Positions 1 to 64,000 of a DNA stretch of 64,000 nt are shown piece by piece; the first letter of the stretch is position 1; each line of letters begins with the position of its first letter. This DNA comes from Roseiarcus fermentans. Its GTDB lineage: Bacteria > Pseudomonadota > Alphaproteobacteria > Rhizobiales > Beijerinckiaceae. The stretch spans positions 1-64,000 of the forward strand of contig NZ_QNRK01000003.1 in assembly GCF_003315135.1 (NCBI RefSeq), read 5' to 3'. The notes under the pieces were generated by a model. It saw only the letters and a program-made list of their open reading frames with translations. It was not told the DNA's origin and searched no databases. The position numbers and the translations under genes are program-made.

Positions 1-1
1 T

Positions 2-971
2 TCGCTCACGCTGACGCAGACGGCGATCGGAGGGGCCGGCGGGGCGTCCGGGAACAACGGCGGCGCGGGCGGCGCGGCCTCCTCGACCCTGACCGCGCGG
101 CGGTTCGGCGTCGAGTCTCGCCGTGACCACGATCGCGACCGGCGGCGCCGGCGGTTCGCCGCACGGGCCGGGATCGGCCAGTGCAGGCGGAGACGCGAGC
201 GCCAGCAGCGATGCGACCCTGAACGGTCCGGGGAGCGTGTCGTCGACCGCGATCGCGACCGGCGGCGCGCAGGGCGTGCAAGTCATGGTCGAGGGACCTT
301 CCGGCGCCGCGTCCGCGCGCAGCGCGGCGAGCGACGCCGACGGGTCCGTCGCCACCACCGCGCAGTCCCCGGCGGTCGCGTCGTCCCCGAGCAACGGCGC
401 GGCGATCGCCGAAACCCTGGCCGTGGTCGGCGCCGGATCTTCCGCGCTCGCGCCCATCGTCGCCGGGGAGACGATCTCCGACGCCACGCTGACCTCGAAC
501 GGTCCAACAATCGGGGGCGGCGTGATGTCTGCCGGCGCCACCGAGTGCTGCGGCGCCCGGAACTATTCGGACGAGGCGGATTTCACGTTCGCGACCGGAG
601 CGCGAGAACGGCTGTCGCTGACGCTTCTGGACACCATCGCCGCAGGATCGGGGTTCGCCTCCGCGCGCTTCACGGTCACAGTCGACGGGCGCGCGGCGGT
701 CGCCGACAGGTTCACGTCGCTGCGCGCGGCGGAACGCTTCTTTTCCGGCCGTACGCTCGACCTCGGCGTCGTGCGCCGGGGCGGCCGGACGGTCGCCGTG
801 TCGTTCGCGCTCACGCCGGACGCGGACGTGGTCATGCCCGCCGGCGGCTTCGGCTTCGACTACAGCTTGCAGGATCCGGCTGTCCCGGAACCCGCGACCT
901 GGGCGATGCTGCTCATCGGCTTCGCCGGCCTCGGCCGGGCGATGCGATCGAGGAATCGACGTGCAGCGTGA
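2..971 (+). CDS. PEP-CTERM exported protein, 5' end outside window, apparent frameshift
   Basis: The C-terminus reads VPEPATWAMLLIGFAGLG followed by a basic tail. This is the PEP motif, hydrophobic helix and Arg cluster of a PEP-CTERM sorting signal, of the PEPxxWA variety. Such proteins are exported and processed by an exosortase in the inner membrane; a candidate is encoded at 33115. The body is low-complexity Gly/Ala/Ser sequence with GGAGG-type repeats, then a more ordered region from about 540 to 860. From 123 to the stop one frame is open, but the same Gly-rich character (TQTAIGGAGGASGNNGGAGG) continues upstream in the frame beginning at position 2. The two frames join if one base is surplus (or two missing) at about 92-107, in a GCG/CGG run. 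The start codon lies left of the window. The shift may be a sequencing error or a real lesion. Confidence 0.8.
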
Positions 972-978
972 ACAGCGG

Positions 979-1365
979 TCACGCCGGCGCGTGACAGACG
1001 GCCTCGATGTTGTTTCCGTCGCGGTCGAGGACGAAGGCGGCGTAGTAGTTCGGATGATAGTGCGGTCTTAAGCCCGGCGGGCCGTTGTCGCGGCCGCCGG
1101 CGGCGAGCGCCGCGCGATGAAAGGCGTCGACCTCGGCGCGCGTCCCGGCGGCGAAGGCGACGTGCGTTCCGCCCTTCGGCCCGGCGCCGGTTCCGATCCA
1201 GAAGAACGGCTTGTCGGACGCGCCGAAGCCGGCGTGCGCCCCCGCGCCCGTCTCTTCCGCGGTCACGGACATGACGAGCGAGAGGCCGAGCGGCCGCAGC
1301 GCCGCCTCGTAGAACGCCTTCGACGGCTCGAAATCGGCGACGGCAATCCCAATGTGGTCGAGCAC
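979..1365 (-). CDS. VOC (glyoxalase/bleomycin-resistance fold) family protein
   Basis: A 128-residue single-domain protein with the VOC pattern: LDHIGIAVADFEPSKAFYEA at the N-terminus and a DRDGNNIEAVCH C-terminal strand, where the Glu is a usual metal ligand. Family members are metal-dependent lyases, dioxygenases or binding proteins, and the substrate cannot be read from this sequence. I chose the GTG start at 1365 because GAGG lies about 6 bases upstream and the domain begins there; the frame stays open up to 1461. It converges with the PEP-CTERM gene, their stops being 7 bases apart. A specific name such as glyoxalase I is not justified. Confidence 0.75.
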   Translation of the reverse strand: MLDHIGIAVADFEPSKAFYEAALRPLGLSLVMSVTAEETGAGAHAGFGASDKPFFWIGTGAGPKGGTHVAFAAGTRAEVDAFHRAALAAGGRDNGPPGLRPHYHPNYYAAFVLDRDGNNIEAVCHAPA

Positions 1366-1585
1366 GATTGACCTCGTGAAGTCTCCGCTTCCCTGTGGAT
1401 AGGGCCCCGGCGTCGTGTCGGCAAGGGCCGCCGCGCCCGGACCGTCGGACCCATTCCGCAAGACCGCCGGGAACGTCTCTTTCCGCCTCCGTCGGGCGAG
1501 CGCTTAGTCTTGTTGCAGTCGACGGCGTTCTGAGCGAATCTCGCCCGAACGCCGCGTCAGCCCGGCGCCGCGAGGGCCGCAGACC

Positions 1586-2251
1586 ATGAATCCGATCCCC
1601 GCGACCCGCGTCTACGCCGGGCATCACGCGCAGGCGGCGTACGGCCGCTGGGCGCCGATCTACGATCTGATCTTCGACCTGCCGTTCCATCCGGGGCGGC
1701 TGGCGGCGGCGCAAGCCGCGGCGGCCGCGGCGGGGTCCGGGGGTGAAATTCTGGTGATCGGCGTCGGCACCGGGCTCGAGCTGCCGCTGCTGCCGGGCGA
1801 CGTGCGCGTCACCGGCATCGACATCAGCGCGCCGATGCTGCGGGCGGCGCGGACGCGGGTCGAACGCCAGCGGCTCGTCCAGGTGAAGGGCCTGCACGTG
1901 ATGGACGCGGGCGCGCTCGACTTTCCCGACGCCGCCTTCGACGTCGCGCTCGCGCCCTACGTGATGAGCGTCGTTCCCCACCCGGCGCGCGCGCTGGACG
2001 AAGCGTGGCGGGTGCTTCGGCCGCGTGGGACGCTGATCGTCATGAATCATTTCGCCGCCGAACGCGGCCTGCGCAAGGCCGTCGAACGCCGGATGGAGAC
2101 CGCCGCCGCCTGGCTCGGCTGGCATCCGAACTTCCCCTATTCGGCGATCGGCGACTGGATCGCCGCCCGCCCCGACGCGCGGATCGTCGAGCGCTGCGAA
2201 CTGCCGCCGATGCGGCTGTTCACGCTGCTCAGGATCGACAAGGCCGGGTGA
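1586..2251 (+). CDS. pmtA: class I SAM methyltransferase, probable phosphatidylethanolamine N-methyltransferase
   Basis: A 221-residue UbiE-like methyltransferase. Visible are the N-terminal AAYGRWAPIYDLIFDLPFHP segment, SAM motif I (ILVIGVGTGLELPL, about residues 55-68), the acidic motif II (VTGIDISAPML), LDFPDAAFDVALAPYVMSVV and the C-terminal PPMRLFTLLR. This arrangement matches the Rhodobacter-type phosphatidylethanolamine N-methyltransferase, which methylates PE stepwise towards phosphatidylcholine on the cytoplasmic membrane face. The length is normal for that family. It stands alone, converging on the hypothetical gene at 2358. A general UbiE/COQ5-like methyltransferase is the alternative, but the WAPIYD...FTLLR pattern favours Pmt. 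Confidence 0.8.
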   Translation: MNPIPATRVYAGHHAQAAYGRWAPIYDLIFDLPFHPGRLAAAQAAAAAAGSGGEILVIGVGTGLELPLLPGDVRVTGIDISAPMLRAARTRVERQRLVQVKGLHVMDAGALDFPDAAFDVALAPYVMSVVPHPARALDEAWRVLRPRGTLIVMNHFAAERGLRKAVERRMETAAAWLGWHPNFPYSAIGDWIAARPDARIVERCELPPMRLFTLLRIDKAG

Positions 2252-2293
2252 CGGGCGGCCACGACGCGCTCGCAGGTTTGCGCCGACCGCCGA

Positions 2294-2312
2294 GGGCGGC
2301 GAAACGCCGCCC
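2294..2312. terminator. GC hairpin between convergent genes
   Basis: A perfect 8-bp stem (GGGCGGCG / CGCCGCCC) with an AAA loop lies in the 106-bp gap between convergent pmtA and the gene at 2358. There is no T-run on either side, so it may only partly terminate transcription. Its placement between convergent genes is the main argument. Confidence 0.35.
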
Positions 2313-2357
2313 CTCCCATTGTCCGCGAGTTCGGTTGGGCGGACCGGCGAAATCCGC

Positions 2358-3056
2358 TCAGTCCGCCTCGCCGGACAGGGACGCGTCGCCGGCGCGATCG
2401 GGCGCGGCGCGGCGGCGGGCGTGCTTCCTCGGGTAGATCCGCAGTCTGCCGATGTCGAAGGGAGCGACGGACCAGCCATGGACGGCCGCGTGATAGGCGG
2501 CCTCGTCGGTCGGGCGGCCGTCCTGCGCGGCGGCGAGGAACCGGCGGCGGAACCAGATCTTCATGACGAGGTCGTCGACCGACTCGATGCAGTCCGAAAT
2601 GGCGACGCACAGATCGTCGATGTCGGCCTTCCCCATCGCCACCGTTCGCAGTTCCGCCGTCCCGCCCGCGCTCTTGCGCGTCGCGGTCTTGAAGTGCCCC
2701 TGAACGTCGCGCGCCGGGTCGACGTAGAAAAAGCAGTGCACGACATCGTTGCGCGCCTCGCGGATGGCGTCGAACAGGACCCCGGTTTGCACCGCCTGCG
2801 CCGTCAGCGACTTGTCCGGCCACGGCCGGACCTCCTGTCTCAGGAGGTTCATGAACAGCTTGACCAGCGAGACGTTGCCGAGCGTCGAGAGCACCAGTTC
2901 GCCGACGTCCTGGTCCCAACCGGCCGTCACCCAGACCAGCGAGGCGAACTTTCGCTCCAGCGCGTTCCAGCCGAAGTTGATGAAGCCGATGCTGGCCAGG
3001 TGTTCGTCGTCGAGGCCTGTCCACTGGCGTCTCGCCATCGGCGTATTGATGAACAA
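2358..3056 (-). CDS. hypothetical protein with HEPN-like RX4H motif
   Basis: A 232-residue soluble protein that I do not recognise. It has a helical N-terminal half (WNALERKFASLVWVTAGW), then FDAIREARNDVVHCFF at about residues 95-110. The RNDVVH piece has the spacing of the RX4-6H motif of HEPN-fold RNases, and the preceding helix with LERKFASL also suits HEPN-like proteins. The C-terminus is Arg-rich and probably disordered. The frame starts at a TTG (3056) with GGAAAGAG upstream; the ATG at 3038 is the alternative. No toxin-antitoxin partner is adjacent, because rsmA starts a separate gene chain 72 bases away. The HEPN assignment is inference from a short motif. Confidence 0.55.
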   Translation of the reverse strand: MFINTPMARRQWTGLDDEHLASIGFINFGWNALERKFASLVWVTAGWDQDVGELVLSTLGNVSLVKLFMNLLRQEVRPWPDKSLTAQAVQTGVLFDAIREARNDVVHCFFYVDPARDVQGHFKTATRKSAGGTAELRTVAMGKADIDDLCVAISDCIESVDDLVMKIWFRRRFLAAAQDGRPTDEAAYHAAVHGWSVAPFDIGRLRIYPRKHARRRAAPDRAGDASLSGEAD

Positions 3057-3128
3057 GGGGGGCTCTTTCCTCGGTCGCAGGGGCGCGCGCGCCCCGCCGA
3101 TCGGGGCGCCCGCGACGCCGTCCCCATC

Positions 3129-4010
3129 TTAAGCCGGTCTGCGCTCGCGCGCGACCGCCCGGGCGAGCCGGACGAAGCCGGCGATGTCGACGTCTTCCGC
3201 GCGCCGGGTGGGGTCGATACCCGCTTCCCCGAGCAGGGCCGCGGCGTCGAGACCCCGCGAGGCCGCGATCCCCTTCAAGGCCTGGCGCAGCATCTTGCGC
3301 CGCTGCCCGAACGCGGCCTGGGTCGCCGCGCTCAGCGCGCCCGCGTCGCAGGGGTCGGGCGAAGCCCGCGGAACCAGTTCGACGACGCTCGAGACGACCT
3401 TCGGCGGCGGGGTGAAGGCGGAGGGCTGCACGTCGAACAGGATGCGCGTCTCGGCGCGCCATCGGCTGAGCACGGCGAGGCGGCCGTAGTCGGCGCGTTC
3501 GGCCGGGGTGGCGACGATGCGCAACGCCACCTCGCGCTGGAACATCAGGGTGAGCCGGTCGAAGAAGGGCGGCCACGGCTCGGATTCCAGCCATCCCGTC
3601 AGGAGGCGCGTGCCGATGTTGTAGGGCAGGTTGGCGCAGATCCGGATCGGCGCGCCGCCGGCCCGTTCGATCAGCGCCTCGGGCGGCACGGCGAGCGCGT
3701 CGGCGGCGATGACCTCGAGGCGGCCGGGCCAGCGGGCGGCGATCTCCGCCAGCGCCGGCGCCGCGCGCGCGTCGCGTTCGATCGCGATCACCTTCCGCGC
3801 GCCTTCGGACAGCAGCGCCCGGGTGAGCCCGCCGGGGCCCGGCCCGACCTCGACGACGACGACGCCGTCGAGCGGACCGGCGGCGCGGGCGATCCGGCCC
3901 GTCAGATTGAGGTCGAACAGGAAATTCTGCCCGAGCGACTTTTTCGCGTCGAGCCCGCAGCGGGCCACCACCTCGCGCAGCGGCGGCAGCCCGTCGGGGG
4001 CGAGCGTCAT
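3129..4010 (-). CDS. rsmA: 16S rRNA (adenine1518/1519-N6)-dimethyltransferase
   Basis: A 293-residue KsgA/RsmA enzyme, which dimethylates two adjacent adenines in the 3'-terminal helix of 16S rRNA late in 30S assembly. The N-terminal KKSLGQNFL signature is followed by SAM motif [12 protein letters not shown], the AIERD acidic motif, and the catalytic NLPYNI motif IV near residue 115. The C-terminal helical domain contains [14 protein letters not shown], typical of the family. The start at 4010 is fixed by the ATGA overlap with the end of pdxA, so the two are translationally coupled. It is the last gene of the lptF-lptG-lptD-pdxA-rsmA chain. Confidence 0.96.
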
Positions 4011-5008
4011 CGGGTCAGCCGGTCGGCGAGGCGAAGGGCGGCGATCAGGCTGGTCGGATTGGCGACGCCGCGGCCGGCGATGTCGAAGGCCGTGCCGTGG
4101 TCGGGCGAAGTGCGGACGAAGGGCAGGCCGAGCGTCACGTTGACGCCCTCGTCGAAGGCCAGCGTCTTCGCCGGGATCAGGCCCTGATCGTGGTACATCG
4201 TCAGGGCGACGTCGTAGCGCGCCCGCGCCGCGGCGTGGAACATCGTGTCGGCCGGAAGCGGCCCGGCGACGTCCAGGCCCTCGGCGCGCAGGATCTCGAG
4301 CGCGGGCGCGATGATGGTGATCTCCTCGCGGCCCATCGCGCCCCCCTCGCCGGCGTGCGGATTGAGGCCGGCGACCGCGAGGCGGGGACGGGCGACGCCG
4401 AATCGCGCCTTGAGGTCGCGCGCGACGATTCTGGCGGTCGCCACGATCAGCTCCCGGGTGAGCGCTTTCGGCGCTTCCGCGAGCGCCACATGGATGGTGA
4501 CGGGCACGACCGCGAGCGCCTCGGACCAGATCATCATCACCGGGAAGACGGTCTCGCCCCAGGCGGCGGCGGCGAGCGCGCCCAGATATTCGGTGTGTCC
4601 GGGAAAGCGGAACCCGGCCTCGTAGAGCGTCGCCTTGGCGATCGGGTTGGTCACGACTGCGCGGGCGTCGCCCGCGCGGGTCGCCGCGACCGCGCGCTCG
4701 ATCGATTCGAGGGTCGCGGCGGCGTTGCCGGCGGCCGGGCGGCCGGGCTCGGCCGCGACCGCAGCCTCGAGCGGGACGACGGGAAGGCCGCGCTCGAAGG
4801 CCGAGGCGGCGCCGGCGGGGTCGGTTTCGACGATGGCGATGTCCCACCCCAGCCGGCCGGCGATGGCGGCGAGATGAGCGGGCGCGGCCAGAACGAAGAA
4901 CGGCGGACCGCCTTCCTTTCGCAGCCGCCACGCCGCGAGCGCCAACTCCGGCCCGATCCCGGCCGGGTCGCCCATCGTCATCGCCAGCGGCGGAAGTCGG
5001 CCTGTCAT
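4007..5008 (-). CDS. pdxA: 4-hydroxythreonine-4-phosphate dehydrogenase
   Basis: PdxA, 333 residues (E. coli about 329), oxidises 4-phosphohydroxy-L-threonine in the DXP-dependent vitamin B6 pathway. It carries the N-terminal [10 protein letters not shown] signature and the three metal-binding His contexts: [19 protein letters not shown] and [15 protein letters not shown] chose the ATG at 5008, which has GGAAA upstream and places the conserved N-terminus correctly. Another in-frame ATG at 5041 overlaps the lptD stop (TAATG) and would add 11 residues. In many proteobacteria surA lies between lptD and pdxA; here it does not. Confidence 0.96.
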
Positions 5009-5040
5009 GACGGCTTTTCCGGAAACGAGAGCGCCCGCCA

Positions 5041-7626
5041 TTACAGGCCGACGTTGCCCCGGAGGTCGCCGAGCGTGCGCAGGACGAGCTGGAACATGAG
5101 GGTCTGGTTGCGCGTCGCGGGAAGGGTGGTGAGCGGGCCGCCGGCGTATTCGGTGAAGGCGGCCGGCGCGCTGAGACTCGCGGAATAGCGGACCGTCAGC
5201 GTGGTGCACTCGTCCTTGTAGCCGAAACCCAGCGAATAGCCGATGGGATAGAAGACCGGGGTCTCCTGTCCGGGAACGTCGTAATAGTGTCGCGACATGT
5301 CGAGCACCAGCGACCCGTCGATCGTCCACCGGTCCTGGAGCTTGTAGGAGGCGCTGCCGGTCAGGCCCTCGCGCGGGTACGCCCACCCCAGCGCCGGCTG
5401 GGCCGCATAGAGCGCGTAGTCGACGCTGCCGGTCACGCCGGCGATCGTGGCCTTGGCGATGGCGTCGAACCGGTCGAGCTGGAAGGTCGTGCTGTCGAAC
5501 TGCTGCTTGCTCAGAAACGACACCGGCGCCGACGTCGGCTGGATCATCTCGCCGGCGACGAAGTTCGAGAACGTCTTGTCGAGGCCCGAGTTCATGCCGG
5601 TGTTGGCCATGTCGTAGAGCGTATACGAGTTCTGGCCCGCGACCTGGATCGATTCGCCGGCGACGATGTTGGCGTGGCCGCCGTTGGCGAAATTGGCGGT
5701 GTACTGGAGTCCGTAATTGAACCGCGTCCCGCCCTCGATGCGGTCGTAGCCGGAGAACTTGTTCCACGCGAACAGGTTCGTTTCGTCGAACACGAGGCTC
5801 TGCGAGTCTTCGTTCGGCTGGATCCTCGGCATGACCTCGCTCGGACGGACGATGAACTGCCCGATCGGCGTGATCGTCTGCGAGCCGAAAACGTTGGTGA
5901 GCGCGAACGGATATTGGTACTCGAGCCCGAAGCCCGCCATGCCGCGGGCGAAGGCGCCCTGGCCGCCGCCCGAGAAAAACGCCGCCTGACTGGAATTGGC
6001 GACCGTGCTCACGCCGAGCGAACTCGCGTAGGTGATCGAGCCGGTCTCGTTCAGCTCCGTCGCTTCGCCATCCACCCTTGCGAAGACGAACGGCTTCCAG
6101 ACTTCGCCGATCGGGTCGATATAGCTGCGTTGCCAGGACACCTGCCCGGATGCGCGGGTGTAGTCGCCGGCGATGCTGCGCAGCATGCACGCGCCCGGAT
6201 AGTACGTGTTCACGTACTTGTTGCCGACGGTGGTCTCGCAAACATTGTACAGATGGTAGGCGTTATCAAACGTCTGCAATCCGGTCGACTGGAACGCGGC
6301 GTTGCTTTGCGTGATGTTGGCGATGTTGACGTCGACCGTCGCCGCGCCGCCGATCCCATTGGTGCGGTCGGCGGGAAGCCCGAACACGCGATTGTAGTCG
6401 AGCACCGGCACGGCCTGCGGAAGGGTCCGATTGTCGTCGTTCGCCGTGGTGCCCTGGAAGTGATAGGCGCTGAGATCGAAGAAGCTGTGGTCGGCCTGGC
6501 CGCGAAGATAGGCCGACGAGACGATGTCCTGGAAGTAATAATTACTGAAGTCGATGCCCTGGAGCTTGTAGTCGTTGGCGAAGAACTTGTCCGACATCCA
6601 GGCGACGTTCCAGCCGAACTGCCAGTTCTGGTTGAGGAAGACATTGCCCTTGGTCTCGATCGAGCCGCGCTCCTTCTGGTCGCCGGCGCCGTAAGGCGAG
6701 GGCGAGAAAGCGTTCGGTTGCTGCTCGTCGATTCCGACCACCTTGACGCTGTACTGGCCGTTGTCCAGCCGCTGACGCCAGTCGACCTCGCCCAGCACAC
6801 CCTGTCTCGACAGGTAGGTCGGAATGATGGTCAGATCGTAGTTGGGCGCGAGGTTGATGAAATAGGGAATGCTGATTCCGTAGCCCAGCGACGCCCCCGA
6901 GACGAACTGCGGCGCGAGCACGCCGGTCTGCTTGTTGACGGTCGAGTCGGGGGACGAGAAATAGGGCATGTAGAAGACCGGAAAGCCCCACACCAACATC
7001 TGGGCGCCTTCATAATAGACTGTGTGGGTCTCCTGGTTCTCGATGATCTTCGTCGCCCGCACCTGCCAGAACGGCGGCCGCTCGGGGTGATCCTTGCAGG
7101 GCTCGCAGGCGGTGTAGCTTCCCTTTTCCAGCACGGTCACGGCGCCGTTCACCCGCTCGCCGCGCGGCGAGGTGAAGCGGGTCTTGTCGGCGGTCAGCGC
7201 CTGCACGCTGTCGATGAAGCCGTCGCGGAAATTCTCGCTGAGCTCGAATCGCTTGCCGTAGACGACGTCGCCGTGCTCGTCGGTCATCTTGGCGTGACCT
7301 TCCGCGTAAACGTGTTTGGTCGAGCGGGTGTAGACGACCCGGTCGGCCTGCAGGATCCGGCCCTGATAGAACAGCTGGACCGAGCCCTGGGCGGTCACGG
7401 TGTCCTTGTCCTTGTCGTAGATGAGCTCGTCGGCGTCGATGACCAGCTTGTCGGCCGGCTTGACCGCCGCGGCCGGCGGCGGCGCGGCCTGGGCGGCGCG
7501 CGCGGGAGCCTGCGGGCAGAGGCACGAGATCGCAAGCGCCAGCGCAAACATCGCCGCCGCCAGGACCCTGATCCGCCAAGGCCGGCGCTGTCTGCGTTCA
7601 GCGGAGGAGCTGACGGCGAATCCCAT
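5041..7626 (-). CDS. lptD: LPS-assembly protein LptD
   Basis: An 861-residue outer-membrane beta-barrel that inserts LPS into the outer leaflet. A signal peptide (hydrophobic run ending around PARAAQA, about residue 45) leads into an OstA/LptA-like jellyroll ([20 protein letters not shown]...), a CEPC cysteine pair near residue 180, then the LptD barrel rich in aromatic and Tyr/Asn strands to the C-terminal LRGNVGL. The start at 7626 has GAGG 8 bases upstream and overlaps the lptG stop as TGATG. The frame remains open upstream, but that part lies inside lptG. Long compared with E. coli LptD (784), as is usual in alphaproteobacteria. Confidence 0.95.
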
Positions 7627-8705
7627 CAACCATCCTCTTGGTTCAGCAAAACGTAGACGCCAAACAAGCACCCAACGAGCCCCGGCAACCAACCCGCCGC
7701 GACCGCGCTGATGAAGCCGGCCTCGCCGAGATCGTTGATGACTTTGGTGGCCACATAAAGCACGAACCCCGCCGCGACGCCACCCGAAACCATAACCTCC
7801 ACGCCGCCCATTCGGAAGAATCTTAACGAAAAGCAAGCGGCCACCAGAACCATCGCCGCAAGCAGCAGCGGGCGCGCGAGAAGTTCCTGAAATTTCAGGC
7901 GGTAAGCAGTCGGATCGAGGCCCGCCCGGGCCGTCTGCTCGGCCAGGCCGGGCAGCGTCCAGAACGACACGGTCTCGGGCGCGACGAACGCCTGGGCCAT
8001 CTCGCGGCGGTTCAGGCTGGTGGCGAGCAGGTAGGTCGAGACCGGCAGGGTCTCGAAGCCCGGCGTGACGACCTTGGCGTCGTGCAACTCCCAGTATCCG
8101 TCGCGCAAGTCTCCCGAAGCGGCGTCGACCCGTTCGACGAAGTTCCCCTTGTCGTCGAAATTGAAGATCTCGAGCCCGGTCAGGCGGGTCCCGTCGGCCT
8201 CCTTGCTGCGCGCGTGGAGGATCGCCTGACCGTCCACGCTCTTCTGCCTGAGCCAGATGTCGCCCCACGGGTTGGCGCGCCCGCCGAACACGCTGGTCTC
8301 GATTTCGTCCGACCTCTGCTTCATCCACGCCGAGGCCGGGTTGTAGAGCGCGACCGACACGGCGCCGATCAGCGCCACGACCGCGATCGGGGGCGCGAGA
8401 ATCTGCCAGACCGAGACGCCGGCGGCGCGGGCGACGACCAGTTCGAGCTTTCGCGAAAGGTTGAGAAACGCGATCATCGAGCCGAACAGCACGGCGAACG
8501 GCAGCGCCTGCTCGGCGACCGTCGGGGTGCGCATGAAGGACAGCGCCGCCAACAGCGGGGCGGTCGCCTTCTGGGCGTCGCCCGACCGGCGCAGCATCTC
8601 GACCAGATCGACGGCGTAGATGAGCGCGAACACGAAGCCGAACGACGCCAGCACCGTGCGGGCGAACCGGCCGGCGAGATAGAGCGACAGCGTGCGGCCG
8701 ATCAT
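7626..8705 (-). CDS. lptG: LPS export ABC transporter permease LptG
   Basis: A 359-residue YjgP/YjgQ-family permease. TM helices 1-3 lie at the N-terminus (LYLAGRFARTVLASFGFVFA...), a periplasmic beta-jellyroll spans roughly residues 130-260, and three further TM helices lie near the C-terminus (LLLAAMVLVAACFSLRFF...). With LptF and LptB it extracts LPS from the inner membrane and passes it to LptC. LptB and LptC are not in this window. Its start overlaps the lptF stop (ATGA) and its stop overlaps the lptD start (TGATG), so lptF-lptG-lptD are translationally coupled. Confidence 0.94.
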   Translation of the reverse strand: MIGRTLSLYLAGRFARTVLASFGFVFALIYAVDLVEMLRRSGDAQKATAPLLAALSFMRTPTVAEQALPFAVLFGSMIAFLNLSRKLELVVARAAGVSVWQILAPPIAVVALIGAVSVALYNPASAWMKQRSDEIETSVFGGRANPWGDIWLRQKSVDGQAILHARSKEADGTRLTGLEIFNFDDKGNFVERVDAASGDLRDGYWELHDAKVVTPGFETLPVSTYLLATSLNRREMAQAFVAPETVSFWTLPGLAEQTARAGLDPTAYRLKFQELLARPLLLAAMVLVAACFSLRFFRMGGVEVMVSGGVAAGFVLYVATKVINDLGEAGFISAVAAGWLPGLVGCLFGVYVLLNQEDG

Positions 8706-9823
8706 GCCGGCCTCGTCGCCGCGCGGCGGGCGGCGTGCGCCAGGAACAGCGGCTGGCGGAAGATCATCGCCAGCGCGCCGAGGGTCGCCGCGAGCGGGAT
8801 CAGCCAGACGAAGATCGCGGCCGACGGGACGCCCACCGTCAGCGTCGTCGCGGCGATGCCCAGTCCGCGAATGGCCACGAACGCCAAGACCGCGCCGCCG
8901 ATCGCCAGTCCCCTCCCCTGGCGGGTGGTCCGCGCTTCGCCGAGCGCGGCGAAGGCGACGAGTCCGGCCACCAGCGCATAGAGCGGGCTCGCCAGGCGAT
9001 CGAGCAATTCGCTGCGGATGTGTCCCGCCATCGCCGCGTCGGCGCGGTCGGCGGCGGTCGGCAGCATCAGGTCGACGGTGCTGCGCTCGCGCGGGCGCTT
9101 GACCGCCGCCACCGCCTGGGAGAACTGGTTGAGGTCGATGGTGTAGTCGTCGAAGGTCACCATGGCGGAATCGCCAGCCGCCTGCGGGCGGAGCAGGACG
9201 CCCTTGGACAGCTGCAGATAGCTCGAGCCGTCCTTCTCCAGCGTCTTGCCCGCCTCCGCAATGTAGGTCGACACGTGCTCCGGGTCGCGCCGGTCCTGCA
9301 TGAACACGCCGCGCAGGGCGCCGTCGGGGGTGCGCTCGCGATAATGGAACACGAACCCGACCGTCAGGTCGTTGAAGGCGCCGGGGCGGGCGAAATTCGA
9401 GATGAAGTCGGCGCGGATGTAGGTGGTCAGGTTCTCCATCTGCCCGAAGCTCCAGGGAAGAACCTGGACGGTGATCGCCGCCACGCCGGCGAACACCGCG
9501 ATCGACAGGGCGAGCGTCGGCCGCAGGAGGCGGGCCGGAGACACGCCGGCGGCCGCCATCACCACCAGCTCGCTGTCGCCGTTGAGCTTGTTGAACGTGT
9601 AGAGAATGCCGGCGAACAGCGCGACCGGCGCGATGACCGCGATCAGCGAGGGCAGCGCGAGCCCGGTCATCAGCAAAAAGATGAGGATCGTCTGCCCCTT
9701 GCTGGTCAGGAGGTCGATCTGGCGCAAGGCCTGCGTGATCCAGATGACGCCGGTCAGCACGACGAGCCCGGTCAGGAACGCCGTCGTCGCGGTTCTCAGA
9801 ACGTAGCGCTCGATTCGACTCAT
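8702..9823 (-). CDS. lptF: LPS export ABC transporter permease LptF
   Basis: A 373-residue YjgP/YjgQ-family permease with the expected 3 TM, jellyroll, 3 TM layout. It opens with MSRIERYVLRTATTAFL; the conserved VMAAAGVS coupling segment follows the second and third helices; the periplasmic part includes FVFHYRERTPDGALRGVFM. It pairs with LptG in the LptB2FG extractor. First gene of the minus-strand chain down to rsmA; the 240-bp gap to divergent pepA should hold promoters for both directions. Confidence 0.94.
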   Translation of the reverse strand: MSRIERYVLRTATTAFLTGLVVLTGVIWITQALRQIDLLTSKGQTILIFLLMTGLALPSLIAVIAPVALFAGILYTFNKLNGDSELVVMAAAGVSPARLLRPTLALSIAVFAGVAAITVQVLPWSFGQMENLTTYIRADFISNFARPGAFNDLTVGFVFHYRERTPDGALRGVFMQDRRDPEHVSTYIAEAGKTLEKDGSSYLQLSKGVLLRPQAAGDSAMVTFDDYTIDLNQFSQAVAAVKRPRERSTVDLMLPTAADRADAAMAGHIRSELLDRLASPLYALVAGLVAFAALGEARTTRQGRGLAIGGAVLAFVAIRGLGIAATTLTVGVPSAAIFVWLIPLAATLGALAMIFRQPLFLAHAARRAATRPA

Positions 9824-9967
9824 CCCGGCCTGTTCCTGCGCGGCGCGCGCGCCAGGGCCCGCCCGCCCGGTCGAGCCGCCTAGCCCGGCCGCGCCGCCGA
9901 GGCAAGCCGCCTTTCGATTCCTTGCCCGGGACGGGGGGGTCGAATGCCGGGAAATAACGGCATTGTG

Positions 9968-9997
9968 TTGACGTGCCGGGCGTCCCCCCGATATCTC
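9968..9997 (+). promoter_or_regulatory. candidate sigma70-type promoter for pepA
   Basis: TTGACG (9968-9973) and TATCTC (9992-9997) are separated by 18 bases in the pepA/lptF divergent gap, giving a leader of about 60 bases before the pepA ATG. The -35 is close to consensus and the -10 is weak. Assigned by eye only. Confidence 0.35.
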
Positions 9998-10063
9998 GGA
10001 ACGCCGGGCTCCTCGCGACGGGCGAGGCGTGGTTGCGTTTGGGACACGAGGAATGCGTTGGAA

Positions 10064-11563
10064 ATGAGCGCCGCGGTCAAGATTTCCTTTGGTCCCCTGG
10101 CCGCGCCCAAGGGCGGAGCGTTGGTGGTCTTCGTCGGGGCCGACATGAAGCCCTCGGCCGCGGTCGCGGCGCAGGCCGGCGACCTCGAGCCGCTGATCCG
10201 CGCGGCTGCGAAGGCCGTCAGTTTCAAGGGCGCCCAGCGCACGGCGCTCGACATCCTGGCGCCCGCGGGCGTCGAGGCGGCGCGTCTGATCGTGGTCGGC
10301 GTCGCTCCCGCCAAGGACAACGCCGCGCTGGACTTCGTGATGCTGGGCGGATTCGTGTTCGGGAAAGCCTCGGGCGCGACCCGGGTCGAGGTCGCCTTCG
10401 ATGGGCCGGCGGGCGCGTGGGACGCGGCGGCGGAGGCCGATTTCGCCTTGGGCCTGCGGCTGCGCGGCTACAAGTTCGACAAATACAAGACCCGGAAGAA
10501 GGAGCCCGACGAGGACGACGCCGGCCCGCCGGAATTCGTGCTCGGCTCGGGGCACGCCGCGGCGGCGCGTGCGGCGGCGCACGACCGATTCGCGGTCGCC
10601 GACGGCGTCGAACTGGCGCGCAACCTCGTGAACGAGCCGCCGAACGTGCTGTTTCCGACGGAGTTCGCCGACCGGGCGAAAGCGCTCGAGAAGCTCGGGG
10701 TCGAAGTCGGCGTCCTCGACGAGAAGGAAATGGCGCGACTCGGCATGCACGCCCTGCTCGGGGTCGGGCGCGGGTCGTCGCGCGACAGCCGGCTCGTCAC
10801 CCTGCGCTGGAACGGCGCGCGCGCCAAGCGCGGCAAGCCGGTCGCGGTGATCGGCAAGGGGGTGTGCTTCGACTCGGGCGGCATTTCGATCAAGCCGGCG
10901 GCCGGAATGGAGGACATGAAGGGCGACATGGGAGGCGCGGCCTGCGTCGTCGGCCTCATGCACGCGCTGGCGGCCCGCAAGGCCAAGGTCAACGTCGTCG
11001 GCGTCGTCGGTCTGGTCGAAAACATGCCCGACGGCGACGCGATTCGTCCGGGCGACATCCTCACCTCGATGTCGGGGCAGACGATCGAGATCATCAACAC
11101 CGACGCCGAGGGGCGCCTGGTGCTGTCGGACGCCCTTTTTTACACCGAACAGACGTTCAAGCCGCGCGTGATGATCGACCTCGCGACGCTGACCGGGGCG
11201 ATCATGGTGGCGCTGGGCGCCGAATACGCCGGCCTGTTCGCCAACAACGACGAACTCGCTCAGGCGATCGCGGCGGCGGGCGAGGCGACCGGAGAAAAAG
11301 TCTGGCGCATGCCGCTCGCCAAGGCCTACGACAAGCTGATCGATTCCAAGATCGCGGACATGAAGAACACCGGCGGGCGGCACGGCGGCTCGATCACCGC
11401 GGCCCAGTTTTTGCAACGCTTTGTTAAGGATACCCCGTGGGCGCACATCGACGTCGCGGGCGTCGCCATGGGTTCGCCATCCTCTGACATCAATTCGTCC
11501 TGGGGATCGGGCTGGGGCGTACGCCTGTTGAACCGTCTCATCGCCGACGCCTACGAAGATTAG
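10064..11563 (+). CDS. pepA: leucyl (cytosol) aminopeptidase
   Basis: A 499-residue M17 aminopeptidase that removes N-terminal residues from peptides as a two-metal hexamer in the cytoplasm. The signature [14 protein letters not shown] is intact, and [28 protein letters not shown] supplies the metal- and substrate-binding Lys, Asp and Arg contexts. The N-terminal macro-like domain covers about residues 1-160. I took the ATG at 10064, which gives the family's usual length; the frame is open from 9944. Followed 36 bases later by a small exported protein and then holC. A pepA-holC neighbourhood is common in proteobacteria. Confidence 0.95.
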
Positions 11564-11599
11564 AGCCGCTGTGCGGACCAGGGGCTGGGAGAGATCAGG

Positions 11600-12136
11600 A
11601 TGGGGCTTCGTTCGACGGTCTTGGCGCTCGCGCTCGCCGCCGCGTGCGCCGGCGCGCAGCCGGCCTGGGCGCTCTCGGGCTGCGACGCCTTCACCGCCGC
11701 GCTCCGGACCGGGGCGAGCGACATGGGCGTGGAGTTCTCGCGCGCGATCGTCGTCTCCCGCTCGCGCTCCGACGCCAGCGTCTACGACGTGACGACCAAG
11801 GTCGACGTCGATGCGACGCTCAGTTGCCGCGGCGACGAGCTCGTCCGCTTCGAGGCGCGCGTCGGCGAACCGGCCAAGGCGCGCACGTCCACCAATTTCG
11901 AGCGCTTCCAGATCGCCGCGCTGAAGGCCGCGCTCGGCTGGGACGCGGCGAAGAGCCGCGGCGTCCTCAAGGGGATGAGCGGCGACGCGCGTGAGTTCCG
12001 CGACGCGTCGCGCGAGCGCGGCGACGTCTATGTCGCCGGCAAGACCGAGGAGCACGTGCCGGGCAACGTGTCGCTCGGCATGATGGCGACCGATTCCGAT
12101 CGGACCTTCGTGATCGTCGGCCCGGCCGGCGAATGA
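11600..12136 (+). CDS. exported hypothetical protein
   Basis: A 178-residue protein with a clear Sec signal peptide: hydrophobic LALALAAACAGAQPAWA with cleavage after the Ala around residue 25. The mature part is mixed alpha/beta with two Cys residues (GCDAF and LSCRG) that could form a disulfide. I recognise no family. A GGGAGAG ribosome-binding site precedes the ATG. It sits between pepA and holC on the same strand (36-base and 16-base gaps), so it is probably cotranscribed, but nothing links it functionally to either. Confidence 0.7.
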   Translation: MGLRSTVLALALAAACAGAQPAWALSGCDAFTAALRTGASDMGVEFSRAIVVSRSRSDASVYDVTTKVDVDATLSCRGDELVRFEARVGEPAKARTSTNFERFQIAALKAALGWDAAKSRGVLKGMSGDAREFRDASRERGDVYVAGKTEEHVPGNVSLGMMATDSDRTFVIVGPAGE

Positions 12137-12152
12137 CGCGCAGGCGGCCGAT

Positions 12153-12605
12153 GTGAGCGAAGTCCGCTTCCATCATTGCGAACGCCGCCGCGTCGACCAG
12201 GCGCTGCCGGACCTCGTGGCGCGGCTTTACGCCGAAGGCCGGCGTGTCGTCGTCCGGGCGCCCTCGGCGGAGATGGTTCAGGCGCTCAACGACCGGCTGT
12301 GGACCTGGGACGAGGCGAGCTTCCTGCCGCACGGCGCGGCCGGCGACGGCGATCCGGCGACCCAACCCGTGTTCCTCACCGACACGCTCGGCAATCCGAA
12401 CGCCGCGACCGTGCTTGTCCTGCTCGCCGGCGCGGAAACGAGCCCCGGCGACGACGCCTTCGACACCGCGATCCGCCTGTTCGACGGTCGCGACGAGGAG
12501 GCGCTCGGCGAGGCGCGGCGCGCGTGGAAGCGGCTCAGGGACGCAGGGCTTTCGCCCAGCTACTGGCGCGAGGGCGAGGACGGAGGCTGGGACAAGGCGC
12601 GGTGA
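12153..12605 (+). CDS. holC: DNA polymerase III subunit chi
   Basis: A 150-residue HolC protein. The chi subunit links the clamp loader (through psi, where present) to SSB during replication. The N-terminal [20 protein letters not shown], the central [13 protein letters not shown] and the PVFLTD and VLVLLAGAE strands are the family pattern. Start is GTG at 12153 with AGGCGG upstream. As in other alphaproteobacteria it lies downstream of pepA. Confidence 0.9.
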
Positions 12606-12871
12606 GCGAGGCCCGGGGGGACGGACGTCGAGCGGCGCTTTGCGGCGAAGGTTTCGGTATGATCGCGTCGTCTCCCTCTCACCAGCGTCGAGGAGCGCTC
12701 ATGTACGAGGGGGCGTCGCGCCCGGTCGCCGCTGCGTCCGGGGTCATTCGTCAGCCCGCCGCTCCGCGAAGACCCCCTCACCCCGATTTCCCAAATCGCC
12801 CGACTTGTCCTATTGCGTCCCGTTCAGGAATCGGGGCGTTCCGCGCCCCGCGCCGGAGGCGCTGGAAACCC

Positions 12872-14287
12872 ATGAAACTGCCGAACGAGGTCGGGCCCAT
12901 CCATTTCGTCGGCATCGGCGGAATCGGCATGTCCGGAATCGCGGAGGTGCTGATCAATCTCGGCCACGCCGTCCAGGGCTCCGACGCCAGCGACAACGCC
13001 AACGTCAAGCGGCTGCGCGAGCGCGGCGCGAAGGTGTTCGTCGGCCACGACGCGCAAAACCTCGGCGCCGCCGCCGTGGTCGTGGTGTCGACCGCGATCC
13101 GGCGCGACAACCCGGAGCTCGCGGCGGCGCGGGCGAAACGCATTCCGGTCGTCCGCCGCGCCGAGATGCTCGCCGAACTCATGCGCCTGAAGAGTTGCGT
13201 CGCGGTCGCCGGCACCCACGGCAAGACCACCACCACCTCGCTGGTCGCGACGCTGCTCGACGCCGCCGGACTCGACCCGACCGTCATCAACGGCGGCATC
13301 ATCAACGCCTACGGAACCAACGCCCGCCTCGGCGGCGGCGACTGGATGGTGGTCGAGGCCGACGAAAGCGACGGCACGTTCCTGAAACTGCCGGCGGACG
13401 TGGCGATCGTCACCAACATCGATCCCGAGCACCTCGACCATTTCAAGACCTTCGAGGCGATCAAGGACGCCTTCACCGCGCTGATCGAGAACCTGCCGTT
13501 CTACGGCTTCGCCGTGATGTGCCTCGACCATCCGACGGTGCAGGAGCTGGTCGGCAAGATCGAGGACCGCCGCGTGTTCACCTATGGCGAGAACCCGCAG
13601 GCCGACGTCCGCCTGCTCGACGTCGAGCCGGACGGCGGCGTCACCCGGTTCGCCGTGCTGATCCGCGAGCGCGCGACCGGCCGGGCGACCTACATCGACA
13701 ATCTGGCGCTGCCGATGCCGGGCCGCCACAACGCCCTCAACGCCACCGCGGCGATCGCGGTCGCGCACCGGCTCGGCGCCTCGGTCGACGTCATCCGCAA
13801 GGCGATCGCGGGCTTTGGCGGGGTCAAGCGGCGCTTCACCCGCACCGGTACATGGAACGACGTCGCGATCTACGACGATTACGGCCACCACCCGGTCGAG
13901 ATCGCGGCGGTGCTCAAGGCCGCGCGCACCGCGACCGCGGGCCAGGTGATCGCGATCATGCAGCCGCACCGCTTCACCCGGCTGGCGTCGCTGTTCGACG
14001 CCTTCGCCACCTGCTTCAACGACGCCGACTGCGTTCTGATCGCCGACGTCTATCCAGCGGGGGAGGCCCCGATTCCCGGCGTCGACAAGGCGCGTCTCGC
14101 CGCCGCCATCGCCGCCCACGGCCATCGCCACGCGCTCGCCCTGCCCGGCCCGGAGTCGATCGCCCCCCGCGTGCGCGAGCTGGCGCGGCCCGGCGACATC
14201 GTCGTCTTCCTCGGCGCCGGCACGGTGACGCAATGGGCCTACGCGCTGCCCGGCGAACTCGCCGAACTCGACAGGAGCGCCGCATGA
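12872..14287 (+). CDS. murC: UDP-N-acetylmuramate--L-alanine ligase
   Basis: MurC (471 residues) adds L-Ala to UDP-MurNAc, the first cytoplasmic peptide step of peptidoglycan synthesis. The N-terminal Rossmann segment ([17 protein letters not shown]), the ATP-binding [10 protein letters not shown] loop, the ADESDGTF segment and the C-terminal [11 protein letters not shown] are all present. The start at 12872 has GGAAA and, slightly further, GGAGG upstream. The preceding 266 bases after holC hold no gene I can support and presumably carry its promoter. Overlaps the next gene by ATGA. Confidence 0.96.
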
Positions 14288-14982
14288 CCAAGACCGCCGT
14301 CGCGATCCGCCACGTCGCGTTCGAGGACGCCGGCGTCTGGCGCGAGCCGCTCGCCGAGGCCGGCTACGACCTCTCCTATGTCGAGGCCGGCGTCGACGCC
14401 CTCGCCGACGCCGCCCGCGCCGCGGACCTCGTGATCGTGCTCGGCGGCCCGATCGGCGTCTACGAGACCGACGCCTATCCGTTTCTCGTCGACGAGATCG
14501 CGGTCGTTCGCCGCCGCCTCGAGGCGGGGGCGCCGATCGTCGGCGTCTGTCTCGGCGCGCAACTGATGGCGGTCGCGCTCGGCGCGCGCGTCGCCCCCGG
14601 CCCGGGCAAGGAGATCGGCTACGCGCCGGTGGCGCTCGCCGACGCCGGCCGCGCCTCCCCGCTGGCGCGCCTCGACGGCCTGCCCGTGCTCCACTGGCAC
14701 GGCGACGCCTGCGAACTGCCGCCCGGCGCTTTGCTGCTCGCCTCCACCCCCTTGGGTCCCGTCCAGGCCTTCAGCCGCGGGCCCCGCGCGCTCGCGCTTC
14801 AGTTCCACGTCGAGGCCGATCCGCATCGGATCGAGCAATGGCTGATCGGCCACGCGGCCGAACTCGCCGCGGCCGGCCTCGATCCGCGCGCCCTGCGCGC
14901 CGACGCGCTGCGTCACGGGGAAGCGACGGCGGCGGCGGGCCGCGCGCTCCTCGCCGAATGGCTCGGGACCTCGGCGCCATGA
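14284..14982 (+). CDS. class I glutamine amidotransferase (GMP synthase-like)
   Basis: A 232-residue stand-alone class I amidotransferase domain. The nucleophile Cys89 lies in [17 protein letters not shown] and [11 protein letters not shown] supply the conserved His contexts, and a Glu follows the second His. Proteins of this type hydrolyse glutamine or act on related gamma-glutamyl substrates. It overlaps murC by ATGA and murB by ATGA, so three genes are translationally coupled. That placement inside a cell-wall operon is unusual, but I see no motif tying it to peptidoglycan. GatD-type lipid II amidation enzymes are a different, MurT-linked family, and no MurT is here. Confidence 0.85.
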
Positions 14983-15890
14983 GTTTCGCCGCGGCGATCC
15001 GGTCGGCGGCCGGGGCGGCGCGCGGGCGCGTGACCTATGACGCGCCGCTCGCGCCGCTGACCTGGTTCCGCGTCGGCGGCGCGGCCGACGCCCTGTTCTC
15101 GCCGGCCGACGAGGACGACCTCGCGGCTTTCCTCGGCGCCCTGCCGCGCGAGGTCCCGGTCACAGTCGTCGGTCTCGGCTCGAATCTGATCGTGCGCGAC
15201 GGCGGGATCGCGGGCGTCGTCGTCCGGCTCGGCGGGCGGGCGTTCAATGCGATCGAGGTGACGGCGGATCATTCGCTGGTCGCCGGGGCCGCGGCGCCCG
15301 ACGCCTTCGTCGCCAAGGCCGCCGCGACCGCCGGCGTCGGCGGCCTCGCCTTCCTGCGCGGCGTTCCCGGGGCGATCGGCGGCGCGCTGAAAATGAACGC
15401 CGGCGCCCACGGCGGCGAAATCTCCGACGCGCTCGTCGAAGCGCGCGGCCTCGACCGGACCGGCGCCGTCCGCATTTTGTCCAACGCCGACATGGGCTAC
15501 TCCTACCGCCATTCCTCGGCCCCCGACGACGTGATTTTCACCCGCGCGACGCTGCGTGGACGGCCGGGCGACCCGGACGCCATTCTGGCCGAGATGGAGC
15601 GGATCACCCGCGTCCGCGAGGCGTCGCAGCCGATCCGGGAAAAGACCGGCGGCTCGACCTTCAAGAACCCGCCCGGCGCGAGCGCCTGGGAGCTGATCGA
15701 CAAGGCGGGCTGCCGCGGGCTGGTGGTGGGCGACGCGCAGGTGTCGACGATGCACTGCAATTTTTTGATCAATCGCGGCGGCGCCACGGCCGCCGACCTC
15801 GAGGCGCTCGGCGAAGCGGTGCGCCGGCGCGTGCTCGAGACCAGCGGCGTGACGCTGGAATGGGAGATCAAGCGGATCGGGCGGCGGTAG
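14979..15890 (+). CDS. murB: UDP-N-acetylenolpyruvoylglucosamine reductase
   Basis: MurB (303 residues) is the FAD-dependent enzyme that makes UDP-MurNAc from the enolpyruvyl intermediate. FAD-domain motifs are [20 protein letters not shown] and [19 protein letters not shown]. The catalytic Ser is in TGGSTFKNP, followed by [10 protein letters not shown]. Short type I/II architecture without the C-terminal insertion of enterobacterial MurB. The ATG overlaps the stop of the amidotransferase gene. It ends just before a long inverted repeat. Confidence 0.95.
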
Positions 15891-15893
15891 GAA

Positions 15894-15956
15894 TTCACCA
15901 CCAAGGACACGAAGGGGCGCTAAGTCTTCGTGTCTCTTCGTGTCCTTGGTGGTGAA
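15894..15956. repeat. long perfect inverted repeat between convergent genes
   Basis: Two perfectly complementary 21-base arms (15894-15914 and 15936-15956) are separated by 21 bases. The arm core reads CACCACCAAGGACACGAAG, and the loop contains another CTTCGTGTCT copy, so alternative foldings are possible. It fills almost the whole gap between the convergent murB and crotonase stops. Placement suggests a bidirectional transcription barrier, but there is no T-run, and this core resembles short repeats I have seen scattered in other bacterial genomes. Base composition is lower in GC than its surroundings. Confidence 0.85.
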
Positions 15957-15962
15957 GAAACC

Positions 15963-16787
15963 TTACTCCGGATCGACGAAGTTCGGCGCCCGCCGCTCGA
16001 GCCCCGCCCGCACCGCCTCGACCTGATTGGGCGCGCCGATGATCCTCGCCTGCTCGCGCGATTCGGCGAGAAGAAGGGCCGCCGCATCGAGGTCGGCGGA
16101 AGCGTTGAGCAGGCGTTTGAGCGCCCGCACCGCGTCGGGGCTCTTCTCCGCGATCGCGCGCGCGGTCCTGCGCGCGGCCTCCAGCGGGTCGGCGTGAACG
16201 GCGGTGACGAAGCCGTAGCGGAACGCCTCCTCGCCCGAAAACTGCCGGCCGGTGAAGGCGAGCTCGCGGATCACGTCGCCAGACGCGAGTTCCCGCATCA
16301 GCGCGATCCCGCCCATGTCGGGCACGAGACCCCACTTGATCTCGAGAATGGCCAACTTCGTGTCCGGCGCCGCGTAGCGCACGTCGGCGCCGAGGGCGAT
16401 CTGAAACCCGCCGCCGAACGCGACGCCATGCAGCGCCGCGATCACCGGAACCGGCAGCGCCCGCCACGCGAACGCCGCCTGCTGCGCCAGATTGGCGATC
16501 CCATGGCTGCGCGCCTCGAGGTCGGCGGTGAGGGTCTCGCCGCCGCCCGCGGCCATGGCGGCGAAACTGGCCATGTCGAGCCCGGCCGAGAAGGTGCGCC
16601 CCGCGCCGTGCAGCACGACGGCGCGAAGGCCTCGCGCCCGCGTCAGGCGCTCGCCGGCCAGGGCCAGCGCCTCGAACATCGCCGAATCGAGCGCGTTGAG
16701 CTTGTCGGGCCGGTCGAGCCGCGCCTCGGCCACGCCGTCGGCGAACGTCAGCGTCACCCGGCCGGCGATGGTCTCGCTTTCGATCAT
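15963..16787 (-). CDS. enoyl-CoA hydratase/isomerase (crotonase) family protein
   Basis: A 274-residue crotonase. Visible are RLDRPDKLNALDSAMFEAL, the oxyanion-hole segments AGRTFSAGLDM and LHGVAFGGGFQIALGADVR, and EIKWGLVPDMGG. The Glu of EIKWGL sits where one catalytic acid is expected, and DMGG replaces the commoner P-G-G context, so hydratase activity on a standard acyl-CoA is not certain. The ATG at 16787 overlaps the stop of the upstream sensor gene (ATGA); an alternative ATG at 16814 lies inside that gene. Coupling to a sensor kinase is an odd context for a crotonase. Confidence 0.85.
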   Translation of the reverse strand: MIESETIAGRVTLTFADGVAEARLDRPDKLNALDSAMFEALALAGERLTRARGLRAVVLHGAGRTFSAGLDMASFAAMAAGGGETLTADLEARSHGIANLAQQAAFAWRALPVPVIAALHGVAFGGGFQIALGADVRYAAPDTKLAILEIKWGLVPDMGGIALMRELASGDVIRELAFTGRQFSGEEAFRYGFVTAVHADPLEAARRTARAIAEKSPDAVRALKRLLNASADLDAAALLLAESREQARIIGAPNQVEAVRAGLERRAPNFVDPE

Positions 16788-19700
16788 GGCGAACCCCGTC
16801 GATCGTTCATCCATTTGTCCTCCGAGACGAGCGTCTTGATCTGCTGATATCGGATCGGCTTCGTCAGAATCCTGTCCATCCCCGCGATCAGGAAGTCTTC
16901 GTGGTCCTTGGGCGTGGTGTTGGCCGTCAGTCCGACGATCGGCGCCCGGCCCGCCCTGCCGGGCAACTTCCTGATCTCGCGGGTGGCCGACACGCCGTCG
17001 AGTTCCGGCATCATCACATCCATCAGCACCAGATCGTACGGGCGTTCCCGCATGGCTGCGACCGCCTCGAGCCCGTTGCCGACCAGATCGACCCGCGCTC
17101 CGGCCTTCTCGAGAAAGGCGCTGATCACCATCTGATTGGCCGGATTGTCTTCGGCGACCAGAACGCGGATCTTCACGGCAGGCGACCCCGGCGTCGACGA
17201 CGGCGGCTCCGCGGCGGCGGGGGCCGCGATCGTCGGCTGGCTCCGGGACAGAGCCCGCGCGAGCAGGTTGCGACGAATCGGCCGGGCCAGGACCACGTCG
17301 AACAGGGCCTCCGACGCCATCCGCTCGGCGGGCGTGAGGTCGTCTGTGGTCGTGAGGATCAGGCGCAGCCGCGGATAGCCCGCCCCCGCGCCGATCGCCC
17401 GCGCCAGGCCGTCGGCGTCGAACTCCGGCGCCGCGCCATGAATCAGGGCCGCGTCGAACGGCGCGCCGTCGGCTGCGGCCCGTTGCAGCGTCGACACGGC
17501 GTCCCCGGAATCGCTCACGATGTCGACCCGCGCGCCGAACTCCGCAACCTGCAGGCCAACCGCGCTCCGGTCGGCGTCCCCGGCGTCGACAATCAGAACG
17601 CGCTGCCCATCGAGACGGTCGTCGTCCCTGGCGGGCGCGCTCGAGATCTTGAACCGGCTCGTGAACCGGAACGTCGAGCCCTGGCCGGGCGCGCTTTCCG
17701 CGCTGATCGTCCCGCCCATGCGGCCGACGAGGGTCCTGCAAATGGCGAGGCCCAGCCCGGTGCCGCCGAACCGCCGGGAAATCGAACTGTCGACCTGGGT
17801 GAACAGCTGGAAGAGGAGCGGCAGATTCTCGGGCGCGATCCCGATGCCGGTGTCCCTGACCGCGAATTCGAGCAGAGCCTCGTCGCCGTCGGCGGAGACA
17901 CAGTGCGCTTCCAGGGAAACCGTGCCGGTTTCCGTGAACTTCAGCGCGTTGCCGAGAAGATTGTTCAGCACCTGGCGCAGGCGTCCGGGATCCCCGATCA
18001 GCAGCGCGGGGACGTCGGAGGAAATATACTTTGCGAGATGCAGACCTTTCGCATGGGCGCGCGGCGCGATCAGATCCAGAACTGCGCGCACAACCGTCTC
18101 CAGGTCGAAAGCGATATCCTCGAAGGCGAGCTGATCGGCCTCGATCTTGCTGTAGTCCAGCAGGTCGTTGATCAATTGCAGAAGATGGTCGCCGGCGTCG
18201 CGCAGCGTCTCCGCATATCTGCGGGAGCGAGGGTCGAGCGTTCCGTCGAGCAGGAGGCCGGCCATTCCGATGACGCCGTTCAGGGGCGTCCGCAATTCGT
18301 GGCTGATCATGGCGAGGAATTCGGCCTTGCTGCGGTTTCCAGCCTCCGCCGCGTCTCGCGAAGCCGTCAGCTCCGCGGCGAGCCGTTCCTGTTCGCGCAC
18401 TTCGCCGCGCAGCTGTTCGTTGGCTTGCGTCAGTTCGGCCCGCGCGGCTTGCAGGCCTTCGCGCGCCCCGTCGAGCCCGACGGCGGCTTTCTTCACTTCG
18501 AGCTGCATCGTGTTGAAGCTCGCGGCCATCGTGCCGAGTTCGTCGCGCGACCGCACGACCACGGGAACGATGTCGGTCTCCAGATGCGCGCCGGCGAGAT
18601 TTCCGCGCGCGAGCGAATGCATCGCCTCGGAAAACTCGCGCAGAACGCCCGACGACAGCCGGAGCGCCGCCGCGCTGACCTCGCTGGCGCTTTGGGCGAT
18701 CATGCCCGGCAGGACGATTCCCACCGTGATGGTCAGGACCGCGACCGCGACGAAGATGTCTTCGAGCGCGGCGATCAGCGCGGGTTCGCCGGGCGGGATG
18801 CGGTCCACCGCAACGAGATACCCGACCGCGTCCATGGACAGCACCAGCAACATCGCGCCGGTCAGGCTGACGTGGAGCGTCGGTCCGAAGGCCGGCAGCC
18901 CGATCCGGAGCCGATCTTCGATCTTGCGCCAGGCGAACAGAGCCGCGCCCGAATAGGCCATCACCAGGCCGAAGACGACGGTCGGCAAGCCGAACTGCTC
19001 GAAGCCGAGCAGCGTGGAGGTCAGCCAGACGAGCGCCGCGCCGACGCCCAGTTCAATCGTTCCCCGCGGCGCCTTCCAGGGTCTCGCCGCCTCCGGAGCG
19101 TCGCGGCGCAACAGCCAGACCGCGATGTTGGGCAGACAGATGCCGATCAGGTAGGTGAAGTTGGCCGCCGCGACCAGCCAGATCGGATCTCCGATCAAGA
19201 GAAACAGAACCGAAAACGCCGCCGTCAGCAGCGTCGCCGCCCAGGGCGCGTCGGTCCTCGAACGCAAGGCCAGAAAGCGCGGCAGCAGGCCGTCGTCGCT
19301 CAGTTGCGACAGCGTCCGCGCAGCGCCCGCGAGCGGCTGCATCGTGCCGTGGAACATGTTGAACATCATGAACCAGATCGCGGCCGATTTCCCCAGGGCG
19401 CCGAACAGCGGCGCAAAGGTCGGGCCGAGCGCCTGGCCGAGATCGCCGGTAAGCGGACCGGCCCCGAGGGTGCAGAACCAGACGACCGGCAAGCCGACAA
19501 AAAAGACCGCCGCCATGGCGGCGGCTGCGACCACTGCGCGGGGAACGTTTCGATTCTCGTCGATCGTTTCGGCGACGTGACAGGTCGCGGCTTCGAACGC
19601 CGGCGCGGCGAAGCCGATGAGGTACAGGCCCGCCATCATCGAGGTCACGCCGCCGAACCATCCCGGGAAGGGCATGTCGAGATGAAGACGCCCGAGCGAC

Positions 19701-20305
19701 GACCAGTCCGCGGTTCCGGCGACGACGGGCGCGATCATCGACACGAAGGCGAGGGTCGCCGACACGGTGGCGATCGGGATGCTCAGCCAGGTGACCCAAC
19801 GGATGCCCGCCAGATTCACGGCCGCGAACAGCGCGACGAGACCGCACGCGATCGCCGGAACCGGCGTCTGCGGCAGCGCCCACTGATTGATGGCGGTGGC
19901 CGAGAACAACGCGGTCAGACCGCATGTGGGCACCCAGCCCCACCAGTAACAAACGCCCGCGAGCGCCGAGAGGATGACGCTGTACGGCTTGAACGCTTCC
20001 GAGCAGGCCGCCGCGATGCCGCCGACCCGGTTCGGCGACATGAGGACGAGTTCGATCCAGCCCGGCGCCGCGGCGTAGCTCAGCAAAAGCCCGATAGCGA
20101 GAAGTATAATCGAGGCGCTTCCCTGGCCGGGGATGTCGCCCTGACCGCCAAACAGCGCCGCCACGAGAAACAGGCTCTGGTTGCTGCCGCCCATCGCAAG
20201 CGCAGCCGTGCCGATCCAGCCGATTGTGCGGGGGTGATGGCGCAGAGGCTGCGCGTCGAGGTCCGACCCGTCCTTAAGCGCTTTCGCGTCCAGAGCCTTT
20301 TGCAC
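16784..20305 (-). CDS. APC-family permease fused to a hybrid sensor histidine kinase
   Basis: A 1173-residue fusion. Residues about 20-470 are an amino acid/polyamine/organocation (APC) permease with about 12 TM helices (TIGWIGTAALAMGG, ...GFAAPAFEAATCHVAETI). A further hydrophobic pair leads to a HAMP-like linker near 530-600 (RDELGTMAASFNTM) and a coiled coil. The kinase core follows: HisKA with phospho-acceptor His669 in ISHELRTPLNGV, then N, G1 and G2 boxes (NALKFTETG, DTGIGIAPE, GTGLGLAI). Next is a degenerate receiver (RVLIVDAGDADRS... ALIHGAAPE, no phospho-Asp) and an intact receiver with Asp1096 (LVLMDVMMPELDG) and a conserved Lys (LTKPI). By analogy with transporter-sensor fusions such as CbrA, it probably senses a transported solute. 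No DNA-binding partner is adjacent. Confidence 0.92.
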   Translation of the reverse strand: MQKALDAKALKDGSDLDAQPLRHHPRTIGWIGTAALAMGGSNQSLFLVAALFGGQGDIPGQGSASIILLAIGLLLSYAAAPGWIELVLMSPNRVGGIAAACSEAFKPYSVILSALAGVCYWWGWVPTCGLTALFSATAINQWALPQTPVPAIACGLVALFAAVNLAGIRWVTWLSIPIATVSATLAFVSMIAPVVAGTADWSSLGRLHLDMPFPGWFGGVTSMMAGLYLIGFAAPAFEAATCHVAETIDENRNVPRAVVAAAAMAAVFFVGLPVVWFCTLGAGPLTGDLGQALGPTFAPLFGALGKSAAIWFMMFNMFHGTMQPLAGAARTLSQLSDDGLLPRFLALRSRTDAPWAATLLTAAFSVLFLLIGDPIWLVAAANFTYLIGICLPNIAVWLLRRDAPEAARPWKAPRGTIELGVGAALVWLTSTLLGFEQFGLPTVVFGLVMAYSGAALFAWRKIEDRLRIGLPAFGPTLHVSLTGAMLLVLSMDAVGYLVAVDRIPPGEPALIAALEDIFVAVAVLTITVGIVLPGMIAQSASEVSAAALRLSSGVLREFSEAMHSLARGNLAGAHLETDIVPVVVRSRDELGTMAASFNTMQLEVKKAAVGLDGAREGLQAARAELTQANEQLRGEVREQERLAAELTASRDAAEAGNRSKAEFLAMISHELRTPLNGVIGMAGLLLDGTLDPRSRRYAETLRDAGDHLLQLINDLLDYSKIEADQLAFEDIAFDLETVVRAVLDLIAPRAHAKGLHLAKYISSDVPALLIGDPGRLRQVLNNLLGNALKFTETGTVSLEAHCVSADGDEALLEFAVRDTGIGIAPENLPLLFQLFTQVDSSISRRFGGTGLGLAICRTLVGRMGGTISAESAPGQGSTFRFTSRFKISSAPARDDDRLDGQRVLIVDAGDADRSAVGLQVAEFGARVDIVSDSGDAVSTLQRAAADGAPFDAALIHGAAPEFDADGLARAIGAGAGYPRLRLILTTTDDLTPAERMASEALFDVVLARPIRRNLLARALSRSQPTIAAPAAAEPPSSTPGSPAVKIRVLVAEDNPANQMVISAFLEKAGARVDLVGNGLEAVAAMRERPYDLVLMDVMMPELDGVSATREIRKLPGRAGRAPIVGLTANTTPKDHEDFLIAGMDRILTKPIRYQQIKTLVSEDKWMNDRRGSP

Positions 20306-20698
20306 CGGTCATCAACGCTCGCGGGTCCCAAACGACAAAGGGACAGCCCCCATGCCCCGCCAATGGGCGACCTACGGAGCATTTCGCGCGAAGACTGCGG
20401 TCGCTTCAACAGAAAATCAATAGATTTCAATAAATTACATGTTATTTACGATGTAACTGGGCGACATGCCGCGCCGGATCGTCCTATGCCCGGTTCGGAC
20501 AAGCGCGGTCGACTTGTCTGCCCCGACGCATAGAGGGTGGGGAAGATCCCGTCGCGCCTCGGCGGCGCGGAACACGGATTTCGACCGGACCTGGCGTTCC
20601 TGATGGAAGCGGGGTCCCGCGAGCGCCTGCGCGGCGCAACGAGGTCGGCCGTTCGCGCCTCAATTCCGACCGGCGTCGCTGGCGCGCGCGCGTCGAGG
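20306..20698. promoter_or_regulatory. AT-rich upstream region of the permease-kinase gene, with inverted repeat
   Basis: No gene is supported here. Bases 20396-20460 form a marked AT-rich island in a GC-rich background. It contains the inverted repeat TTACAT (20435-20440) / ATGTAA (20451-20456) with a 10-base spacer, and several TATTGA/TAATTT-like boxes on the minus strand. It lies 130-150 bases upstream of the permease-kinase start and is the likely place for its promoter and an operator. The remaining 20466-20698 is ordinary GC-rich sequence with nothing recognised. Confidence 0.45.
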
Positions 20699-21165
20699 TC
20701 ACACGAACCGGACGCCGAACTGTCCAGCGACCGCCACGATCGCTTCGGGCGCGAGCGGCCCCGCTCGCCCGGCGTGGTCGAAATGGCGAAACATCTCGGG
20801 CGCCCGTAGGCCGGGGGGGACAGAACGACCAGCATCCGCGCCGGTTGGTCTGCGATCTTGCGGAAGCCGTGCGGGACGTCGCGGGGCGGCTTCACCGATT
20901 CGACCACGACGGCCGTTCGTTCTCTCCCCGGTCCGGCGACCGACAGTTCGCCTTCGAGGATGTGGAAAAACTCGTCGTCGGCGCTGTGAACGTCGGTGGG
21001 CGCGCCGTAACCCGGAGGCGCGCGCTCGACGCCGACCACGAACGGCGGCGAGGGCGCGCGGCGTGACGGGCGAGCGTCGCAAGAAGCGCCCCGGGGATTG
21101 GCAATCCCGATCCCGCCTCGCCCAAAAAGGTCCGCGGGCGAGTCGGGCGCTCCGTCGCTGGCCAT
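20699..21165 (-). pseudogene. cupin-domain protein, frameshifted
   Basis: Two minus-strand frames together give one cupin. The first, from an ATG at 21165, contains the cupin core: APTDVHSADDEFFHILEGEL with His, Glu and a later VPHGFRKI, then RMLVVLSPP. The natural C-terminus (APEMFRHFDHAGRAGPLAP, VAVAGQFGVRF) is in another frame ending at 20699. The frames meet at a run of seven G (20813-20819), so one base gained or lost in a homopolymer explains the break. Cupins of this type are small metal-binding proteins or dioxygenase-like enzymes. It could be a sequencing error rather than a true pseudogene. The start is uncertain. Confidence 0.7.
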
Positions 21166-21247
21166 TCGCGTCCGTGCGGCTAAACAAGCGAGGTCAAATC
21201 GCCGCGGAGCGTTTCCCGCTTCGCGCCCAGCCGCGGGAGGGTTTGCG

Positions 21248-22756
21248 ATGCGGGGCGGACATTGGCTTCTGGATCGTCCCGAACTCGCGCTCGGCCTGGC
21301 GACGCTCGCCCTGCACCTGTGGCTGAACGGAAGGTACGGATATTTCCGCGACGAGCTCTACTTCATCGTCTGCGGACGCCATCCGGCCTGGGGTTACACC
21401 GACCAGCCGCCGCTCGTGCCGCTGATCGCCGCCGCCTCGGACGCCGCGTTCGGTTCGCTGCGCGGGCTGCGGCTGGTTCCCGCGCTGGCCTCCGCCGCCT
21501 TCGTCGCGCTGGCCGCGACGGCCGCGGCCGTGCTGGGCGGCGGACGCTACGCGCGCTGGCTCTCGGGACTGGCCGCGCTCGCGGCCGGCGCCCTGCAGCT
21601 CGTCGGCGTCCTCCTGACGACCGACACGCTGCTGCCGCTCGCCTGGCTCGCCATCGGCCTGTGTGTGGTCAAGGCGGAGCGCGACGACGAGCCGCGCTGG
21701 TTTCTCGCCGCCGGCGCCGTCGCGGGCGTAACCTTTCTCGCCAAATATACGGTCGCCCTCTATCTCGCCTCGATCGCGCTCGCTCTGCTTCTGTCCCCGC
21801 AGCGTCGCCTGCTCGCCCGCTGGCAGCCCTGGGCCGGGGCGCTGCTCGCCTGCGCCGTCGCCGCCCCGAACCTGGTCTGGCAGGCCCGCAACGGCTGGCC
21901 GTTCGTCGCCCACACGGCGGTGCTGGCGGGCAAGAACATCCCGCACTCGCCCGGCGCCTTCCTGGTGCAGGAGGCGCTGACTCTCGGGCCGGCGACGGCG
22001 CCGCTGTGGATCGCCGGATTCGCGGCCTTCGCCGTCTGGAGAGGGTTTTGGGGCTTGCGGTGGGTCGCGATCAGCTCGGCGCTTCTGGTCGCCGCCGCGG
22101 CGCTCGGCAACGGGCGGCCCTATTACATCGCACCCGCCTTTCCCTTGCTGATGGCGGGAGGGGCGGTCGCGCTCGAAGCGTGGCTGCCGCCGCTCGGGCG
22201 CGCCGCGCTCGCGGCCGCGGTCCTCGTCGTCGGCGTCGTTTCGGCGCCGCTGTTCCTGCCCGTCCTGCCGATCGAGACGCTGATCGCCTATCTGCACGCG
22301 ATCGGATTCCGGCCGAGCACCGGCGAAAGGCTCGCGCTCGCTGATCTGCCGCAATATTACGCCGATCAGTTCGGCTGGCCCGAGATGGCCGAGGTCGTCG
22401 GCCGGGCGTACCAGGCGCTGCCGCCGCAGGACCGGGCGCGCGCCGTCTTCTTCGCCTGGAACTACGGCGACGCCGCCGCAATCGATGTCTTCGGGGCTCC
22501 CTGGGGCCTGCCGCCGGCCATCAGCGGGCACGAGAGCTACTTTCTCTGGGGTCCCCGCAGCGCCGACGGAAGCGTCGTGCTCATTCTCGGCGGAACGCGA
22601 GCGCGACTCACGCAGATGTTCCGCTCGGTCGAGCCGGTCGGCAGGTTCTCGCATCCGCTCGCGATGCCCGAAGAATCCGGCCAGACGGTGTGGCTGTGCC
22701 GGGACATCCTGCAACCGGTCGATCAGCTGTGGCCGCGGCTCAGGCATTTCGGCTGA
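21248..22756 (+). CDS. GT39 family membrane glycosyltransferase (PMT/ArnT-like)
   Basis: A 502-residue multi-spanning membrane protein. An N-terminal loop, FRDELYFIVCGRHPAWGYTDQPPL, contains the acidic residue and the YTDQPP signature of GT39/PMT-2 enzymes, followed by about ten TM helices and a C-terminal periplasmic domain from about residue 370. Such enzymes move a sugar from an undecaprenyl-phosphate donor to a periplasmic acceptor (lipid A, polysaccharide or protein). The ATG at 21248 has GGGAGGG 7 bases upstream, which decides the start. Acceptor and donor are unknown. A related gene lies at 48145. Confidence 0.87.
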   Translation: MRGGHWLLDRPELALGLATLALHLWLNGRYGYFRDELYFIVCGRHPAWGYTDQPPLVPLIAAASDAAFGSLRGLRLVPALASAAFVALAATAAAVLGGGRYARWLSGLAALAAGALQLVGVLLTTDTLLPLAWLAIGLCVVKAERDDEPRWFLAAGAVAGVTFLAKYTVALYLASIALALLLSPQRRLLARWQPWAGALLACAVAAPNLVWQARNGWPFVAHTAVLAGKNIPHSPGAFLVQEALTLGPATAPLWIAGFAAFAVWRGFWGLRWVAISSALLVAAAALGNGRPYYIAPAFPLLMAGGAVALEAWLPPLGRAALAAAVLVVGVVSAPLFLPVLPIETLIAYLHAIGFRPSTGERLALADLPQYYADQFGWPEMAEVVGRAYQALPPQDRARAVFFAWNYGDAAAIDVFGAPWGLPPAISGHESYFLWGPRSADGSVVLILGGTRARLTQMFRSVEPVGRFSHPLAMPEESGQTVWLCRDILQPVDQLWPRLRHFG

Positions 22757-22780
22757 TCCCGCACGACCATCTGCGCTCGC

Positions 22781-22796
22781 GCCGGCCTCGGCCGGC
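22781..22796. terminator. GC hairpin between convergent genes
   Basis: GCCGGCC and GGCCGGC separated by two bases lie 24 bases past the GT39 stop, in the 151-bp gap before the convergent methyltransferase gene. A second small inverted repeat (TCCTTG/CAAGGA) follows about 35 bases later. No T-run is present, so this is only a candidate. Confidence 0.3.
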
Positions 22797-22907
22797 CGCC
22801 CTTGGCGAACCGGCGCGGCGGGAGCGTTGATTCCTTGCCTTCCCAAGGATCTGATCGGTCCGGACCCGGGTTCGTCCTGGCGGAGGACAGGGTGGCGGCG
22901 ACGCCCC

Positions 22908-23804
22908 CTACTGATGCCCTCCGGTGAACGGCACGAACGGGATGATCGCGCCACCGTAGATGTCGGAGCGGACGACCGAGACCGTCCCGTCCGCCGCCGT
23001 CGCCTTCGTCGCCTTGATCACGTGCTGGGCGCCGGGCGGGCCGACGGGAATGACCATGACGCCATCCGGCGCGAGCTGGCGCAGGAGCGGCGGCGGGATG
23101 TGGTCGATGCCGCAAGTGACGATGATCTTGTCGAACGGCGCGTGCTCTTCCCAGCCGAAATAGCCGTCGGCGACGCGGGCGCGGATGGCGCGGTACTCCT
23201 CGTAGCCCTCGCCGATCAGCCGGGCGGCGAGCGCGCGCGTCCGGGCGGCGAGCGGCGGGATGATCTCGATGGTAAAAACCTCCGGGGTGAGGTTGGCGAG
23301 ATAGGCCGACTGGTAGCCCGAGCCCGTGCCGATCTCGAGCACCTTCTCGCCGCGCCGGATCGCCAGCGTGTTGGTCATCCGCGCGACCGTGTGCGGGCCG
23401 GTGATGGTGACGCCGAAGCCGATGTCGAGATGATGCCATTCATAGGCGCGCCCGAGGTTTTCGTCGCCCACGAATCGTTCCCGCGGCGTCATGAGGAACG
23501 CGCGGATGTCGGCCTCGTCCCAGAGGTCGCGGCGCGCGAGGCATTGCTGCAGCCGGTCCCAGCGCTGGCCGAGGAAGGTCGGATCCTCGCCGCGGTTGTC
23601 GACCATCCACCGGACGAACGCCGCGCGGTTCTCGCGCGGCGGCGAGGCGCTCCAGTCGTAGGGGGCCGGCACGTTGGCGAACGCGGGCGCGGCGAACGGG
23701 GCCGACGCCGCGCCGAGGAGGAACGCGCGTCGCGTGACATCGAAGTCCATGGACGCCATTCTGGCGCCCAACGGCGCGGGAAGGTCAAGCGCCGTCGTCG
23801 CCAT
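22908..23804 (-). CDS. protein-L-isoaspartate O-methyltransferase with Tat-type signal
   Basis: The catalytic part is a PCMT: DIGFGVTITGPHTVARMTN, SAM motif I VLEIGTGSGYQSAYLANL, FTIEIIPPLA, and the late FDKIIVTCGIDHIPPPLLRQL and GPPGAQHV. Such enzymes methylate damaged L-isoaspartyl residues to start repair. The N-terminus carries DVTRRAFLLGAASAPFAAPAFA, a twin-arginine signal with a hydrophobic core and AXA end, implying export. SAM is not normally available in the periplasm, so either the segment is not cleaved or the enzyme acts before export. The ATG at 23804 has GGAG 9 bases upstream; ATGs at 23759 and 23750 would place the RR nearer the start. Divergent from the chorismate mutase gene, 13 bases apart. 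Confidence 0.85.
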   Translation of the reverse strand: MATTALDLPAPLGARMASMDFDVTRRAFLLGAASAPFAAPAFANVPAPYDWSASPPRENRAAFVRWMVDNRGEDPTFLGQRWDRLQQCLARRDLWDEADIRAFLMTPRERFVGDENLGRAYEWHHLDIGFGVTITGPHTVARMTNTLAIRRGEKVLEIGTGSGYQSAYLANLTPEVFTIEIIPPLAARTRALAARLIGEGYEEYRAIRARVADGYFGWEEHAPFDKIIVTCGIDHIPPPLLRQLAPDGVMVIPVGPPGAQHVIKATKATAADGTVSVVRSDIYGGAIIPFVPFTGGHQ

Positions 23805-23817
23805 CCGGGCCTGCTCC

Positions 23818-24225
23818 ATGCGCTTTTCCGTCCTCACCCTGCTGATCCTCGCCGCCCTGCCGGCGCGCGCCGACGAACCGGCGAAGGGAGCCGCCTATTG
23901 GGGCGCGCCGTCGGCGGACGGCGGCAGATGCTGCGCCACGCTCGCCGAGGTGCGGAACAACATCGACCGCATCGACCGCGAGCTCGTGCGCCTGATGGCC
24001 GAGCGCCAGCAATATGTGGGCGAAGCGGGGCGGTTCAAGAAAGACCCCGCGTCCGTGGGCGATCCCGCCCGGGTCGACGCGATCATCGCAAGAGTTCGCG
24101 CCGACGCCGCGGCGCAGAGACTCGACCCGACGGTCGCGGAAACGACGTTTCGGGCGATGATCGCCGCGTTCGAGACTTTCGAGCGCGCCGAGTGGGGGAA
24201 GCGGCAGGCGGCGCCGGCGAAGTGA
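23818..24225 (+). CDS. exported AroQ-type chorismate mutase
   Basis: 135 residues: a signal peptide (RFSVLTLLILAALPARA) then an AroQ helical domain. Catalytic-type residues fall in VRNNIDRIDRELVRLMAERQ (first Arg and second Arg) and GRFKKD (Lys), with RVDAIIARVRADA and the final helix TTFRAMIAAFETFE. AroQ mutases convert chorismate to prephenate; PchB-type relatives release pyruvate from isochorismate. Secreted forms are known in some bacteria, but their periplasmic role is unclear. It starts 13 bases from the divergent methyltransferase gene, also predicted to be exported, so a shared control region is likely. Confidence 0.83.
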   Translation: MRFSVLTLLILAALPARADEPAKGAAYWGAPSADGGRCCATLAEVRNNIDRIDRELVRLMAERQQYVGEAGRFKKDPASVGDPARVDAIIARVRADAAAQRLDPTVAETTFRAMIAAFETFERAEWGKRQAAPAK

Positions 24226-24401
24226 CCGGGGCGGCGAACCCTGGCCCCAAGCAAAAGCTTCCAAAAAACAGAAATGTCGGCTATGCTCGTTCAAACGATC
24301 GAAAGAGGCCGCGGGCCGGTTCCTCCGGCGAACGGCCTCACCGCTGTTTGACAGGGCGCTTCATGAACGCAGCGTCGGCGCGCAGGGGCGTGGCCGCCAA
24401 A

Positions 24402-24523
24402 GTTGTCATGCCCGCGAAAGCCGGCATCCACAGGCGCGCAGGGCGACATCTGGGGCCATCGTGCGCCACTGCAAAGATTTTTGAGGCCCGGCCGCTGCGT
24501 CCCGCTTTCGCGGCGACGAAGGA
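24402..24523. repeat. intergenic palindromic repeat (MPAKAGIH type), degenerate
   Basis: The left end reads GTCATGCCCGCGAAAGCCGG and the right end CCCGCTTTCGCGG, roughly inverted copies of each other. Translated, the left end gives VVMPAKAGIH, the familiar false-ORF signature of a widespread bacterial intergenic repeat. The rest of 24226-24628 shows no gene. Confidence 0.6.
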
Positions 24524-24628
24524 ACCATCCGGGTCGGGCGTATCGAGGGCTCCTCGGGTGTTGCAGAGCGGACTGCCGATGCCTACTGCCTGCCGCCATC
24601 ACCGCGGCTCGGGTGTTCCAGAGTGACG

Positions 24629-25268
24629 CAACTCCCAACCCCGTCATTGCGAGGAGCAACCCCCTGGTCGACGAGCCCGGGGGACGAAGCAACCCATGCC
24701 GCCGCTTGCTTCCTGCGGAAAAAATCGCTCCGTCTTCTGCTCGCGACGAAGGGAGGCGAGACGATCAGAGGGCGCAACAGCGGCCCAGCGGCCCTGGATC
24801 GCTTCGCTCGCGATGTGGGCGTTCTTCACCCCACCTTGGGAGTTACAGAGTGACGTAACTGCCAACCCCGTCATTGCGAGGAGCGAAGCGACGAAGCAAC
24901 CCATGCCGCCGCTTGCCTCCTGCGGAAAAAATCGCTCCGTCTTCTGGTCGCAACGAAGGGCGGCGGGACGATCAGAGGGCGCAACAGCAGCCCAGCGGCC
25001 CTGGATCGCTTCGCTTCGCTCGCGATGACGGCGCTGTTCGCTGCCGGCTTGGGAGTTACGGAGTGACGTAACTCCCAACCCCGTCATTGCGAGGAGCAAA
25101 GCGACGAAGCAATCCATGCCGCCGCTTGCTTCCTGCGGAAGAAATTGCTCGCAAGGAAGGGCGGCGGGACGACCAGAGGGCGCGACAGCGGCCCAGCGGC
25201 CCTGGATCGCTTCGCTTCGCTCGCGATGACGGCGCTATTCGCTGCCGGCTTGGGAGTTACGGAGTGAC
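24629..25268. repeat. tandem array of three MITE-like palindromic repeat units (about 213 bp)
   Basis: Three head-to-tail copies: 24629-24855 (227 bp, most diverged), 24856-25068 (213 bp) and 25069-25268 (200 bp). Each begins (T)AACTCCCAACCCC then GTCATTGCGAGGAGC...GAAGCAA and ends GGATCGCTTCGC...GCGATGACGGCG, then CTTGGGAGTTACGGAGTGAC. The outer TAACTCCCAA/TTGGGAGTTA and the inner GTCATTGCGAG/CTCGCGATGAC pairs are inverted repeats, so each unit can fold into a long hairpin. No unit encodes a convincing protein; the minus-strand false ORFs (DCFVASLLAMTG type) are typical of this repeat class. A half copy lies at 36544. This suggests a non-autonomous element that duplicated in tandem. Confidence 0.88.
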
Positions 25269-25570
25269 AGGTTTCGGCGCCCAAGTCCCTGAAATCATGT
25301 GTCGCCTGCCAGAACTGCACATTGGCCGCCGTCGGCCGGACCCGCCGCCGGGCCGGCGACGCGAATGCCGGGAAATCCGGAACCGAGGCCGATGTCCGGG
25401 CGCGCGCCGCTTCTTAGCCGCGCTCGGCGAACGCGGTTCGCGGCCCGCAGCCGCGTCCACGAAGGCGCCCGCCCGCGCCGGCTTCAATCCGAATCCGGCC
25501 GTCAGAGCGGCCGTCGCGCGCTCATCGGGAGGGCGCCGCGCTCCTCGCGAACACCGCCTCGGGCGTGACA

Positions 25571-25620
25571 CCCGCCCGGAAATCCCGCCGCAACCCCTTG
25601 AAAGGGCTCGAAACCGGCGC
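25571..25620 (-). repeat. dispersed intergenic repeat, inverted copy E
   Basis: On the minus strand this reads GCGCCGGTTTCGAGCCCTTT followed by CAAGGGGTTGCGGCGGGATT and TCCGGGCGG. It matches the four copies at 36469-37239. It lies in the 366-bp gene-free stretch (25269-25634) downstream of the RND pump, which otherwise shows nothing I can name. Confidence 0.75.
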
Positions 25621-25634
25621 GGGCTTGCGGCCCC

Positions 25635-28600
25635 TCACTCGGCGGCCTTGGCCGGCTCGCCCGCCCATTCCGGTTCGCGCGCCGGCCGGGCCTCGTCGGC
25701 GGGCTCGCGCCCGGGGGCCGGAGCGGCCGCCGGGACGCGCTCGCCCGAACCGCCCGACAGCCACTGCGACAGCCGGTCGAGATACAGGTAGACGACCGGC
25801 GTCGTGAACAGGGTCAGCGCCTGGCTGACCAGCAGGCCGCCGAACATGGTGTAGCCGAGCGGCTGGCGCAGTTCCGAGCCGGTGCCATGGCTCAGCATCA
25901 GCGGCACGGCGCCGAGCAGCGCCGCCATGGTGGTCATCATGATCGGCCGGAAGCGCAGCAGCGCCGCCTTTCGGATCGCCTCGACGCTGGACAGGCCCTC
26001 GTCGCGCTTGGCGCTGATGGCGAAGTCGACCATCATGATGCCGTTCTTCTTGACGATGCCGATCAGCAAAATCGTCCCGATCAGCGCGATCAGGCTGAAC
26101 TCGTAGCCGAACAGCATCAGGGTCGCGAGCGCCCCGAGGCCCGCCGACGGCAGCGTCGACAGGATGGTCAGCGGGTGGACGAAGCTCTCGTAGAGGATGC
26201 CGAGGATGATGTAGACCGTCACCAGCGCCGCCAGGATCAGCAGCGGCACCGTGGTCAGCGAATCCTGGAACGCCTGGGCGTTGCCCTGGAAGGTGGTGGT
26301 CAGGCCGGTCGGGATCTGCAGCGCCTGCATCGCCTTCTGGATGGCGTCGGTCGCCGGCCCGAGCGCGACCCCTTGGGCGAGGTTGAAGCTGATGGTGATC
26401 GCGGGGAACTGGCCCTGGTGGCTGATCGACAGCGGCTGGACCGGGGCGGTCGTCCATTTGGCGAAGGCGCTCAAGGGCACCATCTGGCCCGTGACCGGCG
26501 AGCGGATGTAGAGCTTGTCCAGCGTCGCCGGATCGCCCCTGAGCTCGGGCAGGACCTCCTCGATCACCTCGTAGGTGTTGATCTGGGTGAAGTACTGCGT
26601 GACCTGCCGCTGGCCGAAGGCGTCGTAGAGCGTGTCGTCGATCAGCTGCGGCTGGATGCCGTAGCGCGAGGCCATGTCGCGGTCGATTTTCAGCGTCAGC
26701 GTCGTGCCGGAATTCTGCTGGTCGGTGGCGACGTCGCGCAACTCCGGCAGCGCCTTCAGCTTGTCGAGGATCTTCGGCGCCCAGGCGTTCAACTCGTCGA
26801 GGTTGGCGTCCTGCAGCGTGTACTGGAACTGGGTCCTGGCGGCGCGGCCGCCGACGGTGACGTCCTGGGCCGCCTGTAGGTAGACCTTGAGGCCGGGGAT
26901 CTTCGCCAGTTGCGGCCTCAGGCGGGCGATCACCTGGAACACGTCGACGTCCCGGTCTTCACGGGCCTTCAGCGTGATGAACATGCGGCCGTTGTTCTGC
27001 GCCGAATTGCCGACGCCGACGCCCAGTCCCATCGCCATGGTGGCGATGGCGGGATCCTTCATGATGACCGCGCCCGCCTGCTCCTGCAGCTTGTACATCG
27101 CCGGAAACGAGATGTCCTGGCCGGCCTCGGTCGTGCCGAAAACGATGCCGGTGTCCTGCTGGGGAAAGAACCCTTTGGGAATGATCGTGAAGAGATAGAC
27201 GGTGGCGGCGACGGTGGCGAAGAAGGTGAGCAGCGTGGCGAGGCGATGGCGCAGGACGAAGTCGACGCCGTGCTCGTAGCCGCGCGCGAGCGCGACAAAC
27301 CCGGCCTCGCTCGCCTTGAACAGGCGGCCGTGGCGCTGCTGGTCGTGCGCTTTCAGGAACCGTGACGCCATCATCGGGGTGAGGGTCAGGGCGACGAAGG
27401 CCGAGACGCCGATCGTCATGGCGATCGTGACCGAGAACTCCCGGAACAGGCGGCCGATGATGCCGCCCATCATCAGGAGCGGGATCAGCACCGCCACCAG
27501 CGAGATGGAGATCGAAATGATGGTGAAGCCGATCTCCGCCGAGCCTTTCAGCGCCGCCTGGAACGGTTGCTCCCCCTCCTCGATGTGGCGGGTGATGTTT
27601 TCCAGCATCACGATGGCGTCGTCGACGACGAAGCCGACCGCGATGGTGAACGCCATCAGCGACAGGTTGTCGAGACTGTAGTTGGCCGCCCACATCAGCG
27701 CGCAGGCGCCGAGCAGCGCCAGCGGCACCGTGACGCTCGGAATGATCGTCGCCCAGACGCTGCGCAGGAAGACGAAGATGACGCCGACGACGAGCGCGAT
27801 GGTCAGCATCAGCGTCAGCTCGACGTCCTTGACGGAGGCGCGGATGGTGGTGGTTCGATCCGACAGCACCGCGACGTGGATCGTGGGCGGGATTGCCGCC
27901 TCGAGCGTTCTCAGCGTTTTCTTGATCGAGTCGACCGTGTTGATCACGTTGGCGCCGGGCTGCTTGAACACTACCAGGAAGACGCTGCGCTTGCCGTTCG
28001 ACCAGGCCGCCTGGGTGGTGTCGGTCGGCCCCATGACCGCCTTGCCGATGTCGCGGACATAGACCGGCGCGCCGTTCCGGTAAGCGACGATGACGTTGTT
28101 CCAGGGGTCGGAGCTTGTCAGCTGATCGTTGTCATAGATCGTGAAGGACTGCTTCTGCCCGATGATCGATCCCTTGGGGCTGTCGACGGTCGAGATGCCG
28201 ATCTGCGCCCGCACGTCCTCGAGCTGGAGGTTCTTCTCCACCAGTTTCGCCGGGTCGATCTGGATGCGAATGGCCGGGGTCTGCTGGCCCCCGACCCGGA
28301 CCAGGGAGACGCCGGAAATCTGGCTGATGCGCTGGGCGAGAATGTTTTCCGCAGCATCGTCGACGTCGATGATCGGGGCGACGTCGGACTCGACCGACAG
28401 AATCAGGATCGGCGTGTCGGACGGGTTGACCTTGCGATAGGTCGGTGGGCTCGGAAGGTTTTTCGGCAACTGGCCCGACGCCGCGTTGATCGCGGCCTGG
28501 ATATCGTTGGCTGCGGCGTCGATGTTGCGGTCGAGATCGAACTGGACGGTAATCCCGGTCGCGCCGAGCGAACTTGTCGACGTCATCTGGGAAACGCCCG

Positions 28601-28829
28601 GAATCTGGGCGATCTGGCGTTCGAGCGGCTGCGCCACCGACGAAGCCATCGTCTCTGGCGAAGCGCCCGGCAGCGACGCCGACACCGAAATGGTCGGAAA
28701 GTCGACCTGCGGCAGGGGCGCCACCGGCAGCGACGGAAACGCGACGAGGCCGACCAGGAAGATCGCCACCATGATGAGCGTGGTCGCGACCGGGCGGCGA
28801 ATGAAGGGCGCGGAAATGCTGCCGAACAT
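25635..28829 (-). CDS. RND efflux inner-membrane transporter (HAE1, MdtB/MdtC-like)
   Basis: A 1064-residue RND pump that uses proton flow to expel drugs or metabolites from the periplasm through a tripartite complex. The N-terminal FIRRPVATTLIMVAIFLVGL, the PLPQVDFPTISVSASLPGAS porter start, the proton-relay Asp pair in VGFVVDDAIVMLENI on TM4 and the second-half repeat (SEIGFTIISIS..., PTGLTTTFQGNAQAF) are all present. Overall it is closest to MdtB/MdtC, though only one pump gene is here, so it is probably a homotrimer. The C-terminal 30 residues are Pro/Glu/Ala-rich and probably disordered. Its start lies 3 bases after the adaptor gene's stop. Confidence 0.94.
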   Translation of the reverse strand: MFGSISAPFIRRPVATTLIMVAIFLVGLVAFPSLPVAPLPQVDFPTISVSASLPGASPETMASSVAQPLERQIAQIPGVSQMTSTSSLGATGITVQFDLDRNIDAAANDIQAAINAASGQLPKNLPSPPTYRKVNPSDTPILILSVESDVAPIIDVDDAAENILAQRISQISGVSLVRVGGQQTPAIRIQIDPAKLVEKNLQLEDVRAQIGISTVDSPKGSIIGQKQSFTIYDNDQLTSSDPWNNVIVAYRNGAPVYVRDIGKAVMGPTDTTQAAWSNGKRSVFLVVFKQPGANVINTVDSIKKTLRTLEAAIPPTIHVAVLSDRTTTIRASVKDVELTLMLTIALVVGVIFVFLRSVWATIIPSVTVPLALLGACALMWAANYSLDNLSLMAFTIAVGFVVDDAIVMLENITRHIEEGEQPFQAALKGSAEIGFTIISISISLVAVLIPLLMMGGIIGRLFREFSVTIAMTIGVSAFVALTLTPMMASRFLKAHDQQRHGRLFKASEAGFVALARGYEHGVDFVLRHRLATLLTFFATVAATVYLFTIIPKGFFPQQDTGIVFGTTEAGQDISFPAMYKLQEQAGAVIMKDPAIATMAMGLGVGVGNSAQNNGRMFITLKAREDRDVDVFQVIARLRPQLAKIPGLKVYLQAAQDVTVGGRAARTQFQYTLQDANLDELNAWAPKILDKLKALPELRDVATDQQNSGTTLTLKIDRDMASRYGIQPQLIDDTLYDAFGQRQVTQYFTQINTYEVIEEVLPELRGDPATLDKLYIRSPVTGQMVPLSAFAKWTTAPVQPLSISHQGQFPAITISFNLAQGVALGPATDAIQKAMQALQIPTGLTTTFQGNAQAFQDSLTTVPLLILAALVTVYIILGILYESFVHPLTILSTLPSAGLGALATLMLFGYEFSLIALIGTILLIGIVKKNGIMMVDFAISAKRDEGLSSVEAIRKAALLRFRPIMMTTMAALLGAVPLMLSHGTGSELRQPLGYTMFGGLLVSQALTLFTTPVVYLYLDRLSQWLSGGSGERVPAAAPAPGREPADEARPAREPEWAGEPAKAAE

Positions 28830-28832
28830 CGG

Positions 28833-30056
28833 TCAGCTCCCGCTTCCGGCGTCGACGGAGACGAGGGAACCGGGCTGCAGCAGGAATTCGCCCGTCGTCA
28901 CCACTCGATCGCCTTCATTCAGACCTTCCGCGATGACGGCCGTCGTCGGGTCCTGCCGGGCGACCTTGACCCGTCGGACCGACGCGCGGCCGTCGTCGCC
29001 GACAACATAGACGAAGAGTCCCTTGTCGCTATGCTGAACCGCGTCGGCAGCAACGACGACGACGTTCTTCATGACGCCGAGCCGCAATTGCGTCGTGACC
29101 GCCAGACCGGGCCACAGGGCGTCGTCCTTATTGTCGAATTCGGCTTTCAAACGGATCGTCCCGGTCGCCGGATCGACTTGGTTGTCGCTGATCGTGAGCT
29201 TGCCGACGGCGATTCTGGCGCCGTCGGTGTTCAAGACCGTCACGTCGGGCGCGCCGGACGCCAACTCCTGGTTGATACGATCGACATAAGCTTGGGGTTC
29301 GGTGAAGATCACCGCGATCGGCTGCAGCTGGGCGATGGACACGATCCCCGTTTGCTGGCCGGCGTTCACGAGGTTGCCTTCGTCGATCAGGCGGAAACCG
29401 GCCCGGCCGGTGATCGGCGCGCGGATGGTCGTGTAGTCGAGCTGGACCCTGGCGGCGTCGACCGCAGCGGCGTCGGCGGCGATCGTGGCGGTCAGCTGAT
29501 TGACCAGGGCGTTCTGCGTGTCGAGCTGCTGCTGGGTCGCGAAATTCTGCTTGGCGAGCGTGGCGTAGCGCGTGAGGTCGAGGCGAGCGTTGGCGACGGT
29601 GGCCTCGTCCTGTGACTTCTTCGCGACGGCCTGGTCGAGCGCCGCCTGGAACGGTCTCGGGTCGATCTGCGCAAGGAGGTCGCCCTTCTGGACGATCTGA
29701 CCTTCCTTGAACCCGATCCTGACGATCTCGCCGTCCACCCGCGCCCGCACGAGCACGGTGTTGTAGGCCTGGACCTGGCCGAGGCTCTCGAGAATGACCG
29801 GAAAATCCGCTCGCCTCGCAGGCGTGACGGTTACCGCGATCGGAGCGACGCCGCCCGGCGCGGCGCCCGAGCGCGATCCCTCCGCCTGTCCCGCGTTCGC
29901 CTGTTTCTGTCCGCCCAGGATCCGGTCGTGCGTGCGGTGCATGACCGGGCCGAGCGCCGGCGCGAAACGGTCGACCGCCTCCGGCGCGTACACGCCGGCG
30001 GCCGCGACGGCGACCAGCGCCAGCGTCCCGATCGAAACCGTTCGCGTGAAACCCAT
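28833..30056 (-). CDS. RND efflux periplasmic adaptor (membrane fusion protein, MdtA-like)
   Basis: A 407-residue membrane fusion protein with an N-terminal signal anchor (VSIGTLALVAVAAAGVYA). The lipoyl half-motifs are SLGQVQAYNTVLVRARVDGE and QLDYTTIRAPITGRAGFR, flanking an alpha-hairpin of about 70 residues (DQAVAKKSQDEATVANARL...). Beta-barrel and membrane-proximal domains follow. It bridges the RND pump at 25635 and an outer-membrane channel that is not in this window. The ATG at 30056 has GAGG 8 bases upstream; a GTG at 30065 is also in frame. The leader (30057-30228) probably contains the promoter, and no adjacent regulator gene is seen. Confidence 0.93.
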   Translation of the reverse strand: MGFTRTVSIGTLALVAVAAAGVYAPEAVDRFAPALGPVMHRTHDRILGGQKQANAGQAEGSRSGAAPGGVAPIAVTVTPARRADFPVILESLGQVQAYNTVLVRARVDGEIVRIGFKEGQIVQKGDLLAQIDPRPFQAALDQAVAKKSQDEATVANARLDLTRYATLAKQNFATQQQLDTQNALVNQLTATIAADAAAVDAARVQLDYTTIRAPITGRAGFRLIDEGNLVNAGQQTGIVSIAQLQPIAVIFTEPQAYVDRINQELASGAPDVTVLNTDGARIAVGKLTISDNQVDPATGTIRLKAEFDNKDDALWPGLAVTTQLRLGVMKNVVVVAADAVQHSDKGLFVYVVGDDGRASVRRVKVARQDPTTAVIAEGLNEGDRVVTTGEFLLQPGSLVSVDAGSGS

Positions 30057-30228
30057 TCGCAACACCTCAACAGACAGAGCGTACTGACAGAGCGCAATCC
30101 TCCAGCCTGCGCTCGAGGCGCGGTGATTGAACTCATCGAGGCCATACCATCAAATGATCGGGCGAAATTGCGGTTCAACGAAATTTGACCGGCTCCAGGG
30201 TTTTTCAGGCCGGCGCCCGGGGCGCTTC

Positions 30229-30930
30229 CTAGAAGGACGCCTGCGGCGGTATGAACGCCCGGATACTCGTTACCGGGACGAAGTACTTGGCGATGTCCTG
30301 GCTCTGCCTGCGCGCGCCAAGGCCGGCGCCGACGCGCTCGATCGTTATCTTGCGGCTGATGACGCCCAACAGACAGGAATTGTAAACATCGAGGACGCCC
30401 GACCCGGAATTGCCTGTGGTCGCGACGTCGCCGATCACGGTGTCGAACCGGGCGCGAAGATCGGTCGGCACCGCGGCTGGCGGAAGGACGCGTGACTGCG
30501 CGGCGCTCTCTGGCGTGATGACGACGACACGCTCGCCCGGATAGGGCGAAGCCGCGCAAAGCGGCAGGCGCCGCATGCGCATGCGGACCGGAAGGGCGGC
30601 CACGTCAATCGACAGCAGCGTCAGATCGACGCCCTCCAGCGAGCCCTGCCTGACCAGCCCGGCGGGATAGTCGCGTCCGTCGATAATCACATGGGGCCTG
30701 GTGTCAGCGAAGTTTCCTGGAACATGCGCCGCCGTGATGACGAGCCCGTTCCCCAGGTACATCCCGTATCCGGGCCAAGGTTGCACGGGCGTCCGGTTGA
30801 CGTGGACGGCGTACAGCCGAAGTCCGTCGTCGAACCCTTCGGATTCGGGCCCCTCCTGCGCAGCGGCATTCCGCCCGATCGCGAGCAAAGCCATCAGCCC
30901 GATCCCGACCGCCGAGACAAACTTCGCCAT
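30229..30930 (-). CDS. exported trypsin-like serine protease
   Basis: A 233-residue S1-type protease with a signal peptide (VGIGLMALLAIGRNAAA). The triad is readable: His69 in LVITAAHV, Asp102 in GVDLTLLSI, and Ser175 in TTGNSGSGVLD. It has no PDZ domain, so it is not a DegP/HtrA. GNSGSG replaces the usual GDSGGP, as in the glutamyl-endopeptidase and HtrA-like branch. It presumably acts in the periplasm or outside the cell. Start at 30930 is supported by AAGG about 5 bases upstream. The neighbours give no substrate hint. Confidence 0.85.
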   Translation of the reverse strand: MAKFVSAVGIGLMALLAIGRNAAAQEGPESEGFDDGLRLYAVHVNRTPVQPWPGYGMYLGNGLVITAAHVPGNFADTRPHVIIDGRDYPAGLVRQGSLEGVDLTLLSIDVAALPVRMRMRRLPLCAASPYPGERVVVITPESAAQSRVLPPAAVPTDLRARFDTVIGDVATTGNSGSGVLDVYNSCLLGVISRKITIERVGAGLGARRQSQDIAKYFVPVTSIRAFIPPQASF

Positions 30931-30985
30931 CTTGCCTTGACTCGTGCACTCGTTCCCGCGCGCAGCGCGCGGGAACGAGTGTCTA

Positions 30986-31396
30986 TCAGAAAGCGCTCGC
31001 AATGAGCTTGTTGATCGGATCGGATACCGCGTCCCAGCCTCGGGATGATAAGGACGACACTAGGCGATAGACACAAAGCAGTTCGACGAGCGCCGTAAAA
31101 ACGACATTGAGATAGAGATGACGCCCGCTCGAGGGTAAGCCGATTTCGTCGCGCATGACCTGATCATAAGGAATTTTTTGGATATGCGATACAGTTCTGC
31201 CAAAAAAAGAAAATACTGACAGTCCGAAGTATTCCAGTCTTCTGGAAACTAGGAAAATGAAGCAATACGTCAACCCGAGAATTGAGACGACAATTTCCGT
31301 GTTGCGGTCATGAATCCTGTCGAAGACAAACCAAGACGCAACGAGTACTGCAACACCCGTGACCAGTCGCATGATAAAAACCAAGGCGCCAAACAT
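30986..31396 (-). CDS. small membrane protein of unknown function
   Basis: 136 residues with two adjacent TM helices near the N-terminus (LVFIMRLVTGVAVLVASWFV and VVSILGLTYCFIFLV), a polar middle containing IQKIPYDQVMRDEIGLPSSG, and a third hydrophobic stretch (VVFTALVELLCVYRLV). I recognise no family. The ATG at 31396 is preceded by GGGA at moderate spacing; ATGs at 31507 and 31513 would add a basic cytosolic extension but lack a ribosome-binding site. GC is lower than average. Divergent from the polysaccharide/exosortase genes, so a link to that locus is possible but unproven. Confidence 0.6.
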   Translation of the reverse strand: MFGALVFIMRLVTGVAVLVASWFVFDRIHDRNTEIVVSILGLTYCFIFLVSRRLEYFGLSVFSFFGRTVSHIQKIPYDQVMRDEIGLPSSGRHLYLNVVFTALVELLCVYRLVSSLSSRGWDAVSDPINKLIASAF

Positions 31397-31561
31397 GTTG
31401 ATCCCGTCGAAACCGATGTCTCGTTCGCCCGTTTGCGGCTTCCACCTTGCGCGGAGGCGCCCATACCGCCGCGGACCGCCTCGATCCGCTTCCTTTTCAA
31501 ACACCATTCGCATAAGCTGTGGGAGTGCGAAATGGCAAATCCCGCATGCGGGGGCCACAAT

Positions 31562-31591
31562 TTGTACCCAAAAGCGATATGGGAATATATT
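31562..31591 (+). promoter_or_regulatory. candidate promoter of the sugar transferase-exosortase operon
   Basis: TTGTAC (31562-31567) and TATATT (31586-31591) with an 18-base spacer end 57 bases before the sugar-transferase ATG, inside an AT-rich patch of the divergent intergenic region. Both boxes are close to sigma70 consensus. Confidence 0.45.
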
Positions 31592-31648
31592 GAGGCGACA
31601 GCCGCGCCCGTCAGGCTGGGGTGTGACGTCGAATCGCGAGCGACCTGA

Positions 31649-33115
31649 ATGACGACGGATACCGAAGTAGCGCCCGAAACCGCGCGGGGGCTTTCCGGCG
31701 GAGCGCCAGTCGGCAAGCCGGCGCAGCGGCGGTGGCGCGTCCCAATCGCGTACCGAGCCATCGCTCCGATCTCGCTCGCAATCGACTTGGCGATCATCGT
31801 TCTGTCCGCCATCAGCGCCGAACTCATTTACCACAACGTCCCGTCGGAATTCGAGGGCGAGTTTTCCCACACCCTCGCCGCCGCGGTGTTTGTGGCTATT
31901 CTTTTCGTTGCGGTGATCCGCATCCAGAAGCTGTACACCCCGGCGCGCCTCGTCGTCATCGACGATCAGGCGCGCAGCGTCCTGGCCGCGTGGTGCGGCG
32001 CCTTCTTCATACTCGCCTCGGGCGTGTTCACGTGGGGGGTCGGCCACGATTTGTCCCGCGGCGACATCTTGCTGTTTTGGGCGATCGGCGCCGTGGCGCT
32101 GCTGCTCCATCGTGTCGCGTGGCGGGCCTTTCTGCCGCAAGCGCTCGAGAGCGGCGCGCTGCGAGGGCGCAAGGTCGTCAGCATGACGTGCGAAGACGCG
32201 TTGCCGCCGCGGTTCGTCGAAAACTTGAGCCGCTACGGATATCTCATCCTCGCCCATTTTCATGTGCCGGCCGGCGAATCGTCGTCCGATGACGTGATCG
32301 ACAGCGTTATTTCCATGTGCCGGACAGCGGACATCGAGGAAGTCCTGCTGTTCGTCGATCCCGAGCGCATGGCTCACCTTCGACCCATCGCCAGGCGCTT
32401 GCGGGTGCTCCCCCTGCCGGTGACGCTGGTGCCTTTCGGGACGCTGGCTCAACTCTTTCAGAGGACCCACAGCGATATCGGCGACACGGTCGCGATCGAA
32501 CTTCAGAGAGCGGCGCTGTCTCCCGTCGAGCAGGCGGTCAAACGCATCATCGACATTGTCATATCGTTGTCCGCGCTCGTCATTCTCGCTCCGCTGATGA
32601 CCGCGGTCGCAATCGCCATCAAACTCGACAGCCCGGGGCCGGTGTTTTTCCGCCAGACGCGTCACGGTTTCAATGGCCGCCCGTTCCGCATGTACAAGTT
32701 TCGCTCCATGACGGTCATGGAAAATGGCGATGTCGTCCGTCAGGCAGAAAAGAACGACAAGCGTGTCACCCGAGTCGGGTACTGGATACGGAGGCTGAGC
32801 ATCGACGAGCTCCCTCAGCTGATCAACGTGTTCTACGGGGACATGTCGATTGTCGGGCCGCGCCCCCACGCGGCGGCTCACGACCGATATTTTACCTCCA
32901 TGATCGAGAAATACGCGTTCAGACACCATGTCAAATCAGGGATAACGGGTTGGGCTCAGGTTTGCGGCGCCAGAGGGGAAACAGACACCCTCGACAAGAT
33001 GCAACGGAGAGTCGAGCTTGACCTTTGGTACATAAATAACTGGAGTGTCTTGCTGGATTTTTCCATCATGATTAGAACTATATTTGTTGTCTTCTCCGCG
33101 GAGAATGCACATTGA
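31649..33115 (+). CDS. undecaprenyl-phosphate sugar phosphotransferase (polyprenyl glycosylphosphotransferase)
   Basis: A 488-residue WcaJ/WbaP-type initiating transferase, which loads the first sugar-1-phosphate of an exopolysaccharide repeat on undecaprenyl phosphate. Several N-terminal TM helices (residues about 40-170) and a CoA-binding-like cytosolic region precede the catalytic bacterial sugar-transferase domain from about residue 290. That domain shows the re-entrant helix RIIDIVISLSALVILAPLM, DSPGPVFFRQ, FRMYKFRSM, IDELPQLINVFYGDMSIVGP and the C-terminal WYINNWSVLLD. Its stop overlaps the exosortase ATG (TGATG), so polysaccharide initiation and protein sorting are coexpressed, as is common for EPS-linked exosortases. 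Confidence 0.92.
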   Translation: MTTDTEVAPETARGLSGGAPVGKPAQRRWRVPIAYRAIAPISLAIDLAIIVLSAISAELIYHNVPSEFEGEFSHTLAAAVFVAILFVAVIRIQKLYTPARLVVIDDQARSVLAAWCGAFFILASGVFTWGVGHDLSRGDILLFWAIGAVALLLHRVAWRAFLPQALESGALRGRKVVSMTCEDALPPRFVENLSRYGYLILAHFHVPAGESSSDDVIDSVISMCRTADIEEVLLFVDPERMAHLRPIARRLRVLPLPVTLVPFGTLAQLFQRTHSDIGDTVAIELQRAALSPVEQAVKRIIDIVISLSALVILAPLMTAVAIAIKLDSPGPVFFRQTRHGFNGRPFRMYKFRSMTVMENGDVVRQAEKNDKRVTRVGYWIRRLSIDELPQLINVFYGDMSIVGPRPHAAAHDRYFTSMIEKYAFRHHVKSGITGWAQVCGARGETDTLDKMQRRVELDLWYINNWSVLLDFSIMIRTIFVVFSAENAH

Positions 33116-34065
33116 TGACCGACCTGTCCAGCAAGCTATCGCCAACGTCCGGATCCGTCGGCAATCCCGCCGTGGCTGCGCGCGCACGCAGCCACGGCCT
33201 GCGCCTGGTCTCGCTCGGCGCGATGGCGATCGCGTTCCTCGTCGCCTACATCCCGACCTACATCAGACTCGCAAACGGACCCTGGCAGACCGAGCAGGAG
33301 GGGCATGGGCCGCTGATCATGCTGGCGTCCGTGTGGCTCGCGTGGCAACAGCGGGAGAAACTCCGCAACCTTGTCCCGAGACCCGCGCCGGTCGCCGGCT
33401 GGATCGTCCTGATCGCGTCGCTCCTCGTCATGGCGGTGACCCGGTCGCAGGACATTCTGATGATCGAAACCGCGACCCAGATCCCTGTCCTGCTCGCGTG
33501 TCTCCTGTTGATCGGCGGTTGGCCGCTCGCCAAGGTCTTCGCGTTTCCTTTGGCGTTCCTGATCTTTTCAGTCCCGCCGCCCGGCTGGATCCTGGACGCT
33601 CTGACCGTGCCGTTGAAGGCGTGGGTGTCCGATGTGGTCACCAACCTGCTGTATGCTCTTGGTTACCCGATCGCCCAGAACGGCGTGATCATCATGATCG
33701 GCTCCTACGAACTGATGGTCAAGGACGCCTGTTCTGGAATGAACTCCATCTTCGCCCTGTCGGCGATCGGGATCTTCTACGTGTACGAATTCGTCCACAA
33801 CAACTGGATCCGAAAGGCGATTCTGATCCTGTCGATCATACCGATCACGGTCATGGCGAACCTGTTCCGCGTGCTTGCGCTGGTCTTGGGGTCCTACTAC
33901 CTCGGGGTCGACAGAGTCGAAGGGTTGTTCCACGATGTGACGGGCATTGCGCTGTTCGTATTCGCGCTTGTCCTGTTTTTCCTCCTCGACACCGTGCTCA
34001 TCGGGACCGGCTACTTGATCCGCCGGGCGTTTCCCCCTTCCCGAGGGGCGCCGAGCGCGACGTGA
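33115..34065 (+). CDS. xrtV: exosortase (probable XrtV)
   Basis: A 316-residue integral membrane cysteine transpeptidase with about eight TM helices. The exosortase signature residues are all present: Cys206 in KDACSGMNSIF, Arg252 in MANLFRVL and His273 in LFHDVTG. It recognises PEP-CTERM signals at the inner membrane. The subclass call rests on the next gene, which resembles the XrtV accessory protein, and on the PEPxxWA-type tail encoded at the left edge. Start is the ATG overlapping the preceding stop; a TTG three bases earlier is a less likely alternative. The C-terminal EpsI-type domain seen in EpsH-type exosortases is absent. Confidence 0.9.
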   Translation: MTDLSSKLSPTSGSVGNPAVAARARSHGLRLVSLGAMAIAFLVAYIPTYIRLANGPWQTEQEGHGPLIMLASVWLAWQQREKLRNLVPRPAPVAGWIVLIASLLVMAVTRSQDILMIETATQIPVLLACLLLIGGWPLAKVFAFPLAFLIFSVPPPGWILDALTVPLKAWVSDVVTNLLYALGYPIAQNGVIIMIGSYELMVKDACSGMNSIFALSAIGIFYVYEFVHNNWIRKAILILSIIPITVMANLFRVLALVLGSYYLGVDRVEGLFHDVTGIALFVFALVLFFLLDTVLIGTGYLIRRAFPPSRGAPSAT

Positions 34066-34212
34066 GGCGGCGCGCGCTCTGGAGACGGAGGCGGGGGCGG
34101 AAGGTTGCGGCGGCGCGACGAGCGACGCAGGGGACTTCGAGTGGTGCTTGAGGAAGGCGGTCGGTTTTCCGCGATCGCGAATTCGATGAAGCTGGGTTGG
34201 GGCGGGTTTTCC

Positions 34213-34455
34213 ATGAAGACCGTATATGATTTTGTCACGGTGATCTCTTTCGCCTGCTTGGTGCTGACGTATTTCATGTTCACCGAGGGGGGACTCAAGG
34301 TGCTGGCGCATTTCATGCTGCCGGCGGCGGCCTTCGCGATCGCCAACCAGGTCGGCAACGTGGCGCTGCAGCGCGGCTACCTCTGGCTCGACGCGCTCGC
34401 CGTCGTTCTCATCGTCGCCGGAATCGGTTACACCTACATCGTCGTCAGACATTAG
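34213..34455 (+). CDS. small membrane protein, likely XrtV sorting-system accessory protein
   Basis: 80 residues starting MKTVYDFVTVISFACLVLTY, then a polar turn, FMLPAAAFAIANQVGNVAL and a final TM helix LAVVLIVAGIGYTYIVV. From memory, proteins annotated as XrtV sorting system accessory protein in sphingomonads share the M-x-T-V-Y-D-x-V/I-T opening, the A-N-x-x-G-N middle and a C-terminal TM helix. This match, directly after an exosortase gene, is the basis for the call. The ATG at 34213 matches that conserved N-terminus; the frame is open from 34105. What the protein does in sorting is not established. Confidence 0.75.
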   Translation: MKTVYDFVTVISFACLVLTYFMFTEGGLKVLAHFMLPAAAFAIANQVGNVALQRGYLWLDALAVVLIVAGIGYTYIVVRH

Positions 34456-34540
34456 CCTTCGTCGCGACAGCGAAGGCGGCCGGCGAGCTTTCCGCCCGAT
34501 CGGGCCGGCCGTTCGCTTCCTTCTGCTCGAGAGACTGCAC

Positions 34541-35071
34541 GTGCCCGACATCCCCATCGGCGTTCTCACCATTTCCGACCGGGCCTCGCAGGGGGTGTAC
34601 GAGGACAAGGGCGGCCCCGGCATCGAGGCGGCGCTCGCGGACCTGCTCGCCACCCCCTGGCGGCCGGTCAGGCGGCTGACGCCGGACGACCGAGCCCAGA
34701 TCGAGGCGGCGCTGATCGAACTCGCCGACGCCGAGCGCTGTCCGCTCATCCTGACGACCGGCGGCACCGGACCGAGCCCTCGCGACGTGACGCCCGAGGC
34801 CACCGAAGCGGTCTGCGACCGCGTCCTTCCGGGCTTCGGCGAACTGATGCGGACGAAGAGCCTGGCCGAGGTCCCGACGGCGATTCTGTCGCGCCAGATC
34901 GCCGGAACCCGGGGATCGTGCCTGATCGTCAACCTGCCGGGCAAGCCCTCCGCCATCCGCACGTGCCTCGACGCCGTCTTCGCCGCGACGCCCTATTGCA
35001 TCGACCTCATCGGCGGGCCCCGCCTGGAGACGAACCCGAAATTCTGCGTCGCGTTCCGGCCGAAGAGCTGA
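34541..35071 (+). CDS. mog: molybdopterin adenylyltransferase (MogA-type)
   Basis: A 176-residue MoaB/Mog-fold protein that adenylates molybdopterin before molybdenum insertion. Visible are IGVLTISDRASQGVYEDKGG at the N-terminus, the LILTTGGTGPSPRDVTPEAT signature loop and the C-terminal VNLPGKPSAIRTCLDAVF. Start is GTG at 34541. It lies 85 bases after the exosortase accessory gene and 87 before proA, with no functional link to either. MoaB-type naming is the alternative. Confidence 0.9.
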   Translation: MPDIPIGVLTISDRASQGVYEDKGGPGIEAALADLLATPWRPVRRLTPDDRAQIEAALIELADAERCPLILTTGGTGPSPRDVTPEATEAVCDRVLPGFGELMRTKSLAEVPTAILSRQIAGTRGSCLIVNLPGKPSAIRTCLDAVFAATPYCIDLIGGPRLETNPKFCVAFRPKS

Positions 35072-35158
35072 CGCCCCTCGGCGACGCCCAACCGGCCGGG
35101 GTGGCGTTTCGCCGCACCCTCCGCTAGATGGTGCGGATCGGCCGTGATCGGAGGGTCC

Positions 35159-36451
35159 ATGTCCGCCGCCGTCCAGATTGTCGAGCCCGAGGCCGAGGTC
35201 CGCGCCGCCATGCGCGCCATTGGCGGGCAGGCCCGCGCCGCCGCCCGCGCGCTCGCCAACGCGCCGTCCGAGCGCAGGAGCCAGGCGCTGACCGCCGCCG
35301 CCCGCGTCCTGCGCGAGCGCGCGCCGGCGATTCTCTCCGCCAACGCGCGCGACCTCGCCGAGGGCGAGACCAAAGGACTGACGCCTGCGTTTCTCGATCG
35401 CCTCGCGCTGACCGAAGGCCGCGTCGAGGCCATCGCGCGCGGCCTCGAGGAGGTCGCGGCGCTGCCTGACCCGGTCGGACGCGTGCTCGCGACCTTCTCC
35501 CGACCCAACGGCCTGGCGATCGAGCGGGTGGCGACGCCGCTCGGCGTCGTGGGCGTCATCTACGAGAGCCGTCCCAACGTTACCGCCGACGCCGGCGCGC
35601 TCTGTCTCAAGAGCGGCAACGCCGTGGTGCTGCGCGGCGGCTCGGACAGTTTTCATTCGTCGGCCGCGATCCACGCCTGCCTCGTCGCGGGCTTGCGCGA
35701 AGCCGGGCTGCCGGAAGCGGCGATCTCGCGCGCGCCGTCCGCGTCGCGCGCCGCGGTCGGCGAGATGCTGGCGGGCCTCGGGGGGACGCTCGACGTCATC
35801 GTGCCGCGCGGCGGCAAGAGCCTCGTCGACCGGGTGCAGCGGGAAGCCCGCGTCCCCGTGTTCGCTCATCTCGAGGGCATCGTGCACGTCTACGTCGACC
35901 GGGGCGCCGACCGCGACAAGGCGGTGAAGATCCTGGTCAACGCCAAGATGCGCCGCACCGGGGTGTGCGGCGCGGCCGAGACCTTGCTGGTCCATCGCGA
36001 CGCGGCGCCGGCCCTGCTGAAGCCCCTGATCGAGGCGCTCATCGGGGCGGGTTGCGCGGTGCGGGGCGATCCCGCGGCCCAGGCCGCCGACTCGCGGGTG
36101 ACGCCCGCGACCGAAGAGGACTGGCGGACGGAATATCTCGACGCGATCATCGCCGTCCGGGTGGTCGACAGCCTCGAGGCCGCAATCGACCATATCGAGA
36201 CGTTCGGCTCGCATCACACCGACTGCATCGTCACCGAGGACGAGGCGGCGGCCGAGCGGTTCCTGAAGGAGGTCGATTCGGCGATCGTCCTGCACAACGC
36301 CTCGACCCAGTTCGCCGACGGCGGCGAGTTCGGCTTCGGGGCCGAGATCGGCATCGCCACCGGCCGCATGCACGCCCGCGGCCCGGTCGGGGTCGAGCAG
36401 CTCTGCACCTTCAAGTACCGCGTGCGCGGCGACGGCCAGATCCGGCCCTGA
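35159..36451 (+). CDS. proA: gamma-glutamyl phosphate reductase
   Basis: ProA (430 residues) reduces gamma-glutamyl phosphate to glutamate semialdehyde in proline synthesis. It is an aldehyde-dehydrogenase fold with [20 protein letters not shown] near residue 130 (family signature), the catalytic Cys in [13 protein letters not shown], and C-terminal [15 protein letters not shown]. The ATG at 35159 has an ideal GGAGGG upstream; the frame is also open from 35144. proB is not adjacent. Downstream is a 1.1-kb repeat island without genes. Confidence 0.96.
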
Positions 36452-36468
36452 CGCCGCCGAGATCGGCC

Positions 36469-36936
36469 GGTTTCGAACGTTTTCAAGGGACTGCGCGGAT
36501 TTTTCCGGGCGGCTTCCCTGCCGGGACGGGCGTGAAGAGCGCCGTCATCGCGAGCGAAGCGATGCGATCCAGAGGCCGCTTTGCTGCTGTCGCGGCCCCT
36601 GGACCGCCGTGTGTCGGCGTTCTTCACCCTCGCCCTGCCGGGCTTGGCCCGGCCGCCGCTCTCGCGGAAGAGAGAGGAAAGCGTTGGCCTCGCCGGCCAG
36701 GCGTGGCCCAATCGTGTCGACAGCTCTACGCCCGGCGGCGGGGCCCCAGACCCGCGCCGGTTTCGAGCCTTTTCAAGACGTTGCGCGGATTTTTCCGGGC
36801 GACTCTCCGCCCTCGGGTCCGCCCGGGCTCAGTGGCGGCGCCAGCCCGTCGTCCCGCGACGGCCGGGCGACAGACGCCCCAACCCCGAGCCTGTTTCTCG
36901 CGTTTTCAATACGTTGCACGGACTTTTCCGGGCGGC
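36469..36936 (+). repeat. dispersed intergenic repeat, copies A (36469-36513), B (36759-36803), C (36892-36936)
   Basis: Three directly oriented copies of an about 45-bp sequence. The consensus is roughly GGTTTCGAGCCTTTTCAAGA followed by CGTTGCGCGGATTTTTCCGG and GCG. Copies A and B agree closely; C is more diverged. Copy E (25571) is in the opposite orientation next to the other repeat island. They are outside all genes. Their AT-rich core stands out from the 70%-GC surroundings. Confidence 0.8.
36544..36606. repeat. half copy of the palindromic repeat seen at 24.6-25.3 kb
   Basis: GTCATCGCGAGCGAAGCGAT followed by GCGATCCAG matches the inner arm of the three-unit array, directly after dispersed repeat copy A. 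Only this end is clear; GCGATGACGGCG at 36970 could be a remnant of the other arm. The whole stretch 36452-37517 contains no gene I can support. Confidence 0.6.
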
Positions 36937-37195
36937 TGAAACCGCCACGACGGCGTTTGCGCCGTCGGCGCGATGACGGCGTTCGGCGGCGCCCGCGTGC
37001 GGGCGAGGCGACCGAGCGATCTCCGGAAGGCCGGCATCCGGCGTGCGGGCGGCGGAGCCGCCGGTTCAGCCGCGACCAACGGCGCCGACGCGACCCGATC
37101 GCCCCGACCGCGACCCGGCCGCTCTTGACGCCGGTCCGGCGCATGACGCCGTCGGGCGCCGGCCGACGCCGCCAGCGCGCCTTTTCGTCCCGGGC

Positions 37196-37239
37196 GCGTT
37201 TTGTCGTCTTCCAAGGGTTTGCGGCGGAATTTGCGGGCG
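37196..37239 (+). repeat. dispersed intergenic repeat, diverged copy D
   Basis: GCGTTTTGTCGTCTTCCAAG followed by GGTTTGCGGCGGAATTTGCG keeps the TTTTC-CAAG-GTTTGCG-GG order of the repeat, with several substitutions. It is the weakest of the five copies. Confidence 0.45.
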
Positions 37240-37517
37240 TTTGTCGACGCCGAGGCGGGGCGATGACGCCTCCCGCCGTCATCACCCTCCGTCTGTCAAA
37301 CAGCGTGCCGAGGCGCGCGGAGGCCGGTTGCGACTGCGCGTTCAAAGGGCGGACGATTGGACGTATAGCACGGATTTCTGATTTTCGGAAGAAATGATTC
37401 GACTCGGCCGCGCCGGGGCGGCTGCCCGTATGGGGCGGCGCGGGGCCGGGAGACGCGCGCGCCCGGCCGGGAGGGCAGCGGAAAATTCGCGCGCCCGGAT
37501 CTTGCGCGCGGCGCTAT

Positions 37518-37555
37518 AAGATATATCTTTTGATGAGACATATCTTGGATATGTC
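37518..37555 (+). promoter_or_regulatory. two palindromes upstream of padR, candidate autoregulatory operators
   Basis: AAGATATATCTT (37518-37529) is a perfect 12-bp palindrome. GACATATC-TTG-GATATGTC (37537-37555) is a perfect 8-bp-arm inverted repeat. They share the ATATC core, lie 21-58 bases before the padR ATG and include TATAAG (37515-37520), a possible -10. PadR proteins bind ATAT-rich palindromes and usually repress themselves, so these are the likely operators. Confidence 0.7.
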
Positions 37556-37575
37556 CTGCAAGGGAGAACCAACTC

Positions 37576-38145
37576 ATGTTCCATCGTCATTTCGAGGATT
37601 ATGTCCGCCACGGCCGCCATCGCGAACCCGGACACGGCCCGTTCGGCTGGGGCCGACGCGGCGGCGGCGGGAACGGCCCGCGCGAAGGGCGCATGTTCGA
37701 CGGCGGCGAGCTCAAGCTCGTCATTCTCGCGCTGGTCGCGGAGAAACCCCGCCACGGCTACGAGATCATCAAGGAATTGTCGGAGCGGGTCGGCGGCGAC
37801 TATTCGCCGAGCCCGGGCGTCGTCTATCCGACCCTCACCATGCTCGAGGAGATGGGCTACGCCGCGACCAGCCAGGACGAGCAGGGCCGCAGGCTCTATG
37901 GCGTCACGCCCGAGGGCGAGGCGGCGCTGGCCCGGTCGAAGCCCGAGGTCGACGCCATCTTCGCCCGCTTCTCCGAGCGCGAGGAGGCGCTCGGGCGCGC
38001 CGGCATGGGCTCGGTCATTCGCGCCATGATGAACCTGCGCGCGGCGACCCGGCTCCGCCTGCGCGCCCGCAACGCGACCCCGGAGCAGGTCCAGGCGATT
38101 GTCGACGCCCTCGACCAGGCGGCCAAGACGATCGAGCGGACCTGA
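37576..38145 (+). CDS. PadR family transcriptional regulator
   Basis: 189 residues. A His/Gly/Arg-rich N-terminal extension of about 40 residues precedes a PadR winged helix: LKLVILALVAEKPRHGYEII, then SPSPGVVYPTLTMLEEMGY and the wing QGRRLYGVTPEG. A helical C-terminal dimerisation part follows. PadR proteins commonly repress efflux or stress genes and themselves. The His-rich extension might bind metal, which is speculative. The only strong candidate targets seen are the two palindromes immediately upstream. No efflux gene is cotranscribed, since galE converges after a hairpin. Confidence 0.92.
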   Translation: MFHRHFEDYVRHGRHREPGHGPFGWGRRGGGGNGPREGRMFDGGELKLVILALVAEKPRHGYEIIKELSERVGGDYSPSPGVVYPTLTMLEEMGYAATSQDEQGRRLYGVTPEGEAALARSKPEVDAIFARFSEREEALGRAGMGSVIRAMMNLRAATRLRLRARNATPEQVQAIVDALDQAAKTIERT

Positions 38146-38157
38146 ACCGGCGGCGAT

Positions 38158-38188
38158 CGCCGTCCCCGGCGCGCGAGCGGGGACGGCG
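38158..38188. terminator. strong hairpin between convergent padR and galE
   Basis: A 10-bp perfect stem (CGCCGTCCCC / GGGGACGGCG) with an 11-base loop starts 13 bases past the padR stop, inside the 77-bp convergent gap. No T-run follows directly (GTTTTG is 23 bases further on). Its position and strength suggest a bidirectional terminator. Confidence 0.45.
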
Positions 38189-38222
38189 CGACGGCCGCCC
38201 CCGCGCGCGCGTTTTGCTTGCG

Positions 38223-39221
38223 CTACGGCTCGCGTCCCGGCCGGCTGTTGTGCAGACGGCGCTCCCAGTCGAGGGCCTGGCGCACGATGGCGTCGAGATT
38301 GTCGCGCGTCGGCCGCCAGCCGAGCGTGTTCCTGGCGCGGTCGGCGCGCGCGACGATGGCGGCCGGGTCGCCGGCGCGGCGCGGCGACAGGACCACCTTG
38401 AAATCGACGCCGGAGACGCGCTTGACCACGTCGACGACCTCCCTGACCGTCTGCCCGTGCCCGTAGCCGCAATTGCAGACGATGCTCTCGCCGCCGTCGC
38501 GCAGGTAGCGGAGCGCGGCCAAATGCGCGTCGATCAGGTCGGTCACCTGGATGTAGTCGCGGATGCAGGTGCCGTCGCGGGTCGGATAGTCCTGCCCGAA
38601 AATCTCCATGCTGGGATACATGCCGAGCGCGGTCTGGACCCCGCGCTTGATGAGATGCGTCGCCCGCGGCGTCGACTGGCCGAGCCGCCCTTCGGGATCG
38701 GCGCCGGCGACGTTGAAATAGCGCAGGGCGACGTAGCGGAAATCGTAGGCGCGCGACGCGTCCTCGAGCATCCACTCGACCATCAGCTTCGAGCGTCCGT
38801 AAGGGGAGATCGGCGCGAGCGGCGTCTCCTCCGACACCGGCTCCGACGAGGTCTCGCCGTAGACCGCCGCCGTCGAGGAGAAGATGAAGGTTTTCACGCC
38901 CCCGTTGATCGCCGTCTCGATCAGCGTGCGCGCCTTGGCGGTGTTGTTGAGATAGTAGCCGAGCGGATCGACGACCGAATCCGGCACGACGATCCTGGCG
39001 GCGAAATGGGCGACGGCGTCGATCGCGTGCTCTTCGATCAGCCGTGCGACGAGATCGGCGTCGCCCATGTCGCCGACCACGAGGCGCGCCGGTTCCTTGA
39101 CCGCCCAGTCGAAGCCGGTCGAGAGGTTGTCGAGCACGACCACCTCCTCCCCGGCGTCGAGCAGGCCGAGGGTCATGTGTCCGCCAATGTAGCCGGCGCC
39201 GCCCGTGACCAGTACGCTCAT
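38223..39221 (-). CDS. galE: UDP-glucose 4-epimerase
   Basis: A 332-residue extended SDR that interconverts UDP-glucose and UDP-galactose with tightly bound NAD. The N-terminal VLVTGGAGYIGGHM Rossmann loop, the FSSTAAVYG serine and SPYGRSKLMVEW (catalytic Tyr-x3-Lys) are present, followed by RYFNVAGADPEGRLGQ and the C-terminal LGWRPTRDNLD. The ATG at 39221 has GGAAGGG 8 bases upstream and fixes the start at the Rossmann strand. Divergent from galU, so both nucleotide-sugar genes share a 152-bp control region. Confidence 0.95.
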   Translation of the reverse strand: MSVLVTGGAGYIGGHMTLGLLDAGEEVVVLDNLSTGFDWAVKEPARLVVGDMGDADLVARLIEEHAIDAVAHFAARIVVPDSVVDPLGYYLNNTAKARTLIETAINGGVKTFIFSSTAAVYGETSSEPVSEETPLAPISPYGRSKLMVEWMLEDASRAYDFRYVALRYFNVAGADPEGRLGQSTPRATHLIKRGVQTALGMYPSMEIFGQDYPTRDGTCIRDYIQVTDLIDAHLAALRYLRDGGESIVCNCGYGHGQTVREVVDVVKRVSGVDFKVVLSPRRAGDPAAIVARADRARNTLGWRPTRDNLDAIVRQALDWERRLHNSRPGREP

Positions 39222-39373
39222 TCGATCGCCCTTCCATTCTGCCGTCCCGCGATCCGGCAATTTGTCGTCGAAAGCCGCATGGCGGGCCGCGACCGGATTT
39301 GTTAAGCGGTGACTGATTCGGACGTTACCAAACCGGCGCCCGCTGTGGGGCGCTTTCAGGGACGAAAAAATCC

Positions 39374-40264
39374 ATGAAAAAGCCGATCCGCAAAGCCGTT
39401 CTTCCCGTCGCCGGCCTCGGCACCCGCTTCCTGCCCGCGACCAAGGCCGTCCCCAAGGAGATGATGACGGTCGTCGATCGCCCGATTCTGCAATACATCG
39501 TGGACGAGGCGCGCGAAGCGGGCGTCGAACACTTCATTTTCGTCACCGGCCGCAACAAGGGCGTGATCGAGGATCACTTCGATTCGTCCTACGAGCTCGA
39601 GGACACGCTGAAGCGGCGCGGCAAGGACGGCGCCTACGCCGCCCTGATGGCCGACCTGCCGCCCGCCGGCGCGACCAGCTTCACCCGCCAGCAGGCCCCC
39701 CTCGGCCTCGGCCACGCGGTCTGGTGCGCGCGCGACATCGTCGGCGACGAGCCGTTCGCCGTCCTGCTGCCGGACATGGTGACCAAGCCCGGCGGCGGCG
39801 GCGGCCGCTGCCTCGCCCAGTGCGTCGAGGCCTATAACGAATTCGGCGGCAACATTCTCGCGCTCGAGGAGGTTCCGCCCGAGGAGACGCACCAATACGG
39901 CGTCGTCGCGATCGGCGCCGATCACGGCCGCGCCTGCGAGATCACCGGCATGGTGGAGAAGCCGAAAGCGGGCAAAGCTCCGTCCAACCTGATCATTTCC
40001 GGGCGCTACATCCTGCAGCCGGAGATCTTCCAGATCCTCGAGCTGGTCGACAAGGGCGCAGGCGGCGAGGTCCAGCTGACCGACGGCATGATCCAGCTCG
40101 CCCGCAAGCAAAAGTTTCACGGGGTGAGGTTCGAGGGGACCACCTACGACTGCGGCTCGAAGCTCGGGTTCCTCGCCGCCAACATCGCCTTCGCGCTCAG
40201 CCGGCAAGACCTCGCCGCCGGGCTCAAGGAGGAATTGCGCAAGCTCGGTTTCGTGGCGGGCTGA
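39374..40264 (+). CDS. galU: UTP--glucose-1-phosphate uridylyltransferase
   Basis: GalU (296 residues) makes UDP-glucose, the precursor for GalE and for polysaccharide and glycolipid assembly. The nucleotidyltransferase signature AGLGTRFLPATKAVPKEMM, the metal and sugar-binding region PLGLGHAVWCARDIVGDEPF, and VEKPKAGKAPSNL with RYIL are all present. Length is standard for the bacterial enzyme. kdsD follows 78 bases downstream on the same strand. Confidence 0.96.
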   Translation: MKKPIRKAVLPVAGLGTRFLPATKAVPKEMMTVVDRPILQYIVDEAREAGVEHFIFVTGRNKGVIEDHFDSSYELEDTLKRRGKDGAYAALMADLPPAGATSFTRQQAPLGLGHAVWCARDIVGDEPFAVLLPDMVTKPGGGGGRCLAQCVEAYNEFGGNILALEEVPPEETHQYGVVAIGADHGRACEITGMVEKPKAGKAPSNLIISGRYILQPEIFQILELVDKGAGGEVQLTDGMIQLARKQKFHGVRFEGTTYDCGSKLGFLAANIAFALSRQDLAAGLKEELRKLGFVAG

Positions 40265-40342
40265 CCGGCCCGCCTCGCCGCCCGCTCGCCCGCGGGCGGC
40301 CCAGACCATTGGCCGCCGCGCGCGGCGGTGATAGACACCCGC

Positions 40343-41329
40343 ATGATTCACGAACAGTCCGGCGCCGTCCTTTCGGCGTTGCGAACCCTCGACAACGAAC
40401 GCCGCGGCCTCGAAGCCCTCGAAGCGGCGATGCGCATAGCCGGCGAGGGCGAGCTCGGCGCCGCTTTTTCCCGGGCGGTGGAGACGATCGCGGCCGCCAG
40501 CGGCCGCGTCATCGTCACCGGCATGGGCAAGTCCGGCCACATCGCGCGCAAGATCGCGGCGACGCTCGCCTCGACCGGCCAGCCGGCTTCGTTCGTCCAT
40601 CCCGCCGAAGCCAGTCACGGCGACCTCGGCATGGTGCTGAACGGCGACGTGGTGCTCGCCCTGTCGTGGTCGGGCGAAACCGTCGAGCTCGCCGCCATCG
40701 TCACCTTCGCCAAGCGCTACGCGATCCCGCTGATCGTGATGACCGCGAGCCCCGCGAGCGCGCTCGGCCGCGAGGCCGACATCCGCCTGACGCTGCCGAC
40801 CGCCGAGGAAGCCTGCCCGAACGGCCTCGCGCCGACGACCTCGACGACCATGCAGCTCGCGCTCGGCGACGCGCTCGCGATCGCGCTTTTGGAAAGCCGA
40901 GGGTTCACCGCCCGGGATTTCCGCGACCTGCATCCCGGCGGCAAGCTCGGGGCGAAGCTGCAGCACGTGCGCGACGTCATGCACGCGGGCGAGCGCATTC
41001 CGCGCATCGGCGCGCGCGCGCCGATGGCCGAGGCGATCGTCGAAATGTCCTCCAAGGGGTTTGGCTGCGTCGCGGCGTTCGAGGACGGCAAGCTCGTCGG
41101 CATCGTCACCGACGGCGACCTGCGCCGCCATATCCGCAACGGCTTCTCGCTCGAGACGCCGGTCGCCGAGGTGATGACGCGGAAACCCCGCACCATCGCG
41201 CCGGACGCGCTGGTCGCCGAGGCGCTGGAGCGAATCAGCCAGAAGATCTCGGCCCTGCTCGTGGTCGACGGCGGCGAGGTGGTCGGAATCGTGCACTTCC
41301 ACGACCTCATGCGCATCGGCGCGGTGTGA
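40343..41329 (+). CDS. kdsD: D-arabinose 5-phosphate isomerase
   Basis: A 328-residue KpsF/GutQ-type isomerase that turns ribulose 5-phosphate into arabinose 5-phosphate for KDO synthesis, so it feeds LPS. The SIS domain shows VTGMGKSGHIARKIAATLAS, FVHPAEASHGDLGM and LSWSGET. Two CBS domains begin near residues 205 and 270 (RDVMHAGERIPRI, VMTRKPRTIAP). The ATG at 40343 gives the E. coli KdsD length; a GTG at 40328 is in frame. Despite the name it is unrelated to the araBAD genes nearby. Confidence 0.95.
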   Translation: MIHEQSGAVLSALRTLDNERRGLEALEAAMRIAGEGELGAAFSRAVETIAAASGRVIVTGMGKSGHIARKIAATLASTGQPASFVHPAEASHGDLGMVLNGDVVLALSWSGETVELAAIVTFAKRYAIPLIVMTASPASALGREADIRLTLPTAEEACPNGLAPTTSTTMQLALGDALAIALLESRGFTARDFRDLHPGGKLGAKLQHVRDVMHAGERIPRIGARAPMAEAIVEMSSKGFGCVAAFEDGKLVGIVTDGDLRRHIRNGFSLETPVAEVMTRKPRTIAPDALVAEALERISQKISALLVVDGGEVVGIVHFHDLMRIGAV

Positions 41330-41450
41330 CCGGCCAGGCCGACAGAAGCGGGACCGGCTTTCGCCGCCCGGCTTGTCAAGCTTCGATCACGGGGTCTAAA
41401 CAGGGCTTCGGCCAGTGTTTTTCGGCCGTGAGTCGCACCCCGGGGGTTCC

Positions 41451-41888
41451 ATGAACGCCATCACGCGTCGTTCTCTCATCGTGTCCGGAGCCGCATTGGC
41501 CTCCGGCGCGCTTCTCGGTTCCGCCGAGGCGGCGACCGGATCGATCTCGATCCGCATCCTCAGCGCCGGCTTCATTTTCGGCGCGTCGGTCGGCAGCGGG
41601 ATCCTGCGCTTCGAGGGAACCGACTTCCGGCTGAGGATCGGCGGCGTGAGCGCCGGCGCGACCATCGGCGCCTCCGGCACCGATCTCGTCGGCAGCGCCT
41701 ACCATCTGCGCCAGCCCGCCGACATCGAGGGCATCTATTCGGCGATCGGCGCGGGAATGTCCGTCGCCGGCGGCCGATCGGTCGCGCAGCTCACCAACGC
41801 GCGCGGGGTGGTCCTCAAGCTGCACGGGCGGCAGATGGGGCTGATGTTCTCGATCGACCTCAGCGGCATGTCGATCGCGCTGGGCTAG
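41451..41888 (+). CDS. exported protein of unknown function with Tat-like signal
   Basis: 145 residues. The start NAITRRSLIVSGAALASGAL, ending GSAEA, is a twin-arginine-type signal. The mature part is beta-rich: FGASVGSGILRFEGTDFRLR, the LRQPADIEGIYSAIGAGMS segment and GVVLKLHGRQMGLMFSIDL. The G-S-G-x-L-x-F-x-G strand followed by an R-x-P-A-D-x-x-G-x-Y turn reminds me of small exported alphaproteobacterial proteins of the DUF1134 (EipA) kind, but this is only a resemblance by eye. No operon partner: it is 121 bases past kdsD and convergent with araD. Confidence 0.65.
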   Translation: MNAITRRSLIVSGAALASGALLGSAEAATGSISIRILSAGFIFGASVGSGILRFEGTDFRLRIGGVSAGATIGASGTDLVGSAYHLRQPADIEGIYSAIGAGMSVAGGRSVAQLTNARGVVLKLHGRQMGLMFSIDLSGMSIALG

Positions 41889-41944
41889 GCGTTTGCGCCG
41901 CTCGCGCAGGGGCGCGACCCCGTTTCGAGACTGATTTGCGACTT

Positions 41945-41969
41945 GGGAGCGAGCGCGTCCGGCGCTCCC
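41945..41969. terminator. hairpin between convergent genes
   Basis: GGGAGCG (41945-41951) and CGCTCCC (41963-41969) form a perfect 7-bp stem with an 11-base loop in the 101-bp convergent gap before araD. A second small inverted pair (GGGCG/CGCCC) follows directly. No T-run is seen. Confidence 0.35.
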
Positions 41970-41989
41970 GGGCGGCGGGACGCCCGCGG

Positions 41990-42688
41990 CTACCGCGTCT
42001 GCCCGTAATAGGCGCCGGCGCCGTGCTTGCGGCGAAAATGCTTCGCCAGAAGCTCGGGCTCGATCGGTCCGAGCTTCGGCGCCAGCGTCAGCGACATCAA
42101 CGCCATGTCCGCGATGCATTCCATCGCCACCGCGGTCTCGACCGCCTTGGCGACGCTCGGTCCCCAGGCGAACGGCGCGTGGCGATTGACCAGGACGCCG
42201 GGGAAGTCGGCCGGGTCGATGGCCGCGAACCGCTCGACGATCACGTTTCCCGTCTCCCATTCGTAGGCGCCGGCGATTTCGGCCGCCGTCATCTTGCGGG
42301 TCACGGGAACCTCGCCGTTGAAGTAGTCGGCGTGGGTGGTGCCGAAGATCGGGATCGGCAGCCCCGCCTGGGCGAAGGCGGTCGCGTGCGAGGAGTGGGT
42401 GTGGACGACGCCGCCGATCGATCCGAACGCGAGGAACAGCTTCCGGTGGGTCGGCGTGTCGGACGACGGCCGTAGAGCGCCCTCGACCGTCCGGCCCTCG
42501 AGGTCGACCACGACCATGTCGTTCGGCGTGAGCGCCGCATAATCGACGCCGCTCGGCTTGATCGCGAACACGGCGCGCGCACGGTCGACGACGCTGGCGT
42601 TGCCGAAGGTGAGGTTGATGAGGCCGTGCTTCGGCAGGGCGACGTTGGCCTCGTAGGCCTCGCGCTTGAGTTCGGTGAACTGCGACAT
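41990..42688 (-). CDS. araD: L-ribulose-5-phosphate 4-epimerase
   Basis: AraD (232 residues, E. coli 231) converts L-ribulose 5-phosphate to D-xylulose 5-phosphate, the last step of the isomerase pathway for L-arabinose. A class II aldolase fold with [27 protein letters not shown], the metal-binding [17 protein letters not shown] and [14 protein letters not shown], and the late His in [10 protein letters not shown]. The frame stays open upstream into araA, but the ATG at 42688 gives the conserved N-terminus. Third gene of araB-araA-araD, 17 bases after araA. Confidence 0.95.
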
Positions 42689-42705
42689 GGCTCGACGGCT
42701 CCCGG

Positions 42706-44214
42706 TCAGGCGCGAAAACCCTGGGCGAGGTAGTAGTAGACCTCGTTCGTGCGCAGTTCCTGCTTGAACGCCGGCAGCGTCGTGCCCTCGCCGATCCGGA
42801 CGCATTCGATGCCGGCGATGGTGGCGAAGTCCTCGAGCATCTCGGCGGTCACGGCGTAGCTGAACCCGGTGTGATGCGCCCCGCCGGCCAGAATCCAGCC
42901 GGCGCAGGCGGTCTTGAAGTCGGGCTTGCACTCCCACACCGCGCGCGCGACCGGCAGTTTCGGCAGAACCGGATGATTGACCGCCGTCACCTCGTTGACG
43001 ATCAGCCGGAACCGCGATCCGAGGTCGATCAGCGTCGCGTTGAGGGCCGGGCCGGCGGGCGCGTTGAACACCAGGCGGACCGGATCCTCCCGGGCGCCGA
43101 TCGCCAGCGGATGGATCTCGAGCGAGGGCTTGGCCTCGGCGATCGTCGGACAGACCTCGAGCATGTGCGCGCCGAGCACGAGATGGCCGTCGGGCGGCAG
43201 GTCGTAGGTGTAGTCCTCCATGAACGAGGTTCCGCCCGGCAGCCCGTCGCCCATGACCTTCATGGCGCGCACCAGCGCGGCGGTCTTCCAGTCGCCTTCC
43301 GCGCCGAAGCCGAAGCCGTCGGCCATCAGCCGCTGCGGCGCGAGCCCGGGAAGCTGCTTGAGGCCGTTCAGGTCCTCGAAAGTGGTGGTGAAGCCCTTGA
43401 ATCCGCCCTTGCCGAGAAAGGCGCGCAAGCCGAGTTCGAGCCGCGCGCCGTAGACGAGCGACGGGTGACGGTCGCCGCCGCGGCGCAGCGCCGGCGCGAC
43501 CGTGTAGAGTTCCTCGTACTCGGCCGCGAGCGCCTCCGCTTCCCCGTCCGACACGCCGTCGACCGTCCTGACGAGATCGCCGACCCCGTAGCCGTTGGTC
43601 GAGAAGCCGAACTTCATTTCCGCCGCGACCTTGTCGCCCTCGGTGACGGCGACCTGGCGCATGTTGTCGCCGAACCGGCAGAACCGCGCGCCCTGCCAGT
43701 CGGCCCAGGCGTGGGCGGCGCGCATCCACGCGCCGATGCGCTCGTGCACCTCGGGGTCGGACCAGTGCCCGACCACGACCTTGCGCCCGAGCCGCATGCG
43801 GGTGTGGATGAAGCCGGCCTCGCGGTCGCCGTGCGCCGACTGGTTGAGGTTCATGAAGTCCATGTCGATCGTCGACCACGGCAGGTCGCGATTGAACTGC
43901 GTGTGGAGATGGACGAAAGGCTTCTGCAGGACGTTGAGACCGCGAATCCACATCTTCGAAGGCGAGAACGTGTGCATCCACAGGATGAGCCCGGCGCAAT
44001 TGACGTCGGCGTTCGCCTCCTGGCACAGCTTCACGATCTCGTCCGGAGTGGTGAGAAGCGCCTTGTAGACGACCTTGAGCGGCAGTTTCGGCGAAGCGTC
44101 GAGCGCGCCCGCGACGTTTTGCGCATTGTCGGCGACCTGCCGCAGCGGCCCGGCCCCGTACAGGTGCTGGGAGCCGCAAACGAGCCAGATTTCGGGTTTG
44201 GCTTCGAGAATCAT
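42706..44214 (-). CDS. araA: L-arabinose isomerase
   Basis: AraA (502 residues, E. coli 500) isomerises L-arabinose to L-ribulose as a Mn2+-dependent hexamer. The N-terminal [68 protein letters not shown] and [12 protein letters not shown] segments are the family's catalytic and metal-binding regions (two Glu and two His). Complete and uninterrupted. Its start lies 22 bases after the araB stop. Confidence 0.96.
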
Positions 44215-44236
44215 GGGAGTCTTTCGTCGTTGAAGG

Positions 44237-45904
44237 TCAGGCGGCGGCGCGCTGGGCGTATTTGATCTCGATCAGGTCCTTCATGACCCGGCCGAGGTCG
44301 GCGGAGCGGTCGAGGCCGCCGAAACTGTCGTAGAGTTGGCGATAGAGGACGTAGAGCTGGTCGTAGACCGTCCGGTTGGCCTCGATCGGCTGATAATGGA
44401 CCGGCTTGAGGCTGGTCATCGCCGCCTGCGCGGCGGCGAAGTCCGGATGCTGGCCGGCGAGCACAGCGGCCGCGATCGCCGAACCCAGGGCGCAGCTCTG
44501 GCTGGAGCCCGCGACATGCATGGTCCGGCCGGTCACGTCGGCGTAGATCTGCATCAGCAGCGGATTCTTTTCCGCGATGCCGCCGCTGCATACGACCCGG
44601 TCGATCCTGACGCCGTACTCGGCGATGCGCTCGATGATCGCCCGCGCCCCGAAGGCGGTGGCCTCGATCAGGGCGCGATAGACGTCGGCCCGGCTGGTGT
44701 ACAGGTCTTGGCCGAGGATCAGCCCGGTGAGACGCTGGTCGACCAGGATCGTCCGGTTGCCGTTGTTCCAGTCGAGCGCGAGAAGGCCGCTCTGGCCGGG
44801 CTTCTGCTGCTCGGCCTCGGCGGTCAGGGCCGCATGCAGGGCGGCGTCGCCGCGGCAGACCCCCTCGACCCACCACTTGAAGATGTCGCCGACCGCCGAC
44901 TGGCCGGCCTCGATGCCGAAGAAGCCGGGCAGGATCGCGCCCTTGACGATGCCGCAGATGCCGGGAATGTCGGCGACTTCCTCGCTCGCCGACACCACCG
45001 CGCAATCGCAGGTCGAGGTGCCGATCACCTTGACCAGCGTGCCCTCGCGCACCCCGCAGCCGATCGCCCCGTAATGGACGTCGAACTCGCCGATGGCGAT
45101 GGGAATCCCCGCCGTCAGGCCGAGCCTGTCCGCCCATTCCGGCGTGAGCGCGCCGGCGGCCGTGTCGGCGTCCCACGCCTCCTCGTACAGCCGGTCGCGC
45201 AGGTCGGCGAGACGCGGATCGAGCGCGCTCAGGAACGCCTTGTCGGGCAGCCCGCCCCAGTCGTCGGCGTAGAGCGCCTTGTGCCCGGCGGCGCAGACGC
45301 CGCGCTTGATCGCGCGCGGGTCGGTGACGCCGGCGAGCACCGACGGGATCCAGTCGGCGATCTCGACCCAGGAATGGGCCGCCTCGAACACCTCGGGCGC
45401 GACCGCGAGGCAGCGCCAGATTTTCGACCAGAACCATTCCGAGGAATAGACGCCGCCGCATTTGGCGACGTATTGCGGCCGCATGGCGCGCGCCAGTTCC
45501 GTGATCTTCGCCGCCTCGCTCCAGCCGGTGTGGTCCTTCCACAGCCAGCACTGGGCGGAAAGGTTGGCGCTGAAACGCGGGTCGAGCGCCAGCGGGACGT
45601 TCAGCGCATCCACCGGCAGGGGGCTCGAACCCGTGGTGTCGACGCCGATCCCGACGATTTTGGCCGGGCTGAAATCGGGCCGCGCCGAGGCGGCGGCCAG
45701 CGCGCCGCGCACGCTCGCTTCGAGGCCGTAAAGGTAGTCCCTGGGGCTCTGCCGCGCGAGCAGCCCGTCCTTCGCGTCGAGCAGGATGCCCTGCGCGCCG
45801 GACGGATAGTCGATGACGCAGGCGCCGTATTCGGCTCCGTCCGCGCACCGCGCGATCAGCGCCCGGACCGAGTTCGTGCCGTAATCGAGACCTAGGGTAA
45901 ACAT
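44237..45904 (-). CDS. araB: ribulokinase
   Basis: AraB (555 residues, E. coli 566) phosphorylates L-ribulose with ATP. FGGY-kinase features include the N-terminal [14 protein letters not shown] phosphate loop, [42 protein letters not shown] and the C-terminal [20 protein letters not shown]. The ATG at 45904 has GGAG 6 bases upstream; the frame extends to 46144 but that part is not conserved. First gene of the minus-strand araBAD operon. No araC/araR regulator or arabinose transporter is next to it. Confidence 0.95.
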
Positions 45905-46323
45905 GCGCGCTCCGAAATTCGCTGCCGCGGACCGGCTCTCTCCGGTTGCAGGGGGGCGGCGGGTTCGCATTCCGGACGGGAGCGCGCTCGCCTCGGCCCG
46001 ACTCCGGGCGGCGGCGGGCGCGTCGCCCGCCCGGCGCACGGATTGTCGCTCCCGCTTCCCATCGCCTCGTCTTTCCTCCGGCCGACGACCGTTCCCGTCG
46101 ACGGTTCTCGGCAATATCCGAGCCCGGGCGTCGCGCCAACACAATTATCATACAAATGCGCCGTCGGCGTCCAGCGGCCGCTCGCACGCAGACCGCCGAA
46201 CGCCGCAGCCGAACCGCTCACGACGCGGGTTTTCGCGGCCAAGCGCGGGCTCGTTCGGCGACGGCGCGGCGAGGGCGCGGCCCCTCGGGACGCGAGTCTC
46301 CGACGCTTCCCTGCGCCCGGCGA
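45905..46323 (-). promoter_or_regulatory. araBAD upstream region with candidate promoter
   Basis: No gene is supported in these 419 bases. On the minus strand TTGGCG (46134-46139) and TATTGC (46111-46116) are 17 bases apart. Immediately upstream is an AT-rich stretch (46140-46158, ACAATTATCATACAAAT on the plus strand) that stands out from its GC-rich surroundings and could be a regulator site. The leader would be about 200 bases, which is long. Assigned by eye. Confidence 0.35.
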
Positions 46324-46977
46324 TCAGGCGAATCGCTTGTAGACGCGGGTCAGGAAGGCGGTGGCGAACAGCGGCGTCAGCAGGTTCAGGACCGGCACGG
46401 CGACCAGCGCGGCGACGATCGCCCCCGCCGCGAACACCTCCAGCCAATGACGGTCGAACAGATCCCGGGCCTCGGCCGCCGACATGTGACGCATCGCCGC
46501 AAGCTGGAAATACTCGCGGCCGAGCAGATAGCCGTTGAGCACGAAGAACGCCGCGAGGCCGACGCCGGTGAAGATCGTGAGCGCGAGCACCGCGACGTTG
46601 ACGACGATCGACAGCAGCGCGAACCGCAGCCCGAACACGAGCGACGGCCACAGCGGCAGGGGACGGCCGGGGACGCCGCGCGGATCGAGGGAGCGCTCGA
46701 CGATCGCGGCGATGTCGTCGAGGTAGAAGCTCGCCACCAGCGAGACCGTCGGCGGGGCGAGAACAATCATGCCGACGACGAGCCCGAGCGCGACGAACGC
46801 CGACAGCAGGGCGCCGAGCCAGGACGTCTCGACGTGAACGTATGACAACGCCAGCCGGTCGAGCCCGACGCCGGCGAGAACCAGGATCGCCGCGGTCAGG
46901 GCCAGGGACTTCGCCATCACGCGCCGGAACGGCGGCGAGACAATCTGGGAAAATGCGTCGAGGGCGTCGCCGATCAT
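46324..46977 (-). CDS. EI24 domain (CysZ-like) membrane protein
   Basis: 217 residues with about five to six TM helices: LALTAAILVLAGVGL, LLSAFVALGLVVGMIVLAP, FALLSIVVNVAVLALTIFTG and the C-terminal VFAAGAIVAALVAVPVLNLL. The central NGYLLGREYFQLAAMRHMS and the end LNLLTPLFATAFLTRVYKR are characteristic of EI24/CysZ proteins. CysZ supports sulfate uptake; for most alphaproteobacterial members the role is unknown. Start at 46977. Last gene of the minus-strand run that begins with the small ORFs near 51.2 kb. Confidence 0.85.
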   Translation of the reverse strand: MIGDALDAFSQIVSPPFRRVMAKSLALTAAILVLAGVGLDRLALSYVHVETSWLGALLSAFVALGLVVGMIVLAPPTVSLVASFYLDDIAAIVERSLDPRGVPGRPLPLWPSLVFGLRFALLSIVVNVAVLALTIFTGVGLAAFFVLNGYLLGREYFQLAAMRHMSAAEARDLFDRHWLEVFAAGAIVAALVAVPVLNLLTPLFATAFLTRVYKRFA

Positions 46978-47000
46978 GGCCCGTCGGGCTCCCTTCCCGC

Positions 47001-48122
47001 TCAGCGGCCGCGGCGCGGACGCCAGACGAGACGGCTGCTGACCGCGTAGTTCCAGACGACGCTGAGCGCGGCGCCCGAGAGGCCGGAAAGCCACCAGGTC
47101 TGGTGCGACCGGTACAGCATCGAGGCGACGTCGATGTTGGCCAGGGCGCCGACCCCGCAAGCCAGCGCGAAGGCGACGAAGCCGCCGATCATGCCGGGCC
47201 CGCGATAGCGGTGGGTTCGATAGGTGATCTCGTTGTTGAGCACGAAGTTGCTCCCCATGGCGACGATCGTGGCGACGATCTGCGCCGCCTGGAAGTCCGC
47301 CGGCCCGACAAGAGTGCGGTACGCCGACAGGACGAGGATGTGAACCCCGAGGCCGACGAGGCCGATGAGGGCGAACAGGACGAAGCGCACCGGCAGGGCG
47401 CCGCCGGTCGCGTGATGGATGACGAGACCCAGGAAGTCGAGGCCGACCAGGGGCGTGAGCTTCGACTCGCCGGCCGTGCGCTTGCGGAACCGGTACGGAA
47501 CCTCGACGATCCGCAGGCCGCCGCCGGCCGACAGGACCACGTCGACCAGGATCTTGAAGCCGTCCGGAGACAGGCGCGGCGCGAGCCGCGCGACGACGTC
47601 GCGCCGGATCATGAAGAAGCCGCTCATCGGATCGGAGACCGCGGTTCCGGCGATGCGATGGAAGACCCATTTGCCCAGATCGCTCAACGCCTGCCGCGAC
47701 GGGGACAGCCCGCCCTCGGCCTCCTCGCGGATGCGGGTCCCGACCGCGAGATCGCCGGCGCCGGCTTCGATCAGGCCGTACATCTTTGGCAGGATCGTCT
47801 CGTCGTGCTGCAGGTCGCCGTCGATGACGGCGACGAAATCGGCGCTCGACGCCATCCAGCCCTCGATCACGGCGCCGGCGAGGCCGGTCCGGTTCACCCG
47901 CCTGAGGCAGCGCATGCGCCGGTCGGAGGCCGCGATCGCGAAGGCGATGTCGGCCGTGCCGTCGGGGGAGTCGTCGTCGACGACGATCATTTCCCAAGGC
48001 AGGCCGTCGAGGACGGCCTTCATTCGTTCGAACAGCGCCGGAACGTTGGCGGATTCCCGGTAGGTCGGCACGATCACCGAAACGGTCGGCGACACGGACG
48101 CCGGCATCAGGTCTGAATTCAC
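47001..48122 (-). CDS. GT2 glycosyltransferase fused to a GtrA-like membrane domain
   Basis: 373 residues. Residues about 10-240 are a dolichol-phosphate-mannose-synthase-like GT2 domain: VSVIVPTYRESANVPALFER, VVDDDSPDGTADI, FVAVIDGDLQHDETILP and the SDPMSGFFMIRRDV segment. Residues about 245-365 are a four-helix GtrA domain (VRFVLFALIGLVGLGVHILV, VATIVAMGSNFVLNNEIT). Such proteins make undecaprenyl-phosphate sugars and help flip them, supplying GT39 transferases like the next gene. GTG at 48122 with AGAGG upstream is preferred; the ATG at 48107 is possible. Gap to the GT39 gene is 22 bases. Confidence 0.9.
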   Translation of the reverse strand: MNSDLMPASVSPTVSVIVPTYRESANVPALFERMKAVLDGLPWEMIVVDDDSPDGTADIAFAIAASDRRMRCLRRVNRTGLAGAVIEGWMASSADFVAVIDGDLQHDETILPKMYGLIEAGAGDLAVGTRIREEAEGGLSPSRQALSDLGKWVFHRIAGTAVSDPMSGFFMIRRDVVARLAPRLSPDGFKILVDVVLSAGGGLRIVEVPYRFRKRTAGESKLTPLVGLDFLGLVIHHATGGALPVRFVLFALIGLVGLGVHILVLSAYRTLVGPADFQAAQIVATIVAMGSNFVLNNEITYRTHRYRGPGMIGGFVAFALACGVGALANIDVASMLYRSHQTWWLSGLSGAALSVVWNYAVSSRLVWRPRRGR

Positions 48123-48144
48123 CTCGATCGCCTCTCGCGACGGG

Positions 48145-49659
48145 TCAACCGCCGGGCGCGCCCGGATAAGGGAGGGGAAGCGCACGCGTCAAGCGGTGAA
48201 CGGGAATGAGCGTGAGCGCAATCGCCGGTTCTCCGCCCCTCGTCAACAGGAATGCCTGCGGCGGGCCGAGCGAACCGGCGATCTCCGCCGCCCTGGCCGC
48301 GGCCGCGGCGGCGTCGGGCGCCCGGGTCGCCAGGACCCCGTCGCGACCCGCGAGGCCGCTCTCGCCGGCGACGAAAGCCCAGCCGCGCGGGTCGTCCGAG
48401 ATCACGAAAACGGGGGTCTCGGGTCCGAGCGCGAGCGCGATCTTGCCGGCGTCGGACCATTTTTGCGCCAGAACGAAGGCGGGGCGCGGCCGCATCGCCG
48501 GCGCGTCGCGAAGCGCGCCCCAGTCGAGCGCCTCGAGCGTCGGGTCCGCGGCGCCCGGGGCGAGGAGCCGCAGCGGCCAGCCGGTCCGGGCCTCGACGGC
48601 GACCAGTCCGGCGATCGCGGCCAGCGCGCCAGCGCAGGCCAACCCCCATCGGCCGAGCGCCCGGTCGGTCACGTGCGCGTCCTCGACCCAGGCGCCCATC
48701 AAGGCGAAGACGAAGAACCAGCCGGGCATCGCCCAGTGCGGCAGCCCGCGCGCGCCCCAGAGCGGCGTCAGGGTGAAGACGACGATGGGCGGCAGGGCGA
48801 GACAGAGAAGGAAGAGCCGCCGCTCGTCAGCGCGCTTCCGCCATGCCGCGATCAGGCCGAGCCCGAGCGGGGCCGCGAGCCAGGGCGACAGATAGGCGAC
48901 CTCGCCCAGCGCCATCGCGGCGACCTGCGCCGGCTTCAGGCCCGATCCCGCCGCCCCCCGCGCGCCCTGAAAGCCGAACGACGCCCAACCGTGCCGGGCG
49001 TTCCAGACGACGACCGGCGCGATCATGACCAGCGCCAGCGCGGCTGCGGCGTAAGGGGCGGGGTCGGCGAACCATCGCCGCCGCCCCGGGGAGATCGCGA
49101 CGAAGGCGAGGACCCCGACGACCGCGAGGGCGGCGCTGTATTTCGACAGGCCGGCGAGGCCGAGCGCGCCGCCGGCCGCGAGCCACAGCGCCCATTCCGT
49201 CGCCCGCCCGCTCCCTGGACCGAAAAACAGCTTCGCGAGCGCCCAGGCCGCCGCGGCGAGCCCGAACAGCAGCGGTCCGTCGGGCACGATCCAGGTCCCG
49301 GCGGAGGCGAAGAAGAACGGCGCGGCGTCGAGGCCGAAGACCGCGACGATCCCCGCCCGCGGGCCGAACAGATCCGCCGTCATGCGATAATAAATCCAGC
49401 CCGTGACGGCGAACAGGGCGAGGAACGGCAGGCGCGCCCCGACGCCCTCGCCGAAGGCGCTCGCCGCGGCATGGGCGATCCACTGATGCAGCGGCGGATG
49501 ATCGAAATAGGAGAGCGCCGGCGTGCGCGCGATCGCCAGGGTGTAGCTTTCGTCGACGCCGGGGCCGAGGAGGAGCGCGAAGACCAGCCGCGCGACGAGG
49601 AAGGCGGCGATAACGATCGCCGCCAGCCGGTCCGGGTTGCGGATCGTCCCCCCCGTCAT
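48145..49659 (-). CDS. GT39 family membrane glycosyltransferase
   Basis: A 504-residue PMT-type membrane enzyme. The first periplasmic loop has GVDESYTLAIARTPALSYFD followed by HPPLHQW (catalytic Asp/Glu context), followed by about ten TM helices and a C-terminal soluble domain. Its position directly before the GT2-GtrA gene suggests a donor-maker/transferase pair: the GT2 charges undecaprenyl phosphate and this enzyme transfers the sugar in the periplasm. The acceptor is unknown. Its ATG is immediately adjacent to the upstream hydrolase stop. The GT39 at 21248 has the same architecture. Confidence 0.88.
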   Translation of the reverse strand: MTGGTIRNPDRLAAIVIAAFLVARLVFALLLGPGVDESYTLAIARTPALSYFDHPPLHQWIAHAAASAFGEGVGARLPFLALFAVTGWIYYRMTADLFGPRAGIVAVFGLDAAPFFFASAGTWIVPDGPLLFGLAAAAWALAKLFFGPGSGRATEWALWLAAGGALGLAGLSKYSAALAVVGVLAFVAISPGRRRWFADPAPYAAAALALVMIAPVVVWNARHGWASFGFQGARGAAGSGLKPAQVAAMALGEVAYLSPWLAAPLGLGLIAAWRKRADERRLFLLCLALPPIVVFTLTPLWGARGLPHWAMPGWFFVFALMGAWVEDAHVTDRALGRWGLACAGALAAIAGLVAVEARTGWPLRLLAPGAADPTLEALDWGALRDAPAMRPRPAFVLAQKWSDAGKIALALGPETPVFVISDDPRGWAFVAGESGLAGRDGVLATRAPDAAAAAARAAEIAGSLGPPQAFLLTRGGEPAIALTLIPVHRLTRALPLPYPGAPGG

Positions 49660-50622
49660 TCAGGGCGCCGCCGGCGGCGAGGGCGATTGCGCGCCGGCGA
49701 CGAAGGCGTCGAAGGCGGCCCAGAACTGGTCGCGCAGCGCGTCGCGCTCGATCAAGATCTCGTGTTCGGCGCCCTCGATCACCACCAGGCTTCCCGGCGC
49801 GAGCCGGGCCGCGAACCGCTCGGCGGCGGCGCGATCGGTCACCCGGTCCGCGCCGGAGGCGACGATCAGCGCCGGCGTTCCGTCGCCCCAGGCGACCCGC
49901 GGATCGTCGAACCGGCGCATCGCCCGGAAGGCGGCGCGCGCCCAGCCGATCGTCGGGCCGCCGAGAAACAGGTGCGGCGCCTCGACCAGCAGGCGCGCGA
50001 TCCGGGCGAAGCGGCCAGGATCGGTGGTGAAGACGTTGCCTGCGAACGGCCGCGCCCAAAAGGTCTGTCGCGCGTTTCCCGGCGCGAAGGCGCGGCCCAG
50101 TCCGAGCGCGCCGAGCGCGTCGATCGCGAAGCGGGCGAAGCCGCGATGGTCGACGCCCTTGACCGCGATCATCGGCGAGGTCAGCACGAGCCGCTCGAAC
50201 GGACGCAGCCCGTCCGCGTCGAGGATGAGCAGGATCGCCGCCCCCATCGAATGGCCGAGGCCGATCCACGGCCGGGGACAATGGGGCGCGAGGACCTGCG
50301 CTGTGAAGGCGTCGAGGTCGCGTCCGAACTGGGCGAAGTCGTCGACATGGCCCTTGCTCGCGTCGCGAACCCGCCGCTCCGAGCCGCCCTGGCCACGCCA
50401 GTCGAGCGCCGCGACGGCGAAGCCGCGCGCCAGCAGGTCGCGCGCCACTTCGAAATATTTCTCGATGAACTCGCCGCGCCCGCCGAAGATCGCCACCGTG
50501 CCGCGCGCCGCGCCCGCCGGCGCCCAGCGCGCCGCGCGCAGCCGCACGCCGTCGGCCGTCCGGACGGCGTGCTCGATCGCGCCGGGAGGAGCCGGGTTGT
50601 CGCTCGTCGACGCCAGGGGCAT
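49660..50622 (-). CDS. alpha/beta hydrolase, lysophospholipase (PldB-like)
   Basis: A 320-residue monoacylglycerol lipase/lysophospholipase-type hydrolase with VAALDWRGQGGSERR, the nucleophile elbow GLGHSMGAAI, the acid in LIVASGADRVTDR and the His in VVIEGAEHEILIERD. It has no signal peptide, so it probably acts on membrane lysolipids from the cytoplasm. The RGQGxSxR motif is shared with PldB. Gap-free with the downstream GT39 gene, suggesting one transcript. Confidence 0.87.
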   Translation of the reverse strand: MPLASTSDNPAPPGAIEHAVRTADGVRLRAARWAPAGAARGTVAIFGGRGEFIEKYFEVARDLLARGFAVAALDWRGQGGSERRVRDASKGHVDDFAQFGRDLDAFTAQVLAPHCPRPWIGLGHSMGAAILLILDADGLRPFERLVLTSPMIAVKGVDHRGFARFAIDALGALGLGRAFAPGNARQTFWARPFAGNVFTTDPGRFARIARLLVEAPHLFLGGPTIGWARAAFRAMRRFDDPRVAWGDGTPALIVASGADRVTDRAAAERFAARLAPGSLVVIEGAEHEILIERDALRDQFWAAFDAFVAGAQSPSPPAAP

Positions 50623-50832
50623 CCGTCGGCTCGAAACGGGGGATTCCGTATTGGCCGCGTCTTATCAGCCGGACGCTCGCAGCGCCAACCTTGCGCCGGT
50701 CTCCGTCCGGCGCGGCTGCGGGCCCGTTTCGCTGGCGCGGTCGGGACGCGCGCCTGCCGACCCGGGAGGCGGCTCGCGCCGAGCCCAGAATCGGTTGGGC
50801 CTGTCGCATGCCCTTGCAGGGGCCTGCGCCGC

Positions 50833-51081
50833 TCACGGACCGGCTGGCGGACGCCCCGTGTCGGGGGGCGCATCCCTGAGCCGATGCGTCTCGGCCGTCG
50901 TCTCGCGTGCGATCGCCTTCCTGACCGAGCGCCAATATCTCACCGAGGCGAACGCCTCGGCCTTGCGCTCCCTCTCGTGAGCCGCATCGAACGCCCCCGG
51001 ACCGAGGCGTCGGATCAACGACTCCGCCTCCGCTTCGATCCGCCTCCTCCGCTTGCGTCCCCGTTCCAGAAACAAGAGCAT
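50833..51081 (-). CDS. small basic protein, unknown function
   Basis: 82 residues: LLFLERGRKRRRRIEAEAES, then LIRRLGPGAFDAAHERERKA and VRYWRSVRKAIARET. Highly charged and mostly helical. Similar short proteins with an E-A-E-A-L-I-x-R-x-G pattern occur in many alphaproteobacteria, but I know no function. Its ATG overlaps the TGA of the next small gene (TGATG), so the pair is translationally coupled, which supports both being real. It ends 210 bases before the hydrolase gene. Confidence 0.65.
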   Translation of the reverse strand: MLLFLERGRKRRRRIEAEAESLIRRLGPGAFDAAHERERKAEAFASVRYWRSVRKAIARETTAETHRLRDAPPDTGRPPAGP

Positions 51082-51251
51082 CACAAGCGGACCACGGGCT
51101 GTTCGCCGTAAACCGCCTTCCGTTTCTTCCCGACTTCAACGCGATTGGCCGCGAGCGTGGCCTTGATCTTCGCCTGAGCCGCCTCGGCCGCAGCGTCGAG
51201 CGCTCTTGCCCAGATCAACAAGGCTTGGCGTTCGTCTGATGCTTGTTTCAT
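51081..51251 (-). CDS. very small protein, unknown function
   Basis: 56 residues, beginning MKQASDERQALLIWARALDA, then AAEAAQAKIKATLAANRVEV and a basic end GKKRKAVYGEQPVVRL. An amphipathic helix rich in Ala and Lys/Glu. No family recognised. Evidence for coding is the TGATG overlap with the gene at 50833 and a composition like real alphaproteobacterial proteins; the ribosome-binding site is weak (GGAA about 15 bases upstream). The promoter may lie in the AT-richer bases 51252-51300. Confidence 0.5.
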   Translation of the reverse strand: MKQASDERQALLIWARALDAAAEAAQAKIKATLAANRVEVGKKRKAVYGEQPVVRL

Positions 51252-51354
51252 CACGGGTTAATTTTCCATGTCAATGTTAACGGGAAGGTCCGCGCCCCGT
51301 CGACCGCTGTCGTGGGCCGAGGCTCATCGTCCCCACGGACGCGCAAGAGCCGAG

Positions 51355-51582
51355 TCAGAAGCTCGGGTCGCGCCCTCGCAGTCCCCAATCCGCCGCCGTT
51401 TCACAGCGCATGTCGGTCGCTTTGCGAACGGGGGCGCCTGACTTTCGCCTGCCCGCTTCCTCGTTGCGTTCGACCTCCGCAGTCGCGGCCAACCAGTATC
51501 CCTCGCCGCCGCCCTCCGCCCTGCCCGCATGGTCCCATAGACGATACGCGAGTTCGCGAATCCTGCGTTCCCTGGTGTTCAC
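51355..51582 (-). CDS. DUF2934 domain protein
   Basis: 75 residues. NTRERRIRELAYRLWDHAGR followed by GEGYWLAATAEVE is the DUF2934 pattern (R-I-R-x-x-A-Y-x-x-W-E/D-x-A-G ... W-L-x-A-E). These short proteins are frequent in rhizobia and of unknown function. The GTG at 51582 has a perfect AGGAGG 8 bases upstream, which fixes the start. The C-terminus (CETAADWGLRGRDPSF) is unusual. Two further Trp/Arg-rich small genes follow downstream on the same strand. Confidence 0.75.
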   Translation of the reverse strand: MNTRERRIRELAYRLWDHAGRAEGGGEGYWLAATAEVERNEEAGRRKSGAPVRKATDMRCETAADWGLRGRDPSF

Positions 51583-51883
51583 TTTTGCTTCCTCCTTGAC
51601 TGTCTTCGGCAAGCCGCGCCGCTATTTTCTGGGATTTATGGCCGCTTGTCTTCTATTTTGGTCTGATTGTCTGGCGATAGAATTGTATCCATCGTAGACA
51701 ATATTTTGTGATGACAATCCTTACATAGGCGGTATTCTCAGTGAGAACAGGATTACCGAAAAATTAAAGGCGATTTATTTGCTTGTCGCCGATTCGCGGA
51801 CGCGATCGTGCAGACAACTCGTCAACATGCACATTTTGTCGAACCCGATCCTATCCCCGGCGCGCACGCCTCGCTCGCCGGCC
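51583..51883 (-). promoter_or_regulatory. AT-rich intergenic region upstream of the DUF2934 gene
   Basis: Bases about 51612-51790 are far lower in GC than the rest of the window. No gene is supported. The region contains the inverted pair ATTGT/ACAAT around TCTACGATGG on the minus strand, and several TTGTC and TATTCT-like boxes that could be a promoter for the DUF2934 gene. The last 90 bases before the SDR stop are ordinary GC-rich sequence. Confidence 0.4.
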
Positions 51884-52651
51884 TCAGGGCCGGGCGGTCG
51901 CGCGGAACGCCAGCAGGATGCGGCGTCGCAACGGCTCCGGAAGCAGCTGCTGAAACCGCGCGGCGTAATAGAGGCGGCGGGGAAACGCGATCACCGCCCG
52001 CCGGCGCGCCAGGCCGCGGCGAATGCGGCGCGCGGCGTCCTCGGCGCTCAGGAGGAAGGGCTTTGCGCTGTCGAACGAGCCGGTCATGTCGGTGTCGACG
52101 AACCCCGGGCAGACGACGCTGACCGAGACGCCGTCGGCGTGGTAGAGCGCCCGGGTCGCGAGCGCGAAGGCGACGATGGCGGCCTTGCTGGCGGCGTAGC
52201 TCGGCGAATCCGGCGGCGGCGCGAAGGCGGCGATCGAGCCGAAGAGGGCGATCTGTCCCTGCCGGCGCGCCCGCATGCGCGGCGCGAGCGGCGCCAGCGT
52301 GTTCATCATGCCGTTGAGGTTGACGTCGAACAGATCTTGCGCGCGCGTCAGATCCTCGACCGCGCCGGCGCGCGGCGTGACCATCGTCACTCCGGCGCTG
52401 GCGATCAGGCAATCGGTCGCGTCCGCTTCGTCGGTCTCGACCAGGAAAGCGCTGAGGGCGTCGCGGTCGCGCACGTCGATCCGGCCGATCCGCACCCGCG
52501 CGCCTTTCGCCTCCGCGAGGCGCGCCACCGCGCCGAGGGCGGCCGCGTCGCGCCCGATCAGGGCGAGCGCGACGCCGGGGGCGGCGTATTCGACCGCCAG
52601 CGCGCGCCCGAGACCCCTGCTCGCGCCGGTGATGACGATCGCCCGAGGCAT
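51884..52651 (-). CDS. short-chain dehydrogenase/reductase
   Basis: A 255-residue classical SDR. VITGASRGLGRALAVEYAAP holds the TGxxxGxG cofactor motif, then CLIASAGVTM (NAG-like, here SAG), Ser in LFGSIAAFAP, and catalytic SYAASKAAIVAF (Tyr-x3-Lys). The extended C-terminus ends with a Leu/Arg-rich segment (FPRRLYYAARFQQLLPEPLR), possibly a membrane-associating helix. The ATG at 52651 has GGGAG 6 bases upstream. It ends the nine-gene lipid-type cluster. In eukaryotes the 3-ketosphinganine reductase is an SDR, so a reductase role in this pathway is conceivable but unproven. Confidence 0.85.
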   Translation of the reverse strand: MPRAIVITGASRGLGRALAVEYAAPGVALALIGRDAAALGAVARLAEAKGARVRIGRIDVRDRDALSAFLVETDEADATDCLIASAGVTMVTPRAGAVEDLTRAQDLFDVNLNGMMNTLAPLAPRMRARRQGQIALFGSIAAFAPPPDSPSYAASKAAIVAFALATRALYHADGVSVSVVCPGFVDTDMTGSFDSAKPFLLSAEDAARRIRRGLARRRAVIAFPRRLYYAARFQQLLPEPLRRRILLAFRATARP

Positions 52652-52788
52652 GCGAACTCCCTTCCCACTGCTGTTTCGAAAACCGGCCGGGCTCGGCGCG
52701 CCCTGGCGAAGCGCCGGTCCCTGCGCCGGGACGCCTGCGAACCCTTCGCCGCCGGGACGCCCGCGCGGGGCGGACATGCGCTCGTGTT

Positions 52789-53958
52789 TCAGAACTGGCG
52801 GCGGCGTCCCGTCGCAGCCGACAGACGGGAGGAATCGGCCAGTTCGACGGACTGGCCTCGCCACGAATAGCTCGCCCTGACGAGCGCCACCGGCCACATG
52901 GCGAGCGCCATGCCGTCGCGAACCAGACAGGCCGCGAACGATATCGGCCGCCACGGCCAGCCCACGGCGACCGCCAGCCCGGCTTCGACTGCATACCACG
53001 ATCCGGCGATCATGAGCGCCGCCCAGAGCGGCGGCCAGCCGGCGCAGGCCGCCAGCAGGAGCCCGGCGACGAGCGGCGCGCCGACGGTCCCGAAGGCCTC
53101 GAGAAAAAACACCTGCGGAAAGGAGCGGCGGCGCAGCTGCGCCCAACGCAAATGGCGGTTCCAGACCGCCGTCGCCTCACGGCGGCCGAGCGGCTGCTCG
53201 AAGGGACGCTGAACCAGTCTGACCCCGAGGTTGGCGGCCCGGACGATCTTGGTCGCCGCCGAATCCTCGGCGACATCGAAATGCAGGGCCTGAAGACCGC
53301 CGCGGGCGGCGAGAAAGTCCCGGCGCACCAGCATCGCCTTGCCGTGGCCGAAGCCGGCGCCGAGGCTGTCGGCCGCGAGTTGCCAGCGCGCCTGGAACGT
53401 ATTCAAGAAAGCGCATTCGACATGCGCCCAGAATCCCGTGGGTCTCACGCCGATCGGGATGGAGCACGACAATCCGGTCGACTCGTCCCAAACCGCCAGC
53501 AATCTTTCGATGAGGTCGGAGGGAACGTCGACATTGCTGTCGACGATGGCGAGGTAGTCGGACCGGGCCGCCGCCCACCCTTTTTCCATGTTGTCGAGTT
53601 TCGGGTTGGCGGAACGGCGCTCGCGGCCGATCAGCAGCCTGGCGTTCACGTCGGGCGCGGAGGCGATCCGGCGACGAAGCGCGTCGAGGCCCGGCTCGTC
53701 GGCGCGGAACGCGCAGTACAAGAGTTCAAACCGGCTGTAGCCGATTCCGAACGCCGACAGCGCCGTCGCGACCTCTCCCGGTCCCAGCGCGACGATCGGA
53801 ACGATGACGCTCACGGACGGGCGACTTGCGAGGAGAGCGCCGTCCGGCTCCCTCGGCGAGCGCAGTCGCCGCACGGTCATGGCTGCCGTCGCCACGTGAA
53901 GAACGAAGGCGCCCGCCACGACCGCGACGAGCGACGCCTCGAGGATGAGAGCCGGCAC
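52789..53958 (-). CDS. GT2/GT21-type glycosyltransferase (ceramide glucosyltransferase/HpnI-like)
   Basis: 389 residues: an N-terminal membrane helix (LVAVVAGAFVLHVATAAM), then a GT-A domain with VSVIVPIVALGPG, ANPKLDNMEKGW, the metal-binding YLAIVDSNVDVP, FDVAEDSAATKIV, and the processive-type RHLRWAQLRR (x-x-R-W motif), then C-terminal TM helices. The order N-P-K-x-x-N ... D-S-x-x-D ... D ... R-x-x-R-W is that of GT21 enzymes, which glucosylate ceramide, and of HpnI in hopanoid synthesis. No other hopanoid genes are nearby. GTG start, 17 bases after the CDP-alcohol gene. Confidence 0.82.
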   Translation of the reverse strand: MPALILEASLVAVVAGAFVLHVATAAMTVRRLRSPREPDGALLASRPSVSVIVPIVALGPGEVATALSAFGIGYSRFELLYCAFRADEPGLDALRRRIASAPDVNARLLIGRERRSANPKLDNMEKGWAAARSDYLAIVDSNVDVPSDLIERLLAVWDESTGLSCSIPIGVRPTGFWAHVECAFLNTFQARWQLAADSLGAGFGHGKAMLVRRDFLAARGGLQALHFDVAEDSAATKIVRAANLGVRLVQRPFEQPLGRREATAVWNRHLRWAQLRRRSFPQVFFLEAFGTVGAPLVAGLLLAACAGWPPLWAALMIAGSWYAVEAGLAVAVGWPWRPISFAACLVRDGMALAMWPVALVRASYSWRGQSVELADSSRLSAATGRRRQF

Positions 53959-53975
53959 GGGGGAGGCCCCCTCGG

Positions 53976-54743
53976 CTAGGACCCTACGGTCGTCCGGTTC
54001 GCCGGCGCCGGTTCGCCCGCCGCGCGCAGGGTCACGAGATCCGGCCGGGCCGGCCGCGAGACTTGCTTGCGGCGCTCCAGGGCGGCGAAACGCGGACTGT
54101 CGATCAAAAAGGCCCTCGCGACGCTGGCGACGGCCACCACGAATACGATCATTCCCACCAGATCGAACAGCGTGAGCGTGCCGAACGGGCTGGTCACCGA
54201 GTGGATTCCCATCCCGGATTCGAACACGAACCCGGCCGCAATGACGATCCGCAGCTCCGTCGGTCCCCAGCCGAAGTAAGCGAGCTGGTGCGTGCGGCTG
54301 AACGGAAGTTGCAGAAGATCGTAAAACATCAGCAGCATGCTGCCGAGCAGGGCCATCAGCGCCGGGCTCAGATGCATGAAGGGCGACAGCCCCAACCCGA
54401 ACAGCAGGAGGAAATGCGACGCCACGTCGGCGAACTGGTCGAGATAGAATCCGTAGGCAGGCCGAGCCAATCCCCGCATCCGGGCGAGAGAGCCATCCAG
54501 AGAATCCCCGAACCAGTTGAGAAGCAGGCCGAGAATGGCGACATAGGCGAACTTGAGATTATAGTTGGCGGAAACGCATGCGAAGAAGACAACCGCCCCG
54601 CCGAACACGCCGAGCGAGGTCATCATGTTGGGTGTGACCCACTCCGGCAGGTTTTCGACGGTCCAGTTCAGGAGACGACGTTCCGGGCCGGAGAGCATGC
54701 TGTTGTGGATGCGGGTGTCATAATATGACCGCTTGAACGTCAT
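53976..54743 (-). CDS. CDP-alcohol phosphatidyltransferase family protein
   Basis: 255 residues with about six TM helices and an intact CDP-OH-P signature, D-x-x-D-G-x-x-A-R-x8-G-x3-D-x3-D, in NWFGDSLDGSLARMRGLARP followed by AYGFYLDQFAD. These integral enzymes move a phospho-alcohol from a CDP-donor to an acceptor alcohol, or the reverse. The N-terminal FKRSYYDTRIHNSMLSGPER is not shared with the housekeeping PgsA or PssA types, so the substrate may be special. In this context it could build a phospho-head group on a ceramide-like lipid (inference). ATG at 54743; the 233 bases upstream hold nothing recognised. Confidence 0.88.
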   Translation of the reverse strand: MTFKRSYYDTRIHNSMLSGPERRLLNWTVENLPEWVTPNMMTSLGVFGGAVVFFACVSANYNLKFAYVAILGLLLNWFGDSLDGSLARMRGLARPAYGFYLDQFADVASHFLLLFGLGLSPFMHLSPALMALLGSMLLMFYDLLQLPFSRTHQLAYFGWGPTELRIVIAAGFVFESGMGIHSVTSPFGTLTLFDLVGMIVFVVAVASVARAFLIDSPRFAALERRKQVSRPARPDLVTLRAAGEPAPANRTTVGS

Positions 54744-54976
54744 GATTTCAACCCGCCTCGACCCGGACCAGTCTTGACGCATACGACGGGATACCCCGTC
54801 CCCCCGCGCAGGACTCGATCCCGTGGAAATGCGTTCACTCGGCGCAAACACTGTCAATGCCACAGCAAGAGTAGGGCCGCAAGGCGCCGATTCCGGGCTG
54901 CGATCCAGGAGCCGCTGCGAGCCGACAACTCGGCGACGCCCGGGCGGCCCGCCAGCAGGCGTTCGTCGGCCGAACA

Positions 54977-56320
54977 CTAAAGCGCCGCCTCGGTCTTGCG
55001 GGCCTCCGAAGGCGCCCCGCAGCGACCCCTCTCCTCGGGCAACCCCGCCAGAAAGCTCTCGACCGCCGCAAGCGTCGACGCCCAGGCGGGGCCGCGGTAG
55101 CCGTTCAGGCGCGCCAGAGCCTGCGTGCGCGCTCCGCCGGCGTCGTCGGCATAGGCGCGGATGGCGGCGAGCCAGCCGGGACCGTCCGTCGGATCGATCA
55201 TCGTCATCCGGCCGCCGCCGATCTCGTGGAACACCGGAATGTCGGAGGCGATGACCGGGACGCCGGCGGCCAGCGCCTCGACGATCGGCAGGCCGTAGCC
55301 TTCGCCGAACGACGGCATCAGCAGCGCTCTCGCCCCGAGCATCAGCCGCTTCAGGCTCGGCGTCGGCAGTCCGGACACTTCGACGACGTGCCGACGCAGC
55401 GACACGCTGCGGTCGAGCAGGTCGATGATGTGCTCGTTCTCCCAGCCGCGTTCGCCCACGAGGACGAGCTTGGGCGCGCGGTCTCCCAAACGCGCGACCA
55501 GGTCTCGCCAGACTTGCAGAATCAACAGATGATTCTTGCGCGGCTCGATGGTGCCGCACATCACGAAATAGGGCGCCTCCGGGTCGGCGGTCGCGGCCGT
55601 CTCGACGGTCGAGAACGTCGGGTCGGGCGCGAGCGGCGCCACCAGAATCGGCAGGTCGGGCCTGCCGAGGCCGGCCATGTGACGCGCGAGCGCGGACCGC
55701 ACCGACTGACTGGATACGATCGCCGCGCGTCCGCGGCGCGCGACGCCCCTGAGTCTGTGCTCGTGCCGCCGATATTCGGTCGGCCGGAAATACTCGGGCA
55801 ACTGGAGCGGCAGCAGGTCGTGCAGGAAGAACACGCCGTCGATGGCGGGGTTGGCGCCGAGCCAGCGCAGGCAGAGGTCGAAATCGATCAGGTACTGGCT
55901 GACGTTCAGATAGACGGCGCCGTCGGCCGCGAGCCGCCCCGGCGCCTGCCCGAGCCAGACGCCGTGGCGCGCCATCCATCGCAGCGACTCGGCGAACTGG
56001 CCGGCGCGGCCCTTGGAGAAGCGGCGCTCCGGGGAATCGTCGCGCAGCGCTGCGGAGACGTGGGTCAGATGCCGGTCCTGATCGGGGACGACTTCCTCGC
56101 CCCAGTGGCGACGGACGAGGTCGACGACCTCGCGCGCCGCCGCCTGCGAATAGACCCGCGGACCGATCGGGGTCATCAGAAGGCCGTAGCCGGTTGCGCC
56201 CCGCGCGCCGAGGAAATGATCGGCGAAGGCGAAATCCACGCGATCGATCCCGTTGGGGGTCCGGTTGAACACGCGCGAGAACAGCCGGGTGAGGTCGTAC
56301 AGGACCGGACGCGAGGTCAT
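54977..56320 (-). CDS. GT4 family glycosyltransferase
   Basis: 447 residues, GT-B fold. The C-terminal donor domain contains PYFVMCGTIEPRKNHLLILQ, LVLVGERGWENEHI and the diagnostic MPSFGEGYGLPIVEALAAGV plus PVIASDIPVFHE. It lacks a signal peptide and acts in the cytoplasm, probably on a membrane lipid or polysaccharide intermediate. Its ATG overlaps the MaoC-like gene's stop (ATGA), tying a glycosyltransferase to the acyl-chain genes. The acceptor is unknown. Confidence 0.9.
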   Translation of the reverse strand: MTSRPVLYDLTRLFSRVFNRTPNGIDRVDFAFADHFLGARGATGYGLLMTPIGPRVYSQAAAREVVDLVRRHWGEEVVPDQDRHLTHVSAALRDDSPERRFSKGRAGQFAESLRWMARHGVWLGQAPGRLAADGAVYLNVSQYLIDFDLCLRWLGANPAIDGVFFLHDLLPLQLPEYFRPTEYRRHEHRLRGVARRGRAAIVSSQSVRSALARHMAGLGRPDLPILVAPLAPDPTFSTVETAATADPEAPYFVMCGTIEPRKNHLLILQVWRDLVARLGDRAPKLVLVGERGWENEHIIDLLDRSVSLRRHVVEVSGLPTPSLKRLMLGARALLMPSFGEGYGLPIVEALAAGVPVIASDIPVFHEIGGGRMTMIDPTDGPGWLAAIRAYADDAGGARTQALARLNGYRGPAWASTLAAVESFLAGLPEERGRCGAPSEARKTEAAL

Positions 56321-56823
56321 GCCGGCGCCGCCGCCGGAGGCGCGCCCTCCGGGGTCTGGAAGGCGTCGCGCAACCGGACGAGCGCGATCAGCGGATCGGC
56401 CGTGACGGCGGGCCGCGCGGCGCCTTCGACCTCGATGGCGGCGCGCGCCTTCACCAGGGTTTTCCCCGGCCCGAGCCGGTTGCGGGCCGTAACGACGAAC
56501 CGTCCGCGAAACCGCGCCCCGACCCGGACCGGATCGGCGAAGCGCAGCTTGTCGAGCCCGTAGTTCACGACCGCCGCTCCCGGGGGCAGGACGATCCGCT
56601 GCGCGAGGAGCGCCGGCATCAGCGAGACGAGGAGATACCCGTGCGCGATCGCGCCGCCGAATGGTCCCTCTCTGGCCGCGCGCTCCGGGTCGACGTGAAG
56701 GAACTGGGCGTCGCCGGTCGCCCGGGCGAAAAGGTCGACCTGCGCCTGCGAGAGCGCCCGCCAGTCGGTTGCGCCGAGATCGAGGGAACCCTCAGCGTCG
56801 ACGATGTCGCTCCAGCCGATCAC
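56317..56823 (-). CDS. MaoC-like (hotdog-fold) dehydratase
   Basis: 168 residues. ALSQAQVDLFARATGDAQFL followed by HVDPERAA carries the MaoC catalytic Asp and His positions (F-A-x-x-T-G-D ... H-x-D), with IAHGYLLVSLMPALL and the later YGLDKLRFADPVRVG. These are R-specific enoyl-CoA/ACP hydratases or 3-hydroxyacyl dehydratases. Next to a ketosynthase and an ACP it may complete a small acyl-extension set, but no ketoreductase of the FabG type is in this run except possibly the SDR at 51884. Gap of 9 bases to the ketosynthase gene. Confidence 0.88.
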   Translation of the reverse strand: MIGWSDIVDAEGSLDLGATDWRALSQAQVDLFARATGDAQFLHVDPERAAREGPFGGAIAHGYLLVSLMPALLAQRIVLPPGAAVVNYGLDKLRFADPVRVGARFRGRFVVTARNRLGPGKTLVKARAAIEVEGAARPAVTADPLIALVRLRDAFQTPEGAPPAAAPA

Positions 56824-56832
56824 CGGCGCCGC

Positions 56833-58032
56833 TCACGCGCCGCTGCGACGGAACGCCACCGTGGCGTTGAGGCCGCCGAAGGCGAACGAATTCGAGAGCG
56901 CGGCGTCGATCCGCATGGCGCGCGCGGCGTTCGGGATGCAATCGAGATCGCATTCGGGATCGGGCTGGTCGTAATTCGCCGTCGGCGGCGCCACCTGCCG
57001 GCGCATCGCCAGGACCGTGGCGACCGCTTCCAATGCTCCGGCGGCGCCGAGCGCGTGGCCGGTGACCGCCTTCGTCGACGACACGGGCGGGCGGGCGTCG
57101 CGGCCGAACACCCGGGTCATCGCCTCGGTTTCGGTGATGTCGTTCGAGCGCGTCCCGGTCCCGTGAGCATTGACGTAATCGATGTCGCCGGGAGAAAGAT
57201 CGGCGTCGCGCAGCGCCGCGAGGATGGCGCGGCGCATTCCGTCGGCCGACGGCTGCAGGAGATCGCCGGCGTCGGCGCTCGAACCGAACCCGGCCAGTTC
57301 GATCTCCGGTCTGGCGCCTCGGGCGCGGGCATGGTCTTCCGACTCGAGGACGAGCACGCCGGCGCCCTCGGAGATCACGAGCCCGTCACGGGTCCTCGAG
57401 AAAGGACGGCACTTGGTCCGGCTGACGATCTTCATCGCTTCCCAGGAGAGAAGCGAACCCTCGGTGAGAAAGGCTTCCGTCCCGCCGGCGATCGCGACGT
57501 CGACGACGCCAGCCCGGATCAGCGAAGCCGCGACGCCGAGCGCGTGCGTCGACGAGGCGCAGGCGCTCGACGTCACGAAGCACGGACCCTGTGCGCCGCA
57601 CGCCATCGACACCTGGCTCGCGCATCCGCTGACCATCCCGCGGACGATCGTCAGCGGATGCGGTTTTTTCCCTTCGAGATATACGCGTCTGTACTGCGCC
57701 TCGATCGCCTCCTGCCCGCCGGCCCCATTTCCAAGGACGACGGCGACGCGTTCAGGGTCCTCCACCGGGCATCGCATCCCGGCGTCGGCGAGCGCTCGGC
57801 AGGCGGCGGCGACGGCGAAGCCGCCGGACCGATCCAGGGCCGCGAGCGAGCGCACGGGCAAGCCCTGCAAGTGGGTCTCGTCTTCGACGGCGCCCACGCG
57901 CATGGACAGTCCGGGAGCGAGCTTCGGCGTGGAAAAATGACCCTCGCCGGCGACGAGCGAATCCCAGAACGCCTCCGGCGTAATCCCGGCGTTGGAAATC
58001 ACGCCGACGCCGGCGACCAAGACACGCCTCAC
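56833..58032 (-). CDS. beta-ketoacyl-ACP synthase (FabF/KAS II-like)
   Basis: A 399-residue thiolase-fold condensing enzyme. Catalytic Cys158 lies in TSSACASSTHALG, the two His in NAHGTGTRSND and TKAVTGHALGAAG, with the GGLNATVAF tail near the end. Start is GTG at 58032, overlapping the ACP stop (GTGA), so this KAS and the ACP are translationally coupled. It is almost certainly not the housekeeping FabF, which normally sits with acpP/fabG. It probably elongates or initiates a chain on the dedicated carrier. Confidence 0.92.
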   Translation of the reverse strand: MRRVLVAGVGVISNAGITPEAFWDSLVAGEGHFSTPKLAPGLSMRVGAVEDETHLQGLPVRSLAALDRSGGFAVAAACRALADAGMRCPVEDPERVAVVLGNGAGGQEAIEAQYRRVYLEGKKPHPLTIVRGMVSGCASQVSMACGAQGPCFVTSSACASSTHALGVAASLIRAGVVDVAIAGGTEAFLTEGSLLSWEAMKIVSRTKCRPFSRTRDGLVISEGAGVLVLESEDHARARGARPEIELAGFGSSADAGDLLQPSADGMRRAILAALRDADLSPGDIDYVNAHGTGTRSNDITETEAMTRVFGRDARPPVSSTKAVTGHALGAAGALEAVATVLAMRRQVAPPTANYDQPDPECDLDCIPNAARAMRIDAALSNSFAFGGLNATVAFRRSGA

Positions 58033-58343
58033 CCTTTTGGCCCCGCAACGATGGCGCGGGTCGCCAGATCGATGAAGTCGCCGATCGTTTCCAGCTTCGT
58101 GTCCGGATTGTTGGCGTTGAAGTCGATGTCGACCGTGTAATGCTCTTCCAACTCGAAGATGCATTCGATCGCATCGAACGAGTCGAGCCCGGTGTCCTTG
58201 AGCTCAGTCTGTTCCGTCCAGCCGGCGCTGTCCCGCTGCGTGCGCCGGGCGATGATGTCCTTCAATACCCGCGTGACGTCGGCGCGGATGTCTCCGCTTT
58301 CGGTCGTCGCGCCCGGCGCCTGCTCGCTATGATCTTTCGTCAT
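58029..58343 (-). CDS. dedicated acyl carrier protein
   Basis: 104 residues with a short disordered N-terminus. The phosphopantetheine site is Ser55 in KDTGLDSFDAIECIFELEEH; the motif is DSFD, not the DSLD of housekeeping AcpP. The following helix is acidic as expected. An ACP between a GNAT protein and a ketosynthase suggests it carries an acyl chain for the alpha-oxoamine synthase (59524) and/or the GNAT protein. ATG at 58343. Confidence 0.92.
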   Translation of the reverse strand: MTKDHSEQAPGATTESGDIRADVTRVLKDIIARRTQRDSAGWTEQTELKDTGLDSFDAIECIFELEEHYTVDIDFNANNPDTKLETIGDFIDLATRAIVAGPKG

Positions 58344-58393
58344 GTTCCGCCTGATTCCCGCCGATGACGGCCCCATTGTCGCAAACCGGCGGC

Positions 58394-59527
58394 CTAGAGC
58401 TGCTTTTCGTAAATCCTGAAAACTCGCGTGCGACGCGCAGGAAGGCTCATGACCGGCGCGAGGGCGGCCCGATTGTCCTCGAGGATCCAGCTGTACTCGA
58501 CCTCTTCGACGCCCGCCTTGCGGGCGTCGGCGATCGATCGCGCCATCAGCTGGCCCATCGCCGCGACGCCGACGATCGTGTCGCGCCACTTCTTGGCGGT
58601 CGCCGCGAGCAGGACGCGGGCTCGCCGGGTTCCCCGAACGTGCAGCCGCCAGAGCAGCGTGGGAAGGCCGGTCGGAAACAACTTTCCGTCGAGCCCCTGA
58701 AGCGCCTCGTTGACGTCGGGCACCTGCGCGATGACGGAGACGAGTTCGCCCTTGTAGGAGGCGAAATAGATCCAGCCCGGCCTCGCGATCGGCAGCATCA
58801 TCTTGCCGGTGAAATCCGCTTCCGCACGGCTCATCGGCAGCGCCCATCGATTCTCCGACCAGGCGTCGTTGTAGAAGTCGATCAGCGTGTGGAGGTCGCC
58901 GAAGAAATTGCGATAGGAGGCGGTGCGAATGTCGATCTTCGGCGCCCTCCCCTTCGCGATCTCACGCGCCACCCGTTCCGGGACGTTGGATTCCCGAACA
59001 GCGCACATCAGCGCGTAAAGATCCGTCGCCTTGACGTAACCCAAGGTCTCGATGGCGTCGCCATAGTATGGCGGGCAGTGATTCGTCTGCATGATGTGGG
59101 CCTGGTCGAAGCCCTCGACGAGCAGCCCGGTTTCTCCATTGACGTTCAGCCCGAATGGCCCGCGCGACAGGGCCATGCCCTTGTCGCGCAGGAAGGACTC
59201 GGCGGCCCCGAACAGCGCCGCAAAACAGGCCGGATCGTCGATCGATTCTATGAATCCGAAAAATCCGCAGCGATCCCCGTATTTTTTCTGGTGTCCGGCG
59301 TCGACCGTCGCCACGATCCGGCCGACCGGCTCTCCCGAGCGATAGGCGACAAACGGCTGAACGGCGTTCTCTTTCAGAAAAATCGACTTGGCGTCGAACA
59401 TTTGCCGCGCCTCGTCGTGCACCTGCTCGACCCACTGCCGGTTCGACGCCTCGGCCCGCCGCGCCGCGACGATGAAATCATCGAGCCCCGCGCGGTCGCG
59501 GACGGGACGTACTTCAAAGCCGTTCAT
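58394..59527 (-). CDS. GNAT-fold N-acyltransferase-like protein, candidate ceramide synthase (bCerS-like)
   Basis: 377 residues with FVAYRSGEPVGRIVATVD, CGFFGFIESIDDPACFAALF, LSRGPFGLNVNGETGLLVEG and CPPYYGDAIETLGYVKATDL. This order (G-R-I-A... G-F-F-G-F-x-E-x-x-x-D... R-G-P... G-L-L-V-x-G-F... P-P-Y-Y) is a distinct GNAT-like family. As I recall, the Caulobacter bacterial ceramide synthase bCerS belongs to the same fold group. The ATG overlaps the alpha-oxoamine synthase stop (ATGA), so the two are coupled. The proposed reaction, N-acylation of a sphingoid base, is inference from this pairing. Confidence 0.75.
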   Translation of the reverse strand: MNGFEVRPVRDRAGLDDFIVAARRAEASNRQWVEQVHDEARQMFDAKSIFLKENAVQPFVAYRSGEPVGRIVATVDAGHQKKYGDRCGFFGFIESIDDPACFAALFGAAESFLRDKGMALSRGPFGLNVNGETGLLVEGFDQAHIMQTNHCPPYYGDAIETLGYVKATDLYALMCAVRESNVPERVAREIAKGRAPKIDIRTASYRNFFGDLHTLIDFYNDAWSENRWALPMSRAEADFTGKMMLPIARPGWIYFASYKGELVSVIAQVPDVNEALQGLDGKLFPTGLPTLLWRLHVRGTRRARVLLAATAKKWRDTIVGVAAMGQLMARSIADARKAGVEEVEYSWILEDNRAALAPVMSLPARRTRVFRIYEKQL

Positions 59528-60870
59528 CGCGAACCCCGCTGGGCGACGGGCCCCTGCTCCGTCCCTGCCCGTCTCAACTCTTCAGCGAGGCAGAGAACTG
59601 CGACTTCGATCTGCTCTCGCGAATGCTCGGAGCTGATGAAGAAACGCAGTCGCGCCGCGCCGTCGCGGACCGCCGGGTAGATGATCGGCTGAACGTTGAC
59701 GCCCCGTCCGAGCAGATTGGAGCTCACCGCCACCGCCCGAACGGAGTCGCCGACGATGACGGGAATGACCGCCTCGCCGAGACTTTCGCCCAGGTCGAGG
59801 CCCTGCGAGCGGGCGAGGCGGCTGAACAACCCGGCGTTCTCGCGCAGGCGTTCGACGCGCTCCCCGCTCACCAGCAGCAGCCGATGGGCCGCCAGCGCCG
59901 CTGCGGCGAAGGCCGGAGCGAGCGCGACGCTGAAGACGAACCCGCCGGCGTTGTGCTTGAAAAATTCAATCAGGGTGGAGGACGCGGCGACGAAGCCGCC
60001 GCACGAGGCGAGCGTCTTCGACAGCGTTCCCATCCAGATGTCGACCGATCGCGGGTCGACGCCGAAGCGTTCGAACGATCCGCGTCCATGGCGGCCCAGA
60101 ACGCCCAGGCTATGGGCTTCGTCGATCATCAGCATGGCGCGGTGGCGCGTCTTGATGTCGACCAGCCTCGGCAGGTCGCAGACGTCGCCGTCCATGCTGT
60201 ACAGCCCCTCGGCGACGATCAGCACACGCTGATACAGGCCGCGCCGCCGCTGCAGCGCGGCGTCGAGCGCGTCGAGGTCGTTGTGCGGAAACGACCTGAC
60301 CTTGGCTCCCGACAGCTTCGCCCCGGCGATGATGCTGTTGTGCGCCAACGAATCGAACAGAATCAGATCCTTGGGGCCCATCAGCGCGCCGATTACGCTG
60401 ACGTTCGTCCCGTATCCGCTCACAAACGAGAGACTGGCGTCCTGGCTGTAGTGCTCGGCCAGCGCGCGTTCGAGATCGGTGTGGATTTTCCGTTCGCCCG
60501 CGACCAGCCGGCTGGCGGATGGCGACACCCCGTAGAGCCCCACCGCCTCCACCGCCGCTCGATGCACGTCGGGATGCTGATTGAAACCCAGATAGTCGTA
60601 GGAGGAGAAGTTGATCAGCGACTCGCCGTCGACGACGGTCGAGGCGCCGGCGCGGCCTTCATGGACCAGGAAGTACGGGTGTCGATGACCCAATCGCTTA
60701 ATTTCCGCAGAAAAGGCGCGCTGTTCCTGCATCCGAGGCAAGGTTTCAAAGCAATCGGTGGATATATCCGAGTCGACAGCGTCCTGCTTCTCCGAAAGGT
60801 CGCGGGGGCTGGAGGCGGCGGACGGACCTCTATATTTTGGCTCGTCGCCTGAAATCGGAAGTAAATCCAT
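59524..60870 (-). CDS. alpha-oxoamine synthase, candidate serine palmitoyltransferase
   Basis: 448 residues, PLP-dependent fold type I. Visible are NFSSYDYLGFNQHPDVHRAA, SASRLVAGERKIHTDLERAL, the His of FDSLAHNSIIAGA, the DEAHSLGVLGRHGRG Asp/His, and the PLP Lys285 in WMGTLSKTLASCGGF. The family condenses an amino acid with an acyl thioester: BioF, KBL, HemA or Spt. The C-terminus is intact. The ATG at 60870 is preferred; a GTG at 60900 would add ten residues. As first gene of an operon with its own ACP it is more like sphingolipid Spt than BioF, since no biotin genes are present. A roughly 60-residue N-terminal extension precedes the core. Confidence 0.85.
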   Translation of the reverse strand: MDLLPISGDEPKYRGPSAASSPRDLSEKQDAVDSDISTDCFETLPRMQEQRAFSAEIKRLGHRHPYFLVHEGRAGASTVVDGESLINFSSYDYLGFNQHPDVHRAAVEAVGLYGVSPSASRLVAGERKIHTDLERALAEHYSQDASLSFVSGYGTNVSVIGALMGPKDLILFDSLAHNSIIAGAKLSGAKVRSFPHNDLDALDAALQRRRGLYQRVLIVAEGLYSMDGDVCDLPRLVDIKTRHRAMLMIDEAHSLGVLGRHGRGSFERFGVDPRSVDIWMGTLSKTLASCGGFVAASSTLIEFFKHNAGGFVFSVALAPAFAAAALAAHRLLLVSGERVERLRENAGLFSRLARSQGLDLGESLGEAVIPVIVGDSVRAVAVSSNLLGRGVNVQPIIYPAVRDGAARLRFFISSEHSREQIEVAVLCLAEELRRAGTEQGPVAQRGSR

Positions 60871-61498
60871 CACTTGCGTCCGTTCATCGGAGACCGGCAC
60901 CTTCCCTTATCGCATTAAACGTTCCGCGCGCGCAACAAAATTACAAATTTTATACGGTGCTTGCTGCCCGTCCGTGGACGCCATCGCCCGCCTCCGCGAC
61001 GCCGCACGCACGTCATCGGAAGCCAAGTTACGGCGCACCGTCCAGACCCACGCATCCCGAGAACCGACGAGGCTCGTCATTGCGCCGCCTCGAGCCGCCA
61101 CCCTCGTCGGCCCAAGGCGGGCGCGCCCGGTTGTTTGATCGAAGTTTCGCCGCAATGTCAACCCGCTGCCCAAGCAACCGGAGTGAACCAAGGTATTGAT
61201 TCGCCTCTGCCGTGAGAAACGGCGACTACAGCGTCGAACATAGATATCGAAGCGATCTGAAATTAGTTTTACGGTAATTATCAGCAGTAGGTGACGCATC
61301 CAGAGCTGCCGCGTGAATTCCATATACGTCGACTTCCTGCGAAGAGGTGGTATCTCGTCGTCGCTAACATTGTCGCTTGGAAAGCGGAAGCTCCTCTCCA
61401 GCCGTGTCATTTTCGCAACACCCGTCTGCGTGTGCGCATCCGCGGGTCGGTGGGGGCGTAGCCAGAGCCGGTCCGGCTTGATAGACGGGGAAGTCGAA
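60871..61498. promoter_or_regulatory. divergent control region, oxoamine-synthase operon / Wza-type gene
   Basis: 628 bases without a supported gene. On the minus strand TTGCGC (60930-60935) and GATAAG (60906-60911), 18 bases apart, end 36 bases before the oxoamine-synthase ATG in an AT-rich patch. A second AT-rich patch lies at 61250-61290, upstream of the plus-strand export gene. The frame of the export gene is open from 61313, but that part lacks signal-peptide or domain character. Confidence 0.35.
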
Positions 61499-62713
61499 AT
61501 GGGGCCGTTCATGGGGCGATCAGGGAAACTGGGTCTTGCGGGCGCTCTTTCGGGCGCCGTTGTGCTTGCGCTCGCCGGATGCTCCTCGCTGCCGGACTCC
61601 GGACCGAGCGCAAAAGATGTTTCCGCCCGGCAGGTCGACACCGATCAGAGCCAGCGATATCTCGTCGTCGACATTACGCCGACGGCCGTCGAAGCCTTGA
61701 GGCGGCACGGATTCGGCAGCCTGTCGGCGCAGTTCGGCGACCGCCAGCCCTCGGCCGAACCCGCGATCGAAATTGGCGACGCCATCACGATCACGGTCTG
61801 GGAGGCCGCGGCCGGCGGCTTGTTCTCGTCCGCCGCCGCCACCACGACGAGCGGCGCTACGGCGAGCACCGGTTCGAACAGCGCGACGATTCCGGAACAG
61901 GTGGTCGGCCGCGACGGCGGCATCACCATGCCTTACGCCGGCCGAATCCACGTGGCGGGTCAGACGACCCGCGCCGTTCAGCAGCAGATCGAGCGCGCGC
62001 TGGAAGGCAAGGCGATCCAGCCGCAGGTCCTCGTCAACATCACCAAGACGGCCGGCGGCTCCGTCAGCGTCGGCGGCGAGGTCGCTGCGGGCGCGCGCGT
62101 GCCGCTGACCGTCAAGGGCGACCGGCTGCTCGACGTCCTGGCGACCGCGGGCGGCATCCGGGCGCCGGTGAACGAAACCTTCGTCGACCTTTCCCGCGGT
62201 TCGACGACTTCGCGCATTCCGCTGATCACGATCGTCAACAACCCGCGGGAAAACATCTATCTCCATCCCGGAGACACCCTGACGCTGGTTCACGACCCGC
62301 AGACGTTCATCGCCTATGGCGCGACCGGCTCCAACGCCGAAATCCCGTTCAACGCCGATGGAATTTCGCTCGCCGAAGCGCTCGCCAAGGCGGGCGGGCT
62401 GCAGGACAACCGATCGGACCCGCGCGGCGTCTTCATCTTCCGCTACGAGCCCGATTCGGTCGCTCGCCAGTTCGCGCCGACCAGTCCGCTGGTCCGTCCC
62501 GGCCGCCTGACGCCGGTCGTCTACCGGCTCGACCTCACCGACCCGAACAGCTTGTTCCTGCAGCAGAACTTCCGCATGGCCAATCGCGATTTCCTCTACG
62601 TGTCGAACTCGCCCTCGACGGAAGTGCAGAAGGTGTTCGGGATCATCGGCGGCGGCATCGGCACGATCGGCTCGGTGGCGAGCATCGCGAGCGCCACCTC
62701 GACGCTCAAGTAA
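61499..62713 (+). CDS. polysaccharide export outer-membrane lipoprotein (Wza-like)
   Basis: 404 residues. A lipoprotein signal with lipobox LALAGCSS (Cys near residue 30) directs it to the outer membrane. The poly-export domain has IEIGDAITITVWEAAAGGLF, VGRDGGITMPYAGRIHVAGQ and VLVNITKTAGGSVSVGGEV, then SLBB-type repeats (VPLTVKGDRLLDVLATAGGI, EIPFNADGISLAEALAKAGG). It forms the exit channel for exopolysaccharide. The ATG at 61499 has GGGGAAG 6 bases upstream. It may serve the polymer initiated by the transferase at 31649, but Wzc/Wzx/Wzy genes are not adjacent. Confidence 0.92.
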   Translation: MGPFMGRSGKLGLAGALSGAVVLALAGCSSLPDSGPSAKDVSARQVDTDQSQRYLVVDITPTAVEALRRHGFGSLSAQFGDRQPSAEPAIEIGDAITITVWEAAAGGLFSSAAATTTSGATASTGSNSATIPEQVVGRDGGITMPYAGRIHVAGQTTRAVQQQIERALEGKAIQPQVLVNITKTAGGSVSVGGEVAAGARVPLTVKGDRLLDVLATAGGIRAPVNETFVDLSRGSTTSRIPLITIVNNPRENIYLHPGDTLTLVHDPQTFIAYGATGSNAEIPFNADGISLAEALAKAGGLQDNRSDPRGVFIFRYEPDSVARQFAPTSPLVRPGRLTPVVYRLDLTDPNSLFLQQNFRMANRDFLYVSNSPSTEVQKVFGIIGGGIGTIGSVASIASATSTLK

Positions 62714-62735
62714 ACGAAGACCGACGCCTCGGGGT

Positions 62736-64000
62736 TCAGGCCGGCAGGCTGCGCGGCCTCGGTCCCCCCGTCGCCCAGTCGAGCAGTTCGACGGTGTGCG
62801 CCACCGGAAGCGCCGTGCCGGCCGCGATCTGGGTCAGACAGCCGATGTTGCCGGCGGCGACGAGGTCCGGCGAGACGCTCTCGAGGGCCGCCGCCTTCCG
62901 GTCGCGCAGCCGCGTCGCGAGCTCAGGCTGCAGCAGGTTGTAGGTTCCCGCCGAGCCGCAGCACAGATGCGCCTCCGGCGGCTCGACCACGACGAAACCG
63001 GCTGCGCGCAGCAGCGCCTTGGGCTGATCGCGAACGCGCTGGCCATGCTGAAGCGAGCAAGCGCTGTGATACGCGACGCGACGGCCGACCGCGACGGCGG
63101 GCCGGAGAAGTCCGATCTCGTCGACGAGTTCGGTCACGTCGCGGGCGAGCGCCGCGACCACGGCGGCCGGCGCCGCGAGGGTCGGATCGTTGCGGAACAG
63201 GAAGCCGTAGTCCTTCACCGTCGTGCCGCAGCCGGAGGCGTTGACGACGATGGCGTCCAGCCCGCCGCGCTCGATCTCCCGCGTCCAGGCGACGACGTTC
63301 GCCCGGGCGAAGGCTTGTCCGTCCTGCCCGAGATGATGGGTGAGCGCGCCGCAGCATCCGGCGCCCGCGGCGACGACCACCTCGCAGCCATGACGGGTGA
63401 GGAGCCGGATCGTCGCCTCGTTGATCTCGGGCGCCAGGACCTGCTGGGCGCAGCCGCCGAGCAGCGCGACCCGCCGCGCCTTCGCGCCTTCGCTCGCGAA
63501 AACCTGCGGCCGATCGACCGGCGACGGCGCCGGCAGCCGGCGCGGAACGAGGCTCAGCGCCGCGCCGAGGCGCCCGGGCAGGAGCCCGGCGAGCGGCGCC
63601 GCCAAACCCGCCGCCCGCATGAGCGCGCGAAACAGCTTTGGACGCGGCAGCGCGAGGCCGAGGGCGCGCCGCATGACCCGGTCGATGAGCGGCCTCTTGA
63701 ACGTCGCCGCGATGTGGTGGCGGGCGTGATCCACCAGATGCATGTAGTTCACGCCCGAGGGGCAGGTCGTCATGCAGGAGAGGCAGGACAGGCATCGGTC
63801 GACGTGCTTGACGACCTCCGCGGTCGGCGCCCGCCCGGTCTCGAGCATGTCCTTGATCAGGTAGATGCGCCCACGGGGACTGTCGAGCTCGTCGCCGAGC
63901 AGGGCGTAGGTCGGACAGGTCGCGGTGCAGAAGCCGCAGTGCACGCAGGCGCGGAGAATCTTTTCCGACTCGCGCACGTCGGGGTCTTCGAGCTGGGCCG
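62736..64000 (-). CDS. glcF: glycolate oxidase iron-sulfur subunit, 5' end outside window
   Basis: At least 421 residues. Two 4Fe-4S ferredoxin motifs (CVHCGFCTATCP and CLSCLSCMTTCP) are followed by two CCG domains (YHSACSLQHGQ and HLCCGSAG; AGAGCCGALTHH). With GlcD and GlcE it oxidises glycolate to glyoxylate and passes electrons to the quinone pool. The frame continues to the right edge with AQLEDPDVRESEKIL, which matches the known GlcF N-terminus, so only about ten to fifteen residues are missing. glcD/glcE are presumably just outside. Converges with the Wza-like gene, 22 bases apart. Confidence 0.94.
   Translation of the reverse strand, partial: AQLEDPDVRESEKILRACVHCGFCTATCPTYALLGDELDSPRGRIYLIKDMLETGRAPTAEVVKHVDRCLSCLSCMTTCPSGVNYMHLVDHARHHIAATFKRPLIDRVMRRALGLALPRPKLFRALMRAAGLAAPLAGLLPGRLGAALSLVPRRLPAPSPVDRPQVFASEGAKARRVALLGGCAQQVLAPEINEATIRLLTRHGCEVVVAAGAGCCGALTHHLGQDGQAFARANVVAWTREIERGGLDAIVVNASGCGTTVKDYGFLFRNDPTLAAPAAVVAALARDVTELVDEIGLLRPAVAVGRRVAYHSACSLQHGQRVRDQPKALLRAAGFVVVEPPEAHLCCGSAGTYNLLQPELATRLRDRKAAALESVSPDLVAAGNIGCLTQIAAGTALPVAHTVELLDWATGGPRPRSLPA

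Follow-up and report, generated by a model that had tools for sequence, protein, structure and literature searches.

The window analysed here, 64,000 nucleotides of Roseiarcus fermentans, contains nine intact genes on its minus strand at 51884–60870, and re-examination confirmed the original prediction of a nine-gene codirectional cluster with its overlaps and short gaps (ATGA, GTGA, ATGA, 9 and 50 bases). The cluster begins with an alpha-oxoamine synthase (AOS, 59524–60870, 448 aa, PF00155) and a tandem-GNAT N-acyltransferase (58394–59527, 377 aa), followed by a dedicated acyl carrier protein (ACP, 58029–58343, 104 aa, PF00550), a beta-ketoacyl-ACP synthase with its catalytic residues (KAS, 56833–58032, 399 aa, GTG start, PF00109 and PF02801) and a MaoC-like dehydratase/hydratase (56317–56823, 168 aa, GTG start, PF01575). 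Next are a family 4 glycosyltransferase (GT4, 54977–56320, 447 aa, PF00534), a CDP-alcohol phosphatidyltransferase (53976–54743, 255 aa, PF01066), a GT21-family glycosyltransferase (52789–53958, 389 aa, GTG start, PF13506 at 160 bits) and a short-chain dehydrogenase (SDR, 51884–52651, 255 aa, PF00106). The flanking genes, which also mark the locus in kin, encode a Wza-like polysaccharide export lipoprotein (61313–62713, plus strand, Pfam Poly_export/SLBB) and, on the minus strand at 47001–50622, GT2, PMT-family and alpha/beta hydrolase proteins (the last two assigned by Pfam, 'GT2' by eye). Rfam at the gathering threshold and ARAGORN gave no match in the window.

The AOS keeps the conserved positions of the aligned AOS proteins, SK and DEAHS among them, and of the 11 NCBIfam models that it matched, among them those of Spt, BioF, Kbl and ALAS, it reached the cut-off of none. 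On the Spt models NF047599, NF047600 and NF047603 it reached 269.7, 307.5 and 225 bits (cut-offs 500, 640 and 670), and the positive controls on NF047599, Spt of Caulobacter sp. S45 and of E. coli BL21, gave 648 and 599. The AOS was set apart from E. coli BL21 Spt and the bCerS-adjacent Spt proteins in the first tree (support 99) and in the careful tree (100/99), which took in the Pseudomonas and Paraburkholderia PKS-AOS pairs. Both trees placed it in the clade linked to polyketide synthases (PKS), nested with four same-genus AOS proteins (five rows, 100/98 in the careful tree). The original leaning towards Spt was not supported, canonical Spt being ruled out by the model scores and both trees. 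BioF and Kbl were also rejected (TIGR00858, 361.8 bits against a cut-off of 426; position outside Kbl on the trees), with the place of BioF unsure, as E. coli BioF was a single row on a very long branch of the first tree and was left out of the careful one. The AOS lies outside Spt and also outside BioF/Kbl, which had been named at the outset, with CqsA, as the groups that would refute the Spt reading; the CqsA-type model PRK07179 gave 153 bits against 428. The AOS seems to be related to SgaAB, a link drawn from shared architecture, and it presumably follows oxoamine synthase chemistry with serine as the substrate.

The tandem-GNAT protein matched no Pfam or NCBIfam model, and a structure model with a fold search predicted the tandem GNAT fold, which does not indicate the substrate. 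On a tree that includes E. coli YghO it grouped with bCerS, as had been predicted. Full-length homology extends to M. silvestris (48% identity) and to 21 further loci, some of them from Caulobacteraceae (31–39%), and a bCerS homologue adjoins the AOS gene in the window, in six family loci (L022–L025, L027 and L041) and in L042 and L046. By its family membership, the protein probably N-acylates a sphingoid base as a ceramide synthase.

The ACP, KAS and MaoC genes recur in the same order in three loci elsewhere in the order (L173, L174 and L182), whose KAS proteins group with the window KAS (support 98) and in which ACP and KAS are likewise paired. The cassette proteins show 31–34% identity to NodF, 44–45% to NodE and 42% to NodN, the MaoC protein being 42% identical to that of the R. 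leguminosarum nod locus, and the ACP and KAS genes adjoin each other in the NodF-NodE order. Assignment of the KAS as NodE was ruled out, as the two NodE rows stand apart on the tree (100) from the cassette clade that holds it (98, 100). Housekeeping FabF was also ruled out by the tree; a distinct FabF-like gene (41%) stands at C18 of the genome, and the KAS query returned only three matches from the assembly. An origin of the system in the AOS2 clade was rejected because the AOS and the KAS both fall elsewhere on the trees. The combination of ACP-KAS-MaoC with AOS, GNAT and head-group genes occurred in no other genome of the samples (397 of the order and 385 of the class), and literature term searches for KAS and Spt in one operon returned only fungal-type titles among the papers covered.

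The SDR is 87% and 69% identical to the SDRs at the loci of two genomes of the same genus, G004 and G008, and an SDR match lies within 3 kb of the AOS gene in 11 of the 40 loci from the order. Since the KAS search found no cassette KAS in G008 and G004, the SDR is favoured as the likely ketosphinganine reductase over a partner of the KAS, while MaoC and the SDR could conceivably just extend the ordinary fatty acid pathway. G008, G009, G013 and M. silvestris have GT4 homologues next to the PKS, the CDP-alcohol phosphatidyltransferase has a complete motif and homologues beside the AOS and GNAT genes of kin, and the GT21 protein scored 137.7 on the HpnI model (cut-off 310). The proposed check for a Caulobacter-type CerR revealed no homologue in the 20 kb around the AOS gene (L034), nor one of AasR or AcpR (E. 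coli BL21 queries, tblastn, E ≤ 1e-4).

A type I PKS of ~2,500 aa lies within 3 kb of the AOS gene in 36 of the 40 order loci. In G008 the locus reads [GT2-PMT-hydrolase]-Wza-PKS-GT4-CDP-SDR-GNAT-AOS, and the synteny check bore out that its flanks and common genes are homologous to those of the window. The Wza-like protein is 69% identical to the G008 homologue encoded just before the PKS, and the GT2, PMT-family and hydrolase proteins are 62–80% identical to the same three at the G008 and G004 loci. Of eight GNAT-bearing genomes tested, seven gave the PKS (the query came from G017, itself one of the seven) and the eighth is the window's own; of seven tested genomes that lack the GNAT gene, none did. 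In one of the genomes positive for both, G013, the closest GNAT gene is solitary and the AOS belongs to the other clade. No PKS was found at the window's locus or in the 6.8-Mb assembly (99% complete), where the best match (1e-32) covered the ADH-type part only. Same-genus kin carry the same GNAT, and a search of six genomes yielded no cassette KAS. The 'tailoring' of the acyl chain first ascribed to KAS and MaoC was an understatement, since the set occupies the place of a whole PKS in relatives.

The locus appears fluid, as the PKS of G004 and G009, both of the same genus, is also away from the AOS gene. Loss or separation of the PKS is not unique to the window, because one family has three loci (L156, L166 and L172) where a PKS-clade AOS stands without a neighbouring PKS or KAS; among their genomes, G108 gave no PKS match at E ≤ 1e-40, and G257 and G291 gave partial ones only (34% and 32%). 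Weak KAS matches within 15 kb of the AOS gene at the PKS-clade loci L154 and L162 (33% and 28%) were tentatively taken for KS domains of PKS genes.

The genes present, their folds and families, the clades they fall in, the shared locus in kin and an assembly in which no PKS was found together suggest that the operon probably descends from a PKS-AOS (SgaAB-like) locus whose iterative type I PKS was replaced by the dissociated ACP-KAS-MaoC. This replacement in the lineage is inferred, as are all the enzymatic steps. The dedicated ACP would carry the growing chain, which the KAS would elongate and MaoC dehydrate, with housekeeping reductases filling in, and the cassette would thereby make the acyl chain. 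The AOS would condense the acyl-ACP with serine to 3-ketosphinganine, the SDR would reduce the ketone, and the bCerS homologue would N-acylate the base to ceramide. The CDP-alcohol transferase may then add a phospho-alcohol head and the GT21 and GT4 enzymes sugars, the identity of the head group being a presumed one. A ceramide-like membrane lipid with decorations is the most likely product of the nine-gene set, so that the sphingolipid-like product with head-group enzymes first proposed is judged probably right. More tentatively, the system might represent a third acyl supply for bacterial sphingolipids besides AasR/AcpR and the type I PKS, in which a NodFEN-like type II cassette displaced the PKS at the same locus and makes an unusual long-chain base (very long, or trans-2/poly-unsaturated as NodFE products) with phospho and sugar head groups.

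Three other readings were weighed against this replacement. AOS genes of the order usually adjoin the very gene that the window lacks, and kin of the same genus have the same GNAT with no cassette KAS; it is therefore rather unlikely that the cassette supplies the GNAT with a special acyl chain, as NodF/NodE do for NodA, with the AOS using ordinary acyl-ACP or acyl-CoA and the product still ceramide. That reading draws on the ACP and KAS genes directly following the GNAT gene, on the resemblance of the cassette proteins to NodF, NodE and NodN, on rhizobial nod loci that keep ACP-KAS close to the N-acyltransferase gene, and on relative-rate counts, in which, CDP apart, the window's GNAT gave the plainest surplus of changes. 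The AOS counts were weakly skewed (p 0.007–0.83 in 16 comparisons, 5 below 0.05), so that the AOS bears no plain trace of a switch of donor, which counts against the replacement.

The window's AOS, GNAT and CDP proteins are 38–62% identical to same-genus copies that share 57–85% among themselves, whereas the SDR and 8 of 10 flank frames are 72–91% identical to G004. These three differ more from their counterparts in kin than the flanking genes do, so the block from AOS to GT21 may have entered whole from an unsampled relative already using ACP-KAS-MaoC, with no replacement here. We regard such a transfer, which would leave the nine-gene function unchanged, as unlikely, since the trees keep the AOS and GNAT with their genus, on long branches, and by the relative-rate counts the window's GNAT and CDP have gathered additional changes, with a weak signal for its AOS and none for its SDR. 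Less likely still is a product other than a sphingolipid, with the AOS taking another amino acid or a short chain and the operon yielding some other amino-ketone or a lipid anchor that serves the neighbouring polysaccharide exporter. This reading draws on the failure of the AOS to reach the cut-off of any of the 11 models, Spt included, and on polysaccharide export genes that flank the operon here and in some kin (the KpsT-like label in kin by eye). Against it, the bCerS homologue adjoins the AOS gene here and in the eight loci named above, and serine is strongly preferred by a PKS-linked AOS whose activity is known (PMC12134224).

The homologous flanks and same-genus comparisons make the apparent exchange of a PKS for three small enzymes at one locus testable. 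If the replacement is true, oxoamine synthases can switch acyl donors, Nod-factor-type fatty acid chemistry is linked to sphingolipids, and ceramide-type lipids are expected in relatives such as Methylocella, Methylopila and Hansschlegelia.

The PKS-AOS pair PfSgaAB of Pseudomonas fluorescens MYb115, whose serine-preferring AOS has SPT activity, makes sphinganines, and PKS-derived bacterial sphingolipids were, by the authors' account, first reported in 2025 (PMC12134224). Both systems share an AOS of the PKS-linked kind, an SDR (there proposed as the ketosphinganine reductase) and a sphingolipid-type product, actual or probable, but the window has ACP-KAS-MaoC in place of the PKS and adds the bCerS homologue and the CDP-alcohol and glycosyl transferases. 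The Caulobacter-type ceramide pathway (Spt, AcpR, AasR, CerR and bCerS; PMC9386255, PMC11324152) is alike in its bCerS-family N-acyltransferase and dedicated ACP; the window differs in an AOS that is not Spt, in the lack of AasR, CerR and AcpR homologues within 20 kb and in a cassette-type ACP with its own KAS and MaoC. The rhizobial NodF-NodE(-NodN) genes resemble the window in ACP-KAS order, in the MaoC gene of the L212 nod locus and in a nearby N-acyltransferase gene, whereas the window KAS lies outside the two NodE rows and nodABC-like genes are absent from the nine genes and the examined flanks. In the same order, AOS2-ACP-KAS loci (L185, L186 and L191–L195) also have an oxoamine synthase within 15 kb of a stand-alone ACP-KAS, with a bCerS homologue in L185, L193 and L194, but the window belongs to a different AOS clade (99–100) and to different KAS clades.

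On the minus strand, nine open frames run from 60870 to 51884 in the order alpha-oxoamine synthase (AOS), GNAT protein, ACP, beta-ketoacyl-ACP synthase (KAS), MaoC, GT4, CDP-alcohol phosphatidyltransferase (CDP), GT21 and short-chain dehydrogenase (SDR). The frame coordinates bear out the overlaps and gaps described for this arrangement in the original prediction, and towards the SDR end the spacing widens to 233, 17 and 137 bases; the starts of AOS, ACP, KAS, CDP and SDR were picked within longer frames. Pfam assigned eight of the nine proteins. The GNAT protein matched no curated family and is a tandem GNAT according to a confident predicted structure (23 input sequences, pLDDT 90.2, pTM 0.88). 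Among 80 loci retained from 570 relatives, its nearest named match is from Methylocella silvestris TVC (48%), which makes a kinship of the organism with Beijerinckiaceae probable. Elsewhere in the window, a sugar-transferase-like gene (31649-33115) lies beside a gene for a membrane protein resembling, by eye, exosortase/EpsH (33112-34065).

AOS found no equivalog among the NCBIfam models, scoring 361.8 against the BioF model (cut-off 426) and 307.5, 269.7 and 225 against three Spt models (cut-offs 640, 500 and 670, respectively). The positive controls for the Spt model NF047599, the Spt of Caulobacter sp. S45 (648) and E. coli BL21 (599), passed. Window-like NF047599 scores of 260-282 were obtained with AOS linked to a type I polyketide synthase (PKS) from M. 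silvestris, the same-genus genome G008, genome G018, a Pseudomonas plasmid and a Paraburkholderia plasmid, and one protein of a second oxoamine synthase clade, AOS2, scored 279. In two concordant trees, one of 78 rows (with 16 of the 45 Spt-near-bCerS rows, the remaining 29 being left out to limit its size) and a careful one of 41 rows, AOS grouped with four same-genus AOS (support 99 and 100/98, respectively), inside a PKS-linked clade that is sister to AOS2 and apart from Spt and Kbl. Trees and missed Spt cut-offs speak against a canonical Spt.

AOS matches at E<=1e-80 were present in 110 of 397 genomes of the order. Forty loci were fetched, and as these were picked among high-scoring rows for genus breadth, the set is not random; a PKS match lay within 3 kb of AOS in 36 of them, some contigs being cut. 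The exceptions were L142 (PKS piece 4.3 kb away), L156, L166 and L172, three of one family, each with a PKS-clade AOS and no complete adjoining PKS. Full PKS frames of relatives measure ~2,480-2,550 aa, and two were resolved by Pfam as KS-AT-DH-(weak MT)-ER-KR-ACP from input stretches both cut inside KS. PKS, AOS and GNAT occur together in named clusters of M. silvestris TVC, Methylopila turkensis and Hansschlegelia quercus.

The same locus was recognized in two same-genus genomes. In G008, GT2, PMT, hydrolase and Wza-like lipoprotein genes (62-71% to the window's flanks) are followed by PKS, GT4, CDP, SDR, GNAT and AOS. In G004, eight flank frames over ~13 kb, 72-91% identical to those of the window, are followed by AOS, GNAT, SDR and CDP, and PKS pieces sit on different contigs; two more flank matches are a short doubtful frame (59%) and a partial Wza match (58%). 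Of 15 genomes tested, seven (G001, G004, G008, G009, G013, G017 and G031) have a PKS homologue, full or fragmented and 49-56% identical to the query from G017. None was found in the window's genome (6.79 Mb, 90 contigs, 99% complete) or in seven relatives without a GNAT match, four of them less than 90% complete. Nine genomes had a GNAT match, G022 and G024 being left out of the PKS test, and the window's genome is the sole GNAT-bearing one without a PKS among those tested. G013 is a weak witness, because its closest GNAT stands by itself and its AOS belongs to AOS2.

The window's operon holds ACP, KAS and MaoC instead. No KAS above 42% identity (the FabF range) to that of the window was found in the six of ten same-genus genomes that were tested (G001, G002, G004, G008, G009 and G010). 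The closest KAS of the order (58-67%) belong to cassettes of the type ACP-KAS-MaoC (L173, L174 and L182) or ACP-KAS (L175-L179); the 11-18 kb fetched around each contained no AOS. The window KAS falls inside this cassette clade (support 96 and 98 with nine rows, 99 and 100 in wider sets), outside NodE, FabF and the AOS2-neighbour KAS. Identities to proteins of rhizobial nod loci (L211, L212) were 44-45% for KAS, 42% for MaoC and 31-34% for ACP. The MaoC gene of L212, recorded as a MaoC family dehydratase, is presumably nodN, and in L211 and L212 the genes for an acyl carrier protein and, as recorded, a ketoacyl synthase family protein are read from context as nodF and nodE. In Rhizobium sp. 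IRBG74, nodE deletion abolished polyunsaturated chains, according to a text that swaps the two enzyme labels (PMC5080398).

The cassettes of L173, L174 and L182 are located among type I secretion genes, and may possibly serve to acylate a secreted peptide. L174 has, by eye, a small frame whose leader is of the GG type; the Pfam neighbours in L182 are a C39-peptidase ABC transporter, HlyD, an outer membrane efflux protein and a class III aminotransferase, and its KAS gene (8315-9501) is broken across two frames (two tblastn pieces) by frameshift or assembly error. In L175 (8193-14843), an ACP-KAS pair adjoins two large frames that by eye carry RTX-like GGDDTLTGG repeats.

Across the 397 genomes, with limits of 1e-80 for AOS and 1e-78 for KAS and rows read by eye, no PKS-clade AOS other than the window's had a cassette-type KAS on its contig at a distance of 50 kb or less; in G053 the two are ~100 kb apart. 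In a class sample of 385 genomes (KAS limit 1e-100), overlapping the order sample by at least 5, the two come close together (11.6 kb) in just one genome apart from the window's, G552, its AOS being in the AOS2 range (45%). Of the 24 AOS2 loci fetched, seven (L185, L186, L191-L195) carry stand-alone ACP-KAS no more than 15 kb from AOS, and in three of these the KAS is within 3 kb, so coupling of AOS to type II ACP-KAS recurs in another lineage, which may represent another type II sphingolipid-like route. A bCerS homologue lies within 3 kb in 7 of the 24 AOS2 loci, L185 and L194 having it together with ACP-KAS. An ACP-KAS-SDR-GT21-GT2 cassette, some copies lacking visible parts, occurs in same-family genomes (L121, L122, L123 and L194), its ACP showing, by eye, DLKS in place of DSL.

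Identities of the window to same-genus copies are 59-62% for AOS, 53-56% for GNAT and 38-45% for CDP, compared with 69-85%, 63-70% and 57-63% among those copies themselves; SDR is 87% identical to that of G004. In relative-rate counts, whose comparisons are mutually dependent and p values uncorrected, the window-side excess was clear for CDP (6 of 6 comparisons at p<0.05) and GNAT (10 of 16); AOS showed a weak one (5 of 16) and SDR none (0 of 4). This divergence would be accounted for by adaptation to a new acyl donor, or by the block having been imported.

The operon is a variant of the PKS-AOS sphingolipid kind in which the acyl-building machinery has probably been swapped; the main doubt is whether the ACP-KAS-MaoC cassette feeds AOS or GNAT. 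The nine-gene arrangement is confirmed and its original interpretation partly supported; AOS departs from Spt in both models and trees. Combining known systems, ACP-KAS-MaoC would build the chain, AOS would carry out condensation, SDR reduction and GNAT N-acylation, with head groups added by CDP, GT21 and GT4.

Sphingolipids of the Black Sea are covered in PMC11334938. In Caulobacter, AasR and AcpR supply Spt, and bCerS carries out N-acylation (PMC9386255, PMC11087976 and PMC11324152). In P. fluorescens MYb115, as reported in PMC12134224, an iterative PKS and an AOS, which joins serine (strongly preferred over alanine and glycine) with acyl-CoA, produce sphinganines, the cluster SDR is the proposed ketosphinganine reductase, and phosphoglycerol sphingolipids are probable by mass.
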